DNA from: Bryoerythrophyllum caledonicum
Taxonomy: Eukaryota > Streptophyta > Bryopsida > Pottiales > Pottiaceae
Length of the DNA stretch: 64,000 nt
Direction: 5' to 3'
Assembly (NCBI GenBank): GCA_963971425.1
Contig: OZ020519.1
Location: 264,028 to 328,027 of the forward strand
The notes below the pieces were generated by a model, which saw only the letters and a program-made list of their open reading frames with translations, made no database searches and was not told the DNA's origin. A program made the position numbers and the translations under genes. Below are positions 1 to 64,000 of the stretch, in pieces (the stretch's first letter is position 1; each line of letters begins with the position of its first letter).

Positions 1-1085
1 GTACAAATATAGTACAAATTAAACCTCTTAAACGCCTCCAAATACTACAATGGGCGCGACTTTCGAGGCTCCTAAAGCCGCGCGTGTCACACCACCTGCC
101 ACGCTTTAGGAATGCTAAAAATATTCATGTTTATACTCAATGTACACAAGGCAAATTGGATCCCAAAGAAGGGTTGACTTTTACCACTTTTTTGGTACAA
201 TAGGTTGTCCGAAAGTGCACCCACCTTAGTGTGCTTCTACCCACGGACTTGGTGATTTCTAGAAGAGCGCTTGTTTTGAGGAATTGGAGGTCGAGATACA
301 CCATGGAGCTAGAGGATTTCTCACAAGGTATCAAGTTACCCCCATTCTCTCTCATCTTCACCGAATTTGAGAGTGAAGGCTTTTTGTTCCACACCACATG
401 GAAGTGGGAGGTAGGCACCTGGCGAGAGCGGGCTAGTAGTGTGTGGGACTCACTTACCATGGAGCTGCTCGCCTGGGAAGTGTCACCAACCATTTACGCA
501 CCGGAGATGAAGCGCACCCATGAAGCATGGAGTTTCTTTGAGTGAATCCCTTAACTCCCAACCTCGATACGTGGAAGGGGCCCGGTTTCACTCGGAGAAA
601 CACCCCTTTGCAATTGGTGTCCATGTACAGGTGTTGTCCAGAGGAGGTTGTCACTCACCCTAAAAGAGGTAGAAGATCCAGTCTTACCATTGGTGGAAGA
701 GGAAGAATTTTTTGACAAGCGTAAGGTGGATGATGTAGCACCAAATTTACTCAGGACTCAGGAGGCCACAAAAATCATACTTTGATTGGAAAGACATGGC
801 TTCACCATATGGAGGCGGAGAATGAGGGGTACGGAGATTTTTGGGTGCGACAAGCACCATCAAAGTTGATGACTTTAAGAAGAAGTTCACCATGTGGTGT
901 GAACTCCAGAAGTCCCGTAATTCCAATTCAATCCATACATGGTTTGGAGGGCATTGTTTGGGTGTCTGGAGGAGGCTCCAGTAGCAGATTATGGAGTATT
1001 CAAGGAGGCCCATTTTCCAAAAATTATGGCCTAGAGAGACTTCTACGCACCGAACTACGTGGATGTATTCAGTGGAGCATGAAAG

Positions 1086-1790
1086 GTGACATCACCACTC
1101 TTGTCTAAGAGGAAGAAAGAAGAAGGCAGGAGCACTGTGGAGGATACAATGCAACCAGGGGAGCTGGTAATCCATCCACCCCCATTCAATTCCACAATGA
1201 GGTTGTTTGTGCAACTCAACAGAGACTATCAAAGGCAACGGGCGGATAAAATAAGGACCCTTTGTTCCTTCACACGTGGAGGTGACGAGTCGTTGAAAGA
1301 GGCTCATGCGAGATTAAAGAAACTAATCTCAGCCATTCACAGAGTTACAGAACAACAGGCAGTGCAACGTTGATATAGTATCATGAACAAAGAATTGAAG
1401 ACCTTGGTTTGCAATGTCGCGTTGCAATTGAAAGTGTCAACTACCAATGATTTGTTTTTAAAACCTCAAAGCGGATTGCAATCAATTTACTAGAAGAGAA
1501 GGCAACGATGAGATTTCTTAAATGTGAAGAGAAGGTCCCGGAGAAGGTTAAAGAGGCCAAGGTGGTTGTTCCTTCACATACCCCACACACGAATGCCTTG
1601 TGCTTCAATTGTAGGAAGCCATGACATCAGAGGAAAGATTGTAAAAAAAAAAAGACTTCCACATCTCAGGCTGGAGGTTTCAGGGTTTAATTGTGGTACC
1701 AAGGGGCATGCGGAGGTCAACTGTTGGAAGCTTCAGCCCGAGTTGAAGCCTTCTGGTAGCAAAGGAGCTAAAACATGATACAAGGAGAAG
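1086..1790 (+). pseudogene. Retrotransposon gag remnant with two zinc knuckles
   Basis: A gag-like charged helical stretch (about 1190-1375) is followed at about 1600-1740 by two CCHC-type zinc knuckles. The first reads CFNCRKP, then a stop, then HQRKDC; the stop TGA fits a CGA to TGA change. The second reads FNCGTKGHAEVNCWK, with its first cysteine apparently lost. Such knuckles bind retroelement RNA during particle assembly. Stops and frame changes throughout show it is not functional. Confidence 0.7.
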
Positions 1791-2408
1791 GAGTCCAAAG
1801 CCATTGGAGGGAAAAAGAAGAGTTGAAAGGCCAAGTTCACGGAGTTGGAGGCAAAGATGGAAGCAAGGAGTGCAAACACTACTGTGAAAGGTGACAATCC
1901 TCAACTAACTCCTAGTTTTCATGCTCTGGGTGGCTTAAGTTTCGTGGATGATGAATTTGGAAAATTTATGTTGAGTGGGATGGCACTTGCCATCAAGGAT
2001 GTCACACCGGAGGCCTTTGCCCGCACACGGAGCCAGACACCAATTTCTAGGGAGGTTCCACGTGGAGCTAGTTCAACTTTGGATCCTCAGCATGACAAGG
2101 ACAACCGGCAAGCACGGTTGCCCCAATCCTTGAGCTTGGAGGAAATGGTGCCCACGTCATCCATGGTGCTTCAAGTTTTCAACCACGACCGGTGGCGACG
2201 TCCAAATGACCACCACCGCAAGTTGGAGTACAAACGGGAGTTCATGAGGTGATTAGGGAAGCAGCAACCTCGGTATGTCAAGCTTCTTTGTTCTTTGCTA
2301 AAGAGTTGTCACATGATGGCTTTAGTGTGGAAGAAGTTTTCAAGCAGGCGGCTTTAATGTGTAAGTTGTACAACTCCACAAGTGTTAATGCGTTGAAGAC
2401 GGAGATGA

Positions 2409-2960
2409 TTGAGGGCCGAAGCGGAGGCAAAGGAGAGCCAAAGTGACAATGTGGAGAGGCTGCTTTTAGCAGCCATGTATGTCAAGACAATGGCCGCCAG
2501 ACCTGCGATCGAGAGGTCATCCATTACAAATGGTGTGGTGGTGGTTGACGATTTCCAGGGTATTTTCCAACTTGTTGTGCCTAAGAAGGGGATTTTTGTA
2601 CCTCAATGTGTGCGTTGGAATTTAGGAGCTCAACCTTTGATGCTGAGAGCATCTATTATTGAAGGATTGGGTTTGACTGGGGATACTTTGGAAAAGTGTC
2701 CATGGGAGGTACAAGGCACGTTGTAGGCATCACAAGAGCTGAGTTGGTGTTACAACTCAATAAAGATGATGTCGTGGATACAAGCTCCATGAAGGTGAAA
2801 GCGATTGTCACGAAAGCCAAGTCACATGATATCTTGGTGGGCTCGGCAGTGCTATACCCAATGAGATTTACCTTGGATTTCTAGGAGGAGTCAGTAAGAT
2901 ATAGACCAAGACGACAAGTAGGAGATGGGCGGAAGGCTCAACTGCCAGCTCGATTTGTTT
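2409..2960 (+). pseudogene. Retrotransposon aspartic protease remnant
   Basis: The segment NLGAQPLMLRASIIEGLGLT (about 2618-2680) matches the flap-and-active-site region of gypsy-type retropepsins, where D-S/T-G is expected. Here the position reads N-L-G, so the catalytic aspartate is lost. It continues, after a one-base frame change near 2690, as GITRAELVLQLNKDD and AKSHDILVGSAVLYPMRFTL up to 2881, then a TAG where a tryptophan (TGG) is plausible. The later part is in the same frame as the methyltransferase and RT, supporting one polyprotein. Confidence 0.65.
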
Positions 2961-3298
2961 GGGTTCTTACTGGTAACCTTGCTGAAGTGTTTGCCTTCTG
3001 TGGATGTATGAATGTGGAACCTTCATGGTTTTAGGCAGGTTTTGAGAATTCCACTATTGCTAACCTCACTTCAAAGAAAGTGGATGTCCATATGAACAAC
3101 ACAAGTGATAGAGAGGCAGAGAGATATCAACATGGGATCGAGACGGTGTGGAGCAACACCATCTAGTTGCGGCAGGTCGTCGAGTTAGTAGTGGAAGAAG
3201 CATGGCAACATTCTATGCTACTACAAATGCAACAAGAGCCCAAACTTGAGCAAGACCAATGACCTCCTCTTGACACGTCTATCATCCATTGGAAGGCA

Positions 3299-4310
3299 TC
3301 AATGGATGGCATTGTATTGTTAGAGCTCTTTGGAGGCATTAGTATAAGATTGGTGGTTTTTTTACAAGTAGGGATCAAGGTTAAGCGCTACATTTGCATG
3401 GATGTGGATGAAGCAGCAAGGCAGGTGGCCAAACATCACTCACGGAGACCAATGACACAATTTCCAGAATAGTTGGCCACTAGTGCCATCAAAATTTCTT
3501 TTTCTACACTTGTGGATGATATTTCTTTGTTACCGGATGATAACATTCACACTATGGACCATGTTGACATTGTCATTGCGGGATGGCCTTCTCAAGGCAT
3601 GTCTATGGCAGGTAATTAGAACGGGTTGAAGGACTCCCATTCTTCCAGATTCTTTGACATGATTCGAATGCTACAGTTGCTTCAAACTTCTGAGAAGCAA
3701 CCGTTGGGTAATATTGTGGAAAACGAGCCAGCGGTAAGCAGGTCGAGGTCCAGGACATTGGAAAGTATGCACCGCATTCATCAGACTCTGGGTTTGTCAA
3801 TGTTGATTGATGGGGCTGGAGTAGGGTCACAAGCACATCGACCACGGTTGTGGTAGACAAACTTGGCACTGGTAGAGTTGCTACAATTTGTAGTGGGTCG
3901 GGTTAAATGCCCGGATGTGTGTATGAGTGATATTTTGGTACCATGGCACGTGTAGCACAATGACTAAGCATCATTGGCATTGGTTAACCGCAAGGGGGAA
4001 CCACGTAAGGCCTTGCCGGCGTTGATTGATTTTACACAGTCTTATGCTTTCAAGGTTAATGGACTTGGGCTTGTATGGCATTCATTGTCACAGGAGATGG
4101 TGGAATTCAATGCAGATGAAAGGGAAAGAGCCATGGGATTTTCCACTGGCACCACGAATCTGTCTGGAATTTCAGAGCAACAAGGACAGTTTTTACTCGA
4201 TCACATAATGGATTTAAATTGCCTGACTTGGATTGTATTGTTGGTGGTTGCCGAGCAAAAGCGTTTAGCTTCTAGCTTGACTAGTTACATAGTCGATTAT
4301 GAATTGCGGG
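3299..4310 (+). pseudogene. Cytosine-5 DNA methyltransferase domain inside the retrotransposon Pol frame
   Basis: Conserved C5-methyltransferase motifs appear in order in one frame. Motif I (AdoMet binding) is LLELFGGIS at about 3322. An acidic motif II region reads RYICMDVDEAARQVA. Motif IV is IAGWPSQGMSMAG at about 3580, where the catalytic Cys of PCQ is replaced by Ser. Motif VI is NIVENEP at about 3710, normally ENV. Motif VIII is GSQAHRPRLWW at about 3825. Motifs IX/X are ADERERAMGF and LLDHIMDLNCLTWI at about 4110-4235. In-frame TAG codons occur after FPE and after AGN, both explained by CAG to TAG. The domain lies between protease and RT and is in phase with both. Captured C5-methyltransferases in retrotransposons are known from dinoflagellates and charophyte algae. 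Here the enzyme is dead by motif IV and by stops. Its lineage (DNMT3-like or other) cannot be decided by eye. Confidence 0.85.
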
Positions 4311-4625
4311 CGGCCAGAGAACCACTTGCCTCTGTTAGGATGACAAGCGAAATGGTTGGGGGCGAGAGGGCCTTGGCACCTCATCCATGGACCATGTGGG
4401 GTACTGCAAATATTTTTCAATAGCAATCAAAGGTGGAGAAGCTTGCTCCAAAGGAACCATAAGAAGCAGTGACCAAGGAAACTTGGATACCAATAGTTGG
4501 CCTTGCAAATAGAGCAGTAGAAGTAGAAGAACAAGACTTTCTCAAGGAGTGTATGGATTGTTTTGCGTTTAATTTGCACAATTTGGGAGTATTGAAGGGC
4601 CAAGAGGTACGTATTAAAATGACAG

Positions 4626-5473
4626 ATGAAGCACAAATTTAATCGGAAGCCATGCAAGTATAGCGTCGTGGAACGAAAGTTGATTCGCGCTCATACGGAG
4701 GAATTCGTGGCTACAGGGCTAGTGGATTGGCTCCATGGGATTTTGAGTATGCATCGGCGACGGTTATGCCATCCAAGAAGAATATCTATGGTATTTGGAC
4801 TAAAAAGAGGATGTGCGGTGATTATAGGAGGATTAATAGATTCACTAAATCAGGTCATTATGCCATGCCAACTCCAGAGGAGAATTTTGAGGCCATTGGT
4901 CATGCCAAGATATTTGGTACGTTGGATTTGTGCTCTGGATATTACCAGATGGAACTGAGAGATGAGGACAAGGAGAAGACCGCGTTCTAGGGCATTGATA
5001 AGGGTAGGAAGGATTGGTTGATCCAGTGGAAGTTCTTGCCATTTGGATTGAAGAATGCACCAGTAGAGTTCTAGAGGGCTATGGACCGGGTATAGTCGGG
5101 CTTGGACTTTGTGAGATGCTACATTGATGATATTATTCTCTTTATCAAGAATCGACGACAATATAGACTACATTTGATGGAGGTGTTTGCTAAGTTAAGG
5201 CTCCACGGTTTGAAAATGCACCCTCGTAAGTGCAAATTCTTCTTCAATTGTATTGAGTATTTAGGCCACATGATTTATTCAAGTGGATTGGGTGTCGTAG
5301 CTAGCAAGGTAGAAGTGGTGATATCTATTTCCAGACCACGAGATGTTAGTAGGCTACGGGCATTTTTAGGCTTGTGTAACTATTATAGAAATTTTGTAAA
5401 AGGCTTTCAGTGCTCTTGCAAAGCCATTGACCATGTTGACAAGGAATTATTAACCTTAGATCTGGACAGATGA
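4626..5473 (+). pseudogene. Retrotransposon reverse transcriptase remnant
   Basis: Typical Ty3/gypsy RT blocks are visible: KKNIYGIWTKKRMCGDYRRI (4770-4830), FGTLDLCSGYYQMELRDEDK (4915-4975), FLPFGLKNAP (5034-5063), the catalytic RCYIDDIILF with an intact YIDD box (5115-5145), and LRAFLGLCNYYRNFVKGF (5355-5410). Stops after KTAF, after PVEF and after MDRV are all TAG, as expected from TGG or CAG. A one-base shift near 4640-4720 separates the first block from the rest. Confidence 0.9.
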
Positions 5474-5499
5474 GTAAGAGACAACCTCTCACCAATTGA

Positions 5500-5910
5500 A
5501 GGACCGTTTGGCATCAACACCGATACTTCAAAGGCCAATAACAGGGAGGACTTAGCAGCTAGATACACATTAGAGCGCGTTGGGGATTAGCACGGTATTG
5601 ACGCAAATGGATGATGATGGGAAGGAATTTCTGATTGCGTACGCCAATTGGTCCAACAACAATGCGAAAGCTTTGTATAGCTCGTATGAAGGGGAGTGTT
5701 TGGTTGCCACATGGGCAATTGCCCATTTCGGATGTTATCTTTATGGTAACAAATTTTTTGTTGGTGAGAGATCAACCGTTGAAGTGGTTGATGGGATCTA
5801 ACAAGCTAATAGGGAAACTATGGCGGTGGGCCTTGATGTTGATGGAGTATGACTTTAAGGTAGTTCTCAAGGCAGGGTAAGTGAATATGGATGCTGACAA
5901 TCTTAGCCAT
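5500..5910 (+). pseudogene. Retrotransposon RNase H remnant
   Basis: Reads GISTVLTQMDDDGKEFLIAY, then YSSYEGECLVATWAIAHF, then a frame change into LVRDQPLKWLMGSNKLIGKL and LMLMEYDFKVVLKAG. These match the RNase H domain of gypsy Pol (E and D metal ligands visible, followed by the usual D-x-L-S-H ending as ADNLSHNP at about 5895). It follows directly on the RT. It is frame-shifted and not functional. Confidence 0.8.
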
Positions 5911-6048
5911 AATCCAATTCCAAACTAGGAGGACGTCACATGCGTTAGATGGCACGGTGAGGGTGAGGCCGATTCGTGTCCAAGGTAGCATTGTTCGGCA
6001 TTTTTAGGAGTGTTGGCGATGCTTTGAGATCCCACTGGGGAAGCTACT

Positions 6049-7285
6049 GTGGCCATGGTAGATGAGGATAGAGGTGAGGAGTCTAGGGGCGGTAGAGACA
6101 TCTTCAAAGACTCGAATGTGATGCAATTTCTAAAGGATGGAGAAGCGGTGCGAACATGGTTTGCTAACAAGAAAGATAGGGTCTTACAAAGAGTCAAACG
6201 ATTCGTGTGGGAGAGGACTCACTTGTTAAGGTGTGGCTGTACGGTACAAAGACAATGGTGCGGGCTCTAACAGAGAGGGTGAAGCTCATCAAGCATGCAC
6301 ATGAGGATCTTGGATGCTTTGGAGTGCGGAGGACCTAGTAATTTGCTGAAAATTCACTATTGGTGGCGAGGGATGGAGTCACAAGTCCAAGCATTGATTG
6401 CCCGATGTATGGTATGTGATCGTGTGCGAGCGTCTTTTAACACTCTGATGCCACAATTGCAACCATTGCCAATTATGAGCTTAAAATGCAGGTAGAGGCT
6501 AGAGCTTGGATTTTACAGGACCATTGCCAGTGACACCTTGACACAACAAGTATGTGTTGGTGATCATCGAGCATTTCTTGAAATGGATAGAGTTGGTGGC
6601 ATCGCCTGATAAGTTTGGTGAGGGGGCCGCTTATTCTTTTATTGATTGTGTTTTGAGTCGCTTTCGAGTACTTGCGGAAGTCCTCACAGACCAAGGCAAA
6701 GAATTATTGGATAAGTTTCAAATGTTGTGTAGGTAAGCAATGATTGATCATTGCACTACTTCAAGGGATCATCCCGAAGCAGATGAATTGGCAGAGCGCA
6801 TGGTGCAAACCACCAAGAAGAGGATCCAGATGTACAACTTGAAGAAAGGACATCACCATGATTGGGATTTGTAGTTACCGAGGATAGCAATGGGCTATCT
6901 GTTTAGCAAATAAACATCTCTGACATCTTTTTCACCTTGTTATCTATTGTTTGGAAGGCACCCAATTTTGCCGAAGGCCATTCAAGCAGATGTTAACAGT
7001 ATGTTGGCTAACATGGACAATCCAGACACGTGGGCTCAAGTGTGTGAGCAACGTGTAGATTTGTTCAAAAGGGTGATGGCTATGGCATTGGAGAACCTCT
7101 CCATTGCTCAACATTGGGATACGTTGCGCTATGCTATAATACGGGGAGGTGGTTATCGACCGCAAGCGTGGCGTTCCACGCTTGGAGACTATGTGTATCT
7201 GCAACAAGCAGCGCCCACCACCTTGGATATGACAGCAGGACGAGTAATTTTGAGAGTTCATGAAGTGAAGGACTCAAGGGTGTAA
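6049..7285 (+). pseudogene. Retrotransposon integrase remnant
   Basis: The N-terminal HHCC zinc region is seen as HAHEDLGCFG followed after a shift by IHYWWRGMESQVQALIARCM and VCDRVRASF (6285-6435). The DDE core appears as YVLVIIEHFLKWIELVASPD (6545-6607) and VLTDQGKELLDKFQ (6680-6720). A later stretch, SRDHPEADELAERMVQTTKK (6760-6820), carries the E-containing block. The C-terminal part, ENLSIAQHWDTLRYAIIRGG and STLGDYVYLQQAAPTTLD, ends at about 7285. Several frames are needed. Confidence 0.85.
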
Positions 7286-7394
7286 GTGTTGGAGGGTTGT
7301 GATGGTAAGATGTGGAAGGATCACACCCACAATTGCACGCCTTGCCGCTTGCCACACATTGATGGGACTGTACACCTTAGCCTTTCTTACATGT

Positions 7395-7560
7395 GTACTG
7401 GATTGCGATGATGGTTATGTGGTAGTTCCAAACGGGCTACCATAATGGTTATTTGTGACTTATGTTCTACAGGGTGGCATTTGGAATGCTTAACTCCACC
7501 TCTTTTAAAGATACCAATGGGTCAATGGTCTTGTCGAGAGTGTTTAACTCGTTGAGGGTC
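7395..7560 (+). pseudogene. PHD finger at the C-terminal end of the retrotransposon Pol
   Basis: One frame reads a Cys4-His-Cys3 pattern: stop-W-L-C, 11 residues, CDLC, four residues, H, two residues, C, 14 residues, CREC. The core is ICDLCSTGWHLECLTPP and the end is GQWSCRECLTR. The spacing fits the canonical PHD finger; only the first cysteine is missing, replaced by TGA, one base away from TGC or TGT. It follows the integrase C-terminal segment at the distance expected for a terminal domain of the same polyprotein. PHD fingers usually read histone H3 tails, so a targeting role for integration is plausible but inferred. Confidence 0.7.
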
Positions 7561-7570
7561 TAAGTAGACA

Positions 7571-8661
7571 AAGTCTAGCATTATAAATGTGTTAGAGGCG
7601 ATTAATGATGGGGCTCTACTTGCACCCGGCCTACCCTTTGTTTATGGAGTCTTTTAGCGTCTTTTCATGTGGATCACATTGATTCTATGGTTTGGAGAGG
7701 TTTTCATTCACGTTCTTCATTCAGTTGATATAATTGTGTACTTTGCTAGTGTGAAAGGAGCTTCAGCACCAGCGAAAGGGGCGAGTAAAGAGGTACTTGT
7801 AGATTGTTTACTGCTTACTGCTTATTGGTGTTTGAGGCTATGAGTCATTTATTTCTTTTCCGTACGTCTAGATTGCTGATAGTGTCTTAGTGTGTCTTGA
7901 TTTATGGTTTAATGGAGGTAATGGTGGTGGTTTTGTCACCGTTACTCTGGATTTGTCTTTAACTGTGCGCTCTCACCTCATTAGCACAATGTTATCTTGG
8001 CACGATGCGGTTGTGCACAACAGACTGATGATATTTCATCATATCAAAAACTTTTCTTTACATTTGTATAAGTTTTGGAATATCTTTGTATACAATTAAG
8101 TAGGTAGGAGTTGAAGTATCATAATAAATCATGCATACAAGATTACATAGTATTTGTCAATATGAAGCTATTGTTTCAACACAGTGCATGCTTGATGTTT
8201 TGTTTAAAACATGTATTGCAAGATTCTATTGATTGGTAAATTGTAACACCATTTCAAATCTACAATTTTCACTACTAATATATACTAACTTTAAGCATTC
8301 TGATGTATTCCATCAAGCATTGAATGTTGTGCAATAATTTGTTAAAGTTATCCTATTTCAATCAGAAGCAACTCAAAGAAAACAATGATAAAAAAACTTG
8401 AGATCCTGGCTCTCATTAACTCAACAAAAAAAGGTACATAAGAGTACACACATGATTGCAGCCCTGCTCTCAAACCGGGTAAAACGTCGTAGTTGAGAAG
8501 CCATGGAAACACGGTGAGAAGCACTGTCCTGTACACATGAATGAGCAAGCGCGCCATCTCTGCAAAATCCAGTCTAGTACAAAAGTGCCTGGTGATCTGT
8601 ATGTGTCTATTTGCCAAGTCAATGATTACATGCTTCTAACCTATGGACCATATCACTTATG
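7571..8661. other. Retrotransposon tail and downstream spacer
   Basis: Non-coding stretch between the PHD remnant and the stop codon of the first WRC gene. Its first part (to about 8100) is probably the 3' end of the retrotransposon, but I could not match it to a 5' LTR. The part from about 8350 probably contains the 3' UTR of the minus-strand gene. I see no ORF or RNA gene. Confidence 0.4.
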
Positions 8662-11356
8662 TCACAACGACAACAGCGAACGATTCTTAATTGCTTTCCT
8701 GCGCATACCATACAAAGCTGGGAGAGGAGGAATGGTTGGGGGCCGAATCAAGGGCGAGGCCTCACGCTCTTGGGACTTCTCTTTCACCACATCCACATTC
8801 ACTACTGTTTTCTTGGCAGCCACGTACCTTTTCTTCGGCGCGTTCCGGAATACTTGTGGCAGCAACATGACATTATTTGAGTTGTCCTTGCGTGGCGGCT
8901 CATTCAATGACTCTACAATTGTAGTAACTCTCTCATGCGTATGGACCTCCTCTGGCTCACCATTTGATGAGACATGGCTCATTTCCCAGGACGTCTGGGT
9001 GACAGCCTTGGCTTCGGACTCTTCAGTTGGGTTTGGGGCGGTTGCATCCTCCTCCATTGGTTCTGCTTCATCGTGCAATGGCATTCTTGTGGGCTGGCCC
9101 TGTAAGTCCATGAGAGCTTCTGCAGCATGGGCACCACCAACAATGTCTTCCGGGTCGGGTTCCGATCGCCTGGCACGTTTGGTGGCTTCCTGCTTCTTCA
9201 CCCTCTTCCTCAGCTGCAAGGCTTTGTGATGCGCGCAGAGCGTGTGGTCCTGCATGGCCATCAGGGGACACCGCCACTTGCGAGCATCGTCCTTCCGGGA
9301 ACATGGCACGCCCTTCTGCACCCCAGTCTCGGCCACAATTCTGGCCTGCATGGCCTGCAAGGAGCCTCGAATGGTCCTGGACTGGGTATCTAGTGCCTCA
9401 TCGTTGTCTGACGAGGCCTTCCTCTTTCTGCTTGTTGGCAATGGTGATCCTCCTGCAGGACCTACAGTAGCATCTGCTCCCGTATCCGAAACTTCCACGT
9501 TGCCCATGCTCTGTTGCATCTTCTCAAACTCAATGGCCGACTGCGTCAGAACTGCTTCGACGCTCCTCTCGTACGCTTTCCGCCTCGTCTGAACGCCTGA
9601 GAACACCGCACGTTTGTAACGTGGAGGACACTAATTCTGTTAGTTTAAGCCATGCTTTGTAAGAACGGCATCTGTTACTTGAGCCAGGAACTAAGGCCCA
9701 GATGAGTGATAACAGACGTCTGTTCACCATCACAACGACTACCTTTGCGGTCAGAGAAACACACCTTCATGGTTTTGCAGAGGCAGGGCACTGGGCTGAG
9801 CAGCAGCAGAATCGGTGGGTAGAACGGCAGTTGTTGTCCGGAAAAACGGTACATTGTGGCGACTAGAAGAGGTAGTTCTGGGACTGACGCCCAGATTGGG
9901 TTTCAATGAACCAGAGCTTCTGCGCTTGGGATGATGTTGCACAACCTGATCACGCAGAAGGTATTGTCCCTTCACTTCGTCGAAGTGCCGATTGTTCTTC
10001 AGGTGATCCCTCACTTGCTTCTTCCAGTCACTCGCAAGGCTCGGCAACGTTGTCTGCTTCTTGAAGCTCGTGAAGAGTTCCTTTAAGGACATGCCTTCAC
10101 AGCCAGCAGCCAAAAGCTGCAGATACAAAGTGTGCAGGACCGACTCTTCTGGCGCCGTCAAAGGGTGAGTATCTTCCTCGTCTTCGCCGTCTTGATCCTC
10201 CATCATCAGTTTGCGCTTCAATGTTCCCATGTCCGAGGATGGCGTCTCCTTCTTCACGTGAACCGGTCGCAGCTCCTCAGTTGTACACGCCCGGTTGGTT
10301 CCATCGCTCTGCAAACGCATCAGATATACTCCAATTATGAAATGCATCAATTTCCCAACCAGGATTAGTTTCTGCAACGAACTCACACATCGCGTCCGAT
10401 GATCTGCCCTCAATGATAATCTGACTGAATAAATCCAAGGGCTCAGATCATGGAGACAAAGAAACTGCACGACTAATTAAACGACTTTCTGGCTGATGTT
10501 AAATTATTATATTATCTGAAGTGAAAATTCACTACTTCCACCCAAATCTTCACTATGATGCACGCTTAACCTGAGGAAAGACCCATCTGACGAAGCGAAC
10601 CGGTGTTGAGAATGCCATTCAATCAATCTAAGACACAAGATATCAGAATCGTACAAGAAAAGCAGAGAAACGTTAATTGGTATAGTTCTGGATGCAATAT
10701 GAACTATTTAGCTGCAAAATGTGGCCAGAAAGTCATAGCCCCCTCCCAACGACGATTAGGGTTATCGGAATGTATTTTCCCAATTCCACTCACGAACTCG
10801 AATAAAGTTTTGAATACGAAGAATGTATCAAAGCGCTCAACATTAATTCCGCCCCGCATATGATTCAAAAAATATAAAAAACAATAATATGAAGTACCTC
10901 AAGACGTGCCAGGGGAAATTCATCGCCTCCCTTGCGTACGACAGAGTTGCCGCGTCTCACGTAATGCCGCGTGACATGGTCCTCACCATCTTGAACCTGC
11001 CAGAGATGCTCCACGGACAACGTCGAGCCCTCCAGCTCCGCTTGGCCAACAACATCTTCTGGCTCCAATTTCGGGGGCACGGCAGGGAGTCCCTTGCCAT
11101 GATCGACATCATCGGGTTGCAGCATCGTCGACACGCCCGGAGAGGCGCTGTGCCTAGAAATGGTCGTCCCGCTCTGATGATCCAACCCCGCTCGGCCCTC
11201 CATGCCCGACGACGTCGTGGTCACGTTGGAGCGGTCATCGCCGACGTCCCATGAACCAACCTTGAGCAATGGCGGCCCCGCGGCACCACGCACGACGTTC
11301 TCCTCGCTCACGAGGACTGCATCTGTGCTTCGGTGGTGTGGCTTCCTGATCCTCAT
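8662..11356 (-). CDS. WRC-domain nuclear protein, paralogue 1
   Basis: Three exons on the minus strand: 11356-10898, 10308-9765 and 9596-8662, giving 645 residues. The protein starts MRIRK, a start seen in plant WRC-domain proteins. Exon 1 ends after a VTRHYVRR block shared with the neighbour at 14793. Exon 2 holds a conserved helical block (about residues 207-275) with LYLQLLAAGCEGMSLKELF and HLKNNRHFDEVKGQYLLRDQ, winged-helix-like in pattern (possibly HARE-HTH type; inferred). Exon 3 has the zinc motif around CSRKDDARKWRCPLMAMQD, with C433, C444, C455 and H458 (spacing 10, 10, 2), the WRC/INO80D-like signature. It ends in a basic tail, RRKAIKNRSLLSL. WRC domains occur in plant nuclear DNA-binding or chromatin proteins; the exact role is unknown. 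Confidence 0.85.
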
Positions 11357-13877
11357 CCTCCGAGTCCAAGTGTCTGCATGGTCTCCACATCATGTATCGA
11401 TTCCCAAGATCAGTAATGACACACAAAACCAACCACCCACACACATACCCCACCTCCAGAATCTCATCACAACTCAGCCTCTCAGCATCATGCAAAGCAC
11501 CAACGCATCCGACGTGCAATGCGGCTGACAATCGTTGTGGCAGCGCCGCAACTACAGTACCGTCGTCGATGATTCAAGAACAAGTCCGAGCAGAGCGCCT
11601 AAGGCGCCGTTAGAAATCAAATCCGGGTACGGTAACTCGCCCTCAACATGTAGTTACATCGCCACTAACGGCTGACAGCAGCAACGATAGGGTTCCAGGA
11701 AAACCACCAAAAAACCTCCCAAAATGCCTCAAAAACGACAACAACAATAATAATAACCAGAGACCTGACGGACGCGAAAACCCACATCAACTCTCAGTGC
11801 TCGATGTTAAGATACTTTGACCAGCCCAAAAAACAGCCACCCACATACCATAACATACCAAACCCAGCCACAACATAAAAGCTCACCCACCGCGATTTCA
11901 AACGACCACGACGAAACCGTCCTGCGAGCGTCGACGATGCCGAGTCACTACTGCTACCACTGCACTAGAAAAAGCCAGGACTTGCAATCAATAAATATCC
12001 TCCGCAAGAACATTTCCCACGTATCGACGACGTCGCAGAGCACAGCGGCGCAATTGATTGATAGAAAGTCCAGGCCCGAGCCAGAAATATTCCGCTTGCA
12101 AAGGAAAGCAAATATCTTTCCAGAACGAATTAAGGTCGGTGTCTTGCCCACACCAACCCCGGCTGCGACATCGATAAGACGTCCATACCATACATACACA
12201 CATACCTGCACTATTGGGCTCCCTTGGAACTGCGCGGGAGGCGGTGCTCCAGAAACGAAGACGACGACGCGGCGTGCATGCACGCAAACGCAGCTATGGC
12301 TGAGAAGACGTGATCGATATCTCGCGGTGGCCAGACACCTTCCTAATGTCGGCGCACAACAGCCTAGACTGCACCGGCCGGGAGGTGCGAGAGGAAATCG
12401 GCCGGGACACCGAATGAAAAGGTGCGAGATGATTGTGCGGGATAGGCGTCGATCGAGGCGGGACCCCAACTGGGGCGGCGACTGACCAACTGAAGAAGGA
12501 AGCCTGGCAACTGAGACTCCCATCTATAAATTTGTGCCCCTCGTGCCGGGGCCCTCTTCCTACGCCCGCCCGGCAGGCAGGCTTCTTCATCTGCCAGTCA
12601 TCCATCTCGTTGATCGGACAACTCATCACTCTGTTTCACCCAAGCCCCCTTTCCTTCTTTTTTAATTCGAGGGCATGGTTGCAGGTTCCACAATCCGAAG
12701 TGTTGTTTTTTCCCCGATTTCTTCGGCCCGGCTGGTTGCCCTGATTGGCCATATTCTTCTTCCGCAGCTGGCCCGCGCTGCGACACAGTCGTTAGGTCAG
12801 GGTCAGAGTCTCGCAATTACTGATTCGCCTGGACAGCCAGCTGCAGAAGTTATCATGCGAACTTGGAAGATTATCGGTGCCGGTGATTTCTTTCTCTCAG
12901 GCTTATATTATGGGTTGAATTAGGCGCGCGAAGTTGAACTGCCTGCGTTTTGGCAACTTTCATCACGTCAGTCGATGATCGTCGATAAAACTGGCAGACG
13001 TTACAGCCGCTGCCTCTGGGCCGAACCAGCTTTGATCGATCTAGCGTTCCACATTCGTAAATCTCGAACCCTGGTCTGATGGTAGCTTGCGTCTCTGGGC
13101 CCGGGCTACAGCATGTAGGAAATTATATTATTTTTTTGCTTTCTTAAGGTTGGAGTGGTACCACATTACAACAACGTGCAGCTTGCTTGCTCTGAACCGT
13201 TTTAGCAGATTGCGGAAGACTAGTCCGTGGACATAATATTCCTTGGAAGCTGGGCAGATGTCGCGTCTCACCCAAACGTTTTCCTGGACTCGAGTACACG
13301 GAGAGAGAGATATACGTATAATTAGAGAGAGAAAGAGCGAGGGAGGCGGAGTTGTCCCCACCAGTTTACTCAGGGGCGATATTGTTCATGCAACTGGGGC
13401 GGTTCATTTAGTATTACTTTATAATAAATATTACAGGGTCCTGTAGTTGTACTTCGAGCTAGTTGAGAATCTCGTGTGGTGTGCACGATCAGGATACAAT
13501 GTCGACGAGCTGCTTAGCGAGATAGGAATCAGGTTTATTGTTTAAACTCTGAGATTAATATCATAATAAATATGATGACCCCATCGATCAGAGAGTGATG
13601 CAGCTGGGTCCAGGAATTAATCAGGGCCACGACTGCGTCAAGCACCTTTTAGAACAAAAGTAGCATGATCTCAGCACCCATTGATCCAAAGACGAAGTGT
13701 TAGGTTTAGGGTTATCAGGTACCGATTCATCCGCAAGCTTCACATGACCTCGACATGGAGAATTCCACACCAGGCTAGGAGCACCGAATAGTAGTATATG
13801 ACTATCGGTCAGAGAATTCCACTGCAATTCCGTGAAGGGGTAAGGTTCGAGCCTTGACGTACACCTGCCAATTCTCA
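11357..13877. other. Upstream region of WRC paralogue 1
   Basis: No gene recognised. The stretch to about 12.9 kb is GC-richer and contains long overlapping open frames on both strands without domain similarity or codon bias; it is probably promoter and 5' UTR of the minus-strand WRC gene. A GA-rich tract lies at about 13300-13345. Confidence 0.4.
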
Positions 13878-13928
13878 GCCTGGGTTTGCAGCTCGATGTG
13901 GTCGATGCATCGAGCTGCAAACCCAGGC
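13878..13928. repeat. Perfect 21-bp inverted repeat with 9-nt loop
   Basis: The left arm (13878-13898) begins gcctgggtttgcagctcgat and the right arm (13908-13928) is its exact reverse complement over 21 bp. The loop tggtcgatg separates them. The site lies in the spacer between the two WRC paralogues with no ORF around it. It could be a cruciform, a small foldback or part of a larger unrecognised repeat. Confidence 0.9.
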
Positions 13929-14792
13929 GTCGAGGAGTCTTACTCTGTCCTGTCATCGTGCTAAAATATTCCAAATCACAGTTTCGGCCCACTGAGATCA
14001 ACATCTAACCTGTTAGTATTGGATTCTACTAATCTCGGATGATTCTGCGAGTTTCGATCAAAACTGAGGCTGCGGAGAAAATATTGTGCACAAGTTGGAA
14101 ATAGGTGATAACTTGATGCAGGGGCAACTAGATCACCTTTCCTGCTAAATATGGCGCGTGGTGTCGATTCTCTAGGAGCCCACAACAATGCGGCACATGC
14201 ACACTCTGTAACCGCGTAGACGTGGAATTATCTTATGCTCATTTACACGTTCCTCATTTGTGCAGAACTGGTCCGCACGTTCCAGACTTCCTATTTCAGG
14301 GGTGCCCCGAAATTCCCATCCAGGCCTTTTTCTCATGTCCCCTTTTCGCTGCTGTAGCATCCCGGTCACTGGTTCCACCAGCGCCAACATTATCATATCA
14401 TTCCCTTAAGCCTGATGCGTCCACATGAGCTTCATCCACACTGGCTTCGCTGTGGGACCCATGTACACGCGCTAATCTACAGTACGAACTTTGCCATCTG
14501 TGATAAAATTACTACATGCTCGTATCTGATCCGTAGATTGGGCAGCACAGATATGCACCCGAAATTAGATCCAGATAAATTCCTATTGAAGATATCTCCT
14601 TGCCATAGAATCGTGACAAAGGAAGGTTCAGGATGGCACTTACTGAGGGAGGAAATTCTCAAAATTTCACGGTCCTGCATCGAAGTTTGCAGAGTCCAGA
14701 AAACACTGCTCCGTTCCATTGTCAAACAGAAGACAGGAGGTACTAGTGAAGACCTGGCCTGAACATGGACCGATCCTGAGTTACCCTATCTA
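13929..14792. other. Spacer between the WRC paralogues
   Basis: No coding sequence recognised. It probably includes the 3' UTR of the minus-strand WRC paralogue 2, whose stop is at 14793. Confidence 0.4.
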
Positions 14793-17352
14793 TCAGAATG
14801 AGAGAAGGGACTTATTCTTGACAGTCTTTCTCCGGAATCCATACTGCATTGGGAGGGAAGGGATGACAGGTGGGGGCTCAATTATATAATCCTTGAGTGG
14901 TACTGGTCCATTGACTGCAGTTTTCTGTGCGGCAATATGTCTTCTTTTCGGCGCGCTTGTGAACAGATGCTGCAGCAGCTTCTCCGATGTTCGATCCTTC
15001 ATCACTGAAAGATGATCAGCTAGTCTATGCCCATGAGCAATGGCCTGTGTCAAATACTGACATGCTGCGTCTCTTGGCACGTGACTACTCTTTAACGTGA
15101 CAAGGGCTTCCACCACATGATCGTCCTCATCCACCGGGCTCGCAGTAAGGTCTGGCATGCTAAATTCCTGCAAGCTCTTGCCCAATTTCTCACTTTTGTT
15201 GATCCTCACGTCCTCGGCGTGGCGAGCCTTCTTCCTCTCCTTCAAGAAGATGTGGTGCTCACACAGGCTGTGGCCCTCCTTCGCCATCAATGGACACTGC
15301 CAGTTCCTGCGGTCGTCTTTCCGGGAACACCGCGTCCCAGTCTGCACCCCGGATTCTGCAACAATCTTGGCCTGCAGTGCAATCAAAGCGCCGGGAGTAG
15401 CTCTCCCATTCTTGATACTCTGAAAGATATCCACATCGCTGCGACGTAGCAAGGACTTTCTCTTCCTCCGTGATGACTCCAACGATGGAACTCTTGTTGT
15501 AGATTGAACTATCGCTGTCACGGGTGTATCATTGAATGGTCTGAAATCTGTCAGCGTCAATACTACTTTTGTTGCAGCGCCATCCTGTAACTTTTGTATC
15601 TTCTGGGGCTCCATAGCCGACTCACTCAGCGCTTCTTCAATGTTTTCATCCACTTTCCTTAAGTCGTTCTGGATTGCTGTCAAACCATTACCGTGACGGA
15701 ATTATTCTCAAACTACACTAGTATCAACGGCAGGGAATTATTCCTGCCACTTGTAATCCCATTAGAAAGGTACGAAAATAGGAATAATTTGATCTAGCAC
15801 ATTGAAGACGTTTCACGGAACACATGTACCTTCATGTATGTCGTTAGAGTCGCAACTGAAATGCAGCCCAGCAGTTGGTAGCTCGAACGGCTGCACATGA
15901 TCTGATCTCGGCTTGCAGCGTGCACCTCTGTCGAAACCTGCGGCCATGGGCAGGTCATTGAGCACGACAATTTGCTCTCGCAGAAGGTAGCGTCCCTTCA
16001 CTTCGCCAAAATACGAGTTGCTCTTCAGATGCGCTCTCACTCGCTCCTTCCAATCCACGCCCAGGCTCGGCACCGACATCTGCGTTTTGAAACTGGCAAA
16101 CAGCTCCCTCACTGTCAGCCCCTCCTTCCCCGCCGCCAAGAGCTGCAAGTACAACGCATGCAGCAGCGACCCTTCTGCCTCCCTGGATGGGTGGTGCACC
16201 ATGGAATCCCCTTTCGAAATCGTGCACGTGGAGTCATCGGCCGCCCTTGACAAATCCGTTCTCAAACTCTCCTGAATTTGATCCGCACCAACTTCCTCGC
16301 CGCAGGACGGCTTCACAATGTGACACTTAGCCTGCACAGAAGCAAAGAAATCAGTCTTACCCTGATCGCCTCGTGCCACATCCCACTCTAAGAAACAGAG
16401 AATGCCCCACGAAGCTTTCTTTCGGAGTAATATAATATGTTGCTAACAAGTTTATGAGAATGCATAGACTTTCCAGGACTTCGTTGTATCGGCGGTTTCC
16501 AGAGTGGTTGACAACTTTCTAGACGCAAACTGTAAGTGCAGTTCAAACATCTTAGGTTTCTTGATATAATTTCTGTGTTTCCAACATGCTCTATTGTGTA
16601 GATGCAAGAGGGCATGTTAGATAGATTCCATGAGTTGAGAAGAACAATTATATCAACTGTTGGTCAAAGGGATCATAGCAATGAGAAAACCGCCAACATC
16701 ACGCCTGCAGGCACCCGGCGGCTAAATCACCATAAGCTAACTAGCGATCCCAAGAATCCCACAGAAATGCAAGCTACACGCTGCACATGATTGAAGAGGA
16801 AGTACTTGGTCGCGCATCACCGTACCAACAAATCGCATCGACACCAAACCGATCGAGACAGACATCATAAGATGATGAAATTAGGTTTCCATGGCCATGG
16901 CGTACCTTGCCATGAGTTGGCTCACATTGCAGATCAGCGCCATGATCCCTCCTGATCCGCCGCACATAGTGCCGAGTGACCGCGACGTGCGCATCATCGG
17001 GGGAAGACAGAATGGCATTGTTATCATAACTGTCGTCGACCGGCTTAATTAAGTCGCCACTGGAATTTTCCGAGACGCTTTCGGGCTTCAACGACTCGTA
17101 CAACTCCTGGAACCCGGCGTCGGGCTCCTGCATGGACATGGTAAGAAAGTCCACCCAGGACCCCTCCTCGCGCTCCTCCTCCACCTCCGCTGCTGCTGCT
17201 GCTGTCATGGCTGCCTGGTGCTGCAACAGGTAATTGTTCTCGCAGTCGCGGTCCCATCCCAGCCTCCACACGCTGAACACCGACGTCTGCTGCGACGATG
17301 TCTCAAACCCTGGCACCGCGCTCGCCCGCCGCACATGCTTCCGGATCCTCAT
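14793..17352 (-). CDS. WRC-domain nuclear protein, paralogue 2
   Basis: Three exons on the minus strand: 17352-16906, 16331-15830 and 15676-14793, giving 610 residues. Intron positions and phases are the same as in the gene at 8662, and the splice into exon 3 falls at the same HEG/HEA codon, so the two are tandem duplicates. It starts MRIRKHVRRASAVPGFET and shares the VTRHYVRR block, the helical block LYLQLLAAGKEGLTVRELF with HLKSNSYFGEVKGRYLLREQ, and the zinc motif around CSRKDDRRNWQCPLMAKEGH with C433, C444, C455 and H458, at exactly the same residue numbers. The W-R-C of paralogue 1 is W-Q-C here. Exon 1 has a poly-Ala and acidic stretch not present in the neighbour, showing fast divergence outside the domains. 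Confidence 0.85.
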
Positions 17353-19370
17353 CGACGAGGACTATCTAAATCACCTCCGCTACGCCGCAGTTGTGGCTGC
17401 TGCTGCTCCGATCATCCTGCGAACAAACACACACACACACAGCGCCCGCTTGGGCATGTCATGTTCGATGTAACCACCTCCACAACAAACGTCCAACGAA
17501 AACGATGAGATTGAACCATAGGATTCCCTCAAACAATCTCATGCTTAGACGTGGGGAGATAACTTTAGATAAATTTCCTTAACTTGGCCATATTTGTTAA
17601 ATTGAGACATTTCACCAAGTTTGAGGCTTCCATCTCTACTGCTGTCAAGTTCAAAGTGACTCATTTGAGGCTCTGAAATGTCTCAATTTAATGAGATGTG
17701 GTTGTTGTTGCGTGTATGGTGGAATTATTGTAAGTGGTGTTTTTGACTTGATAGTTTTTCACGAATTATACCACCTCATTTAATTGTTGAGTGTGGAATT
17801 AAATTATATGTTGTAAGGGACTTTCTTGTAAAGGTGAGACACGTGTGCTTTTAGAAAGTTGGAATTTATGTGGGTGGAACAATATGGGATGAGGGTGAGG
17901 TTGTGGATGATGGGGATTCAGAAAAAATTTGTTTGTTGTTGGGTAGGGTTTGATTTAAGAGATTAGTAGTTAGTTTTGATATGATGGTGGAAATGAAAGG
18001 TTTGAGGTTGTAGATAATTTAGTAGAAGGATTGTCATAATATTGGAGTGGCAGGTGGAATATGGGATGTAAATATGTGATGGTTCGTTACAATGTAATTG
18101 TAATGTCTTTTAGGTTATGATTGTGAAAATCTCAAGGTATATTACATGAATTATCAAATGGTAATATGATTTTTTTTCTGTAAATGAGTGAACAAGGTAT
18201 TGAGAGAGAGAGAGTGCAAATCTTGGATGCTTGATTTACCATCAAGTAGATTAATGAGAAAAATAGACAAGAAGATTTGATAGTCAGATGTGTTATATAA
18301 AACACTATAGATGCAGATATTGGAAGAGTCAGAGCAAGTAAGGTAGATTCATATCAACACATGATTGTAGTTGAGTAATGATCAAAGTATCCCTACTAGC
18401 ATTATTAATTTTGCATTCATTTTGGTCATCTAAAACCATTGTCATGAATGTATATATGGCTTGGTTTGCATAAGTATTATAAGCATCATCCATTTGTAGA
18501 TGAGCTTCATGTGCTCCAAATTCTAAAATATCATCAAATTTATTAAATGGTTGCATGGTTGCATTACTATCTTTGATTTACTTGGTTAGTGGTAGTTTTA
18601 AAATGTACAAACCATGCTCCAAGCTAGTTCAAAAGGATAGTACATTTATTCAAGTTGGCTCCTAATTTGAAATTTTGTTTGTATAAAATCCAAGTTCATT
18701 GCACAATAAAGCAGCCAATGTTACAAATTGTGTAAAAAAACTTCATCTACAATCAATTGTTTTTAAAATAGATTATTTTTTTTAAAAAATCCACTATATT
18801 TACAAACCATGTCTTTTATTTCTTATAGTGCATCTTATTACTTCAATTATTATGGGCATATTATTAGAGCATCATTATATACTACATATATTTAATAAGA
18901 ATAATCATGAAAGCACATAATAATTACAAATATGTATTATTCTTGGAACTTATTTGCATTCAATTTGGTTATAGGTTCCTGCTTTCATTGAATAATTTAA
19001 TGCCAGATTGAAGCGATGCAACAATTTTAGAATCAATTATGTTGTTGTATATTTAATGAATATTGTAATAAAATCTTCCTTAGAAATATCGAAAAAATAT
19101 TTTCATAACTTAAAATAAAATATGAAATGTTCTTGTAAATGTATTTATTATATAAAATTGATCAATACTAAATACCTTCATGTTAATAATTGCTTAGAGT
19201 TTTTGTAAAATAGTATCACATTAATAATTCAATGAGTGAAACGTTACATTTATTAATGTTGTGTAATTGTTATTAATTGTATACTAATTGATGTAGGTTG
19301 CTTAATCTCCTTTATAAATATTATACTATTTTTACATAATTTACTAAATTATATCCACTTTAAGTAAATA
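17353..19370. other. AT-rich gene-poor region
   Basis: Begins with the upstream region of WRC paralogue 2, including a short CA microsatellite at 17427-17441, then becomes strongly AT-rich to 19370. A short GA repeat lies at about 18203. I find no gene, RNA gene or clear repeat boundaries. Confidence 0.5.
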
Positions 19371-20551
19371 CCAGTGTTGGTCTGTTATTAGGGTTCCCGG
19401 CGGGTATCTAGAAGGGTATCAATAGGGTATCTCACGACCCGACCTGAGGAGTATGTGTGCTTGGAAAACCCGAAGCTTCTTCATACTTCGTCGTGTATGT
19501 GCATTTGTGCAACTGCGCTTCGTACCAGATTGGAAGGGTTTCAAGAGAAGCATACAATTATTGGAACCAGCCTCTGCATTTGTGAGAGCAAGTACGGTAG
19601 GTTTTGTGATGTGCCGAGTTCAGGGTACTTGTTAATGCAGCAAAGAGTGCGCTTCAATGTGGAGAGGAGTGGATGTAATTGAAGAACGCGGAGTGGTTGT
19701 GAATTGTAATGCATTTCCAGGGATCAGCAACGGCTTGAAAAGGGTAACCCTTCTTCTCTTTGTGTTGTGTGCTGCGTTTCTGTGAAGGAAGTGGAAATCT
19801 GCTGTTAGGGTTTGTGCTCTTAGCTTAGGGTTTTGGGTTGTGATTGAGCTTGCGCACCATGTCGTCGTCCATTCAACCCTCGTGTGCTGAAACTGCAGAT
19901 CCGACCGAGAGCATTGACTTGGAGAGCGACCCGAGGCATGACGATGTGTTGCGGCCAATTTCGGAGGGTTTGGCAGCAGAGTCGGAAGCAGCTTGGCGGG
20001 CTTCATATGTGGCGTTGAGGGCGAATGCGAAGTTTTGGACACCCTACCATCACCCTACCATCGGAGATGGAACGGGTTGACGAAGCTGAAGCTGAGATCG
20101 AGGAAGCTGGTTACTTCGAAGAGCAGGCTGAAGATGAGGAGTAGCATGTGAGAGTTGTTTGCAATTTTGTATTGGATTCGTGGCAGTTGTAGGCAGCACA
20201 GGATTACAGTAGCCAGAATGACGTAGAGCAGGGGTCAGCGATACAATTCCCAAATGCGAACCTTCTTTAAAATGTACTCTCCGGTGCCGGAGCTTCTGGA
20301 AATCTACAGTGTGATTGTTGTGCTAAAACAGATCCTACCCGAGTTGATAGTTGTCTGGTATCTCATGTGCTGATATTGGTATTCTTATACTGTTTGGAAT
20401 TTGCTGAAAATGACATTATTCATATCAGTACTGTATTTGTGAAAATGCATTTTTTGCAATACCATGTACCCTACTAATCCGGGTTTCTAAGGAATCTTAA
20501 TTATTTAGAACCGGCTGGTATGACCGAAATTAGATAACAGACCAACACTGG
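19371..20551. mobile_element. hAT-like element with 18-bp terminal inverted repeats
   Basis: The left end CCAGTGTTGGTCTGTTAT (19371-19388) is repeated as an exact reverse complement at 20534-20551. CAGTGTTGG ends are typical of hAT elements. Counting from CAG, the flanking 8-mers are gtaaatac and gttatgac, identical at five of eight positions, compatible with a decayed 8-bp target duplication. Inside there is a short open frame at 19844-20080 without recognised similarity, so the 1.18-kb element is probably non-autonomous. It lies immediately next to the MULE coding remnant starting at 20554 and may have inserted in its 5' part. Confidence 0.65.
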
Positions 20552-20553
20552 TT

Positions 20554-23500
20554 ATGACTCTTCCGGTTGAATCCGGTGATACTTTATTCGGGCCTGGTTT
20601 GGGCACAATGTCCAACCCAAGCGTCCACATTCTGAGCGATACTGAGGATGACGATGTCTCTGGCTCGAACTTAGGTCAGTTAAGCAACCCGTTCCATTCC
20701 CAAAGATCAACTCCTCTCGATGTCTCTACTCCACTTCCTTCCAAGTCCGAAATGTCTCCATCTGTATCCTTAGGTAAGTCCCTTCTCCATCCTACGTCTA
20801 GAAACGTACGAAGTATCCTTCTGCATGTCCATACAACTAGTCTTAGAAAGCGGTCCAGGTCTGAATTATCACGTCTAGATTTAGATAGCCTGAATTTACA
20901 GCGAGTGAAGTATCTGCCTCCAAAATATAATGGAGACGTGATATTTGAATTGCCATCTCTTCCAGAGGGTATTCCTCCTCAATTCGGAGGAGGCCTCGAT
21001 GGAATGAGTAAACAGTACGACGGTCACACATGGTGTAGGACTATGACGACAAATATCAAGAACGATTTCGGCCTCACATATCGGAAGTCAATATGTACTG
21101 GACATCTTTAATGCCCCAATTTGCATTGTGGCTACAGGTGTAGGAATGATGGTCGCACGAATCAAACTGAGTGGAGCGGGTTTGCCTTCACCCCATTTCC
21201 ATTGAACGGAGCACCATCGGACAAATCAACGCTGGCATGTAAGCTGTGTCAAACCCCTCCAATTTGTCTCGCCTTTTGTGATGCTCGAATTTATTACGTT
21301 ACTTCTAGTGATCCAAAACGCACGCATGTCGCCATCCATCTTAGGCATCATCATCATCCCATTTCAAAAAGCGTTGATCAAATCGCAATGGACGTCATGC
21401 ACGATTGCGTTGCAAAGGAAGTCCAGCATACATCAAAGGATACTAATTCCGCTATCATCATGGCTGTGAGTAAGACGTTCCTCTCCGATTCCTTGATCCG
21501 TCCGGGCTCTGGATCGACGGGCCTAGCTGGAGCATCTATGGATGTTGTCCTCGATCAATTTGAGACTCTTTCTTCTCCAAACATCAGAAATCTTGTGTCA
21601 ACGTGCAAGAGGTTCTATAGCGGAGGAAAGGGTGTAATGGACAACATCATGGACCTGAAGGAATTGTCCAAGTTCGAGTTATTCCACGAAAACAAGTTTC
21701 CGGGTCAATCTAAAGGTAAAGTTTTTGTTTTTAAGATGTCTGTTGATCGTCTAGGTAGTGGTGTCGACCTTGTAAAGCGTATGCAAGCCGGGGGGGATCT
21801 CCAAGATTGTTGGTTGATGTTTGATCATGTAAAGCAAGTGAAGGATTGGACTACCATGGCATGCCATGTCTATGACAGTAAATATTGTAGAGTCATGACA
21901 ATCGCCATGTGCGACATGCAATCGGAGGACGCTGAAGCCTAGCAACTATTTTGGGAGAATTTAAATCGCACAATAAAGAACCACGGCCTACATGAGACAA
22001 ACTTCAAAGGCTTTATGGCAGATAGCGCTAGAGCAAATTGGCACGCCGTCCGGCGAGTTTATGGCTCCGGCGACAAGGAGAAGCCTATGAATAACAAAAA
22101 ATGAACTTGCTTATTTCATTGGACCGAATGTCTTCAGCGAGCCACCACCAAAAGCATTCTACCCAGCTTTAGAGAGCAACACATCGCCCTTTGCAAAGTC
22201 TGGAAGAACGCAAAGACTCAAGAGGAGGCTGAAGCGCAGTACAACGTAATTCGTGCATAGTGGATGTCTTCCGGTGCCACAACCGAAACTGGCCGTCGTG
22301 CTCTAGAGGATTGGATGGCGTTCTGGCACTTTCGATATCGACAATGGGGCGGTGCTATGCAACTTGTAAGCCCTTTTCACCCATTACTTTTAAAAACTCC
22401 CATGTTCAATATAAGTGAGACTTCTAAACATTTTTGTGACATTTATTGTACCTTCTCAGGATCTCACGCTTGACAAGAGAGCCGACATGCCTTCCTGCAA
22501 CCTTGCGGAAACAGTCCACAACCGGTGGCTGCAACAATCTGGAAATACAATGACATGTTTGTACGCAGCAACCGTGGACGACCTCATTCGTGCTTTCATG
22601 CAGATCACCATGTATCGGACATGGTTGAAGGGTGGCACATCTGGTAAAGGCCCGGACAAAGGTACGCTTCGTTTGCGGTCTGCGCAGCGTTCAGGTGATC
22701 CTAAATTCATTATTGAGGCTATTAGGAACTTTAGTGGGGCTGAGGATCTACTAACCAGGACGGACGGCTTAGACGGAGCAGGAATTTTTTGGCCCACCAA
22801 GCGCAAGCTTGACATGCCACCTGGGTCTGCCCATGATTCCCACAGATCTGATACGGTAAATTACTCTATCCCTCGTGATGGCCGAAGGATGACTCAAGCG
22901 CGTATTGAAGAAGCCTTCACCAGACAAGACTTTGGAGTCTAGCATACAACATTTGTTTTGGAGCAGATTGTGATCCATCGAAGTGGCATGTTGCCTGCCT
23001 CTCAAAAAAGTCTGCTCAAAAATGCGAAGCCTTGCAAGCTCACACAGGTGAGCAGTGCAACACTAAGATTGGGCGTGGCAGTCATGGGACTCCAGCCCCC
23101 ACATATGCCGGTATGAAGAAAGATTACAGATCACCACGGAATGTCTCAGCTGAATTCTGGTTTTGTCCTGATGACATTAGTCGTTGTGTGAAGGGGTCGA
23201 AAAAACCGTTTGTGGTTGATTGGCTAGCAATTCCAATGACTTGGCCTATGAAGCTTGGCACTAATTTAACAGTGCAAGAGGTACTAGCGTTGGAAGAAGC
23301 AGGTTTCCAATTGCAGCAGCGTGGAGTTCTTTCACCACGAAGACAATTCCAAGTGTCTATGGACATGCCCTTCCGCGGTCGCACTTCCCTATTCCAGTGA
23401 ACCCGAATTCTTACCACACCTTTCGAAATGGCTATGCGATTCGTAGAACAACAGATGTTCCAACAACTGAGCAACGCAACAAGTGGTCAAACGCCGCTCT

Positions 23501-23830
23501 TATGAATAATTGTTACGTCTCCAACCTCTATGCCATACCGTATCTCGGATGGGGATGCATTATCACTCTTCATACAGAAAAGGACAAGTCTTATTGCATT
23601 ACCTTCACGGACCTTCCGGGGTGTTCATGACCTGATTTTTTGAAGATGCAATTGGAGTCGTTGGGAAAGAAGGGACAATGGAAGTACTACAAGCATGTCT
23701 ATTACATCTTACGTTACCTTTGTAAAATGGATTACAAAGAGGACTTATTCATACATGCTCCAAGCTACAGCTTCAACGAAGTCATGCGGATTCTAGAGCT
23801 TGCAAATATTGCCAAACAACAGTGAGAAAG
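20554..23830 (+). pseudogene. Decayed Mutator-like (MULE) transposase gene
   Basis: An acidic N-terminal region (20554-21111) leads through a TAA (fits CAA) into a Cys/His cluster, CPNLHCGYRC, ACKLCQTPP and RTHVAIHLRHHHHPISKS (to about 21375), resembling the FLYWCH/WRKY-GCM1 zinc fold seen before MULE cores. The DDE region reads VKDWTTMACHVYDSKYCRVM, then after TAG QLFWENLN, then FKGFMADSARANWHAVRRVY and CLFHWTECLQRAT (about 21830-22160), as in MULE transposases. A clean intron, 22366-22459, joins MQL to DLTLDKRAD in frame. The C-terminal part reaches a SWIM-like finger with PDFLKM and YYKHVYYILRYLCKMDYKED (about 23600-23740) after a frameshift near 23397. Four stops fit C-to-T or G-to-A changes. 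Not functional. Confidence 0.75.
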
Positions 23831-25632
23831 GCAATGATGTCGTATTTATCAAAAAGGTCTACAATCTTAGATTGCTCAGATGTAGAGTTGCAGAGTCGTA
23901 GACGTGGACGTGAATTTAGTTCATGTACTTACTGAGTTTGTTATGATTTGTTAATTGGCGTACTTCACATATACTACCGTACGCAATGGAGAGTTTTGAA
24001 CTAGTTGAATTCAAAGTGGAGACTATCAACCTTTTCCAAAAATCCCTTTGGATTTATGTAAGTGATCCCATTTACTGCCCATGTGATGATCTTGTAATAC
24101 ATGGATGATACCCAAGTAATGCCTATGTGATACCCGTTATAAACCTAGGCAATACCCATTTGATACCTATGTGATACCCTGCAGTATACCTTGTGTCCAA
24201 ATTAGTGGATATTTATAAATAATATATTTTGTCGTGTCCAAACAAAAAGTTTAAACCTGATGTACAAGATTTGAATGTGATCATTCTAAATTTAAAGATA
24301 TTAGATGTACGTTATAACCAAAGCACGAGAAGAGAAGAAGGCCTAATAGTCCAAAAAAATTGTTCCACAAGTGACCACGGTTATAGGGTATTTACTTAAT
24401 TTAGCAATTAGAAAAGAAAAATGCTCCAAAATGCTCCAAATTGCCAAAAATTTCACATTTAAAAAAAAATGTGATTTTTTTCCAATTTTCAGAGTTTTGT
24501 ACGCTCGCCGCTCGCCGCTTGCCGCTCACCGCTCACAAGATAGCGTCGCTAGCTCCCAAGATAGTGCCACTCGAAATACAAATGATATGTGTTCTAATTT
24601 ATTCAATTTTTGTAAAAATAATGCGACTTCTTAATCAATACTGAACAATGAACTAATTATATCAATATATGAAAAAATTCCTATGTGAAAAATAATACTA
24701 TCCACTGAGTCTAACGAAGGCTTGTGTATGCTAAATGAAACACAATTTCAAAATAAGTACATTCAATTGTTATTATTTCCAAAAAAAACATGTTCTTACA
24801 TTAAAGAATGAAATCATTTAGTACAAAAATTATATATGAAAGAGCAATATGAAGACGGCCATGGGACACTATTTAAAAAATTTAAACATGCATAACCTTC
24901 AGAACTTAAAAGTGGGTTTACATGTATTCACATGAAAATGGTCACAGAATAAACTGGAAAAGGGGGAAAATAGACTATAGCCATATTTGAATTAATAAAT
25001 TGTCTAAGTGCAATAGTGCAAATCACTTCCCTCCACGTTCATGTATCCCTTGTGTTTATTCTAAATATCAGTAAATTTCAGTAAAGGAATACAGTAGAAA
25101 GTGAATCTTTGTCCGAATAGTTTATTAATATTCACCATTCAACCAGTGAATATTATGTCCACAAAAGGCACTGAAGAAGTACTAAATGCTTCACTAAATG
25201 CACAAAAGTGAAAATTGAAGAGGATAGATATCTAATTACTAAATGTTAAGGTACATGTTGCATGATGAATGATAGACTATGCAACAAACTACCAGGTTGA
25301 GAATTTCAAAGTAGTTTGTTCAACCTAATAAAAATATTATGAAACATTTTAAATAATGTCCAAAAAAATACTTTAAATTAGAATCCTCTTTTTATTGTTA
25401 ACAAAATAAAAGGATTAAATGAAACATTAAACTTACTCAGGCAATGTCCTTAAATTGCATCATAAAGTACGACATAATAATACTCTTTCCTTCCAAAATA
25501 TAATTCAAAACTTTTATTTATTCTTTTATTTATTGTTCAAAAATTACATTTCTAAGTAAAATCAAATCATGTTTTTCTCTTGCATTTAATGAAATCTAAT
25601 TAGACATAAAATTCTTAGTATTCTTCTCAATG
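23831..25632. other. AT-rich spacer with degenerate short repeats
   Basis: No gene. At about 24060-24190 there is a loose tandem of gtgatacccat/taatgccta-type units, akin to the minisatellite at 26850. At about 24505-24540 short gctcgcc/gctcacc units repeat. The rest is AT-rich without visible structure. Confidence 0.45.
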
Positions 25633-25634
25633 TA

Positions 25635-26591
25635 CAGTGGGGTGACGCTTAAAATGGCATTTTTGCATTTTGAAATTTCACTTCTGCCAACTTTGACACC
25701 CTAACGAGGATTGAAAATTTGTTATTTAACCATGAAACTTTTGGCACAAAGTCACCTCTATGTTGATAACATATGTGCCAAATTCTGAGGCCAAAGATAT
25801 ACATAAAAAAAGATACTTAAATCTACCAACATGTATAGTTGTGAGCCATTCCTTAATGCCAACTTTGTCACCCTCCCTAGGGCTGGTTTATTATTTTAAT
25901 TTCCTTAAATTTTTTGCCACAAGATCACCTCTATCTTCAAAATATGTGTACCAAATTTAGAAGCCAGAAGATGAATAAAAAAAAGATATTGAAAATTGTT
26001 TCTCATAGTTACACATAATGGTAGATTTTGAATATTTTTTTTGTATTCATCATTTGGCCTTGAAATTTGGCACACGTGTTAACAACATAGAGATGACCTT
26101 GTGCCAAAAATTTAATGGTAAATTGCAAAAATTCAGCCCTAGAGAGGGTGCCAAAGTTGGCAGTAATGAAATGGTTTTCCGGATTGTTTCTCACAACTAC
26201 ACATGTTCGTAGATTTCATAAATCTTTTTTTCTCTAGATATTTTGGCCTTATAATCTGGTGCACACGTAATTAACATAGAGGTGGTTGCATGCCAATAAT
26301 TTCATGGGCAAAAAAAAAAATTCAATCCTTGAGAGGGTGTCAAAGTTGGTAGATGTGAAACTTTTCTTATAGCTACATATGATGATAGATTTTGAATATC
26401 TTTTTTTGTATTCATCCTGAGCTCTTGAAACTTGGCATACATATTTTCAACATAGTTAAGATAATCTTGTGTCAGAAATTTCATGTAAATTAACAAATTT
26501 TCAGCCCTCAAGATGGTGTCAAAGTTGACAACAATGAAATTACTTTCCCTAGGGAATCTACAAAAACGCCATTTTTAGCGTCACTCCATTG
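25635..26591. mobile_element. TA-flanked foldback element with TIRs and four internal repeat units
   Basis: Ends are cagtggggtgacgcttaaaa (left) and the reverse complement caatggagtgacgctaaaaa (right), each next to a TA dinucleotide (25633-25634 and 26592-26593). TA target sites and CAGT-type ends fit Tc1/mariner/pogo-like transposons. Inside, a unit of about 220 bp containing gccaactttg-acaccct, ttggcacaaagtcacctcta and gccaaa occurs twice in direct orientation (about 25684 and 25855) and twice inverted (about 26070-26170 and 26300-26525), so the whole 957-bp element can fold on itself. Short ORFs in it are repeats of each other in different frames, not genes. The family assignment is inferred from the ends only. 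Confidence 0.75.
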
Positions 26592-26849
26592 TACAATGCC
26601 CAATAAGCACATTCTAAAAAATTACTAGATTGCTCTATCTCTCACCAATAAATTCTAAGAGATTATGGAAAAAAAATCATAACTTTTTATACAATGTCCC
26701 AAAAATGCATTTCAAAATGCACTAAAATACCTCTTTCTCTTTTCAATTGAAGAAACCACCTGGTTTTCTAAAACCGTATGCATCAATTGGTTCCACCCCT
26801 CCCCACTGAATTTTCCATTTTCCAAATCGCAGTGGTAATTCGGACACAA

Positions 26850-27014
26850 TGGATACCACCTTAGCACTACATGGGTATCACCTTGGCACTACATGGATAT
26901 CACCTTGGCACTACATGGGTATCACCTTGGCACTACATGGATATCACCTTGGCACTACATGGGTATCACCTTGGCACTACTTGGTATCACTTTGGCACTA
27001 CATAGGTATCACCT
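26850..27014. repeat. 22-bp minisatellite, about eight copies
   Basis: The unit is gg(g/a)tatcaccttggcactacat. In the middle, units starting ggg and gga alternate strictly, giving a 44-bp higher-order repeat; outer copies are more degenerate. The units are contiguous with no unique spacers. Confidence 0.9.
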
Positions 27015-27069
27015 AGACAAACCGCTTGAATGTTCCAAAACTGATCAACGTGTAGGGTTACAACAACAG

Positions 27070-27275
27070 TCTACATTGTCCGTTGAATATAGTGTAAACT
27101 GGACTATTTGAAATTTCCTACACTAATTGGAAACTTACACGCAATTGTTGACTGACACACACTTGCTTGAGAACAAATACCCAATCAGAACTTGGCATGC
27201 ACATGCTTTCATGGAAATTAGTGTGGGTGACCCACATCAATGAAGAATCCACACTATATTCAGTGGTTAGTCTAA
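27070..27275. mobile_element. Short MITE with gaatatagtgt inverted ends
   Basis: The left part has gtccgttgaatatagtgtaa (27078-27097) and the right part its inverted counterpart, tccacactatattcagtggt (27248-27267). The sequence agtccagttt-type flank with ggactatttgaaatttccta is also present inverted at about 29690, tying it to the larger element at 29195-29745. Exact ends and target duplication are not clear. Confidence 0.55.
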
Positions 27276-27284
27276 TAAATGACC

Positions 27285-27926
27285 TCACATTACAGGACAC
27301 CGAAAAGGGCGGTTCTGCTTCCGCCGATGAGCCGCCCTCGGCGTCGACCTCGAGTTCACCGACGCAGACACAGATGCCGATTCGTGAGCGATGTTTACTG
27401 GTGCGAAGGTGGTCGACACAGCTGGAAAGTTATCACCCGCGAATTTGGAAGACTGGTTGCTCATTCCACGCCCTTCTGATTCTTCTTCTTCTTCTTCTTT
27501 TTCATCTTCGGAATCTACTGAGGATGGGGAATCCGAAGAGATCTCGATCAGCGTCAGACGCTCTCGGAGTACTGTTTCGGGCGTCGAGGCGTAGAAAGGC
27601 CTCAGTCGCTTACTCCGACGTGGTGAGCGAGGCGGGTCGTCTTCGTGGACGCGGGACTCCAGGTCCTCCTCACCTGCAGGGCCATAGTTAGGTCAAACAG
27701 AGGTGGAAACGGGCAATTCATGGGACTGAAGTTCACGGGTCTCACCTGCGGTCGGTTCGTAGGGCGGATCATCGGAAGCGTCGTCTAGATTCATATCTAG
27801 TGCAGCACTGGTTTCGGATCGGGTGCCGGGGTAGCTTGAAGCAGTACTGTTGTTGTTCGGTACTTGATCATCGATATCGGCACTGGAGCCTGCAAAGACG
27901 TTTCCACGCCTTCGACGTAGCGACAT
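27285..27926 (-). CDS. Two-exon gene fragment encoding an acidic serine-rich protein
   Basis: Exon 27926-27746 and exon 27673-27285 are separated by a short intron with good GT/AG borders (gtgagacccg and ccctgcag) and matching phases, giving 189 residues. The product begins MSLRRRRGNVFAGSSADIDD, has a proline/basic cluster DDPPRSPRRSKRLRPF and an acidic Ser/Glu run, EISSDSPSSVDSEDEKEEEE. No domain is recognised. The reading frame ends inside the right arm of the MITE at 27070-27275, or could splice at gtaatg just before it, so the gene appears truncated or interrupted there. It may be an exon set of a transposon or a dead gene. The GC content is far above its surroundings. Confidence 0.4.
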
Positions 27927-29052
27927 GACAAATCCTTCCGATTTGATTGATCAAGTTGCAGCGTCACCTCCCTCGATCGCCTGGAAAACGGTCACACCAA
28001 TATATCATGTCAATATACAAGCACATTGTGCCTTCAGAGAGTCTCCAAAAGATCTACCGATGTCGAACCATGCTCATGATCCAGGATCGATCTTATCAAG
28101 AAGCTGCTAAACTTACAGCGTGCGGCTTCTAGCTTTAAGACCCGTTCTACCTCATGTACGTAGGTTCAGGCGTCTAACACAAGAAAGAACCAGTCCGCAA
28201 CAACTATACATGTGGCTTCCGAAGAAGCAACCACCCATACTGTGATCCGTCAAACACATACCAGAGTTACCTGCTTGCCAGGCATGAACTTCCCAAAACG
28301 CGTCGCTCTCTCCTTCGACTGAGTGCCTCTCAAAGCGGTGGTAATAATCTGAATGGAGGAAGCATAAGTGGAGGAGCGTCCATAGCCTGCAAAGCTAGGC
28401 ACCCCTCCCAAGTTAACAACGTTGCTCTCTCAGTATAACCCAAATACTTCCAAGGGTAATATACCAGTATCACCCGAGTATCACATCGATATCAGCTCAT
28501 TGGGCTGAATGATATCATGCATACCGTAAATATATTTCACTTTTGTTACGGTGAGCTGGAAGACACGCTTCTGTCTGGCCTACTCCCACATGCAACGTCG
28601 CTCTCGCAACCAAATGTCTTGACCCGCTCCAACCTGCAGACGTCTGAGCATCTGATACGGATCCTGAGGGCACCTCTTGTGTAGATTGAGACCGATCAAC
28701 CAACGGCTACCAAGCGCATCCCCAAGTTGATCAGATTCAACATGTCTGCGCCCACAGTTGATCGAGAGTACACTATATCATTAGAAGTGGACACTTCAGT
28801 TGATTATAACTGCTTGCACTATGCTCAACCCGGGTCGCAGCAGATGTTGATTCCACAAGATGTTATCTGATCCCATGCAGCAGCAGACGTGCAAGATGCG
28901 GCCCTAGACTTCGATCAGGAGTGCTAGCATGTGCATCATTTTATAGCGATCACCACTTTTTTTGTAGCATTCGACAAAAATGTGAGATGGACAGACAGCC
29001 CATGAGTTCATCGCAATGTTCTTAGAATATTCGTCAATTTCTAATTATTTTC
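27927..29052. other. Spacer without recognised genes
   Basis: Moderate GC, no domain-bearing ORF. At about 28440-28530 there is a short run of gtatcaccc/gatatca-type units reminiscent of the minisatellite at 26850. It may contain the 5' side of the fragment at 27285-27926. Confidence 0.4.
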
Positions 29053-29195
29053 TATGGAACTGCCTGAAAGAAGAAGAACTCCGGTACTTTTGGGGCCGGA
29101 ATGAATGCAGTGTCTGCTCGTTTCACCACTAAATCCATGTCCACTGAACATAGGTTTAGTAGTATGGAACTACTGGACCCCCCTCTTGAGGTGGT
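29053..29195 (-). repeat. Dispersed repeat, copy 1
   Basis: Read on the minus strand it contains ttccatactactaaacctat, then gatttagtggtgaaacgagc and accggagttcttcttctttc. The same order of blocks, on the plus strand and roughly three quarters identical, is found at 45895-46062 inside a DCL4 intron. The two are therefore copies of one family. Confidence 0.7.
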
Positions 29196-29745
29196 CACTG
29201 TATAACTACACCGTTCATTGAATATAGTGTGGAGGTATAGGTAATGTGGATGAAAATTGAGGTGGACCACATCAATTTTGGTAATTATATAATATTAATA
29301 TGATATTATTATATATGTTATTATTGTATATAGTATTAATATTATAATATTATGTTATTATGTTATTATTATAATATTATGTTATATTCTTATGTTAATA
29401 TTATATTAGGTTATATTACATTATAATATTATGTTAATATTCTTATGTTATAAAATATTGTTATTATGTTTTATTATTTTATTATGTTATTATATTATTA
29501 TATTATTATAATATGTTATTATATTCTAATTTTGGTTTTGAGTACAACTTGTAAAAACTCATCCACATCAACTCCCGTGTCTTTTATTTTGAAACAAGCC
29601 ACACTATTTCTAATGGACATGATTTGATGTGGATGGAAAATTCAAGTGGACCACTTTAATTTGCGTTTAATGAAATTACTGTAGGAAATTTCAAATAGTC
29701 TAGTCTACACTATATTTAGGGAACGGTGTAGTAGTAACCATGAAC
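29195..29745. mobile_element. MITE-like element with AT-rich core
   Basis: Inverted ends: tggtcactgtataactacac with cattgaatatagtgt on the left; reverse complement tggttactactacaccgttc with aaatatagtgtaga on the right. Just inside both ends lies a direct motif, atgtggatg(g)aaaattgaggtggaccac. The core (about 29285-29530) is an AT microsatellite of tattat/attatat units. It shares its end motif with the element at 27070-27275. Confidence 0.65.
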
Positions 29746-30915
29746 TAGGAACCAAGGACTAATCAAAGCCACATGGCTCAATTCCAAGTGATGATATGTA
29801 TAGGTTTGTATGTACGTTCTCAGCTGTATTTTGGGGTATAATTCTGGGAGAGGTTGAATATTTTCAAGTTTTCATTTGTGTAGAAGTATGGACATGGCAT
29901 GTTGGATAGCAATGTTGTTTATTTTTTTGAATGTCTTTTTAATTGGATTAACCCCTAAAGGACTCGGCCTTGTGATTCATCAAAACCACTCCAAAACTTC
30001 CACTTTAAGATGAGACATTATTAGACTTATTCAAACAAAGTTTTACTAAGTTTAATCGTTGAATCTTCAAGATAACAACTACAAGAAGACACCCTAAAAG
30101 TTTTGTAAACTTTGACCGTACAGATTGAAAGGTATATGTATTTAAAGAGTGCCAAATTGTTTTTCTCTATTGTGCCAGCACAAGTACAACGTGCTTTGAC
30201 TCAAGATAATGGCATAGTTTTCTATTACATATTGCATAAACTCAATGGATCTATATTCTACCCAGTGTTAAGTCATCGCACGCCAAAAATCTGAAGTAAT
30301 GGAGGTATTTACAATAAGAAAAATGGACCTGCAATGACTGGAGGTAAAGATAGTGGCCCTTTTTTCAGGAAAGCATTTTTTTAAAAATACGGAAATAATT
30401 TTTGGATCTAAAATCCTAGCGGTGAATAGGTTTATTGTGGCTTTTCTAACAATAGAAAAAATCTTAATTTCTATGCATTTTTAAGAGAAAACAATGAAGG
30501 TTACCAAGTACTTTCCTTCACTACTACGTGCCTCAAAGAAGTGCAATTGCCAACTCTACAGTTGCTTTAGCTCCAGCAATGATGACATTAAGGGGGTCAA
30601 CTTTCCATTCGAGGGCTCCAATGTCATTAATTAGTGGCTTGTATTTATTAATTTTGTTTTCAATTGCCTCCAGGTAAAATCTATCATTATAATATTTGAA
30701 TTCGATAAATTGGATTGCAAGGTTTGTATTTATTTGGTCCAATGGGGTCTTTATGTGGTAGTCCTATGACGCATAGTATGTCTGGTTAAAAATGCCTACA
30801 TATATGCTCGAATATACACGAACATGCTCAAATATTTACAACCTCGATACGCATGGGGCTTATTGAACATTGGACATTACCTTCAGTTTATGCTTTTGAC
30901 TAGGATGTTAACATC
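29746..30915. other. AT-rich spacer
   Basis: No gene, RNA gene or bounded repeat recognised. A 69-codon minus-strand frame at 30533-30742 has no similarity I know. Confidence 0.4.
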
Positions 30916-30918
30916 ACT

Positions 30919-31527
30919 ACACTAAAGATCGCATTTAGTGTATGGACACAAATAGTGTACTTACCCTACTACATTATTTGTGAATAAGTTCACAGTTAGT
31001 GTTAGGCGCCAATGTCATTAATGATACCCCCAATTAATCACATTCCCTTGACTTCTTCACATTTCCTCCCGGCCGTCATGGAATTATTCTCCTTGTTGAC
31101 TTCTTCTCATTCCCAACTCTATTTACACTCCCAACATTACTCTTGCATTCATTTTCCCGCAGCTTTTCTTCTACTTAACGAGAAATTTTGAATGGCCATT
31201 TCTTACCCATAATTTGTCCAAATTGGGCATATGAGGTGTTTTTTGGCATCTAAATTTTCTGTAGATGTCAGAAAACATCTCATATGCCCAATTCGGACAG
31301 TTTTTGAGTGAATTTTGCTCTTCCAAAGATTGTTGATTTTCATACATGGCGGACAACTGTTCACACACTAAATGTGCACAAGTAGTTCCCAATCTTTTTT
31401 GAAATTCACATATAGTGTAGTGTTTCACATTTAGTGTATTTTTATGACACTGCACTAATTGCTATTTGTACATTTAGTGTATGGATTAGTATTTAGTGTG
31501 CAATACACTAAATGCAATGTTTAGTGT
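30919..31527. mobile_element. TIR element with ACACTAAA ends and central hairpin
   Basis: The left end acactaaagatcgcatttag is matched by the right end read in reverse, acactaaacattgcatttag. Both sides are flanked by ACT (30916-30918 and 31528-31530), a candidate 3-bp target duplication. CACTA-type ends and a 3-bp duplication suggest a non-autonomous CACTA or similar element. The motif cactaaatg recurs many times near both ends. The centre is a long hairpin (31215-31299). Confidence 0.7.
31215..31299 (+). other. 38-bp hairpin resembling a small-RNA precursor
   Basis: Arms 31215-31252 and 31262-31299 pair over 38 bp with a 9-nt loop (aattttctg). As plus-strand RNA there is one A-C mismatch and three G-U wobbles; on the minus strand the three wobbles become mismatches. 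The arms contain attgggcatatgag and ctcatatgcccaatt. It sits at the centre of the TIR element at 30919-31527, so it may simply be the fold of that element. Expression is unknown. Confidence 0.7.
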
Positions 31528-31536
31528 ACTAAAATT

Positions 31537-31660
31537 AAGGGGTCTATGCAACGTCATAAGCAGACCCCTAGTGTTGCTAAAGTTTCTTTTATTAAAAAAT
31601 TTTACATTTAGCAACACCAAGGGGTTGGATTATGACATTGCTTAGAATCTTAGACCCCTC
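31537..31660. mobile_element. 124-bp foldback MITE
   Basis: The left arm aaggggtctatgcaacgtca and following agtgttgctaaa pair with the right arm tttagcaacacc and cttagaatcttagacccctc. AATT flanks both sides (31533-31536 and 31661-31664), a possible target duplication. It lies only 10 bp from the end of the TIR element at 30919-31527. Confidence 0.7.
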
Positions 31661-31664
31661 AATT

Positions 31665-33539
31665 CCAGTAGTAGTTGTCACACAAATCATCATTTAGCTC
31701 CTTAAAGACCAATAATCTCAAGGTGGGCTTTTGCAAATGTTGGGCATGTTTTCATGGTTGCAATTAATATTTTCAATGCTTAAAAACAATATAAAGATGC
31801 AAGAAGACAAGAGCTACATGGAAATATAATTTTATCCTCATTGGACCTTCGGAAAAAATTTGCCGTCTTAAAGAAACTCCGAGGGTTGGCATGTCGGGCA
31901 TCTTCGAATATTTTTGCTACGACCCTTCATTAATTGTGAGATTTTTAAGACAAGTGATTAATAATATTTAAAAAAATTGTAATAAAAAAACCTTCCATAT
32001 TGTAAAACTATAACTCCAAGAAAATGTCAAAGTTTTTCCACCATTTTCAACATTGAGGTGAAAGAAGATATTTTATTTCCTCCTAAAGATTAGAAATTTC
32101 AATGTATTTATCATTTGATTCTTTGCTTCAAGAAGTAGCATGAACCTTTGATTTTCAATTTACACAAGAATGAATTTATTAAAAGTTAAAACATTGTGGT
32201 TTGGTGAATTTTGAACCTCTCTTCATTGCTTTATTTTTAAAAAAATGGTTTACTTCTCAATACCCCTAAAGATTGGTGTACAAAAAGCTAACATCACAAA
32301 AATCATAATGGAATAAAACTTAAATTTTTGTAATTTAAACGTTTAACTATAAGTGAAGTCAAAGTCTCTTATTTCTTCAAATTGAGGGAAGAAGAAAAGC
32401 TTTCTCTTCACCTTAACTCTTATACGTCAATCAAAAATTTATGTACATTTTACTAAATAGAATATAGAAAATGTATTGAAGTTCAATAAGACTTAGTACA
32501 CCTTTGGATTGGAGATTCTTCAACTAACATCTTTCATTTGGAGGTCATTTCAATATCTAAACCTTATTATATTCAAATACGACACCTTAGACCTAGAATA
32601 TAGTGGCACCTTTTAAATTTTAAGTTGTAAAGACTGTAATCATTCAATTTGTGCAATGAATGAAACTCTATGAGCTTGTGGATATACAAATATAGATTGA
32701 GATATTATGATTGGAGATGGAAATAATGTCTTTGTTTTTCCTTTTCACTCTTAGCACTACAAAGAGCAACTTTGAATTGTTTTTATGAGAAATAGTCAAG
32801 GACAACTAGGAGTTAATTATTCTACCTCCACTGTCTCCATAAAGTAGAGCATCCTTGACATCTCCCACAAGATTTACTTCCTTGATGGACGAGGTGGTAC
32901 GAGAACGACGTACTTGGAGAATCTCATCGTGAAGACGGTGTGTGTGTAAAATCATATTGCATCGACAATTGTTTCATCCGGAATTGCCGTGCTATTGTTT
33001 CATCCGGAATTGCCGTACTAGTAGTTGAAAAAAACACTTCAATAAAATGCTACTATATGGATATGTTGGGATTACTCTATTTCTCTAGCATCCACATGTC
33101 ATTTGTGAGATATGAACACTAAAATTTAAAGCGTCCATCTTATCTATTTATAGCATATATATATATTCTATAAATAGATATAGATATAAGGTAAGCCTCC
33201 TCATAACCAACAAAAATCCATAGTCAACACCTATAAAATTGGGGTATATCCAATCCTCTTCCATCCCATTACATGGGTGCGTTGAGTTCCAAATGGAGGT
33301 TTGCTATTAGTCAAGACCCTTACTTTTGGTCGTTGGTTATGGGGGGTACCTACTGCTGGCCACCCACTAAACATGGCTGTACACTTTGAAAATTCATAAC
33401 TAATTCAGTTTTCATCAAAAAAATATGAAATCACTTGGGTTGAAACTGTAATTCTATTGGCTATCACTGAAAAATAGTAGTATAATTATCTCCTCTCTCC
33501 ATATATGCACATTCCTTAACTTGTCGGTTTCAGGGGGGC
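31665..33539. other. AT-rich spacer with a short tandem duplication
   Basis: No gene recognised. A 23-bp word beginning attgtttcatccggaattgc occurs at 32968-32990 and again at 32994-33016, a 26-bp tandem duplication. A palindromic tatatagat-type AT tract lies at 33145-33190. Confidence 0.5.
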
Positions 33540-34201
33540 TTACCTTAGATTTGTAGGATTAGAAGAAGAACAAAGTCTTGAGGTGTCCAAAAATGAAAAA
33601 GTTTTTTCATAAAACGTTGGTTGGTGGGGAAGGCGTCGGGGGACGTTGGGAAAGCGAAATGGCCACCGGTCGCGCATCCGGAGGCGGTGATAATATCGAG
33701 GGGGAGCGGAGGGCGGAGCGCGGAGGAACCAATGGCGACCCAGGCCAGGCACAGCCACGCACCCAACGCGAGGACGATGAGAAACCCACGCCACCAGAAA
33801 CACCCAGCTGCCCAGCCAATGCGCAACGCCGCGCCCATCATCCGTCAAGCCCGTGTCGGAATCGACCGGCGCCGCCCACCCTGTGCACAACATTGCACTT
33901 TCAGTCCAGACCGCCGGAACTGTTGTCGTTGTGGTGGTCGTTCCCACTGAATCCGCCTCTGGGGCCTTGGGACGAGCCGGCAGTGAGTGGTGCGACACTG
34001 GCGCGGTGGAGTCCTCGATCCAGGCACCATCGCCAACCACCACCTTCACCACCCACCTTCGTCGCAGCCTCAAGGCACCGCCTTTGAATTCGCATCCTGT
34101 ATTTCCTTTGAGGTAAGGTAGCTGATGAGGTTTCTCGTCCTCTCGTCACATCCTCTCGCCTGACTGCCTGCTTGCGTTTCACCCGTCACGGGCGCGCCGC
34201 C
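33540..34201. promoter_or_regulatory. GC-rich leader upstream of the ABHD11-like gene
   Basis: GC content rises sharply compared with the AT-rich repeats to the left. Long open frames exist on both strands (for example 33540-34073) but show no domain, and they overlap each other, as expected of GC-rich non-coding DNA. Most likely promoter and 5' UTR of the gene starting at 34202. Confidence 0.4.
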
Positions 34202-37200
34202 ATGGCCAAGGCGATGATGCTCATGCACGCGCGCACCTCGTCGCACGTCGCGTCCTTCTCTGCGCGCCTCGGCGACGCCTTCCTGCTGCGCGCCCGCCCT
34301 GAGGTGAGACCTCACATTGCCCACTTGGTCATTGAGGGAGAGATGGAATCGCACTGTTTTGGTGTGGGAGATGGTTGGTGCTGATTGGGTCTGGCATCTT
34401 GTAGAGTGAGTTCCTGGGCTGCGCATGGTCGTCACCCGAGGCGGCAGGGCTTCTCAGGAGGGGGAGCACGTCAGTGCAGGCGACGTTGACGGAGGAGAGG
34501 CCGCTTGCCACCAGAGCTCCACCAGCCGATAAGTCGAACAAGGCACTGGTGAGTTGAAGAATCGTGATGCTCTCCTCGTGATACACACATTGATGTATGA
34601 GCAAGTATGTGTGTGATTATACCAAGTTTATAATACTACTATTTGTACAGGCTTGATAGCTATTAGATCAAAAGAAGAGGTCGGTGGTCTCTCAACTAGA
34701 ATGGACGAGCTTGATGGTTTCTAAACTCAAGTTAGAACTTAGCCCCTTTGAGAGGTCTCATGTTGAACCGTGGATCTTAGGCGCCTCATTACTCTACGAG
34801 AGCCGATTAGATATTTAAAATGCTTTCGGGCTGATATTACTTATTTGAAACATCAAAGAGGTCAAAATTCTAGGTATCTTTGCCTTACAAGTTATTAATT
34901 ACTTGAGTATCTGAACGACACTGCTTTATCTTTGACTGAGGTTTCTGTCGGGTGGATGTCTCTGCAGGCCTATGAGCTTGTTCAAGGTGCCTTGGTACGT
35001 ATTGCTCCTCGCATCTTATCTCATGGTTTCTTGTCTTGGGAAATTGGACTTGAAGTAAGATAGTTTGGCTGAAGAAATAGCACCAAAATTTGGCTATCAC
35101 TAGGCAAGTAAGATTGTTTGAGAATGTTGGAATCAGGCACGGTGGAGTGAGGTGCGAGACCGTGCAGCACCGGAACCACCAACTGCTGTTCTTCTGCACG
35201 GTATTTTGGGCGGACGTCGTAATTGGGGTAACTTCTTCTTGTTGCCTACCTCTGCAACGTTATGTTTATGTTCTGCCTACAGCCATTTCTGTTTTGGAAG
35301 AATGTCGCACTGTTAGGTGGTATAGTCCAAGTTTGTTTTTTAGCGGTTTTGAAATGGGTTGCTAATTGACAACTTGATATTGGGATGGCAATGCGCAGTA
35401 TCGTTTGCCAAGAGGCTTGCTCAAGCGTTTCCGACCTGGCAAGTGAGTGATAGATACCTGCACTGAGGATTTGGCTGCAATTAACCTCTCTCCTGGCAGT
35501 CAAAAGTGATTTGGCGAGGTCTGATAGAGTCTGGAAGAATTCATGTGTCTACTTGAACGTTTTAGAGGGACCGGCTTCTTGAAGAAGTGAGGGCAAACAT
35601 GTGAGACGTTTACGTTGTGCTTGTGCAGTTTCTGTTGGTGGATCTTCGATGTCATGGTGAATCAGCCTCTCTGATGAAGCGTGGACCTCATTCTGTGATG
35701 TCTGCTGCCCGTGACGTCCTGCAGCTGGTATGTGCCACAAGCATTGGAAGCTTTTTTGCTCCTGGCAGTCTCGTCCATTTGATCGTTTTGAGCATATTGG
35801 GAGTGATTTTTGTTGACCATGCCTTCATGATGTGTTTATTTCAGATGGGGCAATTGAGGCTCACCCCTCGCGTTTTAATAGGACATAGTTTCGGAGGGAA
35901 AGGTGCGTTCTCATTATTATGTTATCTCAGAGTATGCTTTTCCGTATCTCTGAATCAATATAGGAGTGCACTTGGAAGTCGTTGTATTTGTGCAGAATAT
36001 GTGATGGTGATATCTTTAAATGGTCGTATGTTTTTTCAAATAAAATTTCAAATCTACGCAGTGGCTATGAGCATGGTGGATCAAGCAGCCAAACCTCTGG
36101 CACGCCCTCTACGAGTATGTTCCATGCTTCCCGTTTCCAATATTTTGAGAAATTTCAAGTCTGATCAAGTACTCCAGTTGACACGGATGCCTCTTATGAT
36201 AGGTAAAATTTGCAGGATGTCGTCGGGTTTGTCATGTTCTGAACGTGCTTCATGGCGCAGGTCTGGGTGTTGGATGCCACGCCTGGTAAAGTTCGGTCTG
36301 GCGGAGATGGGGAAGATCATCCCGGGGAGCTCATTGCCACTCTTCGTCAAATGCCTTCCTCGGTAATAAATCCTCACATGGACAGACGAAAGATCACATT
36401 CGTGTAAAGTCCTTCGGCGTTGCAAGCAGTAGTTTGAAGTGTCTCGAATCATTGACGTACTCTTCTGGCTCCAACCTCATCTTTTTTTCTGCTGCTTGCA
36501 CTGTTCAGCTTCCCTCAAGACGAGCTTTGATCGATGCCCTCACTCACAAAGGATTCTCTGCGGGTGTTGCCCAGGTAATCCATCAAGAGCTTTGCAGCCT
36601 TTTCCTTGACGATGAATCCTCTTTTGTAGATCCAGTTATGTCTACACTTTATCATTAACCAAGTATCTGGTGATCTGCAGTGGATGACAACCAGCTTGAA
36701 AGCTACCACAGGAGAGGTTCTAGGGGACGCCGGCTCAGGATACAAATGGGTGTTCGACTTGGAGGGCATCGCTGACATGTACAAATCCTACGAAGACACA
36801 AATCTGTGGTAGAGCACTCTTCACTAATCCTTGCATCCTCATCCCGACAGAAGAATGTGACTCCTTTATTGTCCCTTCTGACCAGCGTCAATAACTCCGT
36901 GTGCAACTGGCTTTTATAGAGCCTGGGCCGTACGTCTAACTCCGTGTGCAACTGGTGTGCATGGGACCTGTAGGTCGTTAGTGGACAATGTGCCGGAGGG
37001 GGTGCACATAGATTTCTTGAGAGCCGAGAGAAGCCTGCACCGGTGGGCGCATGAGGACGTGCAGAGGATCCACTTGGCGGAGCAGGTCGCGTCCAGTGAG
37101 GGCGCGGGAGTGCAGATGCATGTGCTGGAGGATGCGGGCCACTGGGTGCACACCGACAACCCCGACGGCCTCTTCAGATTACTGACGCCCACGTTTGGCG

Positions 37201-37223
37201 GCTCAAGCTTTGAAAGATTCTGA
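34202..37223 (+). CDS. Alpha/beta hydrolase, ABHD11/At4g10030-like, probably plastidial
   Basis: Twelve exons: 34202-34303, 34405-34548, 34968-34994, 35137-35227, 35399-35442, 35629-35727, 35845-35902, 36062-36114, 36261-36362, 36509-36574, 36681-36808, 36974-37223; 387 residues. The start ATG has the context gccgccATGG. The first about 80 residues are Ser/Arg/Ala-rich and fit a chloroplast transit peptide. The hydrolase fold shows LLHGILGGRRNW (H112-G113), FLLVDLRCHGES, the nucleophile elbow GHSFGGK (S184) and DAGHWVH (H361). WVLDATPGKVRSGGDGEDHP and RSLHRWAHEDVQRI match the plant At4g10030 group closely. Relatives are serine esterases or acyl hydrolases; the plant substrate is not known to me. 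The third exon has only 27 bp. Confidence 0.88.
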
Positions 37224-38215
37224 ACGCAGTAGAGACGGATTTCTCTTATTGGTTCGTCACATTGACGAGATATTGTCCACTGGGCGAGTCTGGACAAGGT
37301 CAGAAATGGGACCATCTACTGGCATAATCTGGCTGTTAATGCATGCTTGTGAGCCTGCGTGTGGGGAGCGATGGATCAGATTACGCTCAAGTGGTGATAT
37401 AATTCTTCTTGACGAATGGCGATGAGCCGTTGCTCGTGTATATTATTGATAGCTTTCTGCTTAGGAGGATGCTACAGGCTCGCTCTGCGTCGGTGTTCCG
37501 CCTTGTGTATTTTTATGCCTTCAGCAATGAGTACGAAGCAGATTTTGCAGCCTAGTGAAACTCGTCTCGAAACCTTGCCCAGAAGTGAAGACGGGGTGAG
37601 AAGCTTATATGCTTACTTTTATCTGTTTGCATGTACACCTAGAGCTGGGCCAGTTGCTTATAAGGATTGGTTTACTGGATTGGGCATTTTAGGTGCTTCC
37701 AATGCTACAGGCGACAGTGGTTTCTACCGAAGTTGGTGCTTTCCTTCGTTTGATATAGTACATCTGATAAGTTGAATCAATACATTACATAATGCGTACA
37801 CGTCCGGACACGTGCATATGACCCTATATTTGCAAGATTTTCCCGCTGCCTAGTAAGTAGGGTAAGCTGCTCATTGTGTAGGTTGCTCTAGATATATCTA
37901 CCCAGTTTGACGAGAATTTGTCACAAGCTTGGTGATCATCCTCAGCAATAGTACAACTACAGAGTTGGATGAAAAAATTTCAAGGTCAGTTTGGGTGGAG
38001 ATTCCTCTCCAGGTGTCCAGCCTGTTCCATGGATCAGCTCAAGCTGGGTTTCCACCATTCCGATACCTCCTGCTGCTTACCCAATTGCAAACCAAGGGTC
38101 ACTGTTTAGGAAGAAACAGATCTCACTAAACTCCATATAGCTGGATTTGGAGGCGGGCAGGCTTTAGTATCACAACCGTGTGTAGTGGCAAGGTACTGTG
38201 CAAGAAGACTGTGGC
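37224..38215. other. Convergent 3' intergenic region
   Basis: Lies between the stops of the plus-strand hydrolase (37223) and the minus-strand DCL4-like gene (38216). It should hold both 3' UTRs. No other gene seen. Confidence 0.5.
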
Positions 38216-41200
38216 TCAACGTCCGAGTGGTATCCCATGCTCTTGAAACCACGCCAATAAGCGGGCAGCGGCAGAGTCTTTGGCTCCTTTCACGTCTTTT
38301 TCGACTTCTCCCTCCACATCGATCTCGAAGGCCTGACCTCCCAATGAAATGGTGGTCTGGACCCTATATATAAATCTGGCACACACGCAGGCAGGTATGG
38401 CAGCAACAAACATCAATCTACATACGAAACAACTGCACGAACTTCCAATAATTGATCCAGAGCGGTTAGCTAATACTCAAATGATGCCAGACATGCATGA
38501 TTCATGTTGAGTACTTACAAGGGAGCATGACTGACCCCTCCTTTCCAGTCCAACGAGTACAATGGATCTTGCCACCGATGCTTCATGCAGATGACATTCA
38601 GCACGGACCGTGCCTCCCCTTTCTGCCAGCGAACCTCTGCACCTGCAAATGAGTGATCACCGCATAAATTAGCACCCACTGAGTCAGCAAAATAGGACGG
38701 TTACTAATCAACCGAATACGAGAACACTAACACAAACCTGACTTATAAGTAGACCATATATCACGTCGACATAATTAGTGTCTAATCAACTCTACAAGTA
38801 CTGACTCGGCTGATGGGAAGAAGGGTGCTTGAACCTGGTGCTGGTGGTTGCTGAGCCTGTCCTGAAGCATGTCCGCGAGAATTCGTGACTTGCTGATGAG
38901 GACGAGGGGCGCTCAAGGGTACGGCTGCAGACATCACGGCGGCTCTAGATGCATTTAGCTCTTGAGCGGAAGCATCAAGTTGATTGGCGCTCGAAACTCC
39001 CAAGACTTCCATCGGGCTGGCATCTGAGCTGGCGCACAGATGATCCGAACTTCGATTGTCGCTGCACAGGTGGCGATTTGCATCGTAGCCGTCGGTACCA
39101 GACGAGCTGAAGACGGACGCGATGGTTCCTGACGGTCCCCGGTTTAATAGTTCAACACCATGATCAGTTGCTGCATAGTTTCTTTGAGCAAGAGGACCAG
39201 AATCATAATTCAGCAGACCCTCAGGCTCTGAAGTCGCCGAACTTGGCTCCACAAACGGCGTGGCCGGAATCTCAAGAGTTGGTGCGACCTCGGACATTGA
39301 CATGATGGCATTATACTGAACCATGAAGCCGGTTGTTGTTGTTGCTGCAGCCGCTGTTGTGGTGGTGGTGGTGGCCGTCGTCGAATTCGTATGGCTCATG
39401 GAAACATCAAAAGTCCTTGCCGAAGGCTCCACTACCGGCACCGGAATCTCAATAGAAGGTGCAATTTGTAACAGAGATATCATGGCATTACACTGTGCCA
39501 TGAAGCCGGCTGTTGTTGTTGCTGTTGTGGTGGCCCTCGTCGAAGTCGTCTGGTTCATGGAAACATCGAACGGCTGGCCTTGGGGTCTTCCATAGTCAGA
39601 AGCAAAATTCTGGCTCGGGTTCAAGGATGCCCTGTATGCGTGACAAAGCTTTTCGAAGTCATTGCTCTCATTTTCCTTCGAGTGCGTCTGCGCAGGAGCT
39701 GCGTTCCGGACAACTTCATGTGGACGGGAAGCTTCGCGTATGTTACTGGATTCTGGTTTTCTTGCATGCGCTGCCGTATGCGATTTAGTTGCAAGTTTAG
39801 GGATTTTAGACTCATCAAACGTTGACGTGAGCTCCACTGCTCGACCTTGAGAACGCGTGCCAATACTTCCTATAATGTTGGCATGTGCTGCGACTGCTCT
39901 CAGTGTTTCCTCCAGCTCACATAATTTTCCATCAGGCTGTTGCTCTTGGACGAGTGACGTCATACACGAAGCAAAGTTCTGAGTCTGAACGCATCTGTTG
40001 ACAGGTTTCTGAGCAGCTGCTCCACTAGAGCTTGGATCTGCACATTTGCAATGCCTAGCTGTTTCAGAAATCCTTAATCGCAGATTTGAACCATGGTGAT
40101 CACATATAAGTGGATTTCGAGTAAATATACTCACCAGGGTTAGGAGTCTGCTTTTCGGAAGGAGCCGGTGTAGAGCCGACGGAAGCAAAGGTGCCCACAG
40201 CCGGACGTGAAGCCTTATTTTTAAGGCCAGCACCAGGCTCTTCAACAGATGCCGGAAGAAGGCACCCTTCTTCAGGAACGTCAACCAGGTCCGAGAACTT
40301 TTGAGCATACAATGCTGTCCGCTCCAGCAACCGCCTTGAGAAGTGCTCATACCCACGTTCCTACACATGCCCAAGTATCAGTAGAACTTCAAACAGAAAG
40401 TGAATAGGAAGTAGAAAGTGAAAGAAGATGGAACAATTTGTTACCTTTAACGCTGCAAGAGCTCGAATGGCAGCGACTTTCTTCGCACTTTTCTTGTCGA
40501 GTTTTTGGGCAGTTTCCGAGATTGTCTCGTTCTTAACTAGGACTGTAACGGTCATGAGGAAGTCCCCCTGGACCCCACGTTCCTTGGTGAACTTAAGCTC
40601 ACCGAACTTTTCATGTTGGCACAACTCCCGGAGCTCACGAATGGGCTCAAGCCTCAGTGTCTCTGGAGTCACCAAGGGACGTAAAATTTCCTTAAACACA
40701 TTCCACACAGTGCCCAAATCATAGTTTGAATCTAGGAACACCGCTCCTGCCAACGACTCCACCAAATCGCTCAACACCTGTGTTCAGAAAGCAGCAGTCA
40801 AAAATCGAGCCTGGCTGCCTCAGATGTATTGAACTTCACCAAGTTACTGGTTGGAACGAATGTCAAGAACGTCTATAAGAAGTCACTGACCTTACAACTC
40901 CCGTCCCCTTTCCAGCCATGGCATTGGGCCTCAGCCGTAGAATCATGCACAAACTTGACATACCCTTCGACGCTAGCAGCCAGTTCTCGAGAATTGTGGA
41001 GGAGGTACATATGAAGATTATGCCGGACCGCCACTCGTGCAAAGCATTCGTTGTTGACTGCTGCAGACCTCAAGTCCGTAAGCAGCCCAGGATCCCGTTT
41101 GACCTTTGCTGAATTCTCATAAAAGTGCCGCGTGATCAGGAAGTCGAGCACAGCATCTCCTAAAAACTCCAATCTCTGTATCCACATAACATATTGTCAA

Positions 41201-44200
41201 TGCAACTGGTGACAGACATACCAGGCTCAAAGCTCCTTCATACGACAGTGCTCACCTGATAACAATCACCACCCCTCTGCGGACACGACGCATGTGTCAA
41301 GGCCTCCACCAGCAATCCCCTGTTCTGAAATTTGTACTTCAGCAATGCTTCCAAATTAGCAACTTTGCTGTCTGGCAGGAGCTCAAGTTGCCCATGGCTG
41401 CGAGTACGGGCCTCTTCCCTCACGCGAGGATCGACCCCAACCTCACACCCTAGCCATCCCATCATCGCTTGTGCAGCTTTCCCACCGCCGTGTATGTAAT
41501 GAGCACCTACAAGCATAGATTACATCAGAAAAAAGAACTCACCCAAGGGCTAATATTAGAAAACAAAGCAACCTAGAGTTGAAGGGAATATCTTCAACTC
41601 TAGGTGGAGTAGAGCTTCCAATCTATTTAATAGCTCCAGGTGAATCAGGTTCTATTACCAATCAGAGCCTCCAAAACATCAGCAATTGTCTTTCCTTGCA
41701 ACGCGGTTCCAGCAAGCCGCGTGCGTTTGAGTCTATTTCTCGGATGCACTTGGACATCTTCAGCTTCGATGGCTTCCTCATTAACACGCCCAGGTGCAAG
41801 CCAGTTGTTTGGAGAGAACTGGGTATCTCGTATGTAGCCCTTGTCATAGATCAACATGTGAACATTTAAGGAATCCGAGCAAATCCAACTCATAGTTTGA
41901 AACCCATTAGGTTATGTCCTAACTATGAACATTTCCACAGCAAGTTCAGTCATTCTTTTTTTCTGTCAAGCATTCATAGCTACCACTTACCATAAGACCA
42001 CGCTCTCTGCCAAGCTTCTCCAGCTTCGTATTGCATATGAGAGACGTGCGTAGCTTCGAAAGATTGCCTTCCTGCATTCGGTTGTGGAGAAGAAAAAGAC
42101 GCTCGCTGACAGAAACCTCTAGGAACGCGTCTCCTAGTAGCTCTAAGCCTTCCAAACTGAAACTCTCTTGGCACTTGCTTGTCGTGATTGCCTCCAGTAT
42201 CTGCTCAAAATGACCCATGCATACTTTCAAGCAAAAATAACACAGTTCACACTCTGAAGGTGCATACTCAACCAAACAAAGGAAGTGAAATCACAAAAAA
42301 AACGTAAATGAATGAGAACACTTACCAGATCTGCAGGAACATCAGGGTGGCACTCTGGAAGCTTCTGGCGAAGCTGAATTGCCAGAAGAAGCCCTTCAAG
42401 ACGATGCATGAAGGAGGGAAGCAGAGAGACTCCGTTTGTCAAGCCACATGACAGTCCCTTCACCCTTATCCTGCACAGCTCAAGTGGCAGCTCCACTAAT
42501 GCTTCGGCCTTCTGTTCCTCCGCAGCTGTGGAGACCAGGAGGAAAGTTCCATCATTGAAACAATGAAGTGAAGTCCTACAGAAAACAAACAGAAGAGATC
42601 TGTAGCTGGTTAAAGTTGGAAAGCGACGAACCTGGGCGGTCGCTTGTGGTGCGCTGTGTTAAAAGATTGTGGACTTGAATCAGGGGTTTGGCCTTCAGCA
42701 TTGGCTGATTAAGAAATTTCAATGTTGTTTTATGCCTGCAGCATAAAATTTAGACCAGCTGACACCATCAGACTTTAGTAATTTTTAGTAACCTGGAGAA
42801 TTAGATTGACACCCTTGTCAAACACTTGCTAAGAAAACCAAAAAAAAACTTGATTCCAACTTACTTTCGGTCGTAATAGTCAAAATATGAGCTGTATCTG
42901 GGGTCTTTCATGACCATGGGACTTTCTGCAGTCAAATTGGGAACCAACTCCCGGGCGCTGTAGATACACAAATTGTGCACAGTTTGCACAACCGAATTCA
43001 TGACATGATGGATTGGAACATATCCATCACATAATCTGACAAATGAGCTTCCAGGAATCTCTGGAGGAGCCTCGTGATAAACCACATCCGTTATCAAATT
43101 CTCGACACAGTTCCAGTCAATAGGCGGTGCTGATGACTCGTTTGAATTCTCTTTCAGAGGAAGCAGAAGATACAGGCGACTCGGGCTCCATTCGCCAGCG
43201 GCTTTAGAACCAGGGTTTTGATCTAAAATAGCACTGAAGACACGCTCCTGAAACAATCTTGCATTCCGTAGCTGCACCCAAACATGAGCAGTGTGGAATT
43301 ATGACTCTTTCTTTAACATTAGGAAAAAGGGTAAGTCTGCAACTTCCATCATTGATATGATCTCACTTGATGAGTGGCACCTGATTAGGTTCGAAACGTA
43401 AGGTTCCGCAAGGTGTGCATTTGGCATTGACAAGTCTTCTGTTGGCAAGTTGGAGTTCGACTTCAATGGTCCCCGCCTCTGGTCCCAAATCTGCCTCTAA
43501 AAACAATCCAAAATTTACATAAGCCCGGTCATTTGGAGTGGCCACGAAAGTCACCGCATAAGCATGTAACTGGACGTTGGCCAGATCCGAAAACCAGGTA
43601 CCACTAAAAGCGTCTGGAACAATTGTTGAATGCAATGGTAATGGGCTTTTCTCTGCAAGAAAGTCAGCACTCCGTCAGGATACTGACATAGCATCATCAA
43701 ACAGAAAGGACACAGATTCCAATAATGAAAAAGTTCAGATGGTAGCCGTGCAAGAAAAAAATCACCTTTGGTTGTAGGTGATGCAGATCCTACGGCAGTA
43801 GTTGAATCAGGAGGATGCTCGTTCTCATCAGGCTTAAGTAACAGAAAATCAGTCAGAGCCCCTGCCTCGTACAGGCGCTGGCAAGCAAGCAGGCAAGCAG
43901 TGCGTTTCGCATCAGCTGGAAGAGAAGTGGGCCGCCCTTCCACCCTTTGGACTAACGCGTCGGTAGGAAGAGTGACCGTGCATTTCACTCCCCAACTGCC
44001 CGTGGTGTAACTAAACTCAGGCATTGGAGTGTAAAAACTGCAATACATGTTGAGCTAAATCGGATCAATAATGAGCCATGCAAGGAAAAGGTCAGAATGT
44101 CAAGTACACCGCTGCGTCAAATGGGTAAGGAACCCTCCAGGTATGTAACAGAAAAGGGCAAGGATTTCATTTCAAAAAACTGTTACGGTACCTATCATGA

Positions 44201-47200
44201 GCAAGTCGAGCACAGTAATGATGTAGTAAAGAGACACTGCAAAGCGTGCTGATCGACGCCCCTGTACTTTCAACCTGGAAAGTCTCAATAATTGCGCTCT
44301 CGGGTGCTCTCACATCCTCAACGCTTTCGAACCTGCTCAGAACTTGCTCTTTCATACAATCCTCGCTCAACTTGAACTGCTGCAGAAGCGCGGCATGGTC
44401 ATTATTATCCCTGAAAAACAGGGAGTAATTACGACGGAGTGCACTTAACGGCATATTTAATCTTACAAGATCACGTTGTCCTCACCGACATGCTATTGCA
44501 ATTTGCAAGAGAACCAGGAATCTATATACCCAAATTAAAAATTATGTACAAGTTGTTTCATATACAGCAACCTAGGTGCTTAAGACCTATCGGTTGTATG
44601 ATCGTTACCTCTCGATAAGATAGATGATGGTGGACATGAGGCAACGAGCTCGACCTCTAGATTGGATGTAGCTGCAAGGAGTTTTCGGCAGATCAAACCG
44701 AATAACCAGATGGCAACTTTGAATATCGAGCCCTTCTTCTGCTACATTTGTAGACACCAACACATTTACCTACACTCCCTTCTTCAGAGTATTAGCATTC
44801 AAATGGCATGCATGGGAGATAAGACTCAGATTAGCACATAGCCAGTTGTCTTCAAACCAGTTCCTGCAACTGAAGCATCACAATTCACAAAGCACTACAG
44901 ACAGAGCTCCACTTGCCAAGATTAATGAATGACACACTCAAAAACTGAAACCTTCCAGCAGGTAGCGAAATTCGGCAAAACCAACGGATACTAACCTTGC
45001 CATCTCGAAAGGAGTCGACAACCTGCTGCTGAAGCTTGCGGTTCATCACGTTCAATCCTGCACCTTTTCCAGCAAGTGGTTGAAAGCGCAATCTAGATGA
45101 TAGGGCTTCAATGCTGCCCAAAAGGCTGGCTAATACACGCGTTGCAATCTTTCTCTCTACGAATATGATGCACCTCATGTCCTTTGTGTCCCTGCACTCG
45201 CAACACGCTCGTCACTACAAAATTCACGATCACGAGATAACATATTAAAGAAGCCTTCAAAGTATCAGCGCTTAATACTCCAAGCTAATGATACGTCTTT
45301 AAATTCGTACACCAGCATTTGAAAAGTTCAAGTTCCCTCCACAACTACTGTAGGGGATGTTTTCGACGAATTAGGGCGAGGGAATCCACTTATAATACAG
45401 AGATGTGCAACACAAACCTGTATCGTTCTAGAATGCTAATCAGCACTTTGACCTTTGAAGTGAAATGAGATATGTCGGCAGCTCCACCAAGTGCAGCACA
45501 GGGATTTGATTTGCACTCTGATAAAGCCATTGTGAAATTCAATGACACGTAAATCAAGTGTCCAATCGTATCAATACTTTATAGCAGAATAATGCTATAA
45601 CTGTCAAAATCTAGACTAGCCTACTACAGTTCAAAAACCTTGGAATTGAATAAACAATCAAAAGAACAGCAAATTACATTGACAGGAAATGAGCAGGTAA
45701 CCTTGTGATAATAGCGCATCCAAAGTAGCGAATGCGTTTTGAAGGAAAACTTCCTTGCAATCTGCAATCCCACCTATCTCTGTGTCACAGTTGCTGTCAT
45801 ATTTACGGAGCAGGAGGACCACTGCCTGGAATGCAACAGACACAGAAGTCAGTTAAGACTCCCTGAAACATAAACATAAACATGAATGCTTCGACATTCA
45901 CTTTTAGTTGACATGATTAGTGAACTACCCTTAAGAGGGGCAAGTGGTTCCATACTACTAATCCTTTGTCCGGTGGGCATCGACTTAGTGGTGGAACGAC
46001 ACACTTTATTCACACCGGCCTCCGCTAAAGACCGGAGTTCTTCGTCTTTTAAGCTAGATCTTATAACCCATCAGAAGCAACTAAGAGCACCAGGTTCACG
46101 GTATCACCGAAATCATAATATGAACTTCGGTGTGTTGAAGGAAGGTGATTAAGCGTTTCCACCCTAAAACACCAGTTTGCATATTGAATGGTCCAATGGG
46201 CATCACGTCTGCAGGACCATTCAATATGTCACTTTAGGGGAAACTATTTTAAGTATAGTGACGTTAGCTGTGATATGTTGATACTTAAGCGCTCCATTTC
46301 GTGATTGTAGAATTAGGGAGAATTAATGAAGCATATCATAACAAAGAAACGACGGGTCGGTTGAATTATTACTTCATAGGCGCACCGAATACCAAGCTCG
46401 GTGACGCAATAGTTAAGTGAGTTGTAAAGCTTCTCGATATTCTTCACCAACTTCCTCTCCACATTAGTGCACGCGTCATCACGCATATCCCGGTCATTCA
46501 TCGATGTGCCCAAGAGATTTCTTATGCACTGTAAAGAAACGAACAAATATTTCTCAGCAATTCGAAACAGGAATGGATTTCAATGCCAATCAGTGATTAC
46601 ACACAGCCAATAATCAATCTCGGTATGAGTTTCGAGTATGGTTGAAATCCAACAGACCTCGTCTTTCAGATCTGCGAGGTGTTGTGCAAATCCGTGGGTA
46701 ACGTAACCTATCGTCTTGGTCGACTCATAATACTGCAGTTCATGACGAGGGCGGGGAACCACGACATCTAGCTCTGATCTCTCCTTCACCGTGTACAACT
46801 GAAGGACATGAGCCCACGTTAGCGATCATATCAACTCCTCCAGAATCAACAAGGCACCTCATAATTTCCAAGCAAAAAATACACTATACCTTTGCATGCA
46901 GCATACGCTCAATTTTATCTAATTTCCGTTCGATGTTTTGCACTTGACGATCAACTGCGCACCTCCATAACGACATATTAGTAAGGAGCTGCAACAGCGA
47001 ACTGAATGTTCATTGCTTTCCAACATCATCATTTACGTAGAACAAAATAAAGCAGAAGAACTTTTATGAAGTGCCCAGACATCAAATATTTAGCTTTCTC
47101 CCAAGACATAGCAAGTAAGTAAAAGTAACCTTTTCCATCAATGGGAGACGCAGTCATTCCGAGGATCCGAGGGAGCTTGTACGACTGGTCCGTGCTTCGG

Positions 47201-48223
47201 GGATGGTAAAACTCCTACCAACCATCCCCCACAGAGGTGTTACTTGACACATTATTATACATGAATAAAAAGCAAAACGTAGCAAGAGCTCACAGAACAC
47301 TACATTATCTCATTCAGGAAGGGATTGAGAATCGTTACCCGCATAATGCAAGCATAAGGATGACTCTTAGACGCATGGTGGCACTCATCGAAAATGAGAA
47401 GCTCAATTAAGTCCATTCTCATAAAGCAGTGGTGCAGGTTCTGCAGGAGAATCGCCGGAGTCATCACAAACACCTGTACAACAAGGAAACATCGGTTAAC
47501 CTGGCCAAAAAAAGGTCGATTGAAACAGAATATCAGTCAACAGAGCTTACCTCGATCTTCTCAAGCTCTGTCGTCCAAGTCTCGGATTTCCAAGCATCGA
47601 CGTTATCCCCGTAATAGGCTCCGACCTTCAAGTCGGTGTGTCTGCGGATAACTTCTGCTTGCTGGCGAAGATCAACCGACGCGAAATCAATCTCTCAGGC
47701 AGAAGAATAATAATGCTGCATGAGATCCACAGAAAGAGTTGCGTGATACCTGGTCAACGAGACACACATTCGGGCAAAGGAAAACCGCGAAGCGCGTGCT
47801 GGGCTTGCAAATAGCGGGCGCGATGTGCTGCAGCAGCATCACTGCGACGTGCGTCTTCCCGCATCCCGTCTCCAGAAACACAATTATGTTCTCCTTCTTC
47901 GCTTGCTCCAGCAGCTCGATCTGATAGCTGCAGCACTTCCACAATTTCCTCAACACAACCTCACCAGCTTAACACGAAAACAACCTGTCAAAACCTCCGC
48001 CGAAACACAAATCGGAAAAATTCACACTCTCTCAAACCCTATGACACTTGGAAAGCTCAAACAAAACCAAAAGAAAGCTAGAGGAGCAATCCAGACACGA
48101 GTCGACCACAAGATGACACGCAGAAACAGACAAACAACACGATCGCGAGAGGCACCTGCGAGGAGTAATGACATCGGAGGGCAACGACAACTCCTCGTCA
48201 TCCTCCTCCTCTGCCGGGGCCAT
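38216..48223 (-). CDS. DCL4: Dicer-like protein, DCL4 type
   Basis: Twenty-seven exons on the minus strand: 48223-48156, 47927-47750, 47661-47551, 47473-47339, 47214-47130, 46954-46890, 46798-46658, 46528-46373, 45825-45702, 45517-45418, 45191-44996, 44769-44609, 44410-44192, 44037-43766, 43652-43381, 43271-42865, 42735-42632, 42525-42326, 42200-41991, 41839-41659, 41506-41256, 41175-40891, 40777-40445, 40360-40135, 40037-38802, 38642-38519, 38363-38216; 1995 residues, all phases agree. Helicase: [15 protein letters not shown] (K47), [17 protein letters not shown] (148), GMTASP (183), NVAEEGLDI and [10 protein letters not shown] (487). Dicer-dimerisation domain about 565-660, PAZ about 850-930. 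RNase IIIa: [11 protein letters not shown] (E1018, D1022, D1122, E1125). RNase IIIb: [13 protein letters not shown] (E1215, D1219, D1311, E1314). dsRBD1 about 1350-1418, dsRBD2 about 1906-1990. Two dsRBDs and the [13 protein letters not shown] helicase blocks favour DCL4, which makes 21-nt siRNAs in the nucleus. The linker 1419-1905 is unusually long. Confidence 0.9.
39220..39600 (-). repeat. Internal duplication in the long linker exon of the Dicer gene
   Basis: Two units of about 60 codons follow each other. Each begins FDVSM, has a Thr/Ala-rich run, then [12 protein letters not shown] or [12 protein letters not shown], then [12 protein letters not shown] or [12 protein letters not shown]. 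At DNA level the Thr/Ala run is (GTT)n/(GGT)n-like on the plus strand, a likely source of slippage. The reading frame stays open, so the duplication is tolerated. Confidence 0.85.
45895..46062 (+). repeat. Dispersed repeat, copy 2, inside DCL4 intron 8
   Basis: Contains gtggttccatactactaatc, then gacttagtggtggaacgaca and gaccggagttcttcgtcttt, the same blocks as the copy at 29053-29195. It lies in the intron between exons 46528-46373 and 45825-45702, one of the longest of the gene at 547 bp. Confidence 0.7.
46154..46248. repeat. Foldback sequence in DCL4 intron 8
   Basis: A perfect 15-bp stem, catattgaatggtcc (46180-46194) against ggaccattcaatatg (46214-46228), encloses a 19-nt loop. Outside it, gtttccaccctaaaa and tttaggggaaac pair imperfectly and lengthen the stem. 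Probably a small MITE or the tip of one. Confidence 0.8.
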
Positions 48224-48639
48224 GATTAGGCCAGACGCAGAGGCAGAGGACGAGCGAATTGGAGTCTCAAAGATCGGTAGATGCAAAATCTCTGTCACGG
48301 GAGGAGCCGGAGAAGACACCTATCAAGAGCGCAGCGAGCAAAAGAGCCGGCTCTGCTCTCTCTCTCTCTCTCTCTCACTCTCTGTCTCGGCTGCAGACGC
48401 CGGTCAGGCGATGTCGGATCGCTGCTACTGGAGCGAGCAAGCGAAGAGGCTCGCTCGTCTCTCACTGTGCGTCTCTCTAGCCCTCTCGTCACTCTGTCTG
48501 TAGACTAGGCTGTCGGATCGGTTTACCACCAAGTTGCTGGTACCAGGGAGAGGTACCGGTCAGGTTCTCCGGCATTCCACCTCGACCGCCGCGCGGTCTC
48601 TCCGTCACTCTCCCGATTCTGCACAGCGCCGAGAGTGCG
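48224..48639. promoter_or_regulatory. Divergent promoter region between DCL4 and the ACD11-like gene
   Basis: Only 416 bp separate the two start codons, so both 5' UTRs and promoters must lie here. A CT microsatellite (about 48357-48384) is the main visible element, a common feature of plant core promoters and 5' UTRs. No clear TATA box was identified. Confidence 0.6.
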
Positions 48640-49719
48640 ATGGCGTCGAACGGCATCGGCGAGACTGGTGATCGGCCGCTGCTGGCCCTAGCCACGGCGT
48701 GGACGGAGCTGCACGCCGAGCTCGGCAGCGGCGGGGAGGCCCTGCCGCTGCGCTCGTTCACGGACGCCTGCTCGCTCGTCTCGCCGCTGTTCGGCTGCCT
48801 CGGCATGGCCTTCAAGTTCGCGGAGAAGGACTACGTCGCGAAAGTGAGCGTCGCTACTCCTCCCTCTCCAAAAAAAGTAAGAAAACAAACTCAACTGACC
48901 CGAGATTCTCCAGGTGCATGATCTGCGTGGAGCCGCGGCGGAGTACGAGTCCGTGCCGGCGATGGTGGATCACGACATCCGCAACGACACGGTGCGGCAC
49001 GGCGGCAGCCACACGCGCAACCTGCTGCGAGTGGTGCGAGGCGTGGACATGGTTAGGGTATTGTTTCAGCACATCCTCGTCACCGAGTAAGCCTCGCTCC
49101 TTCTCTCATGAAGCATGCTGCATTCCATTTCGATCCTGGACCAGATTAGTGGATTGTAGCCTGCTTCAATCCTGGTGCTGTCTGTTTGTAAGTTAGGGTT
49201 TAGTGGATGCTTGATTGCATTCTGAACCTGGAATGTAATAAGTCCGATTCCATTTCCTGCTTCGACCCTCGTGGTTGCGTTTCGATTTTGGTTGTTGTTC
49301 TTTATGTTTATTTGGCGTATTGATGGTGATGGTGATGCAGAGGGAATTCGCTCAAGGAGCCGGCGTCGAAAGCGTATGAGCAAGTGTTCGCGCCGCACCA
49401 CAGCTGGACCATCCGCAAGGCGGTGAATGCCGGCATGTTCATGTTGCCCTCCAAGTCCCAGTTTCTCAAAAAACTACACGAAGAAGGTTCTACTACTTTC
49501 CCTCATGACATTTTTTGTGGTGGGCTGGTTTTTTTGCGGTGAATTGGCGTCGACAGAGACTTGATCATGGCTGACTTTGATATGGAACTTGGTGGTGAAT
49601 TGGCTTGGGCAGAGGACTCGGCCATAGCTCGCATTCAGGAGTTTGTGAAATCCGCTTCGCCAGTGGTGGACTATGTGAACAATGTGTTCACGGTGAAGGA
49701 GCTCGGCACAGATTGGTAG
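48640..49719 (+). CDS. ACD11: Glycolipid transfer protein family, ACD11-like
   Basis: Four exons: 48640-48843, 48914-49086, 49341-49486 and 49613-49719; 209 residues, the usual length of plant ACD11 proteins. The sequence shows the GLTP fold signature: LRSFTDACSLVSPLFGCLG, FAEKDYVAKVHDLRGAA, the Arg-containing helix HTRNLLRVVRGVDMV, ILVTEGNSLKEPASKAYE, HHSWTIRKAVNAGMF and the C-terminus VFTVKELGTDW. ACD11 moves ceramide-1-phosphate and related sphingolipids between membranes, and its loss triggers cell death in Arabidopsis. It is divergent from the Dicer gene and converges on the mutase gene at 50304. Confidence 0.9.
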
Positions 49720-50303
49720 CCTTTTTTGCTTCTCTGTCTTATTGGTGAAGTCAGGCTCTATCCAGAGTTCTCTCCCCTCTTTTTTTGAGCAAACAATACA
49801 GTATGTACGTGAATAGTGTAGTCGGTTTCCTGGCGGACACAAACTTCGGAGCGGGAGGATGTCAAGGGAAGATTTATGCTCCTTGATCCTCTCTTCAAAG
49901 AGGGCATAGAACTAGTTTGAGCAGGCTTTGAACTTCAAAACTCAATTTTGTAAATTTCTAACCTCTCTTTGCACGTCTTATAGCTATCTCCACTGTTTAA
50001 ACATGTAACATTTCAGCATTCGCAGTGAAAGGTCATCATGTACATTGGAAATGATAGGTTGAGTGTTTAATTTTAAATTTGCTTATGGAATTGGGAGTCT
50101 GTAGATTGAGAAATGATGTGGATCAACAATGATAAATTCTAAACAATATAAAAAATATTAGTATGCACAAGGATGACAGCCACAAGTCCAGAAATGGTCC
50201 TTAGGAAGTTTAAGATAAAACTGATATTTCCGTCATATAAATCATGTGGGATTTCCGGTATATGGAAGTCACTCAATGTAGAACATCATACCAGACAAAA
50301 GCT
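49720..50303. other. Convergent 3' intergenic region
   Basis: Between the stops of the ACD11-like gene and the phosphoacetylglucosamine mutase gene. Holds the two 3' UTRs; no other feature recognised. Confidence 0.5.
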
Positions 50304-53300
50304 TCATGGCTCCTCTCCAATGCCCCCTCCCAAGCGAAACACCTGAACGGCAACTTCTCGTGCCAGAGCATCTGCTGATTTCTGTGTCAATGCCTCAGCG
50401 TATACCCGAACCACGTCCTCGGTTCCGGATGGCCTCACGAAAGCCCTCCCTCCCTCGTACTTCTCTGCAGCGAGTATCCAGATCATGATAGAGTATTAGA
50501 TTTCTAATTATGAATTTTTAACAAGACAGAATGACTAACATTCGACCACAAATTCCAACACCTCTCCACGAGCTTTGCAAATACTCACCAACTTCTGTGT
50601 CTATAGCAGCTTGAAGAAGGGATGGGAAGGCAACTTTGGTCTCTGCATCAGTTGTTTTGAACACAGACCGATCTGCAACTTTTACCTGCACATTGACGTC
50701 AGCGACAGATTTAAGAGTCTGGACAGTCTTTTCTGCATCATTTCCAGTACCAAATAGACGAGGAAGAGTTCCGAGCAGCAGCATGATCCTTTACCTTCAG
50801 CTGCCGACTAGGGAGATCGGTGTACAGTGCGTTCCATTGTTGCAATGACCAGTTACGAAATTGGAGAACACTCTCTATCATCAGAATGCCACTCAGTGCA
50901 TCTCCAACAGCTTGATTGACCATCTCACTAACTGCTACCAATCTTCTGGCTGCCTGATTGCGCTTTCCCTCTGGATCAGCAAAGAAGATTTGATCTTGTT
51001 TAGTCAACTTCGGTCCGCATAAAATATTTTAAGATATGAATAATGTGATGAATATGATTGATCAAATAAGGGGAGTAAGGTACACTCAGATTGACTCAAT
51101 GCAATTGAGCGGAAAGGAATCAAGCTCAAGGCCATAAGAGTGAAAACTGCTTCTCGGAGTGTACCTTCTTCTCTCGATGCCACATCATGCAGCCATTGTA
51201 AGAAGTTGTCACTGAAAAGGACAGTTCCATGACCGTTCGCCTCAAAATAAATCCCCACATCATATTGGGCGGCTCGTTTGTGCAGGTGCTTGACTCCAGT
51301 TGGAGTTATTGCCACTTCCAAGCCCAGCACATCTTTGATGTATTTGGTGGATGCACCGTTTGCGTATGCTGTTTGTATAACAGCAACTTTTACGGTACCA
51401 AAACCAGGAATCTCAGTGGTGGGAGTAGCTCCAGACGACAGGCTCGCTCCTCTCAGAATTTGAAGCTGGTCGATGATGTAAGAGGCAAAGAGAGTAGCAA
51501 TCTTATCACCATCTAACAACTGTAAAGCCACCGAAGAGGCATCACTTTGCTCCATTGGAGGTATGTAGAAATATACCAGACGATCAGCATCACCGTCAAG
51601 ACTTGCACATCTGAAGGTACAGCTCAAAGTGAGATGTTTGGGGCACTAAACCGAGACAATTTAAAATGTCATGTCAGTGAACAAGTCTCAGCTCCTAAAC
51701 AAGGCATCGGAGATGCTGCTCCAATCCGGTGATGAGACCACAGGCTTCATAACACAGGATAACTCAATGCTATTCCCGTCTTTTGCAGCGCAAGATGAAA
51801 ACAATAAGTAAAAGACAAACAGAAAAATGCCAGCAAATATTAGTGGGGCATTCAAATTCAATAACAAACCACAATGAAATCAGGAAAATATGCGCCGCAC
51901 CTCTTCGAGATGTCTGATGAAAAGTCAAAACCACGAGGAGGGATCTTCTCCTTTTGCACAAAGTCAGCACCAACGCCGTCATTAAGTAACCCTTCTCCTT
52001 CAAATCCAGAGTTTCGCACCTGAACTCTCAAGCTTCGCGTGATCTTTTGTAATTCTAGTAACTTGCTAGCACCCACTCCATTGGCTGCATCCACGATCAG
52101 GTCCTCATGAACGGTGCATTCTCCTAAGCCGCATGGTCGCAAATCTGACAAAGTGCTGTCAACACACATTCAAACTAAAGTACTTGGATTGAATTGATGG
52201 AGAAGATAAAATTTTTACACACACACTGTTGGCAAGCTAGAAAACTATTTACACACCTAAAAACGACAAAAGCTTCCACAAGTGAAGACAATCATGAGTA
52301 TTAAGCAACCAAGGATTACTCATTTTCGTCAATATGTGTACTGCACTAAACACAAGTTGTCAGAAGCAACTCATCCAGTTGCAATATTGTTAGCTGAAAC
52401 CACGAAGGGGCTGTACTACCTGAAGGCTCCGGAAAGGGTTCTGAAGTAATCAGATTCGGTTGCTGGAAGCCTTTTGTTAGTAGATCGGACCATCCAGTGC
52501 AGTTGCGGGGTGGTCAAGATGCCCAGGTCCTGCCCTTCGACTCCCCTCACAGCTTCTACACCCTTCAGCCATACGCAGGTTTAGAGCGGCAATGAATTGA
52601 CGTTCCAAGGATCACACTAAGCTTCGAAGACTTGCCAGATCCATGGGACTTGTAAGAGAAACACCAAACAAACATCCACTTCACGCGGGAAATTCGTTAG
52701 GAAGATTACTTTGAGGGCGGCTTCGAGGAGAGACTTCCCACTGGGTCTTGTGTCCCTTCCAAGAAGAACCTTCTCACCAGCCTTGCTTCTTTCTTGAATT
52801 TTCTCATTCCTTATAATGTCCTCCACAGCCTGATTATACATGAGCGACACATGAAGAATCGTCGGAAAAAAACAGAGCGCCAGAAACAGACACACTCGCT
52901 AACCATCTCCAATCACAACACCAAGATCCACACTTGCCTGGACGAAACCGTCTGCATCCGGCGCATTCGCCAGCAAGTCCGAGTACGACTCCCACGACAC
53001 GGCCAGCATGCCGCCACTGGGATCCACGAGCTTGACGCCGTTCTCATGCACCGGATTGTGCGACGCAGTTATCATCAATCCGGTGATCGCCTGGGTGCAG
53101 ATCGAGCGCAGCGCAGCCAGCACCCCCATGCGGAAGATCGTGGATGGTAACAATGCCGCATCGGTACGAAATCCTGCCGTGCCATACGAAAACTTCACAC
53201 CTGCAAAAAAAAACCAAGCAATCGCTGCCTCGCTGCTCAGAAATCAAGCAAGGGTTTAAGTTCTAGGGTTTACGGATGAGCAGGAAGAGCAAATACCTGC

Positions 53301-53378
53301 GGGAAGCGGAAAGCGGAGCGCAGCTTGGCGAAGCGAGGCGGTGTCAAGGAGCGGAAGCGGCGGCAGAGGAGCAGCCAT
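50304..53378 (-). CDS. DRT101: Phosphoacetylglucosamine mutase
   Basis: Nine exons on the minus strand: 53378-53297, 53200-52938, 52829-52710, 52562-52420, 52155-51901, 51610-51165, 50970-50795, 50685-50589 and 50464-50304; 580 residues. The enzyme interconverts GlcNAc-6-phosphate and GlcNAc-1-phosphate on the way to UDP-GlcNAc. Seen: [20 protein letters not shown], the phospho-serine loop [15 protein letters not shown] (S74), metal loop [14 protein letters not shown] (D293, D295, D297), [28 protein letters not shown] and phosphate-binding [17 protein letters not shown]. The intron after exon 2 appears to use a GC donor (CAG|gcaagt); the usual GT alternatives break the frame. Start chosen at 53378 (gctATGGct); an in-frame ATG at 53456 would add an Arg-His repeat tract. 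One weak acceptor (ggctgaag) precedes exon 4. Confidence 0.9.
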
Positions 53379-54512
53379 AGCAAAAGCAACAGCAAAGGCG
53401 AAGACTGCAATGCGATGGCGATGGCGATGGCGATGGTGGGCGAGCACAGCATTCACATGTCAATCTGCAAAAACGCCCTCACAGACAGCATTCACAGCGA
53501 AACAATGTTGATTTCTCGTCCATTCCACGACATGACGGCCTCAGCATCAACCTAGTATTAGACTAGTATTACTGGAGTATAAACCCGGTATTTGGCAGCG
53601 TATTGATACCAGTAAATATCTGGTTTGTACTGAGGCGTATACGGTATGTCGGAAATGGACAATATAACCACGTATTTAACTGTGTGCAAGCATTTCGGCC
53701 TGAGTCGTGGGAACAATTTGGCCTGTCTTGGAGTGTCTTGGAGTTTTGCACTATGTATAGATATTTACTTTGATGATCTCAACACAAAATCATGTTGATT
53801 ACTTGTGTAAAAATCTCACGTGTTATCAAATTGTATGCCCCATGTTCGACAAAATCACTTACAACGGCGTGGCTTTCTCTGTGGCTCTTGTGAGAAAAAA
53901 TCGCGTTTCCTCAAAGTTTAGAAACTAAAAAAAATCTCATCCAAAATCACAATTAGATGTCGTGAAGACATTTTTCTGTTCAAAAATGTCCTGCTATCTA
54001 TGAACACTGATGCAATCCAAAAACTCATCTTATCACTACCGACCTCCCATTGGCACCTTCAGCTCAATCTTTTGTGTGATATGCTTCGAGTAGTTTGGTT
54101 TCGTATTAGGTTCATTATGTCATTTCAGTTTTGAGCTTAAGTCTTCTATGAAAAACATTAAAAAATAGATATGCCAGCTAGGATCTTGGTTTTCGCTGTA
54201 GACTTGGGCTTTGCTTGAGTGATGTACTGACATTTTAAGATCTCATGTGTTTCAAGCAAACAAAAAAAAAACACCACAACACACGTTAAATGAGGTGGTC
54301 TCTTCTGATTGAGCATCCCATGATTTGATAATATGCGCCACGCATAATGAAGAGTGGCCCGCAAGAGAAGCAAAGTTGCGAATTGAACTGGTATACACGT
54401 TGAGTGCACTCCAACGTAAATAAATAAATAAATATTCTATCTGTGACTACTAGTAATCAACTACCACACAGTACTGTACAGTGTCGTACACAAGAACCTG
54501 AGGCGTGAGCTC
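53379..54512. other. Intergenic region upstream of the mutase gene
   Basis: Contains the mutase promoter and 5' UTR, including a (gcgatg) hexamer run at 53412-53436 that could also be translated as His-Arg repeats from the upstream ATG at 53456. Beyond it lies AT-rich spacer and the 3' UTR of the ureide permease gene. No gene recognised. Confidence 0.5.
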
Positions 54513-56670
54513 TCATGTGAAGGTGTCGGAGCCATGGCGCGGCATGGAGGACGCCACCAGCAGCACCACCGCCGTCAAAAACATGAGCAGCATGGCAACC
54601 AGAAGACTGTAGGTTTTCCGCGACGAGTCATGGTACTCTTTGAACACCACTACCCCCCACAACGTCCCCACCAAAGGCAACGCCTGCAATTCACCCACTC
54701 ATTCCCACAGTGAGTCCAACCAGCTCCTCCAATGGTTACTAATTCAGACACCTCATCCGATGCATGCTACGGTTATGCTAAAAACTAGAATAAGAGCAAA
54801 CATCAGGGTTGAGGTACATGCTGCAAAAACGTTTGGATCAAGGGGTTTCTGTTACTCCTCCAAAAAGAGTTGACTGGTTCTTTTCTATAGCAAAAATCAA
54901 ACAACAAGATCCAGAAATACAAATATATTTGTTTCTATATTTTGAGCGGGTTGTTTTACCTGCACAGCATCGGCAGCAGCATAGCCAGCGGCTTGGCCTC
55001 CCATGAACTGGAAGCCATTCCCGATGCCACACAAGAGGCCTGCCGCAATGGCAACAGGGCGGCCTTGCCAATCCTGACAGTAGAGGGCCAGCGATGACTT
55101 GGGAATCCCAAGCACAGGGTGGTACAATAAGTACACGTTCACCACAAGCGAGCAGAAGAGGAAGGCTGTGGAGAAGTAGAAGAAGGTGGTGTACACCACG
55201 AGGTGCGGCACCCCCGGTGTAAGAAAATGGAACTGGTCGTTGGTGGCCACATTGAAGAGCGGCGAGAACATGGCATAGCAAAACCCCGTGAAGAATGCAA
55301 TTGCTAGCCCAAACACCACACTCTTCCCCTTCACCTTGATCGCCCGTTGCGACTCCACACTTCGCAAATATTCTACCCCAGCTACTGCCCCTGGCTCCTT
55401 CCAAATCTTAGAGGTATCTCCTGTCACAAGGTCATAGAGGTATAAACCTTAAAGGTTAGGAATTATGACACATTCAACAAACTCCCAATGACACCTATGA
55501 TGCATGGTCATAATCCTTAACAGTTAGGAGTTAGGGTACATCTAACAAACTCCCAATGGTATCTCACATTGTGTAACCTAAAGGTTATGAGTTTGGCATT
55601 CAGACATTAACCACCATCAAAGATGGTGACAGTACCTAGAGTACTGTGTGATCTTAGCATGCGGGGACCATTACTAATGCCTAATCAAACTCACAGCAAC
55701 TTTGCAGATATAGACTCTCATGTTAGGTCATGTCACAAATGAGTGAAGCAGACACTGACAGGACCGTTTCATCCACTCACGGGTCTCATGGTTGCTGCTT
55801 GGCGTGGTAGTTATTAGAAGAGCTGCAAACTCCTCCGAGTCCTCCTTCACTGAGGGGTGCTCGCCCTCCGACCTGAGCTCATATTACGCAAAGTCATCAG
55901 GTGAGTCATTGAATATAATTGGGAGCTCACCACGAAAGTCGACCAAACAATTCATGCATATCAGAAACAACAAGCTGTAAGGAAAATGAGATTCACACTT
56001 CAAGATGGAAAAAAATAAGACTCTGGTTGCGAAGCTCACCGTGTCTGCGGCAGGTGTTCAGCGGCTTTGAGCTTGGCTTGGGTGTCGGCCACATTGGAGG
56101 CATGGCAGAACGACCCCAACACCACGGCCACCAAGAAGCACGCCACGCCCGGGAACAAGATGCTCGCACGGTTCAGACCATCGTCCAGAAAGTAATTCAC
56201 CGTCGTCCCTGCCACCATCCAATCCATGTCAAAACCAAACAAATATGTGGGCAGATGCCAGCGAGAATTTGCAAGGAGATGTGCAGGCATATACCGAGAA
56301 CCACGGCCACGCTCGCGGACACGACCTCGGTGAGGGAGATGCCGACGAAGGCGAGAGAGTACTGCAGGCAGAGGTTGCCGAGGCAGAGCGCCAATCCGCC
56401 GGCCAGAGCGAACGCCACGGCGGGGCCGTTGTGTTGGAAGAGCTGGGTGATGAAGTTGGGCGCCTGCGGCGTGTCGGGGCCCAGATTGCCCACCGTGAGC
56501 GCGAAGAAGACGGCCACGGCGTAGTTGGCAAACGTGTAGTCCAGATACGTGTGCATGGGCACGCGCCCGCGGCGCTCCAGCAGGTTGAACAGCGCCGGCC
56601 ACGACCCCAGGCACCACAGCGATACGATCATCAGCGCGATCGCCCCCGCCTCGTTCATCATCAGATACAT
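54513..56670 (-). CDS. UPS: Ureide permease (UPS family)
   Basis: Five exons on the minus strand: 56670-56295, 56208-56040, 55872-55781, 55420-54960 and 54683-54513; 422 residues. The protein imports allantoin, uracil and related oxo-heterocycles across the plasma membrane in known relatives. It starts MYLMMNEAGAIALMIVSLWC and carries the family blocks ERRGRVPMHTYLDYTFANY, LCLQYSLAFVGISLTEVVSA, a hydrophilic central loop (about residues 175-245), KGKSVVFGLAIAFFTGFCYA, GVPHLVVYTTFFYFSTAFLF, GFQFMGGQAAGYAAADAVQ and RKTYSLLVAMLLMFLTAVV. About ten hydrophobic segments are visible. The central loop is encoded partly by a small 92-bp exon and is acidic. Confidence 0.92.
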
Positions 56671-57483
56671 GGTGAGATCGCAGCAAACCCTAGCGGCACA
56701 GACAGTAGAAATCGCCTCCTACTCCGCGGGTGATGACCGAGGAAGATCGGAAGCCAGTTTCCGAGGAAGATCTAAAGCAGCCGTTCCGCCACAAATCACA
56801 GCTTCTTAATCCCGGCGCAAGCACGCGGATCAGACGTGATTCCATATTCACGAGGAGATTCAAAGATTCGGCCTCATCCCTCCCTCCCTCGAGCGATGGT
56901 GGATTGCGAGCGAAGGCTTCTAGAACCTGAACGACAGCGCAGTCATGTCCCTCGCAATGCACTACATGTCTGCTGCGGCGGCGACGTCAGTTCGTACAGT
57001 GCGAATCTGTGTGCCCCCCTGATTCCGTGCCGTAACAGCCATTGAACACGATGGTGTGCACGACTCCATTCCTCTCTCTCTCTCTCTCTCGTGCTACAGG
57101 ATTTTATCACGCATTCCGAGACTGGGGTCCACCGCGAGAGGAGGAATCATGTGCAGCGTGTGCAGGTGCTTCTCATATTCTAGCTAATTGTGACCGTTTA
57201 CAACTGCGAGAATCAGAGTGATGCTACACTTGTTCGCTGAGACGACGATGACAAGAACAACATGATAGATTGAGGAGATGGAGGACGAGCCATCCACAAT
57301 CTAGTCACCCTAGAAAGTGCACCTTGCCATAAAAGTTATTCTTGTGCGCCATCCAGTTCCTGTGGTGGTTGTGAATGGGCAATAAGAGAAGTTGATTGCA
57401 GTGACTGTCACTCTTTTTTTGTGAAGCTCTTCTACGACTCGGAACCCAGCTGCGTGGTTTTCACCAATTTTGTGGAAGCCATC
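56671..57483. promoter_or_regulatory. Divergent promoter region between UPS and CLD1-like genes
   Basis: 813 bp between two divergent start codons. A CT microsatellite lies at about 57072-57090. Open frames here are short and unsupported. Confidence 0.5.
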
Positions 57484-59563
57484 ATGGCCAGTTGTGCGTT
57501 CCGCTGTTCCTCTGTACTTTGCAGTGGAATCGCGTTGCGGGCGTCGTCGTGTGGGCGCCTGGGCAGGCAAGCACTGGCGGTGGGCCAGAAGCGCGCCGTG
57601 ACGACAGTGAGGGCGCAGTCGAATGGGGAGATAGAGAAGGAGGGGGTGGCCGCCGTGACGGTGGGCGTTGTGGCGCCTGAGCCTTCCGCTGCTGCTGTTG
57701 CGGCTGCCGTTGCCACTGCACACGACTCATCAGCAGTAGGTAGTTCCATGCCCTCCTGTTGAAATAGAATGGCCAGATGATGTGCGCGCTCTCCTGAATT
57801 CATGTTGCTGCTGTGTTTGTGCGAATGTGCTCCTGAATCCATGTTGCTTCTTTGTCTGTGTAGGCAGAAGAATCGTCGACAGGTGATGAATCGTCGTCGA
57901 CGAGTATCACGGAGGAGCTCAAGGCAATCTACGCGACGCAGCGAGTGTGGACATGGCGAGGCTACTCCGTTGCGTACACCGTGCAAGGCTGCGGCCCGCC
58001 GGTGCTTCTTGTCCACGGGTTTGGCGCATCCATTGGGCACTGGCGCAGGTACAATGAGAGGTTTCGCATTCGAAGATGAGTCTGCCGCATTCTCTCCATG
58101 CTAATCCGAAATGGGTGCGCAGGAACATCGGAGTGCTGGCTGCGAGTAATCACACTGTCTACGCCCTAGATCTGCTCGGATTAGGAGCCTCCGACAAGCC
58201 TTCGGAGTTCCAGTATACGATGGAAACCTGGGGGGAAGTAAGTTTTCTACCAGCCTGCGTCTGCATTGATTATTCCTCTTTGCGCTGTTGGATTGAGAAA
58301 ATACTCTTGTGTGTTTGCAGCAACTTGTGGACTTCATCAAGGAAGTCGTCGGCGAGCCCACTGTGCTTGTGGGTAATTCCATTGGAAGCCTTGCATGCCT
58401 CATTGCATCCGCAGGTAAAATGGTTTAGGGTTTCTCATCACCGCACGACGATGTTATGCTTTCGGTGCATTGGAGAGGCTTGTTTTCTGTGAGGACCAGA
58501 GCTTGCTGGTGATGCGATTTTTGCTAGGGTTTCTCATTACAGCATGAAGAGTATGCTTTTGATGCATTCTCGCTTCTTTTCGCATAGTTACTTCATTATC
58601 GAGAGGAAGATAAGTAGGTGATGGTGGTGTGCAGAAGCGGCGCCACTGAATCTGGTGAGAGGAACGGTGCTCCTGAACTGTGCGGGAGGCATGAACAACA
58701 AGGCCGTCACGGACGATTGGCGTCTCAAGCTGGCTTTGCCGCTGTTGTGGCTCATCGACTTCCTTCTCCAACAACCCGCCTTCGCCAGCCGTCTCTTCGA
58801 CCGCGTCAAATCCAGGTGCCTGTTTCCACCCCAAGCTCTTCGGTGCCTCTTTTCTTCGCGTGGCAACTGACCAGCGTGGGGTTTTGTCAACAGGGATAAC
58901 CTGAAGAATGTGTTGCAGTCGGTTTACAGCAACAAAGAAGCAGTCGACGATGAGCTTGTGGAGGTAATAATTCAGCTGCCCAATCCTCTGAGAATGTGTT
59001 CCTTGAGAAAGTTATGAGAATCACTAGTGGGAGTCCAATTCTAATGTTATGTCATCCAAAATGCAAGTTGCCTCGAGTGACCGACTTGCCAATGTGTCAA
59101 TCTCCCCTGCAATGCCAATTCTCCCAGAATCCATTGAAGGAGAGAGTTGCCATGGTAGCATGCATTCCATGGAGTGGGAGACCATGAACTTGCACTTGGA
59201 CGAAGCAAAACATCACCTAAAGGAATGGAGTGGTGGCAGGTGATTCTGAAGCCAGCGGAAACGGAAGGGGCGCTGGACGCGTTCGTGGCGATCATCACGG
59301 GCCCGCCGGGTCCGAAGCCGGACACGCTGGTGCCGGGGATCCCGAGCCCCATGCTGGTGCTGTGGGGCGACCAGGACCCCTTCACGCCCATCGACGGGCC
59401 CGTGGGCAAGTACTTCCAGGCGCTGCCCGCGACCAACCCGCGCGTGCAGCTGCGCTTGCTTCGCAGCGTGGGCCACTGCCCTCACGACGACCGCCCCGAC
59501 CTCGTGCACGCCGAGCTGCTTCCGTGGCTGGCCCAACTTCCGCCGCTCGCCTCGGAGGCGTAG
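57484..59563 (+). CDS. CLD1: Chlorophyll dephytylase-like alpha/beta hydrolase, plastidial
   Basis: Seven exons: 57484-57735, 57864-58048, 58123-58237, 58321-58414, 58635-58815, 58894-58963 and 59240-59563; 406 residues. The first about 84 residues (exon 1) are Ala/Ser/Arg-rich and look like a chloroplast transit peptide. Seen: VLLVHGFGASIGHWRRNIGV, YALDLLGLGASDKP, nucleophile elbow VLVGNSIGSLACLI (S204), LLNCAGGMNNKAVTDDWRLK, GALDAFVAIITGPPGPKPDT, LVLWGDQDPFTP (D344) and VGHCPHDDRPDLVHAELLPW (H378). These match Arabidopsis At5g38520 (CLD1), which removes phytol from chlorophyll a in chlorophyll turnover, rather than pheophytinase. Confidence 0.88.
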
Positions 59564-59974
59564 TCGCTGCTCATTGCTTTGGATCATTTTTTCTCACAGA
59601 TATGCCGCCTATTTCCTCTACTTCGGTCATTCTTCATTTGTAGACATCTTTTTCCATTTTTATTGGCTCACTTCCTAGATGCAGATTACACAAATTACGG
59701 TACAGGAAGACACGAAATAACTTGTGTCATTGAGTGCATCTATGGTGACCCGCCAACACACATAGCATCTAGAATCTAGTTGCACTTAGAAAATTACTAA
59801 TTACAAAACATAAATAGAAAATTGGACAAAAAATCATGGACTCCCAGCTCCCTTTTTGGATGGTAAAAGTATTGTCACAAGGTCAAAGCATACTATGTAC
59901 TGAGAACCAATCATCAAAGGAATTGAACTACCTCTTGATCTGCCTATGATTACAACGAAGAGGGTGAGTCAGAA
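59564..59974. other. Convergent 3' intergenic region
   Basis: Short AT-rich spacer between the stops of the CLD1-like gene and the membrane-protein gene; should hold both 3' UTRs. Confidence 0.5.
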
Positions 59975-62900
59975 TTAGGGGGTATGCTTCAGTTGGTCTG
60001 AATTGTATACAGTCTGTTGCTTAACAGGCAGAAGTTTCTCGTTGTCAGAGTCCTCCAACTCCTCTTCAGTAAGCTCAAGCTTCTCGGGCTTGTGGTGTTT
60101 ATGCTGCATCGTCCACATTGTTGTTCCAAGCATACCCAGCATAAGTACCTGCCAACAGGTCCACATGTCATGATGATATAGAGCAAATAGGAGATGTAAC
60201 ATCTTATGAGGATGAAACAGACCAAATTAGTCAGCAGGATTAGATCGGGCATCACTGCACCAACCGTTGTGGAATAGAACGAACTTACAATTCCAACCCA
60301 CTTCAGAGCATTGTCCGCTAGGCTTAATTCTTGTGACTTTCCTTCCAGAACATTCGCCATTATCTGGAGAAAGAAACTTGACACTATTAGGAGCTTCAAG
60401 AACAGAAAGGAAGGAAAACAAGATATCTATTTCTACATAAGGGTCCTACGTACATACAAAAATATTTCCAAAATTCGTTGTTAACAATACAAGGTTGAAA
60501 ATTCTGTCAGATTAACATTATGGAGCCAAGCCACCGGAAGGTATTCAAACAGCTAGAACTATTTCGTTCTCTATCCTCTAGGTGGAAAGCAGCCTAATTT
60601 GTACCTGATGGATCATCACACAAATGAGGGCTCCACAGAGCTGCAGCATGTATGACATCAAGAAGGCCATGACAGCTCCCATCTGCAATTTGCAATCAAG
60701 GTAGAATGTGGTGAGACCACCGCTAATTACACCCTAAATTCGTTTCCATTCAACAACAGTACTAGTGAGAACAAGACTCATATGCAGCCATGAAATTTGT
60801 GAATAGGAGATGAACTTGTCAGCTTACAAGGGAAAGCAGAAGAACGCTTGAGAATGAGAGGGGATGTTTAGCATGAAACACAATCGCTTCGAGACACCGA
60901 AACTCCCACAGAAACCCTGCAGTGAAAACTCGGCTGAAATAAGCTCTAGAGGTACGTGTAAACTTCTATTGTCACTCAAGATGTTAATATTCCGATTATA
61001 AATATGACCTGGTTCTCTTGAAAGAAAGCCATTGATGTGACGTCCGTTGCTGTACTTCTAAAAAAAAAAAAAACATGCACCAGAATGTGCTCAATAAGAA
61101 GCTGCGATAAGAAATCTTCGTAGTGCAAACTGAATTTAAACTCAGTCTAGAGAGAGTGATCGTACCAATGATGCGAATGAGTGTCGCAAAAAGTGAGATG
61201 AAGAAGACCTGCTCAGTGACTGTTGTGCCAATATCGCAGAATAGTTTATCCTGGTAGGTCTGGTTCAATCCCTCCATCCTGTGATAACGTCGTATCATAA
61301 ATTACCAAAGAGACCAGTTAATTTGTTCATAAAAAGTAATCAACAAGTAGACTCGAATTAAGATCCCCAATAAAAATTGGAGTGTTGTTTTAAAGCAACA
61401 GTGTTCTGTGAATTACCAAGTAAGAAGACACTCGCTCCATACTACATGCCACACTGAGACGAACAACAAACCGGCAGCAATATATGTCGCTTATTTAATG
61501 CACTGCGTGAACATAGTATCTGGTAGTAGTCTGTCCATGCAAAGAACTTTACAACGCATGTGAGAGGAGATGGATGGTGATTAGATTATACCATAGATAC
61601 ACGGCAAGCCCAATGACTGCTCCAAGCCACAGGTACCAAGATTTAGTTGGGTTCACCTCCTTTGTTAACACCCATGGCAGCGCTGAGGCAACACACCCGC
61701 AATAGAATACTCCCGCAACTAGCCAATCCTTCATAGAGAATTCTCTACGCAACATCTGCATCTGCAGATTCTATAAAAAGGAAAAAAACACGAATGAGTA
61801 TGGGTGCTACAAGAAAACAAATATGTATGCGCACTGTTCAGGAAAAAGATGCTTACCATAACGATGAAGACAATCAAACATTGGAAAGATAAGGTCCACT
61901 CCGAATAAACGCCATCGTTCATCTGCATCAAAGCAAGTCTGCAATATTAGTTGCATCTTGAAAAGTATCGAAATGCATATAATAATCTAAACCATAAGTC
62001 ATCCTCAGCAGCCCCTGCATAAGTTAGATCCAATCTGCATTAAGATCAATGCACTTACGACCATGAACAGATTGTAGCCCGTTATCACCAATCTATCATC
62101 AGACTGGGAAAATCCACGTTATTACTTGGATAGCCTCGACAACGGAATTGCCGGTGAAAAAGAAGTGGAGCGGAATCAGAAGTCCATGGATACTGGTCCA
62201 TCGCTTATTTCAGAACTACTTAAATTGATTCTGGTCCGTTCTGGTGCGAGACCAAAATTATGCATGGCTAAACCCTAAACCACGGCTCTGAGTATGCTCT
62301 TCAGAAGATGAGACAAAAGGAGGACCGTACCTGATTCTCAGCACCGATCGCAAGAAATGCAGCTGTTGCAATCACTGCATAAGCATACAAAGGAGCCTTC
62401 ATAGTGAAATTCTTCGTCCCTTGCGCCTACACACCAAGTTCGTCCCCGTCACGCACAAATTCCATACAAAAATGGCAAGGCATTGTACTTTACTTAAAAA
62501 AACGCCATGTAATCACACTATTACACCTAAGTCCTCTGTCTTCACAATTCTTTGCCTTCGCCATAGTAGGTTCAAGAGAGACAGACTAACTTACCAGAAG
62601 CAAAGCACCAGCAGTTGCACACGTTGCTACACTTCCGCAGAGCCTCGAAAATGCACCGAACGCGGTAAAATTCACGTGATTCTCTCCGTATGACTGCGCT
62701 TCTGCCAGAATCTGAACTTAAACACACACATGTGCAAGTACACTCACATTCAAAATCCAGGAGACAGTTCGAATCTCCTCATCATCTATCTCTCCACAAA
62801 TCTTTTTCCACACATTTGGTATTCTCTAGATCAGTCAGAAGGATAAATCGAACCCTAGCATAAATCAAATTGCCAAGAAATCCTCCAAAATGTAAGACTA

Positions 62901-63167
62901 ATCACCGATCTCTCCATCAATCTTCACACGTTTCATTCTCTAGATCAGTGCACACAACAATAAATCAAACCCTAGCATAAACCAAACTGCCTCCATTCCA
63001 TGCAAAATGTGTCCGCCAAAACGCAAGAAACGTACCGGAGTGACCGTGGCCATGGAAACCTTGAGGAAAGCGATGGCCAGCGCCGCCAGGCCAAGCTTCA
63101 CGGGCTCCTTGTGGAGCCATCGAGCGGCGGAAGCGTACAGCAGCGTTAGTTCAAACCCTTGCGCCAT
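59975..63167 (-). CDS. Multi-pass membrane protein, possibly nucleotide-sugar-transporter-like
   Basis: Eleven exons on the minus strand: 63167-63036, 62711-62595, 62426-62331, 62103-62059, 61922-61857, 61770-61592, 61278-61166, 60916-60828, 60682-60605, 60363-60289 and 60148-59975; 387 residues with consistent phases. Some eight to ten hydrophobic segments are visible, for example VKLGLAALAIAFLKVSMATV, YAYAVIATAAFLAIGAE, CLIVFIVMNLQMQMLRREF, VIGLAVYLW and LMSYMLQLCGALICVMIHQI. The tail is hydrophilic and acidic (LELTEEELEDSDNEKLLP). The pattern of FQ....LRREFS..DWL and of the last two helices recalls drug/metabolite-type nucleotide-sugar transporters, but this is a weak inference and I do not recognise the family. 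The exons are small and regular, as in a conserved gene. It is divergent from LFR. Confidence 0.8.
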
Positions 63168-63569
63168 CTCTCTCTCGTAAAACGCTGCAAAAAAGAAAAA
63201 CCAAAGGGAATTTCATGAAGACACACACTTCCCGTCCATGCACAATATGCACAAGAACTTGAAGGATCGGTACTTCGATGAAAGATTGATAACGAATGAT
63301 AAATGTCCAGCCCCTTAATTGAAAAAATAATAGATGAATACTTGAATTATTCATCCAGGTTTTGTGCCAATTATTCATCCTGGTGGTCATTTCCGTATTC
63401 ATCCAAGTATTCATCCAAAAGAGGGGGAGGGAGAGAGACGATGTTGCTGTGTATGCGACTGTGTGAAGTTTTGCAGGGCAGGGTTGGCGATGGCGCTGCT
63501 AGGGTTTGGGAATTGCTTGCTCTACACTATGCTTTGACCGGCTGGAGGTCTTCGCTTCAGGAGAGGGCG
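63168..63569. promoter_or_regulatory. Divergent promoter region upstream of LFR
   Basis: 402 bp between the start codons of the membrane-protein gene and LFR. It holds four copies of attcatcca/caagtattcatc-like words at about 63340-63415. No TATA box identified. Confidence 0.45.
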
Positions 63570-64000
63570 ATGGCGGGGCCGGCCGGGGCGGGCGGGGGGA
63601 GCGGGCAGAAGCGCGGGCGACCAGCGGCGGGGAATGCCGGCAACGTCGCCAATGCGGGCGAGGGTGCGAGCGCGGGCGCGATGATGCACCACCATCAGCA
63701 GGTGGGGGGGCTTCCGGGGCCGAACCTGGGGCCGGCATTGCAGGTGGTGCCGAACTTCGCGGAGCAGCACACCAAGCGTATTGTGATGGCGCTGCAGAGC
63801 GGGTTGAAGGGCGAGCTCGCGTGGGCGATCAATGCGCTCACGCTTCTGAGCTTCAAGGAGAAGGACGACACGCGCAAGGACGCCATGCCGCTGGCTAAGG
63901 TGCCGGGGCTGCTGGACTCGCTCCTGCACGTCATCGGCGAGTGGCGCGACATCGCGCACGAGCGCGTGTTCGCGAAGCTGTCGCGGCCACGCCTTCTCGG
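63570..64000 (+). CDS. LFR: LFR, armadillo-repeat subunit of SWI/SNF complexes (5' part)
   Basis: Open from the ATG at 63570 to the window edge, 143 complete codons. The N-terminus is Gly/Ala-rich with KRGRPAAG, then QQVGGLPGPNLGPALQVVPN, NFAEQHTKRIVMALQSGLKG, ELAWAINALTLLSFKEKDD and MPLAKVPGLLDSLLHVIGEW-RDIA. These match the start of plant LFR (LEAF AND FLOWER RELATED), an ARID1/B-homologous armadillo protein that works in SWI/SNF chromatin remodelling in the nucleus. The gene runs off the window, so length and introns are unknown. An upstream in-frame start is possible but this ATG has the best fit. Confidence 0.85.
   Translation, partial: MAGPAGAGGGSGQKRGRPAAGNAGNVANAGEGASAGAMMHHHQQVGGLPGPNLGPALQVVPNFAEQHTKRIVMALQSGLKGELAWAINALTLLSFKEKDDTRKDAMPLAKVPGLLDSLLHVIGEWRDIAHERVFAKLSRPRLL

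What the first reader, a model, noticed from the sequence alone, without database searches (positions are those of the whole stretch)
3299..4310. Retrotransposon carrying its own cytosine-5 DNA methyltransferase
C5-methyltransferase motifs I, II, IV, VI, VIII, IX and X follow each other in the same reading frame as the protease end (from 2696) and the RT (to 5473) of a Ty3/gypsy Pol. The gene order protease-methyltransferase-RT means the enzyme was part of the polyprotein, not a nearby host gene. Retrotransposon capture of C5-methyltransferases is documented in dinoflagellates and charophyte algae; a copy in what looks like a land-plant genome would extend this or mark lineage continuity. An element that methylates DNA could silence itself or rivals, or limit damage to its host.
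Basis: partly seen in the sequence, partly recalled or inferred. Interest (0 to 1): 0.88.

Follow-up and report, generated by a model that had tools for sequence, protein, structure and literature searches.

The report
Retrotransposon carrying a DNA methyltransferase
A dead copy of a plant jumping gene still shows that its family carries its own DNA-methylating enzyme, placed just before a stop signal that looks leaky, and relatives of it sit in liverworts such as Marchantia.

Summary
Window ~826-7552 is a dead Ty3/Gypsy element (36 in-frame stops in nine matched stretches). Frame 2 encodes a C5 methyltransferase at 3266-4282 (PF00145, E 1.4e-7), between protease and RT; its catalytic Cys is Ser. 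Relatives show it is a real, conserved part of a family: 143 proteins match, with named proteins of the liverworts Calypogeia and Riccia, and of Marchantia polymorpha. A relative with open frames (L003) has Gag-protease-methyltransferase in ORF1 and RT-RNaseH-integrase-PHD in ORF2. Sequence profile and predicted fold are nearest DNMT3.

Known kind: KnitGypsy-Dnmt3 of Klebsormidium. Not shown: activity, readthrough, the window's host species, the number of captures.

The parts
826..1445 (+). Gag remnant (frames 1 and 3)
   Evidence: tblastn of Marchantia P0140 N-terminal part: 826-945 and 927-1445. A piece of L003 Gag is predicted to resemble retroviral capsid C-terminal domains (weak by Foldseek).
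1601..1740 (+). two zinc-knuckle remnants (approximate, by eye)
   Evidence: seen in the translations; no Pfam hit for the one piece tested. Relatives carry CCHC motifs here.
2433..2960 (+). aspartic protease remnant, frame 3 then frame 2; the active-site DSG is not kept
   Evidence: tblastn of P0120: 2433-2723 frame 3 and 2699-3646 frame 2; DSGV in P0120, DSGA in other relatives, NLGA in the window.
3266..4282 (+). C5 DNA methyltransferase domain, DNMT3-like; 5 in-frame stops and catalytic Cys replaced by Ser
4421..4429 (+). TAG-CAA-TCA: stop at the methyltransferase/RT boundary in type I (UAG-CAR-YYA) context, in frame 2
   Evidence: same 9-mer at the same place in L003 3489-3497; P0103 reads GIQ-Y-QSKMEN there; consensus read in PMC3542737.
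4481..5428 (+). reverse transcriptase remnant, frame 2
   Evidence: tblastn of L003 ORF2 4538-5428 and of P0117 4481-4822; RVT_1 hits, one above and two below the cut-off.
5400..5990 (+). RNase H remnant, frames 3 and 1 (right end approximate)
   Evidence: tblastn of L003 ORF2 residues 328-446 to 5400-5756 and 446-694 to 5755-6510.
6222..7400 (+). integrase remnant, frames 1 and 2 (ends approximate)
   Evidence: tblastn of L003 ORF2 residues 690-1034 to 6503-7543, 57% identity; Pfam on L003.
7409..7552 (+). PHD-finger remnant at the integrase C-terminus
   Evidence: translation; L003 ORF2 PHD, PF00628, E 4.3e-10.

Best explanation
It is a decayed copy of a Ty3/Gypsy LTR retrotransposon whose family carries a DNMT3-type C5 methyltransferase between protease and RT. 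Shown: the domain order, the DNMT3-like sequence and predicted fold, conservation of the catalytic residues in relatives, and an in-frame stop right after the methyltransferase in type I leaky context in the two elements whose DNA could be read. Inferred: translation mostly stops there, giving Gag-protease-methyltransferase in quantity; a small share reads through to give RT-RNaseH-integrase-PHD. The enzyme would then be packaged into the virus-like particle at near-capsid dose and methylate the element's new cDNA before or during integration, so that it arrives already marked, either passing as host DNA or limiting its own expression. The window copy is dead and CpG-poor, as expected if it was methylated after insertion.
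Against: No activity is shown here; for the nearest known element, KnitGypsy-Dnmt3, yeast expression gave no methylation and the authors call that inconclusive. The stop's DNA was read in only two elements; DNA of the other relatives could not be fetched. Eight related proteins (P0144, P0147, P0156-P0160, P0163) run into RT without a stop, so readthrough is not needed by the whole kind. P0103 has a Tyr in place of the stop. Gene models of Marchantia (P0143) and Riccia (P0117) join methyltransferase and RT, apparently through an annotated intron, so splicing is not excluded. TAGCARYYA as such is not rare (8 in the window, 3.9 expected). dN/dS could not be computed. CpG depletion does not tell self-methylation from host methylation.
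Confidence: 0.8

Rival explanations
1. A host methyltransferase gene or pseudogene inserted beside, or nested in, an ordinary Gypsy element, so that the order is accidental.
For: The window copy is badly decayed and cannot by itself show that one protein was made.
Against: 37 of 61 mapped relatives carry protease and methyltransferase in one ORF, L003 has open frames with the same order, and RT and integrase trees split the same way as the methyltransferase tree.
Confidence: 0.02
2. ORF2 (RT to PHD) is made by alternative splicing that removes the stop, or by reinitiation, not by readthrough.
For: Marchantia P0143 and Riccia P0117 gene models run from methyltransferase into RT with part of the tail missing; an intron is my reading, the gene structures were not seen.
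Against: ORF1 and ORF2 are in the same frame in L003 and window, the stop is TAG-CAA-TCA in both, and the two gene models drop different lengths of the tail, which looks like annotation artefact.
Confidence: 0.2
3. The methyltransferase serves a truce with the host: it silences the element's own and related copies after insertion, lowering damage, rather than marking cDNA in the particle.
For: CpG depletion of the window copy; a host-benefit option is discussed by de Mendoza et al. 2018.
Against: Inference: selection on the element to keep a self-silencing enzyme is hard to sustain at the copy level, and the position beside Gag and protease points to the particle.
Confidence: 0.25
4. The domain no longer acts on DNA in this family; it is kept as a structural or RNA-binding part, for example of the particle.
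For: In the other clade the PC of motif IV reads EC in 17 of 20, and in 7 of 55 on the window's side; KnitGypsy-Dnmt3 gave no methylation in yeast.
Against: Catalytic Cys, ENV Glu and the motif VIII arginines are nearly invariant, as expected for a working enzyme.
Confidence: 0.1

Closest known systems
KnitGypsy-Dnmt3 of the charophyte Klebsormidium nitens (de Mendoza et al. 2018, PMC5890265; abstract, passages and sections 10-11 read)
   Same: LTR Gypsy element with a Dnmt3-related methyltransferase in the Pol ORF; key residues conserved and purifying selection (Ka/Ks < 0.2) reported there.
   Different: Reported there only from an alga. The passages read give no position within Pol and no stop; its repeats are described as like those of DIRS. 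Its sequences were not obtained here, so whether it belongs to the window's clade, the second clade or neither is untested.
SymbioDIRS-Dnmt3 of dinoflagellates (same paper)
   Same: Retrotransposon with a Dnmt3-type domain; shown there to methylate CG de novo in yeast.
   Different: DIRS class, not Gypsy; reported there as an independent acquisition.
DNMT3A/DNMT3B catalytic domain
   Same: Best sequence and fold match; same motif order; motif VIII of AHR.R..W.N type.
   Different: About 24% identity; no known DNMT3 regulatory domain found by Pfam in L003 ORF1; fused to Gag and protease.
Tobamovirus type I readthrough (UAG-CAR-YYA; PMC3542737, passages)
   Same: TAG-CAA-TCA at the ORF1/ORF2 boundary; the window also has CAA before the stop.
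   Different: Sits between methyltransferase and RT of a retrotransposon; readthrough not measured. SIRE1 of soybean is recalled, not looked up, as a plant retroelement using this context.

Membership tests
C5 DNA methyltransferase, DNMT3 group | Motifs I-IV-VI-VIII-IX-X in canonical order | tested here: met
   Window read in order; relatives and L003 compared at key residues; not the rearranged DRM order.
C5 DNA methyltransferase, DNMT3 group | Catalytic Cys of motif IV | tested here: not met
   Ser in the window copy; Cys in 53 of 55 relatives on the window's side of the tree (1 Tyr, 1 gap) and 20 of 20 on the other. The family has it, this dead copy does not.
C5 DNA methyltransferase, DNMT3 group | Closer to DNMT3 than to other C5 groups | tested here: met
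Ty3/Gypsy LTR retrotransposon | Protease-RT-RNaseH-integrase order | tested here: met
   Window by tblastn; L003 ORF2 by Pfam. The L003 protease scores below Pfam's cut-off (20.5 against 24.3); P0156 and P0159 pass it.
Ty3/Gypsy LTR retrotransposon | Gag with capsid fold and CCHC knuckle | tested here: inconclusive
Ty3/Gypsy LTR retrotransposon | Flanking LTRs | tested here: inconclusive
   No repeat pair in the window; the 5' LTR may lie left of base 1. L003 ends overlap by 127 bases, as a one-LTR circle or collapsed repeat would.
KnitGypsy-Dnmt3 kind | Dnmt3-type domain inside Gypsy coding region | tested here: met
KnitGypsy-Dnmt3 kind | Common descent with the Klebsormidium element | not tested
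Type I programmed readthrough | UAG-CAR-YYA with the downstream ORF in frame | tested here: met
   Two elements, window and L003.
Type I programmed readthrough | Measured readthrough | not testable with these tools
   needs a reporter assay

The most novel reading that the evidence does not exclude
An old lineage of Gypsy elements, shared by bryophytes and charophyte algae, treats a DNMT3-type enzyme as part of the particle: it sits on the Gag side of a leaky stop, is packaged at near-capsid dose, and delivers pre-methylated cDNA that the PHD-finger integrase places by reading histone H3. The domain was either captured twice by related elements or moved once within Pol (before RT in one clade, after RNase H in the other).
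Probability: 0.3. Interest if true: 0.88.

Novelty: new variant of a known kind. Interest (0 to 1): 0.72.

Why it matters
Why a transposon would carry the enzyme used to silence transposons is an open question, and the cases described in the paper read here are in algae and dinoflagellates. Finding the family in Marchantia polymorpha, a plant with good genetics (recalled), makes the question testable: one can look for the protein in particles, break its catalytic residue, and read cDNA methylation. [quoted passage not shown] bryophytes are land plants but not tracheophytes.

Tried and rejected
Viral contigs: the single-sequence query found nothing; the profile query found only two distant methyltransferases, in L001 and L002, whose other ORFs look phage-like by eye; the L003 ORF2 query found nothing. 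The DNA pattern for the stop context gave 4 contigs, none with a match to L003 ORF1 or ORF2 at E<=1e-3, so chance.

LTR search in the window: none found. No RNA family at gathering threshold and no tRNA in the window. No further copy of the element in the rest of the window by blastn at E<=1e-3.

Host gene beside an ordinary element: rejected by the relatives. Rearranged DRM type: rejected by motif order. Chance leaky stop: unlikely (40 of 20,000), though TAGCARYYA is not rare over 64 kb (8 seen, 3.9 expected) and the exact 9-mer occurs once where 0.95 are expected, so the argument rests on position, frame and the match in L003; the same 9-mer also occurs once on the minus strand of L003.

Single or double capture: left open. 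The trees have no outgroup, and long branches on the second side are flagged. Own-genome search: not answered in 15 tries.

Corrected on checking: a first count of 39 stops used the wrong frame for a short stretch; choosing the frame per stretch gives 36. P0168, without a visible layout, falls on the second side of the tree and was moved there for the residue counts.

Full report
Observation. The methyltransferase is there. Reading frame 2 of 3299-4310 with X at its five stops, Pfam gives PF00145 at E 1.4e-7 and NCBIfam dcm at 1.4e-8, below that model's cut-off. A protein search returns 143 relatives at E<=1e-3, 120 listed. Of the 120 listed, four bear an organism name: Calypogeia fissa P0085, P0106 and P0114 and Riccia sorocarpa P0117, at 40-46% identity, on contigs of 13-49 Mb. 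Most of the others come from JGI metagenomes, the closest groups at about 56-71% identity.

The element. tblastn with relatives outlines a Gypsy element from about 826 to 7552: Gag, protease, methyltransferase, RT, RNase H, integrase, PHD finger. It is dead: 36 in-frame stops in nine stretches with the frame chosen per stretch (39 in the coarser cut; 1446-2263 not covered and the boundary TAG at 4421 not counted), several frame changes, protease active site and methyltransferase catalytic Cys lost. CpG observed/expected is 0.54 in the element, 0.80 in window 8600-64000 and 0.78 in the coding part of L003; TpG/CpA is 1.32, 1.21 and 1.22, as expected if this copy had been methylated.

Relatives. 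Searching with the L003 methyltransferase region gave 35 proteins at E<=1e-8, with only the 7,994 candidates sharing most words scored. Five are named Marchantia polymorpha (P0140, P0142, P0143, P0145, P0146); P0140 (Mp_4g09160, 1,278 aa) has CCHC, protease and methyltransferase. One is Calypogeia (P0138), and one is the zygnematophyte Closterium (P0155) with only part of the domain. Searching with P0147 gave 38 at E<=1e-6. Of the 61 proteins P0121-P0181 mapped and recounted, 37 show protease before methyltransferase, 9 show methyltransferase before RT, and 20 show methyltransferase before integrase with no RT between, 14 of these with RT and/or RNase H upstream; P0150 and P0168 show neither. 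None shows both layouts.

Trees. The methyltransferase tree (76 rows, with window and L003) splits at 100/98 into 56 rows, which include all rows with protease or RT-downstream layout, and 20 rows: the 19 long enough of the second layout, and P0168. RT (23 rows) and integrase (26 rows) trees split the two layouts at 100/100 and 100/99. The window groups with P0008 in the methyltransferase tree (94/82) and with L003 in the RT (100/99) and integrase (97/90) trees, where few rows of its kind were available. Roots are midpoints; with no outgroup, one capture with a move, or two captures, remain open. Long branches are flagged on the second side.

The stop. ORF1 ends soon after the methyltransferase in L003 and in relatives of several sub-clades. 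Among the 102 proteins (those with a recognisable motif X, not of the second layout), C-terminal triplets recur: GIQ 10, SIQ 3, GIT 2, ATK 4, SSN 4; but YVE 4 and VAE 3 recur too, at earlier points, and many others are fragments. In L003 the junction reads AAG-TAG-CAA-TCA; in the window CAA-TAG-CAA-TCA at 4421-4429, in frame. PMC3542737 (passages) gives UAG-CAR-YYA as the type I readthrough consensus of tobamoviruses, 0.3-5% readthrough for leaky contexts, and says that adenosines just before the stop help. P0103 has a sense codon at the site (GIQ-Y-QSKMENIAPKE) and matches the window's Q-stop-QSKVEKLAPKE, which marks the window's stop as the conserved one. The window has 69 residues between motif X and the stop, against 136-143 in most relatives ending in GIQ or SIQ, so it lost about 70 codons there. 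An in-frame TAG-CAR-YYA within 80 codons arose in 40 of 20,000 random sequences. Against: P0144, P0147, P0156-P0160 and P0163 run from methyltransferase into RT without a stop, and the P0143 and P0117 gene models join the two.

Mechanism. Most likely the methyltransferase is made with Gag in quantity, packaged, and acts on the new cDNA; RT, integrase and PHD come from the minor readthrough product. Packaging and action are inference. The L003 PHD finger is nearest by sequence to CHD4, PHF12, KMT2D and UHRF1 PHD fingers, which suggests, no more, that the integrase reads histone H3.

Literature. De Mendoza et al. 2018 (PMC5890265; abstract, passages, sections 10 and 11) describe KnitGypsy-Dnmt3 in the Pol ORF of a Klebsormidium Gypsy element, and Symbiodinium elements; SymbioDIRS enzymes methylate CG in yeast, KnitGypsy-Dnmt3 gave an inconclusive negative. 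PMC12344493 (passages) says some DNMT3 members are embedded in retrotransposons (LTR Copia and DIRS), as reported in streptophytes and dinoflagellates. [quoted passage not shown] PMC12477816 (passages) reports a ParB-methyltransferase protein in a brown-algal DNA transposon, a different enzyme type. I found no paper describing such elements in bryophytes, the readthrough layout, or the second position; the searches were in one open-access library, and most hits were seen only as listings, so absence from print is not proved.

Host. The window carries exons of a ureide permease and a phosphoacetylglucosamine mutase, and two WRC matches below Pfam's cut-off, which point to a land plant. In the methyltransferase tree the window's 16-row clade joins a 12-row clade that holds the Marchantia and Calypogeia rows (joint support 100/99), which would fit a moss, but no species was identified and the own-genome search did not complete.

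Noticed in passing
P0151-P0154, P0164-P0167, P0169-P0177, P0179-P0181: A second set of 20 Gypsy proteins carries the methyltransferase before the integrase, in 14 of them visibly after RT/RNase H; most have a C-terminal PHD finger. On that side of the tree the PC of motif IV reads EC in 17 of 20, the Cys kept.
   Followed up: partly
window 7409-7552; L003 6459-6605: PHD finger at the integrase C-terminus; no PHD match in P0156, P0159 and P0160, whose integrase is followed by 55-84 residues.
   Followed up: partly
window 8662-9606 and 14793-15683, minus strand: Two related WRC-like ORFs (35% identity over 246 residues) about 6 kb apart, each with an upstream ORF (9751-10470 and 15813-16379; 62% identity over 76 residues): a tandem duplication.
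   Followed up: partly
window 56039-56686 and 51007-51627, minus strand: Exons of a ureide permease and of a phosphoacetylglucosamine mutase.
   Followed up: no
window 18001-20000, 24001-26000, 30001-32000: A+T-rich stretches (GC 0.31-0.34 per 2 kb) against 0.39-0.57 in the other 2-kb steps.
   Followed up: no
P0171, P0175: Carry PF01585 in the precomputed Pfam list (G-patch, name recalled) besides RT, integrase and PHD.
   Followed up: no
L003 (CADCWO010000201.1): A retrotransposon contig, inferred eukaryotic, filed in a cyanobacterial MAG: contamination of a public genome record.
   Followed up: partly
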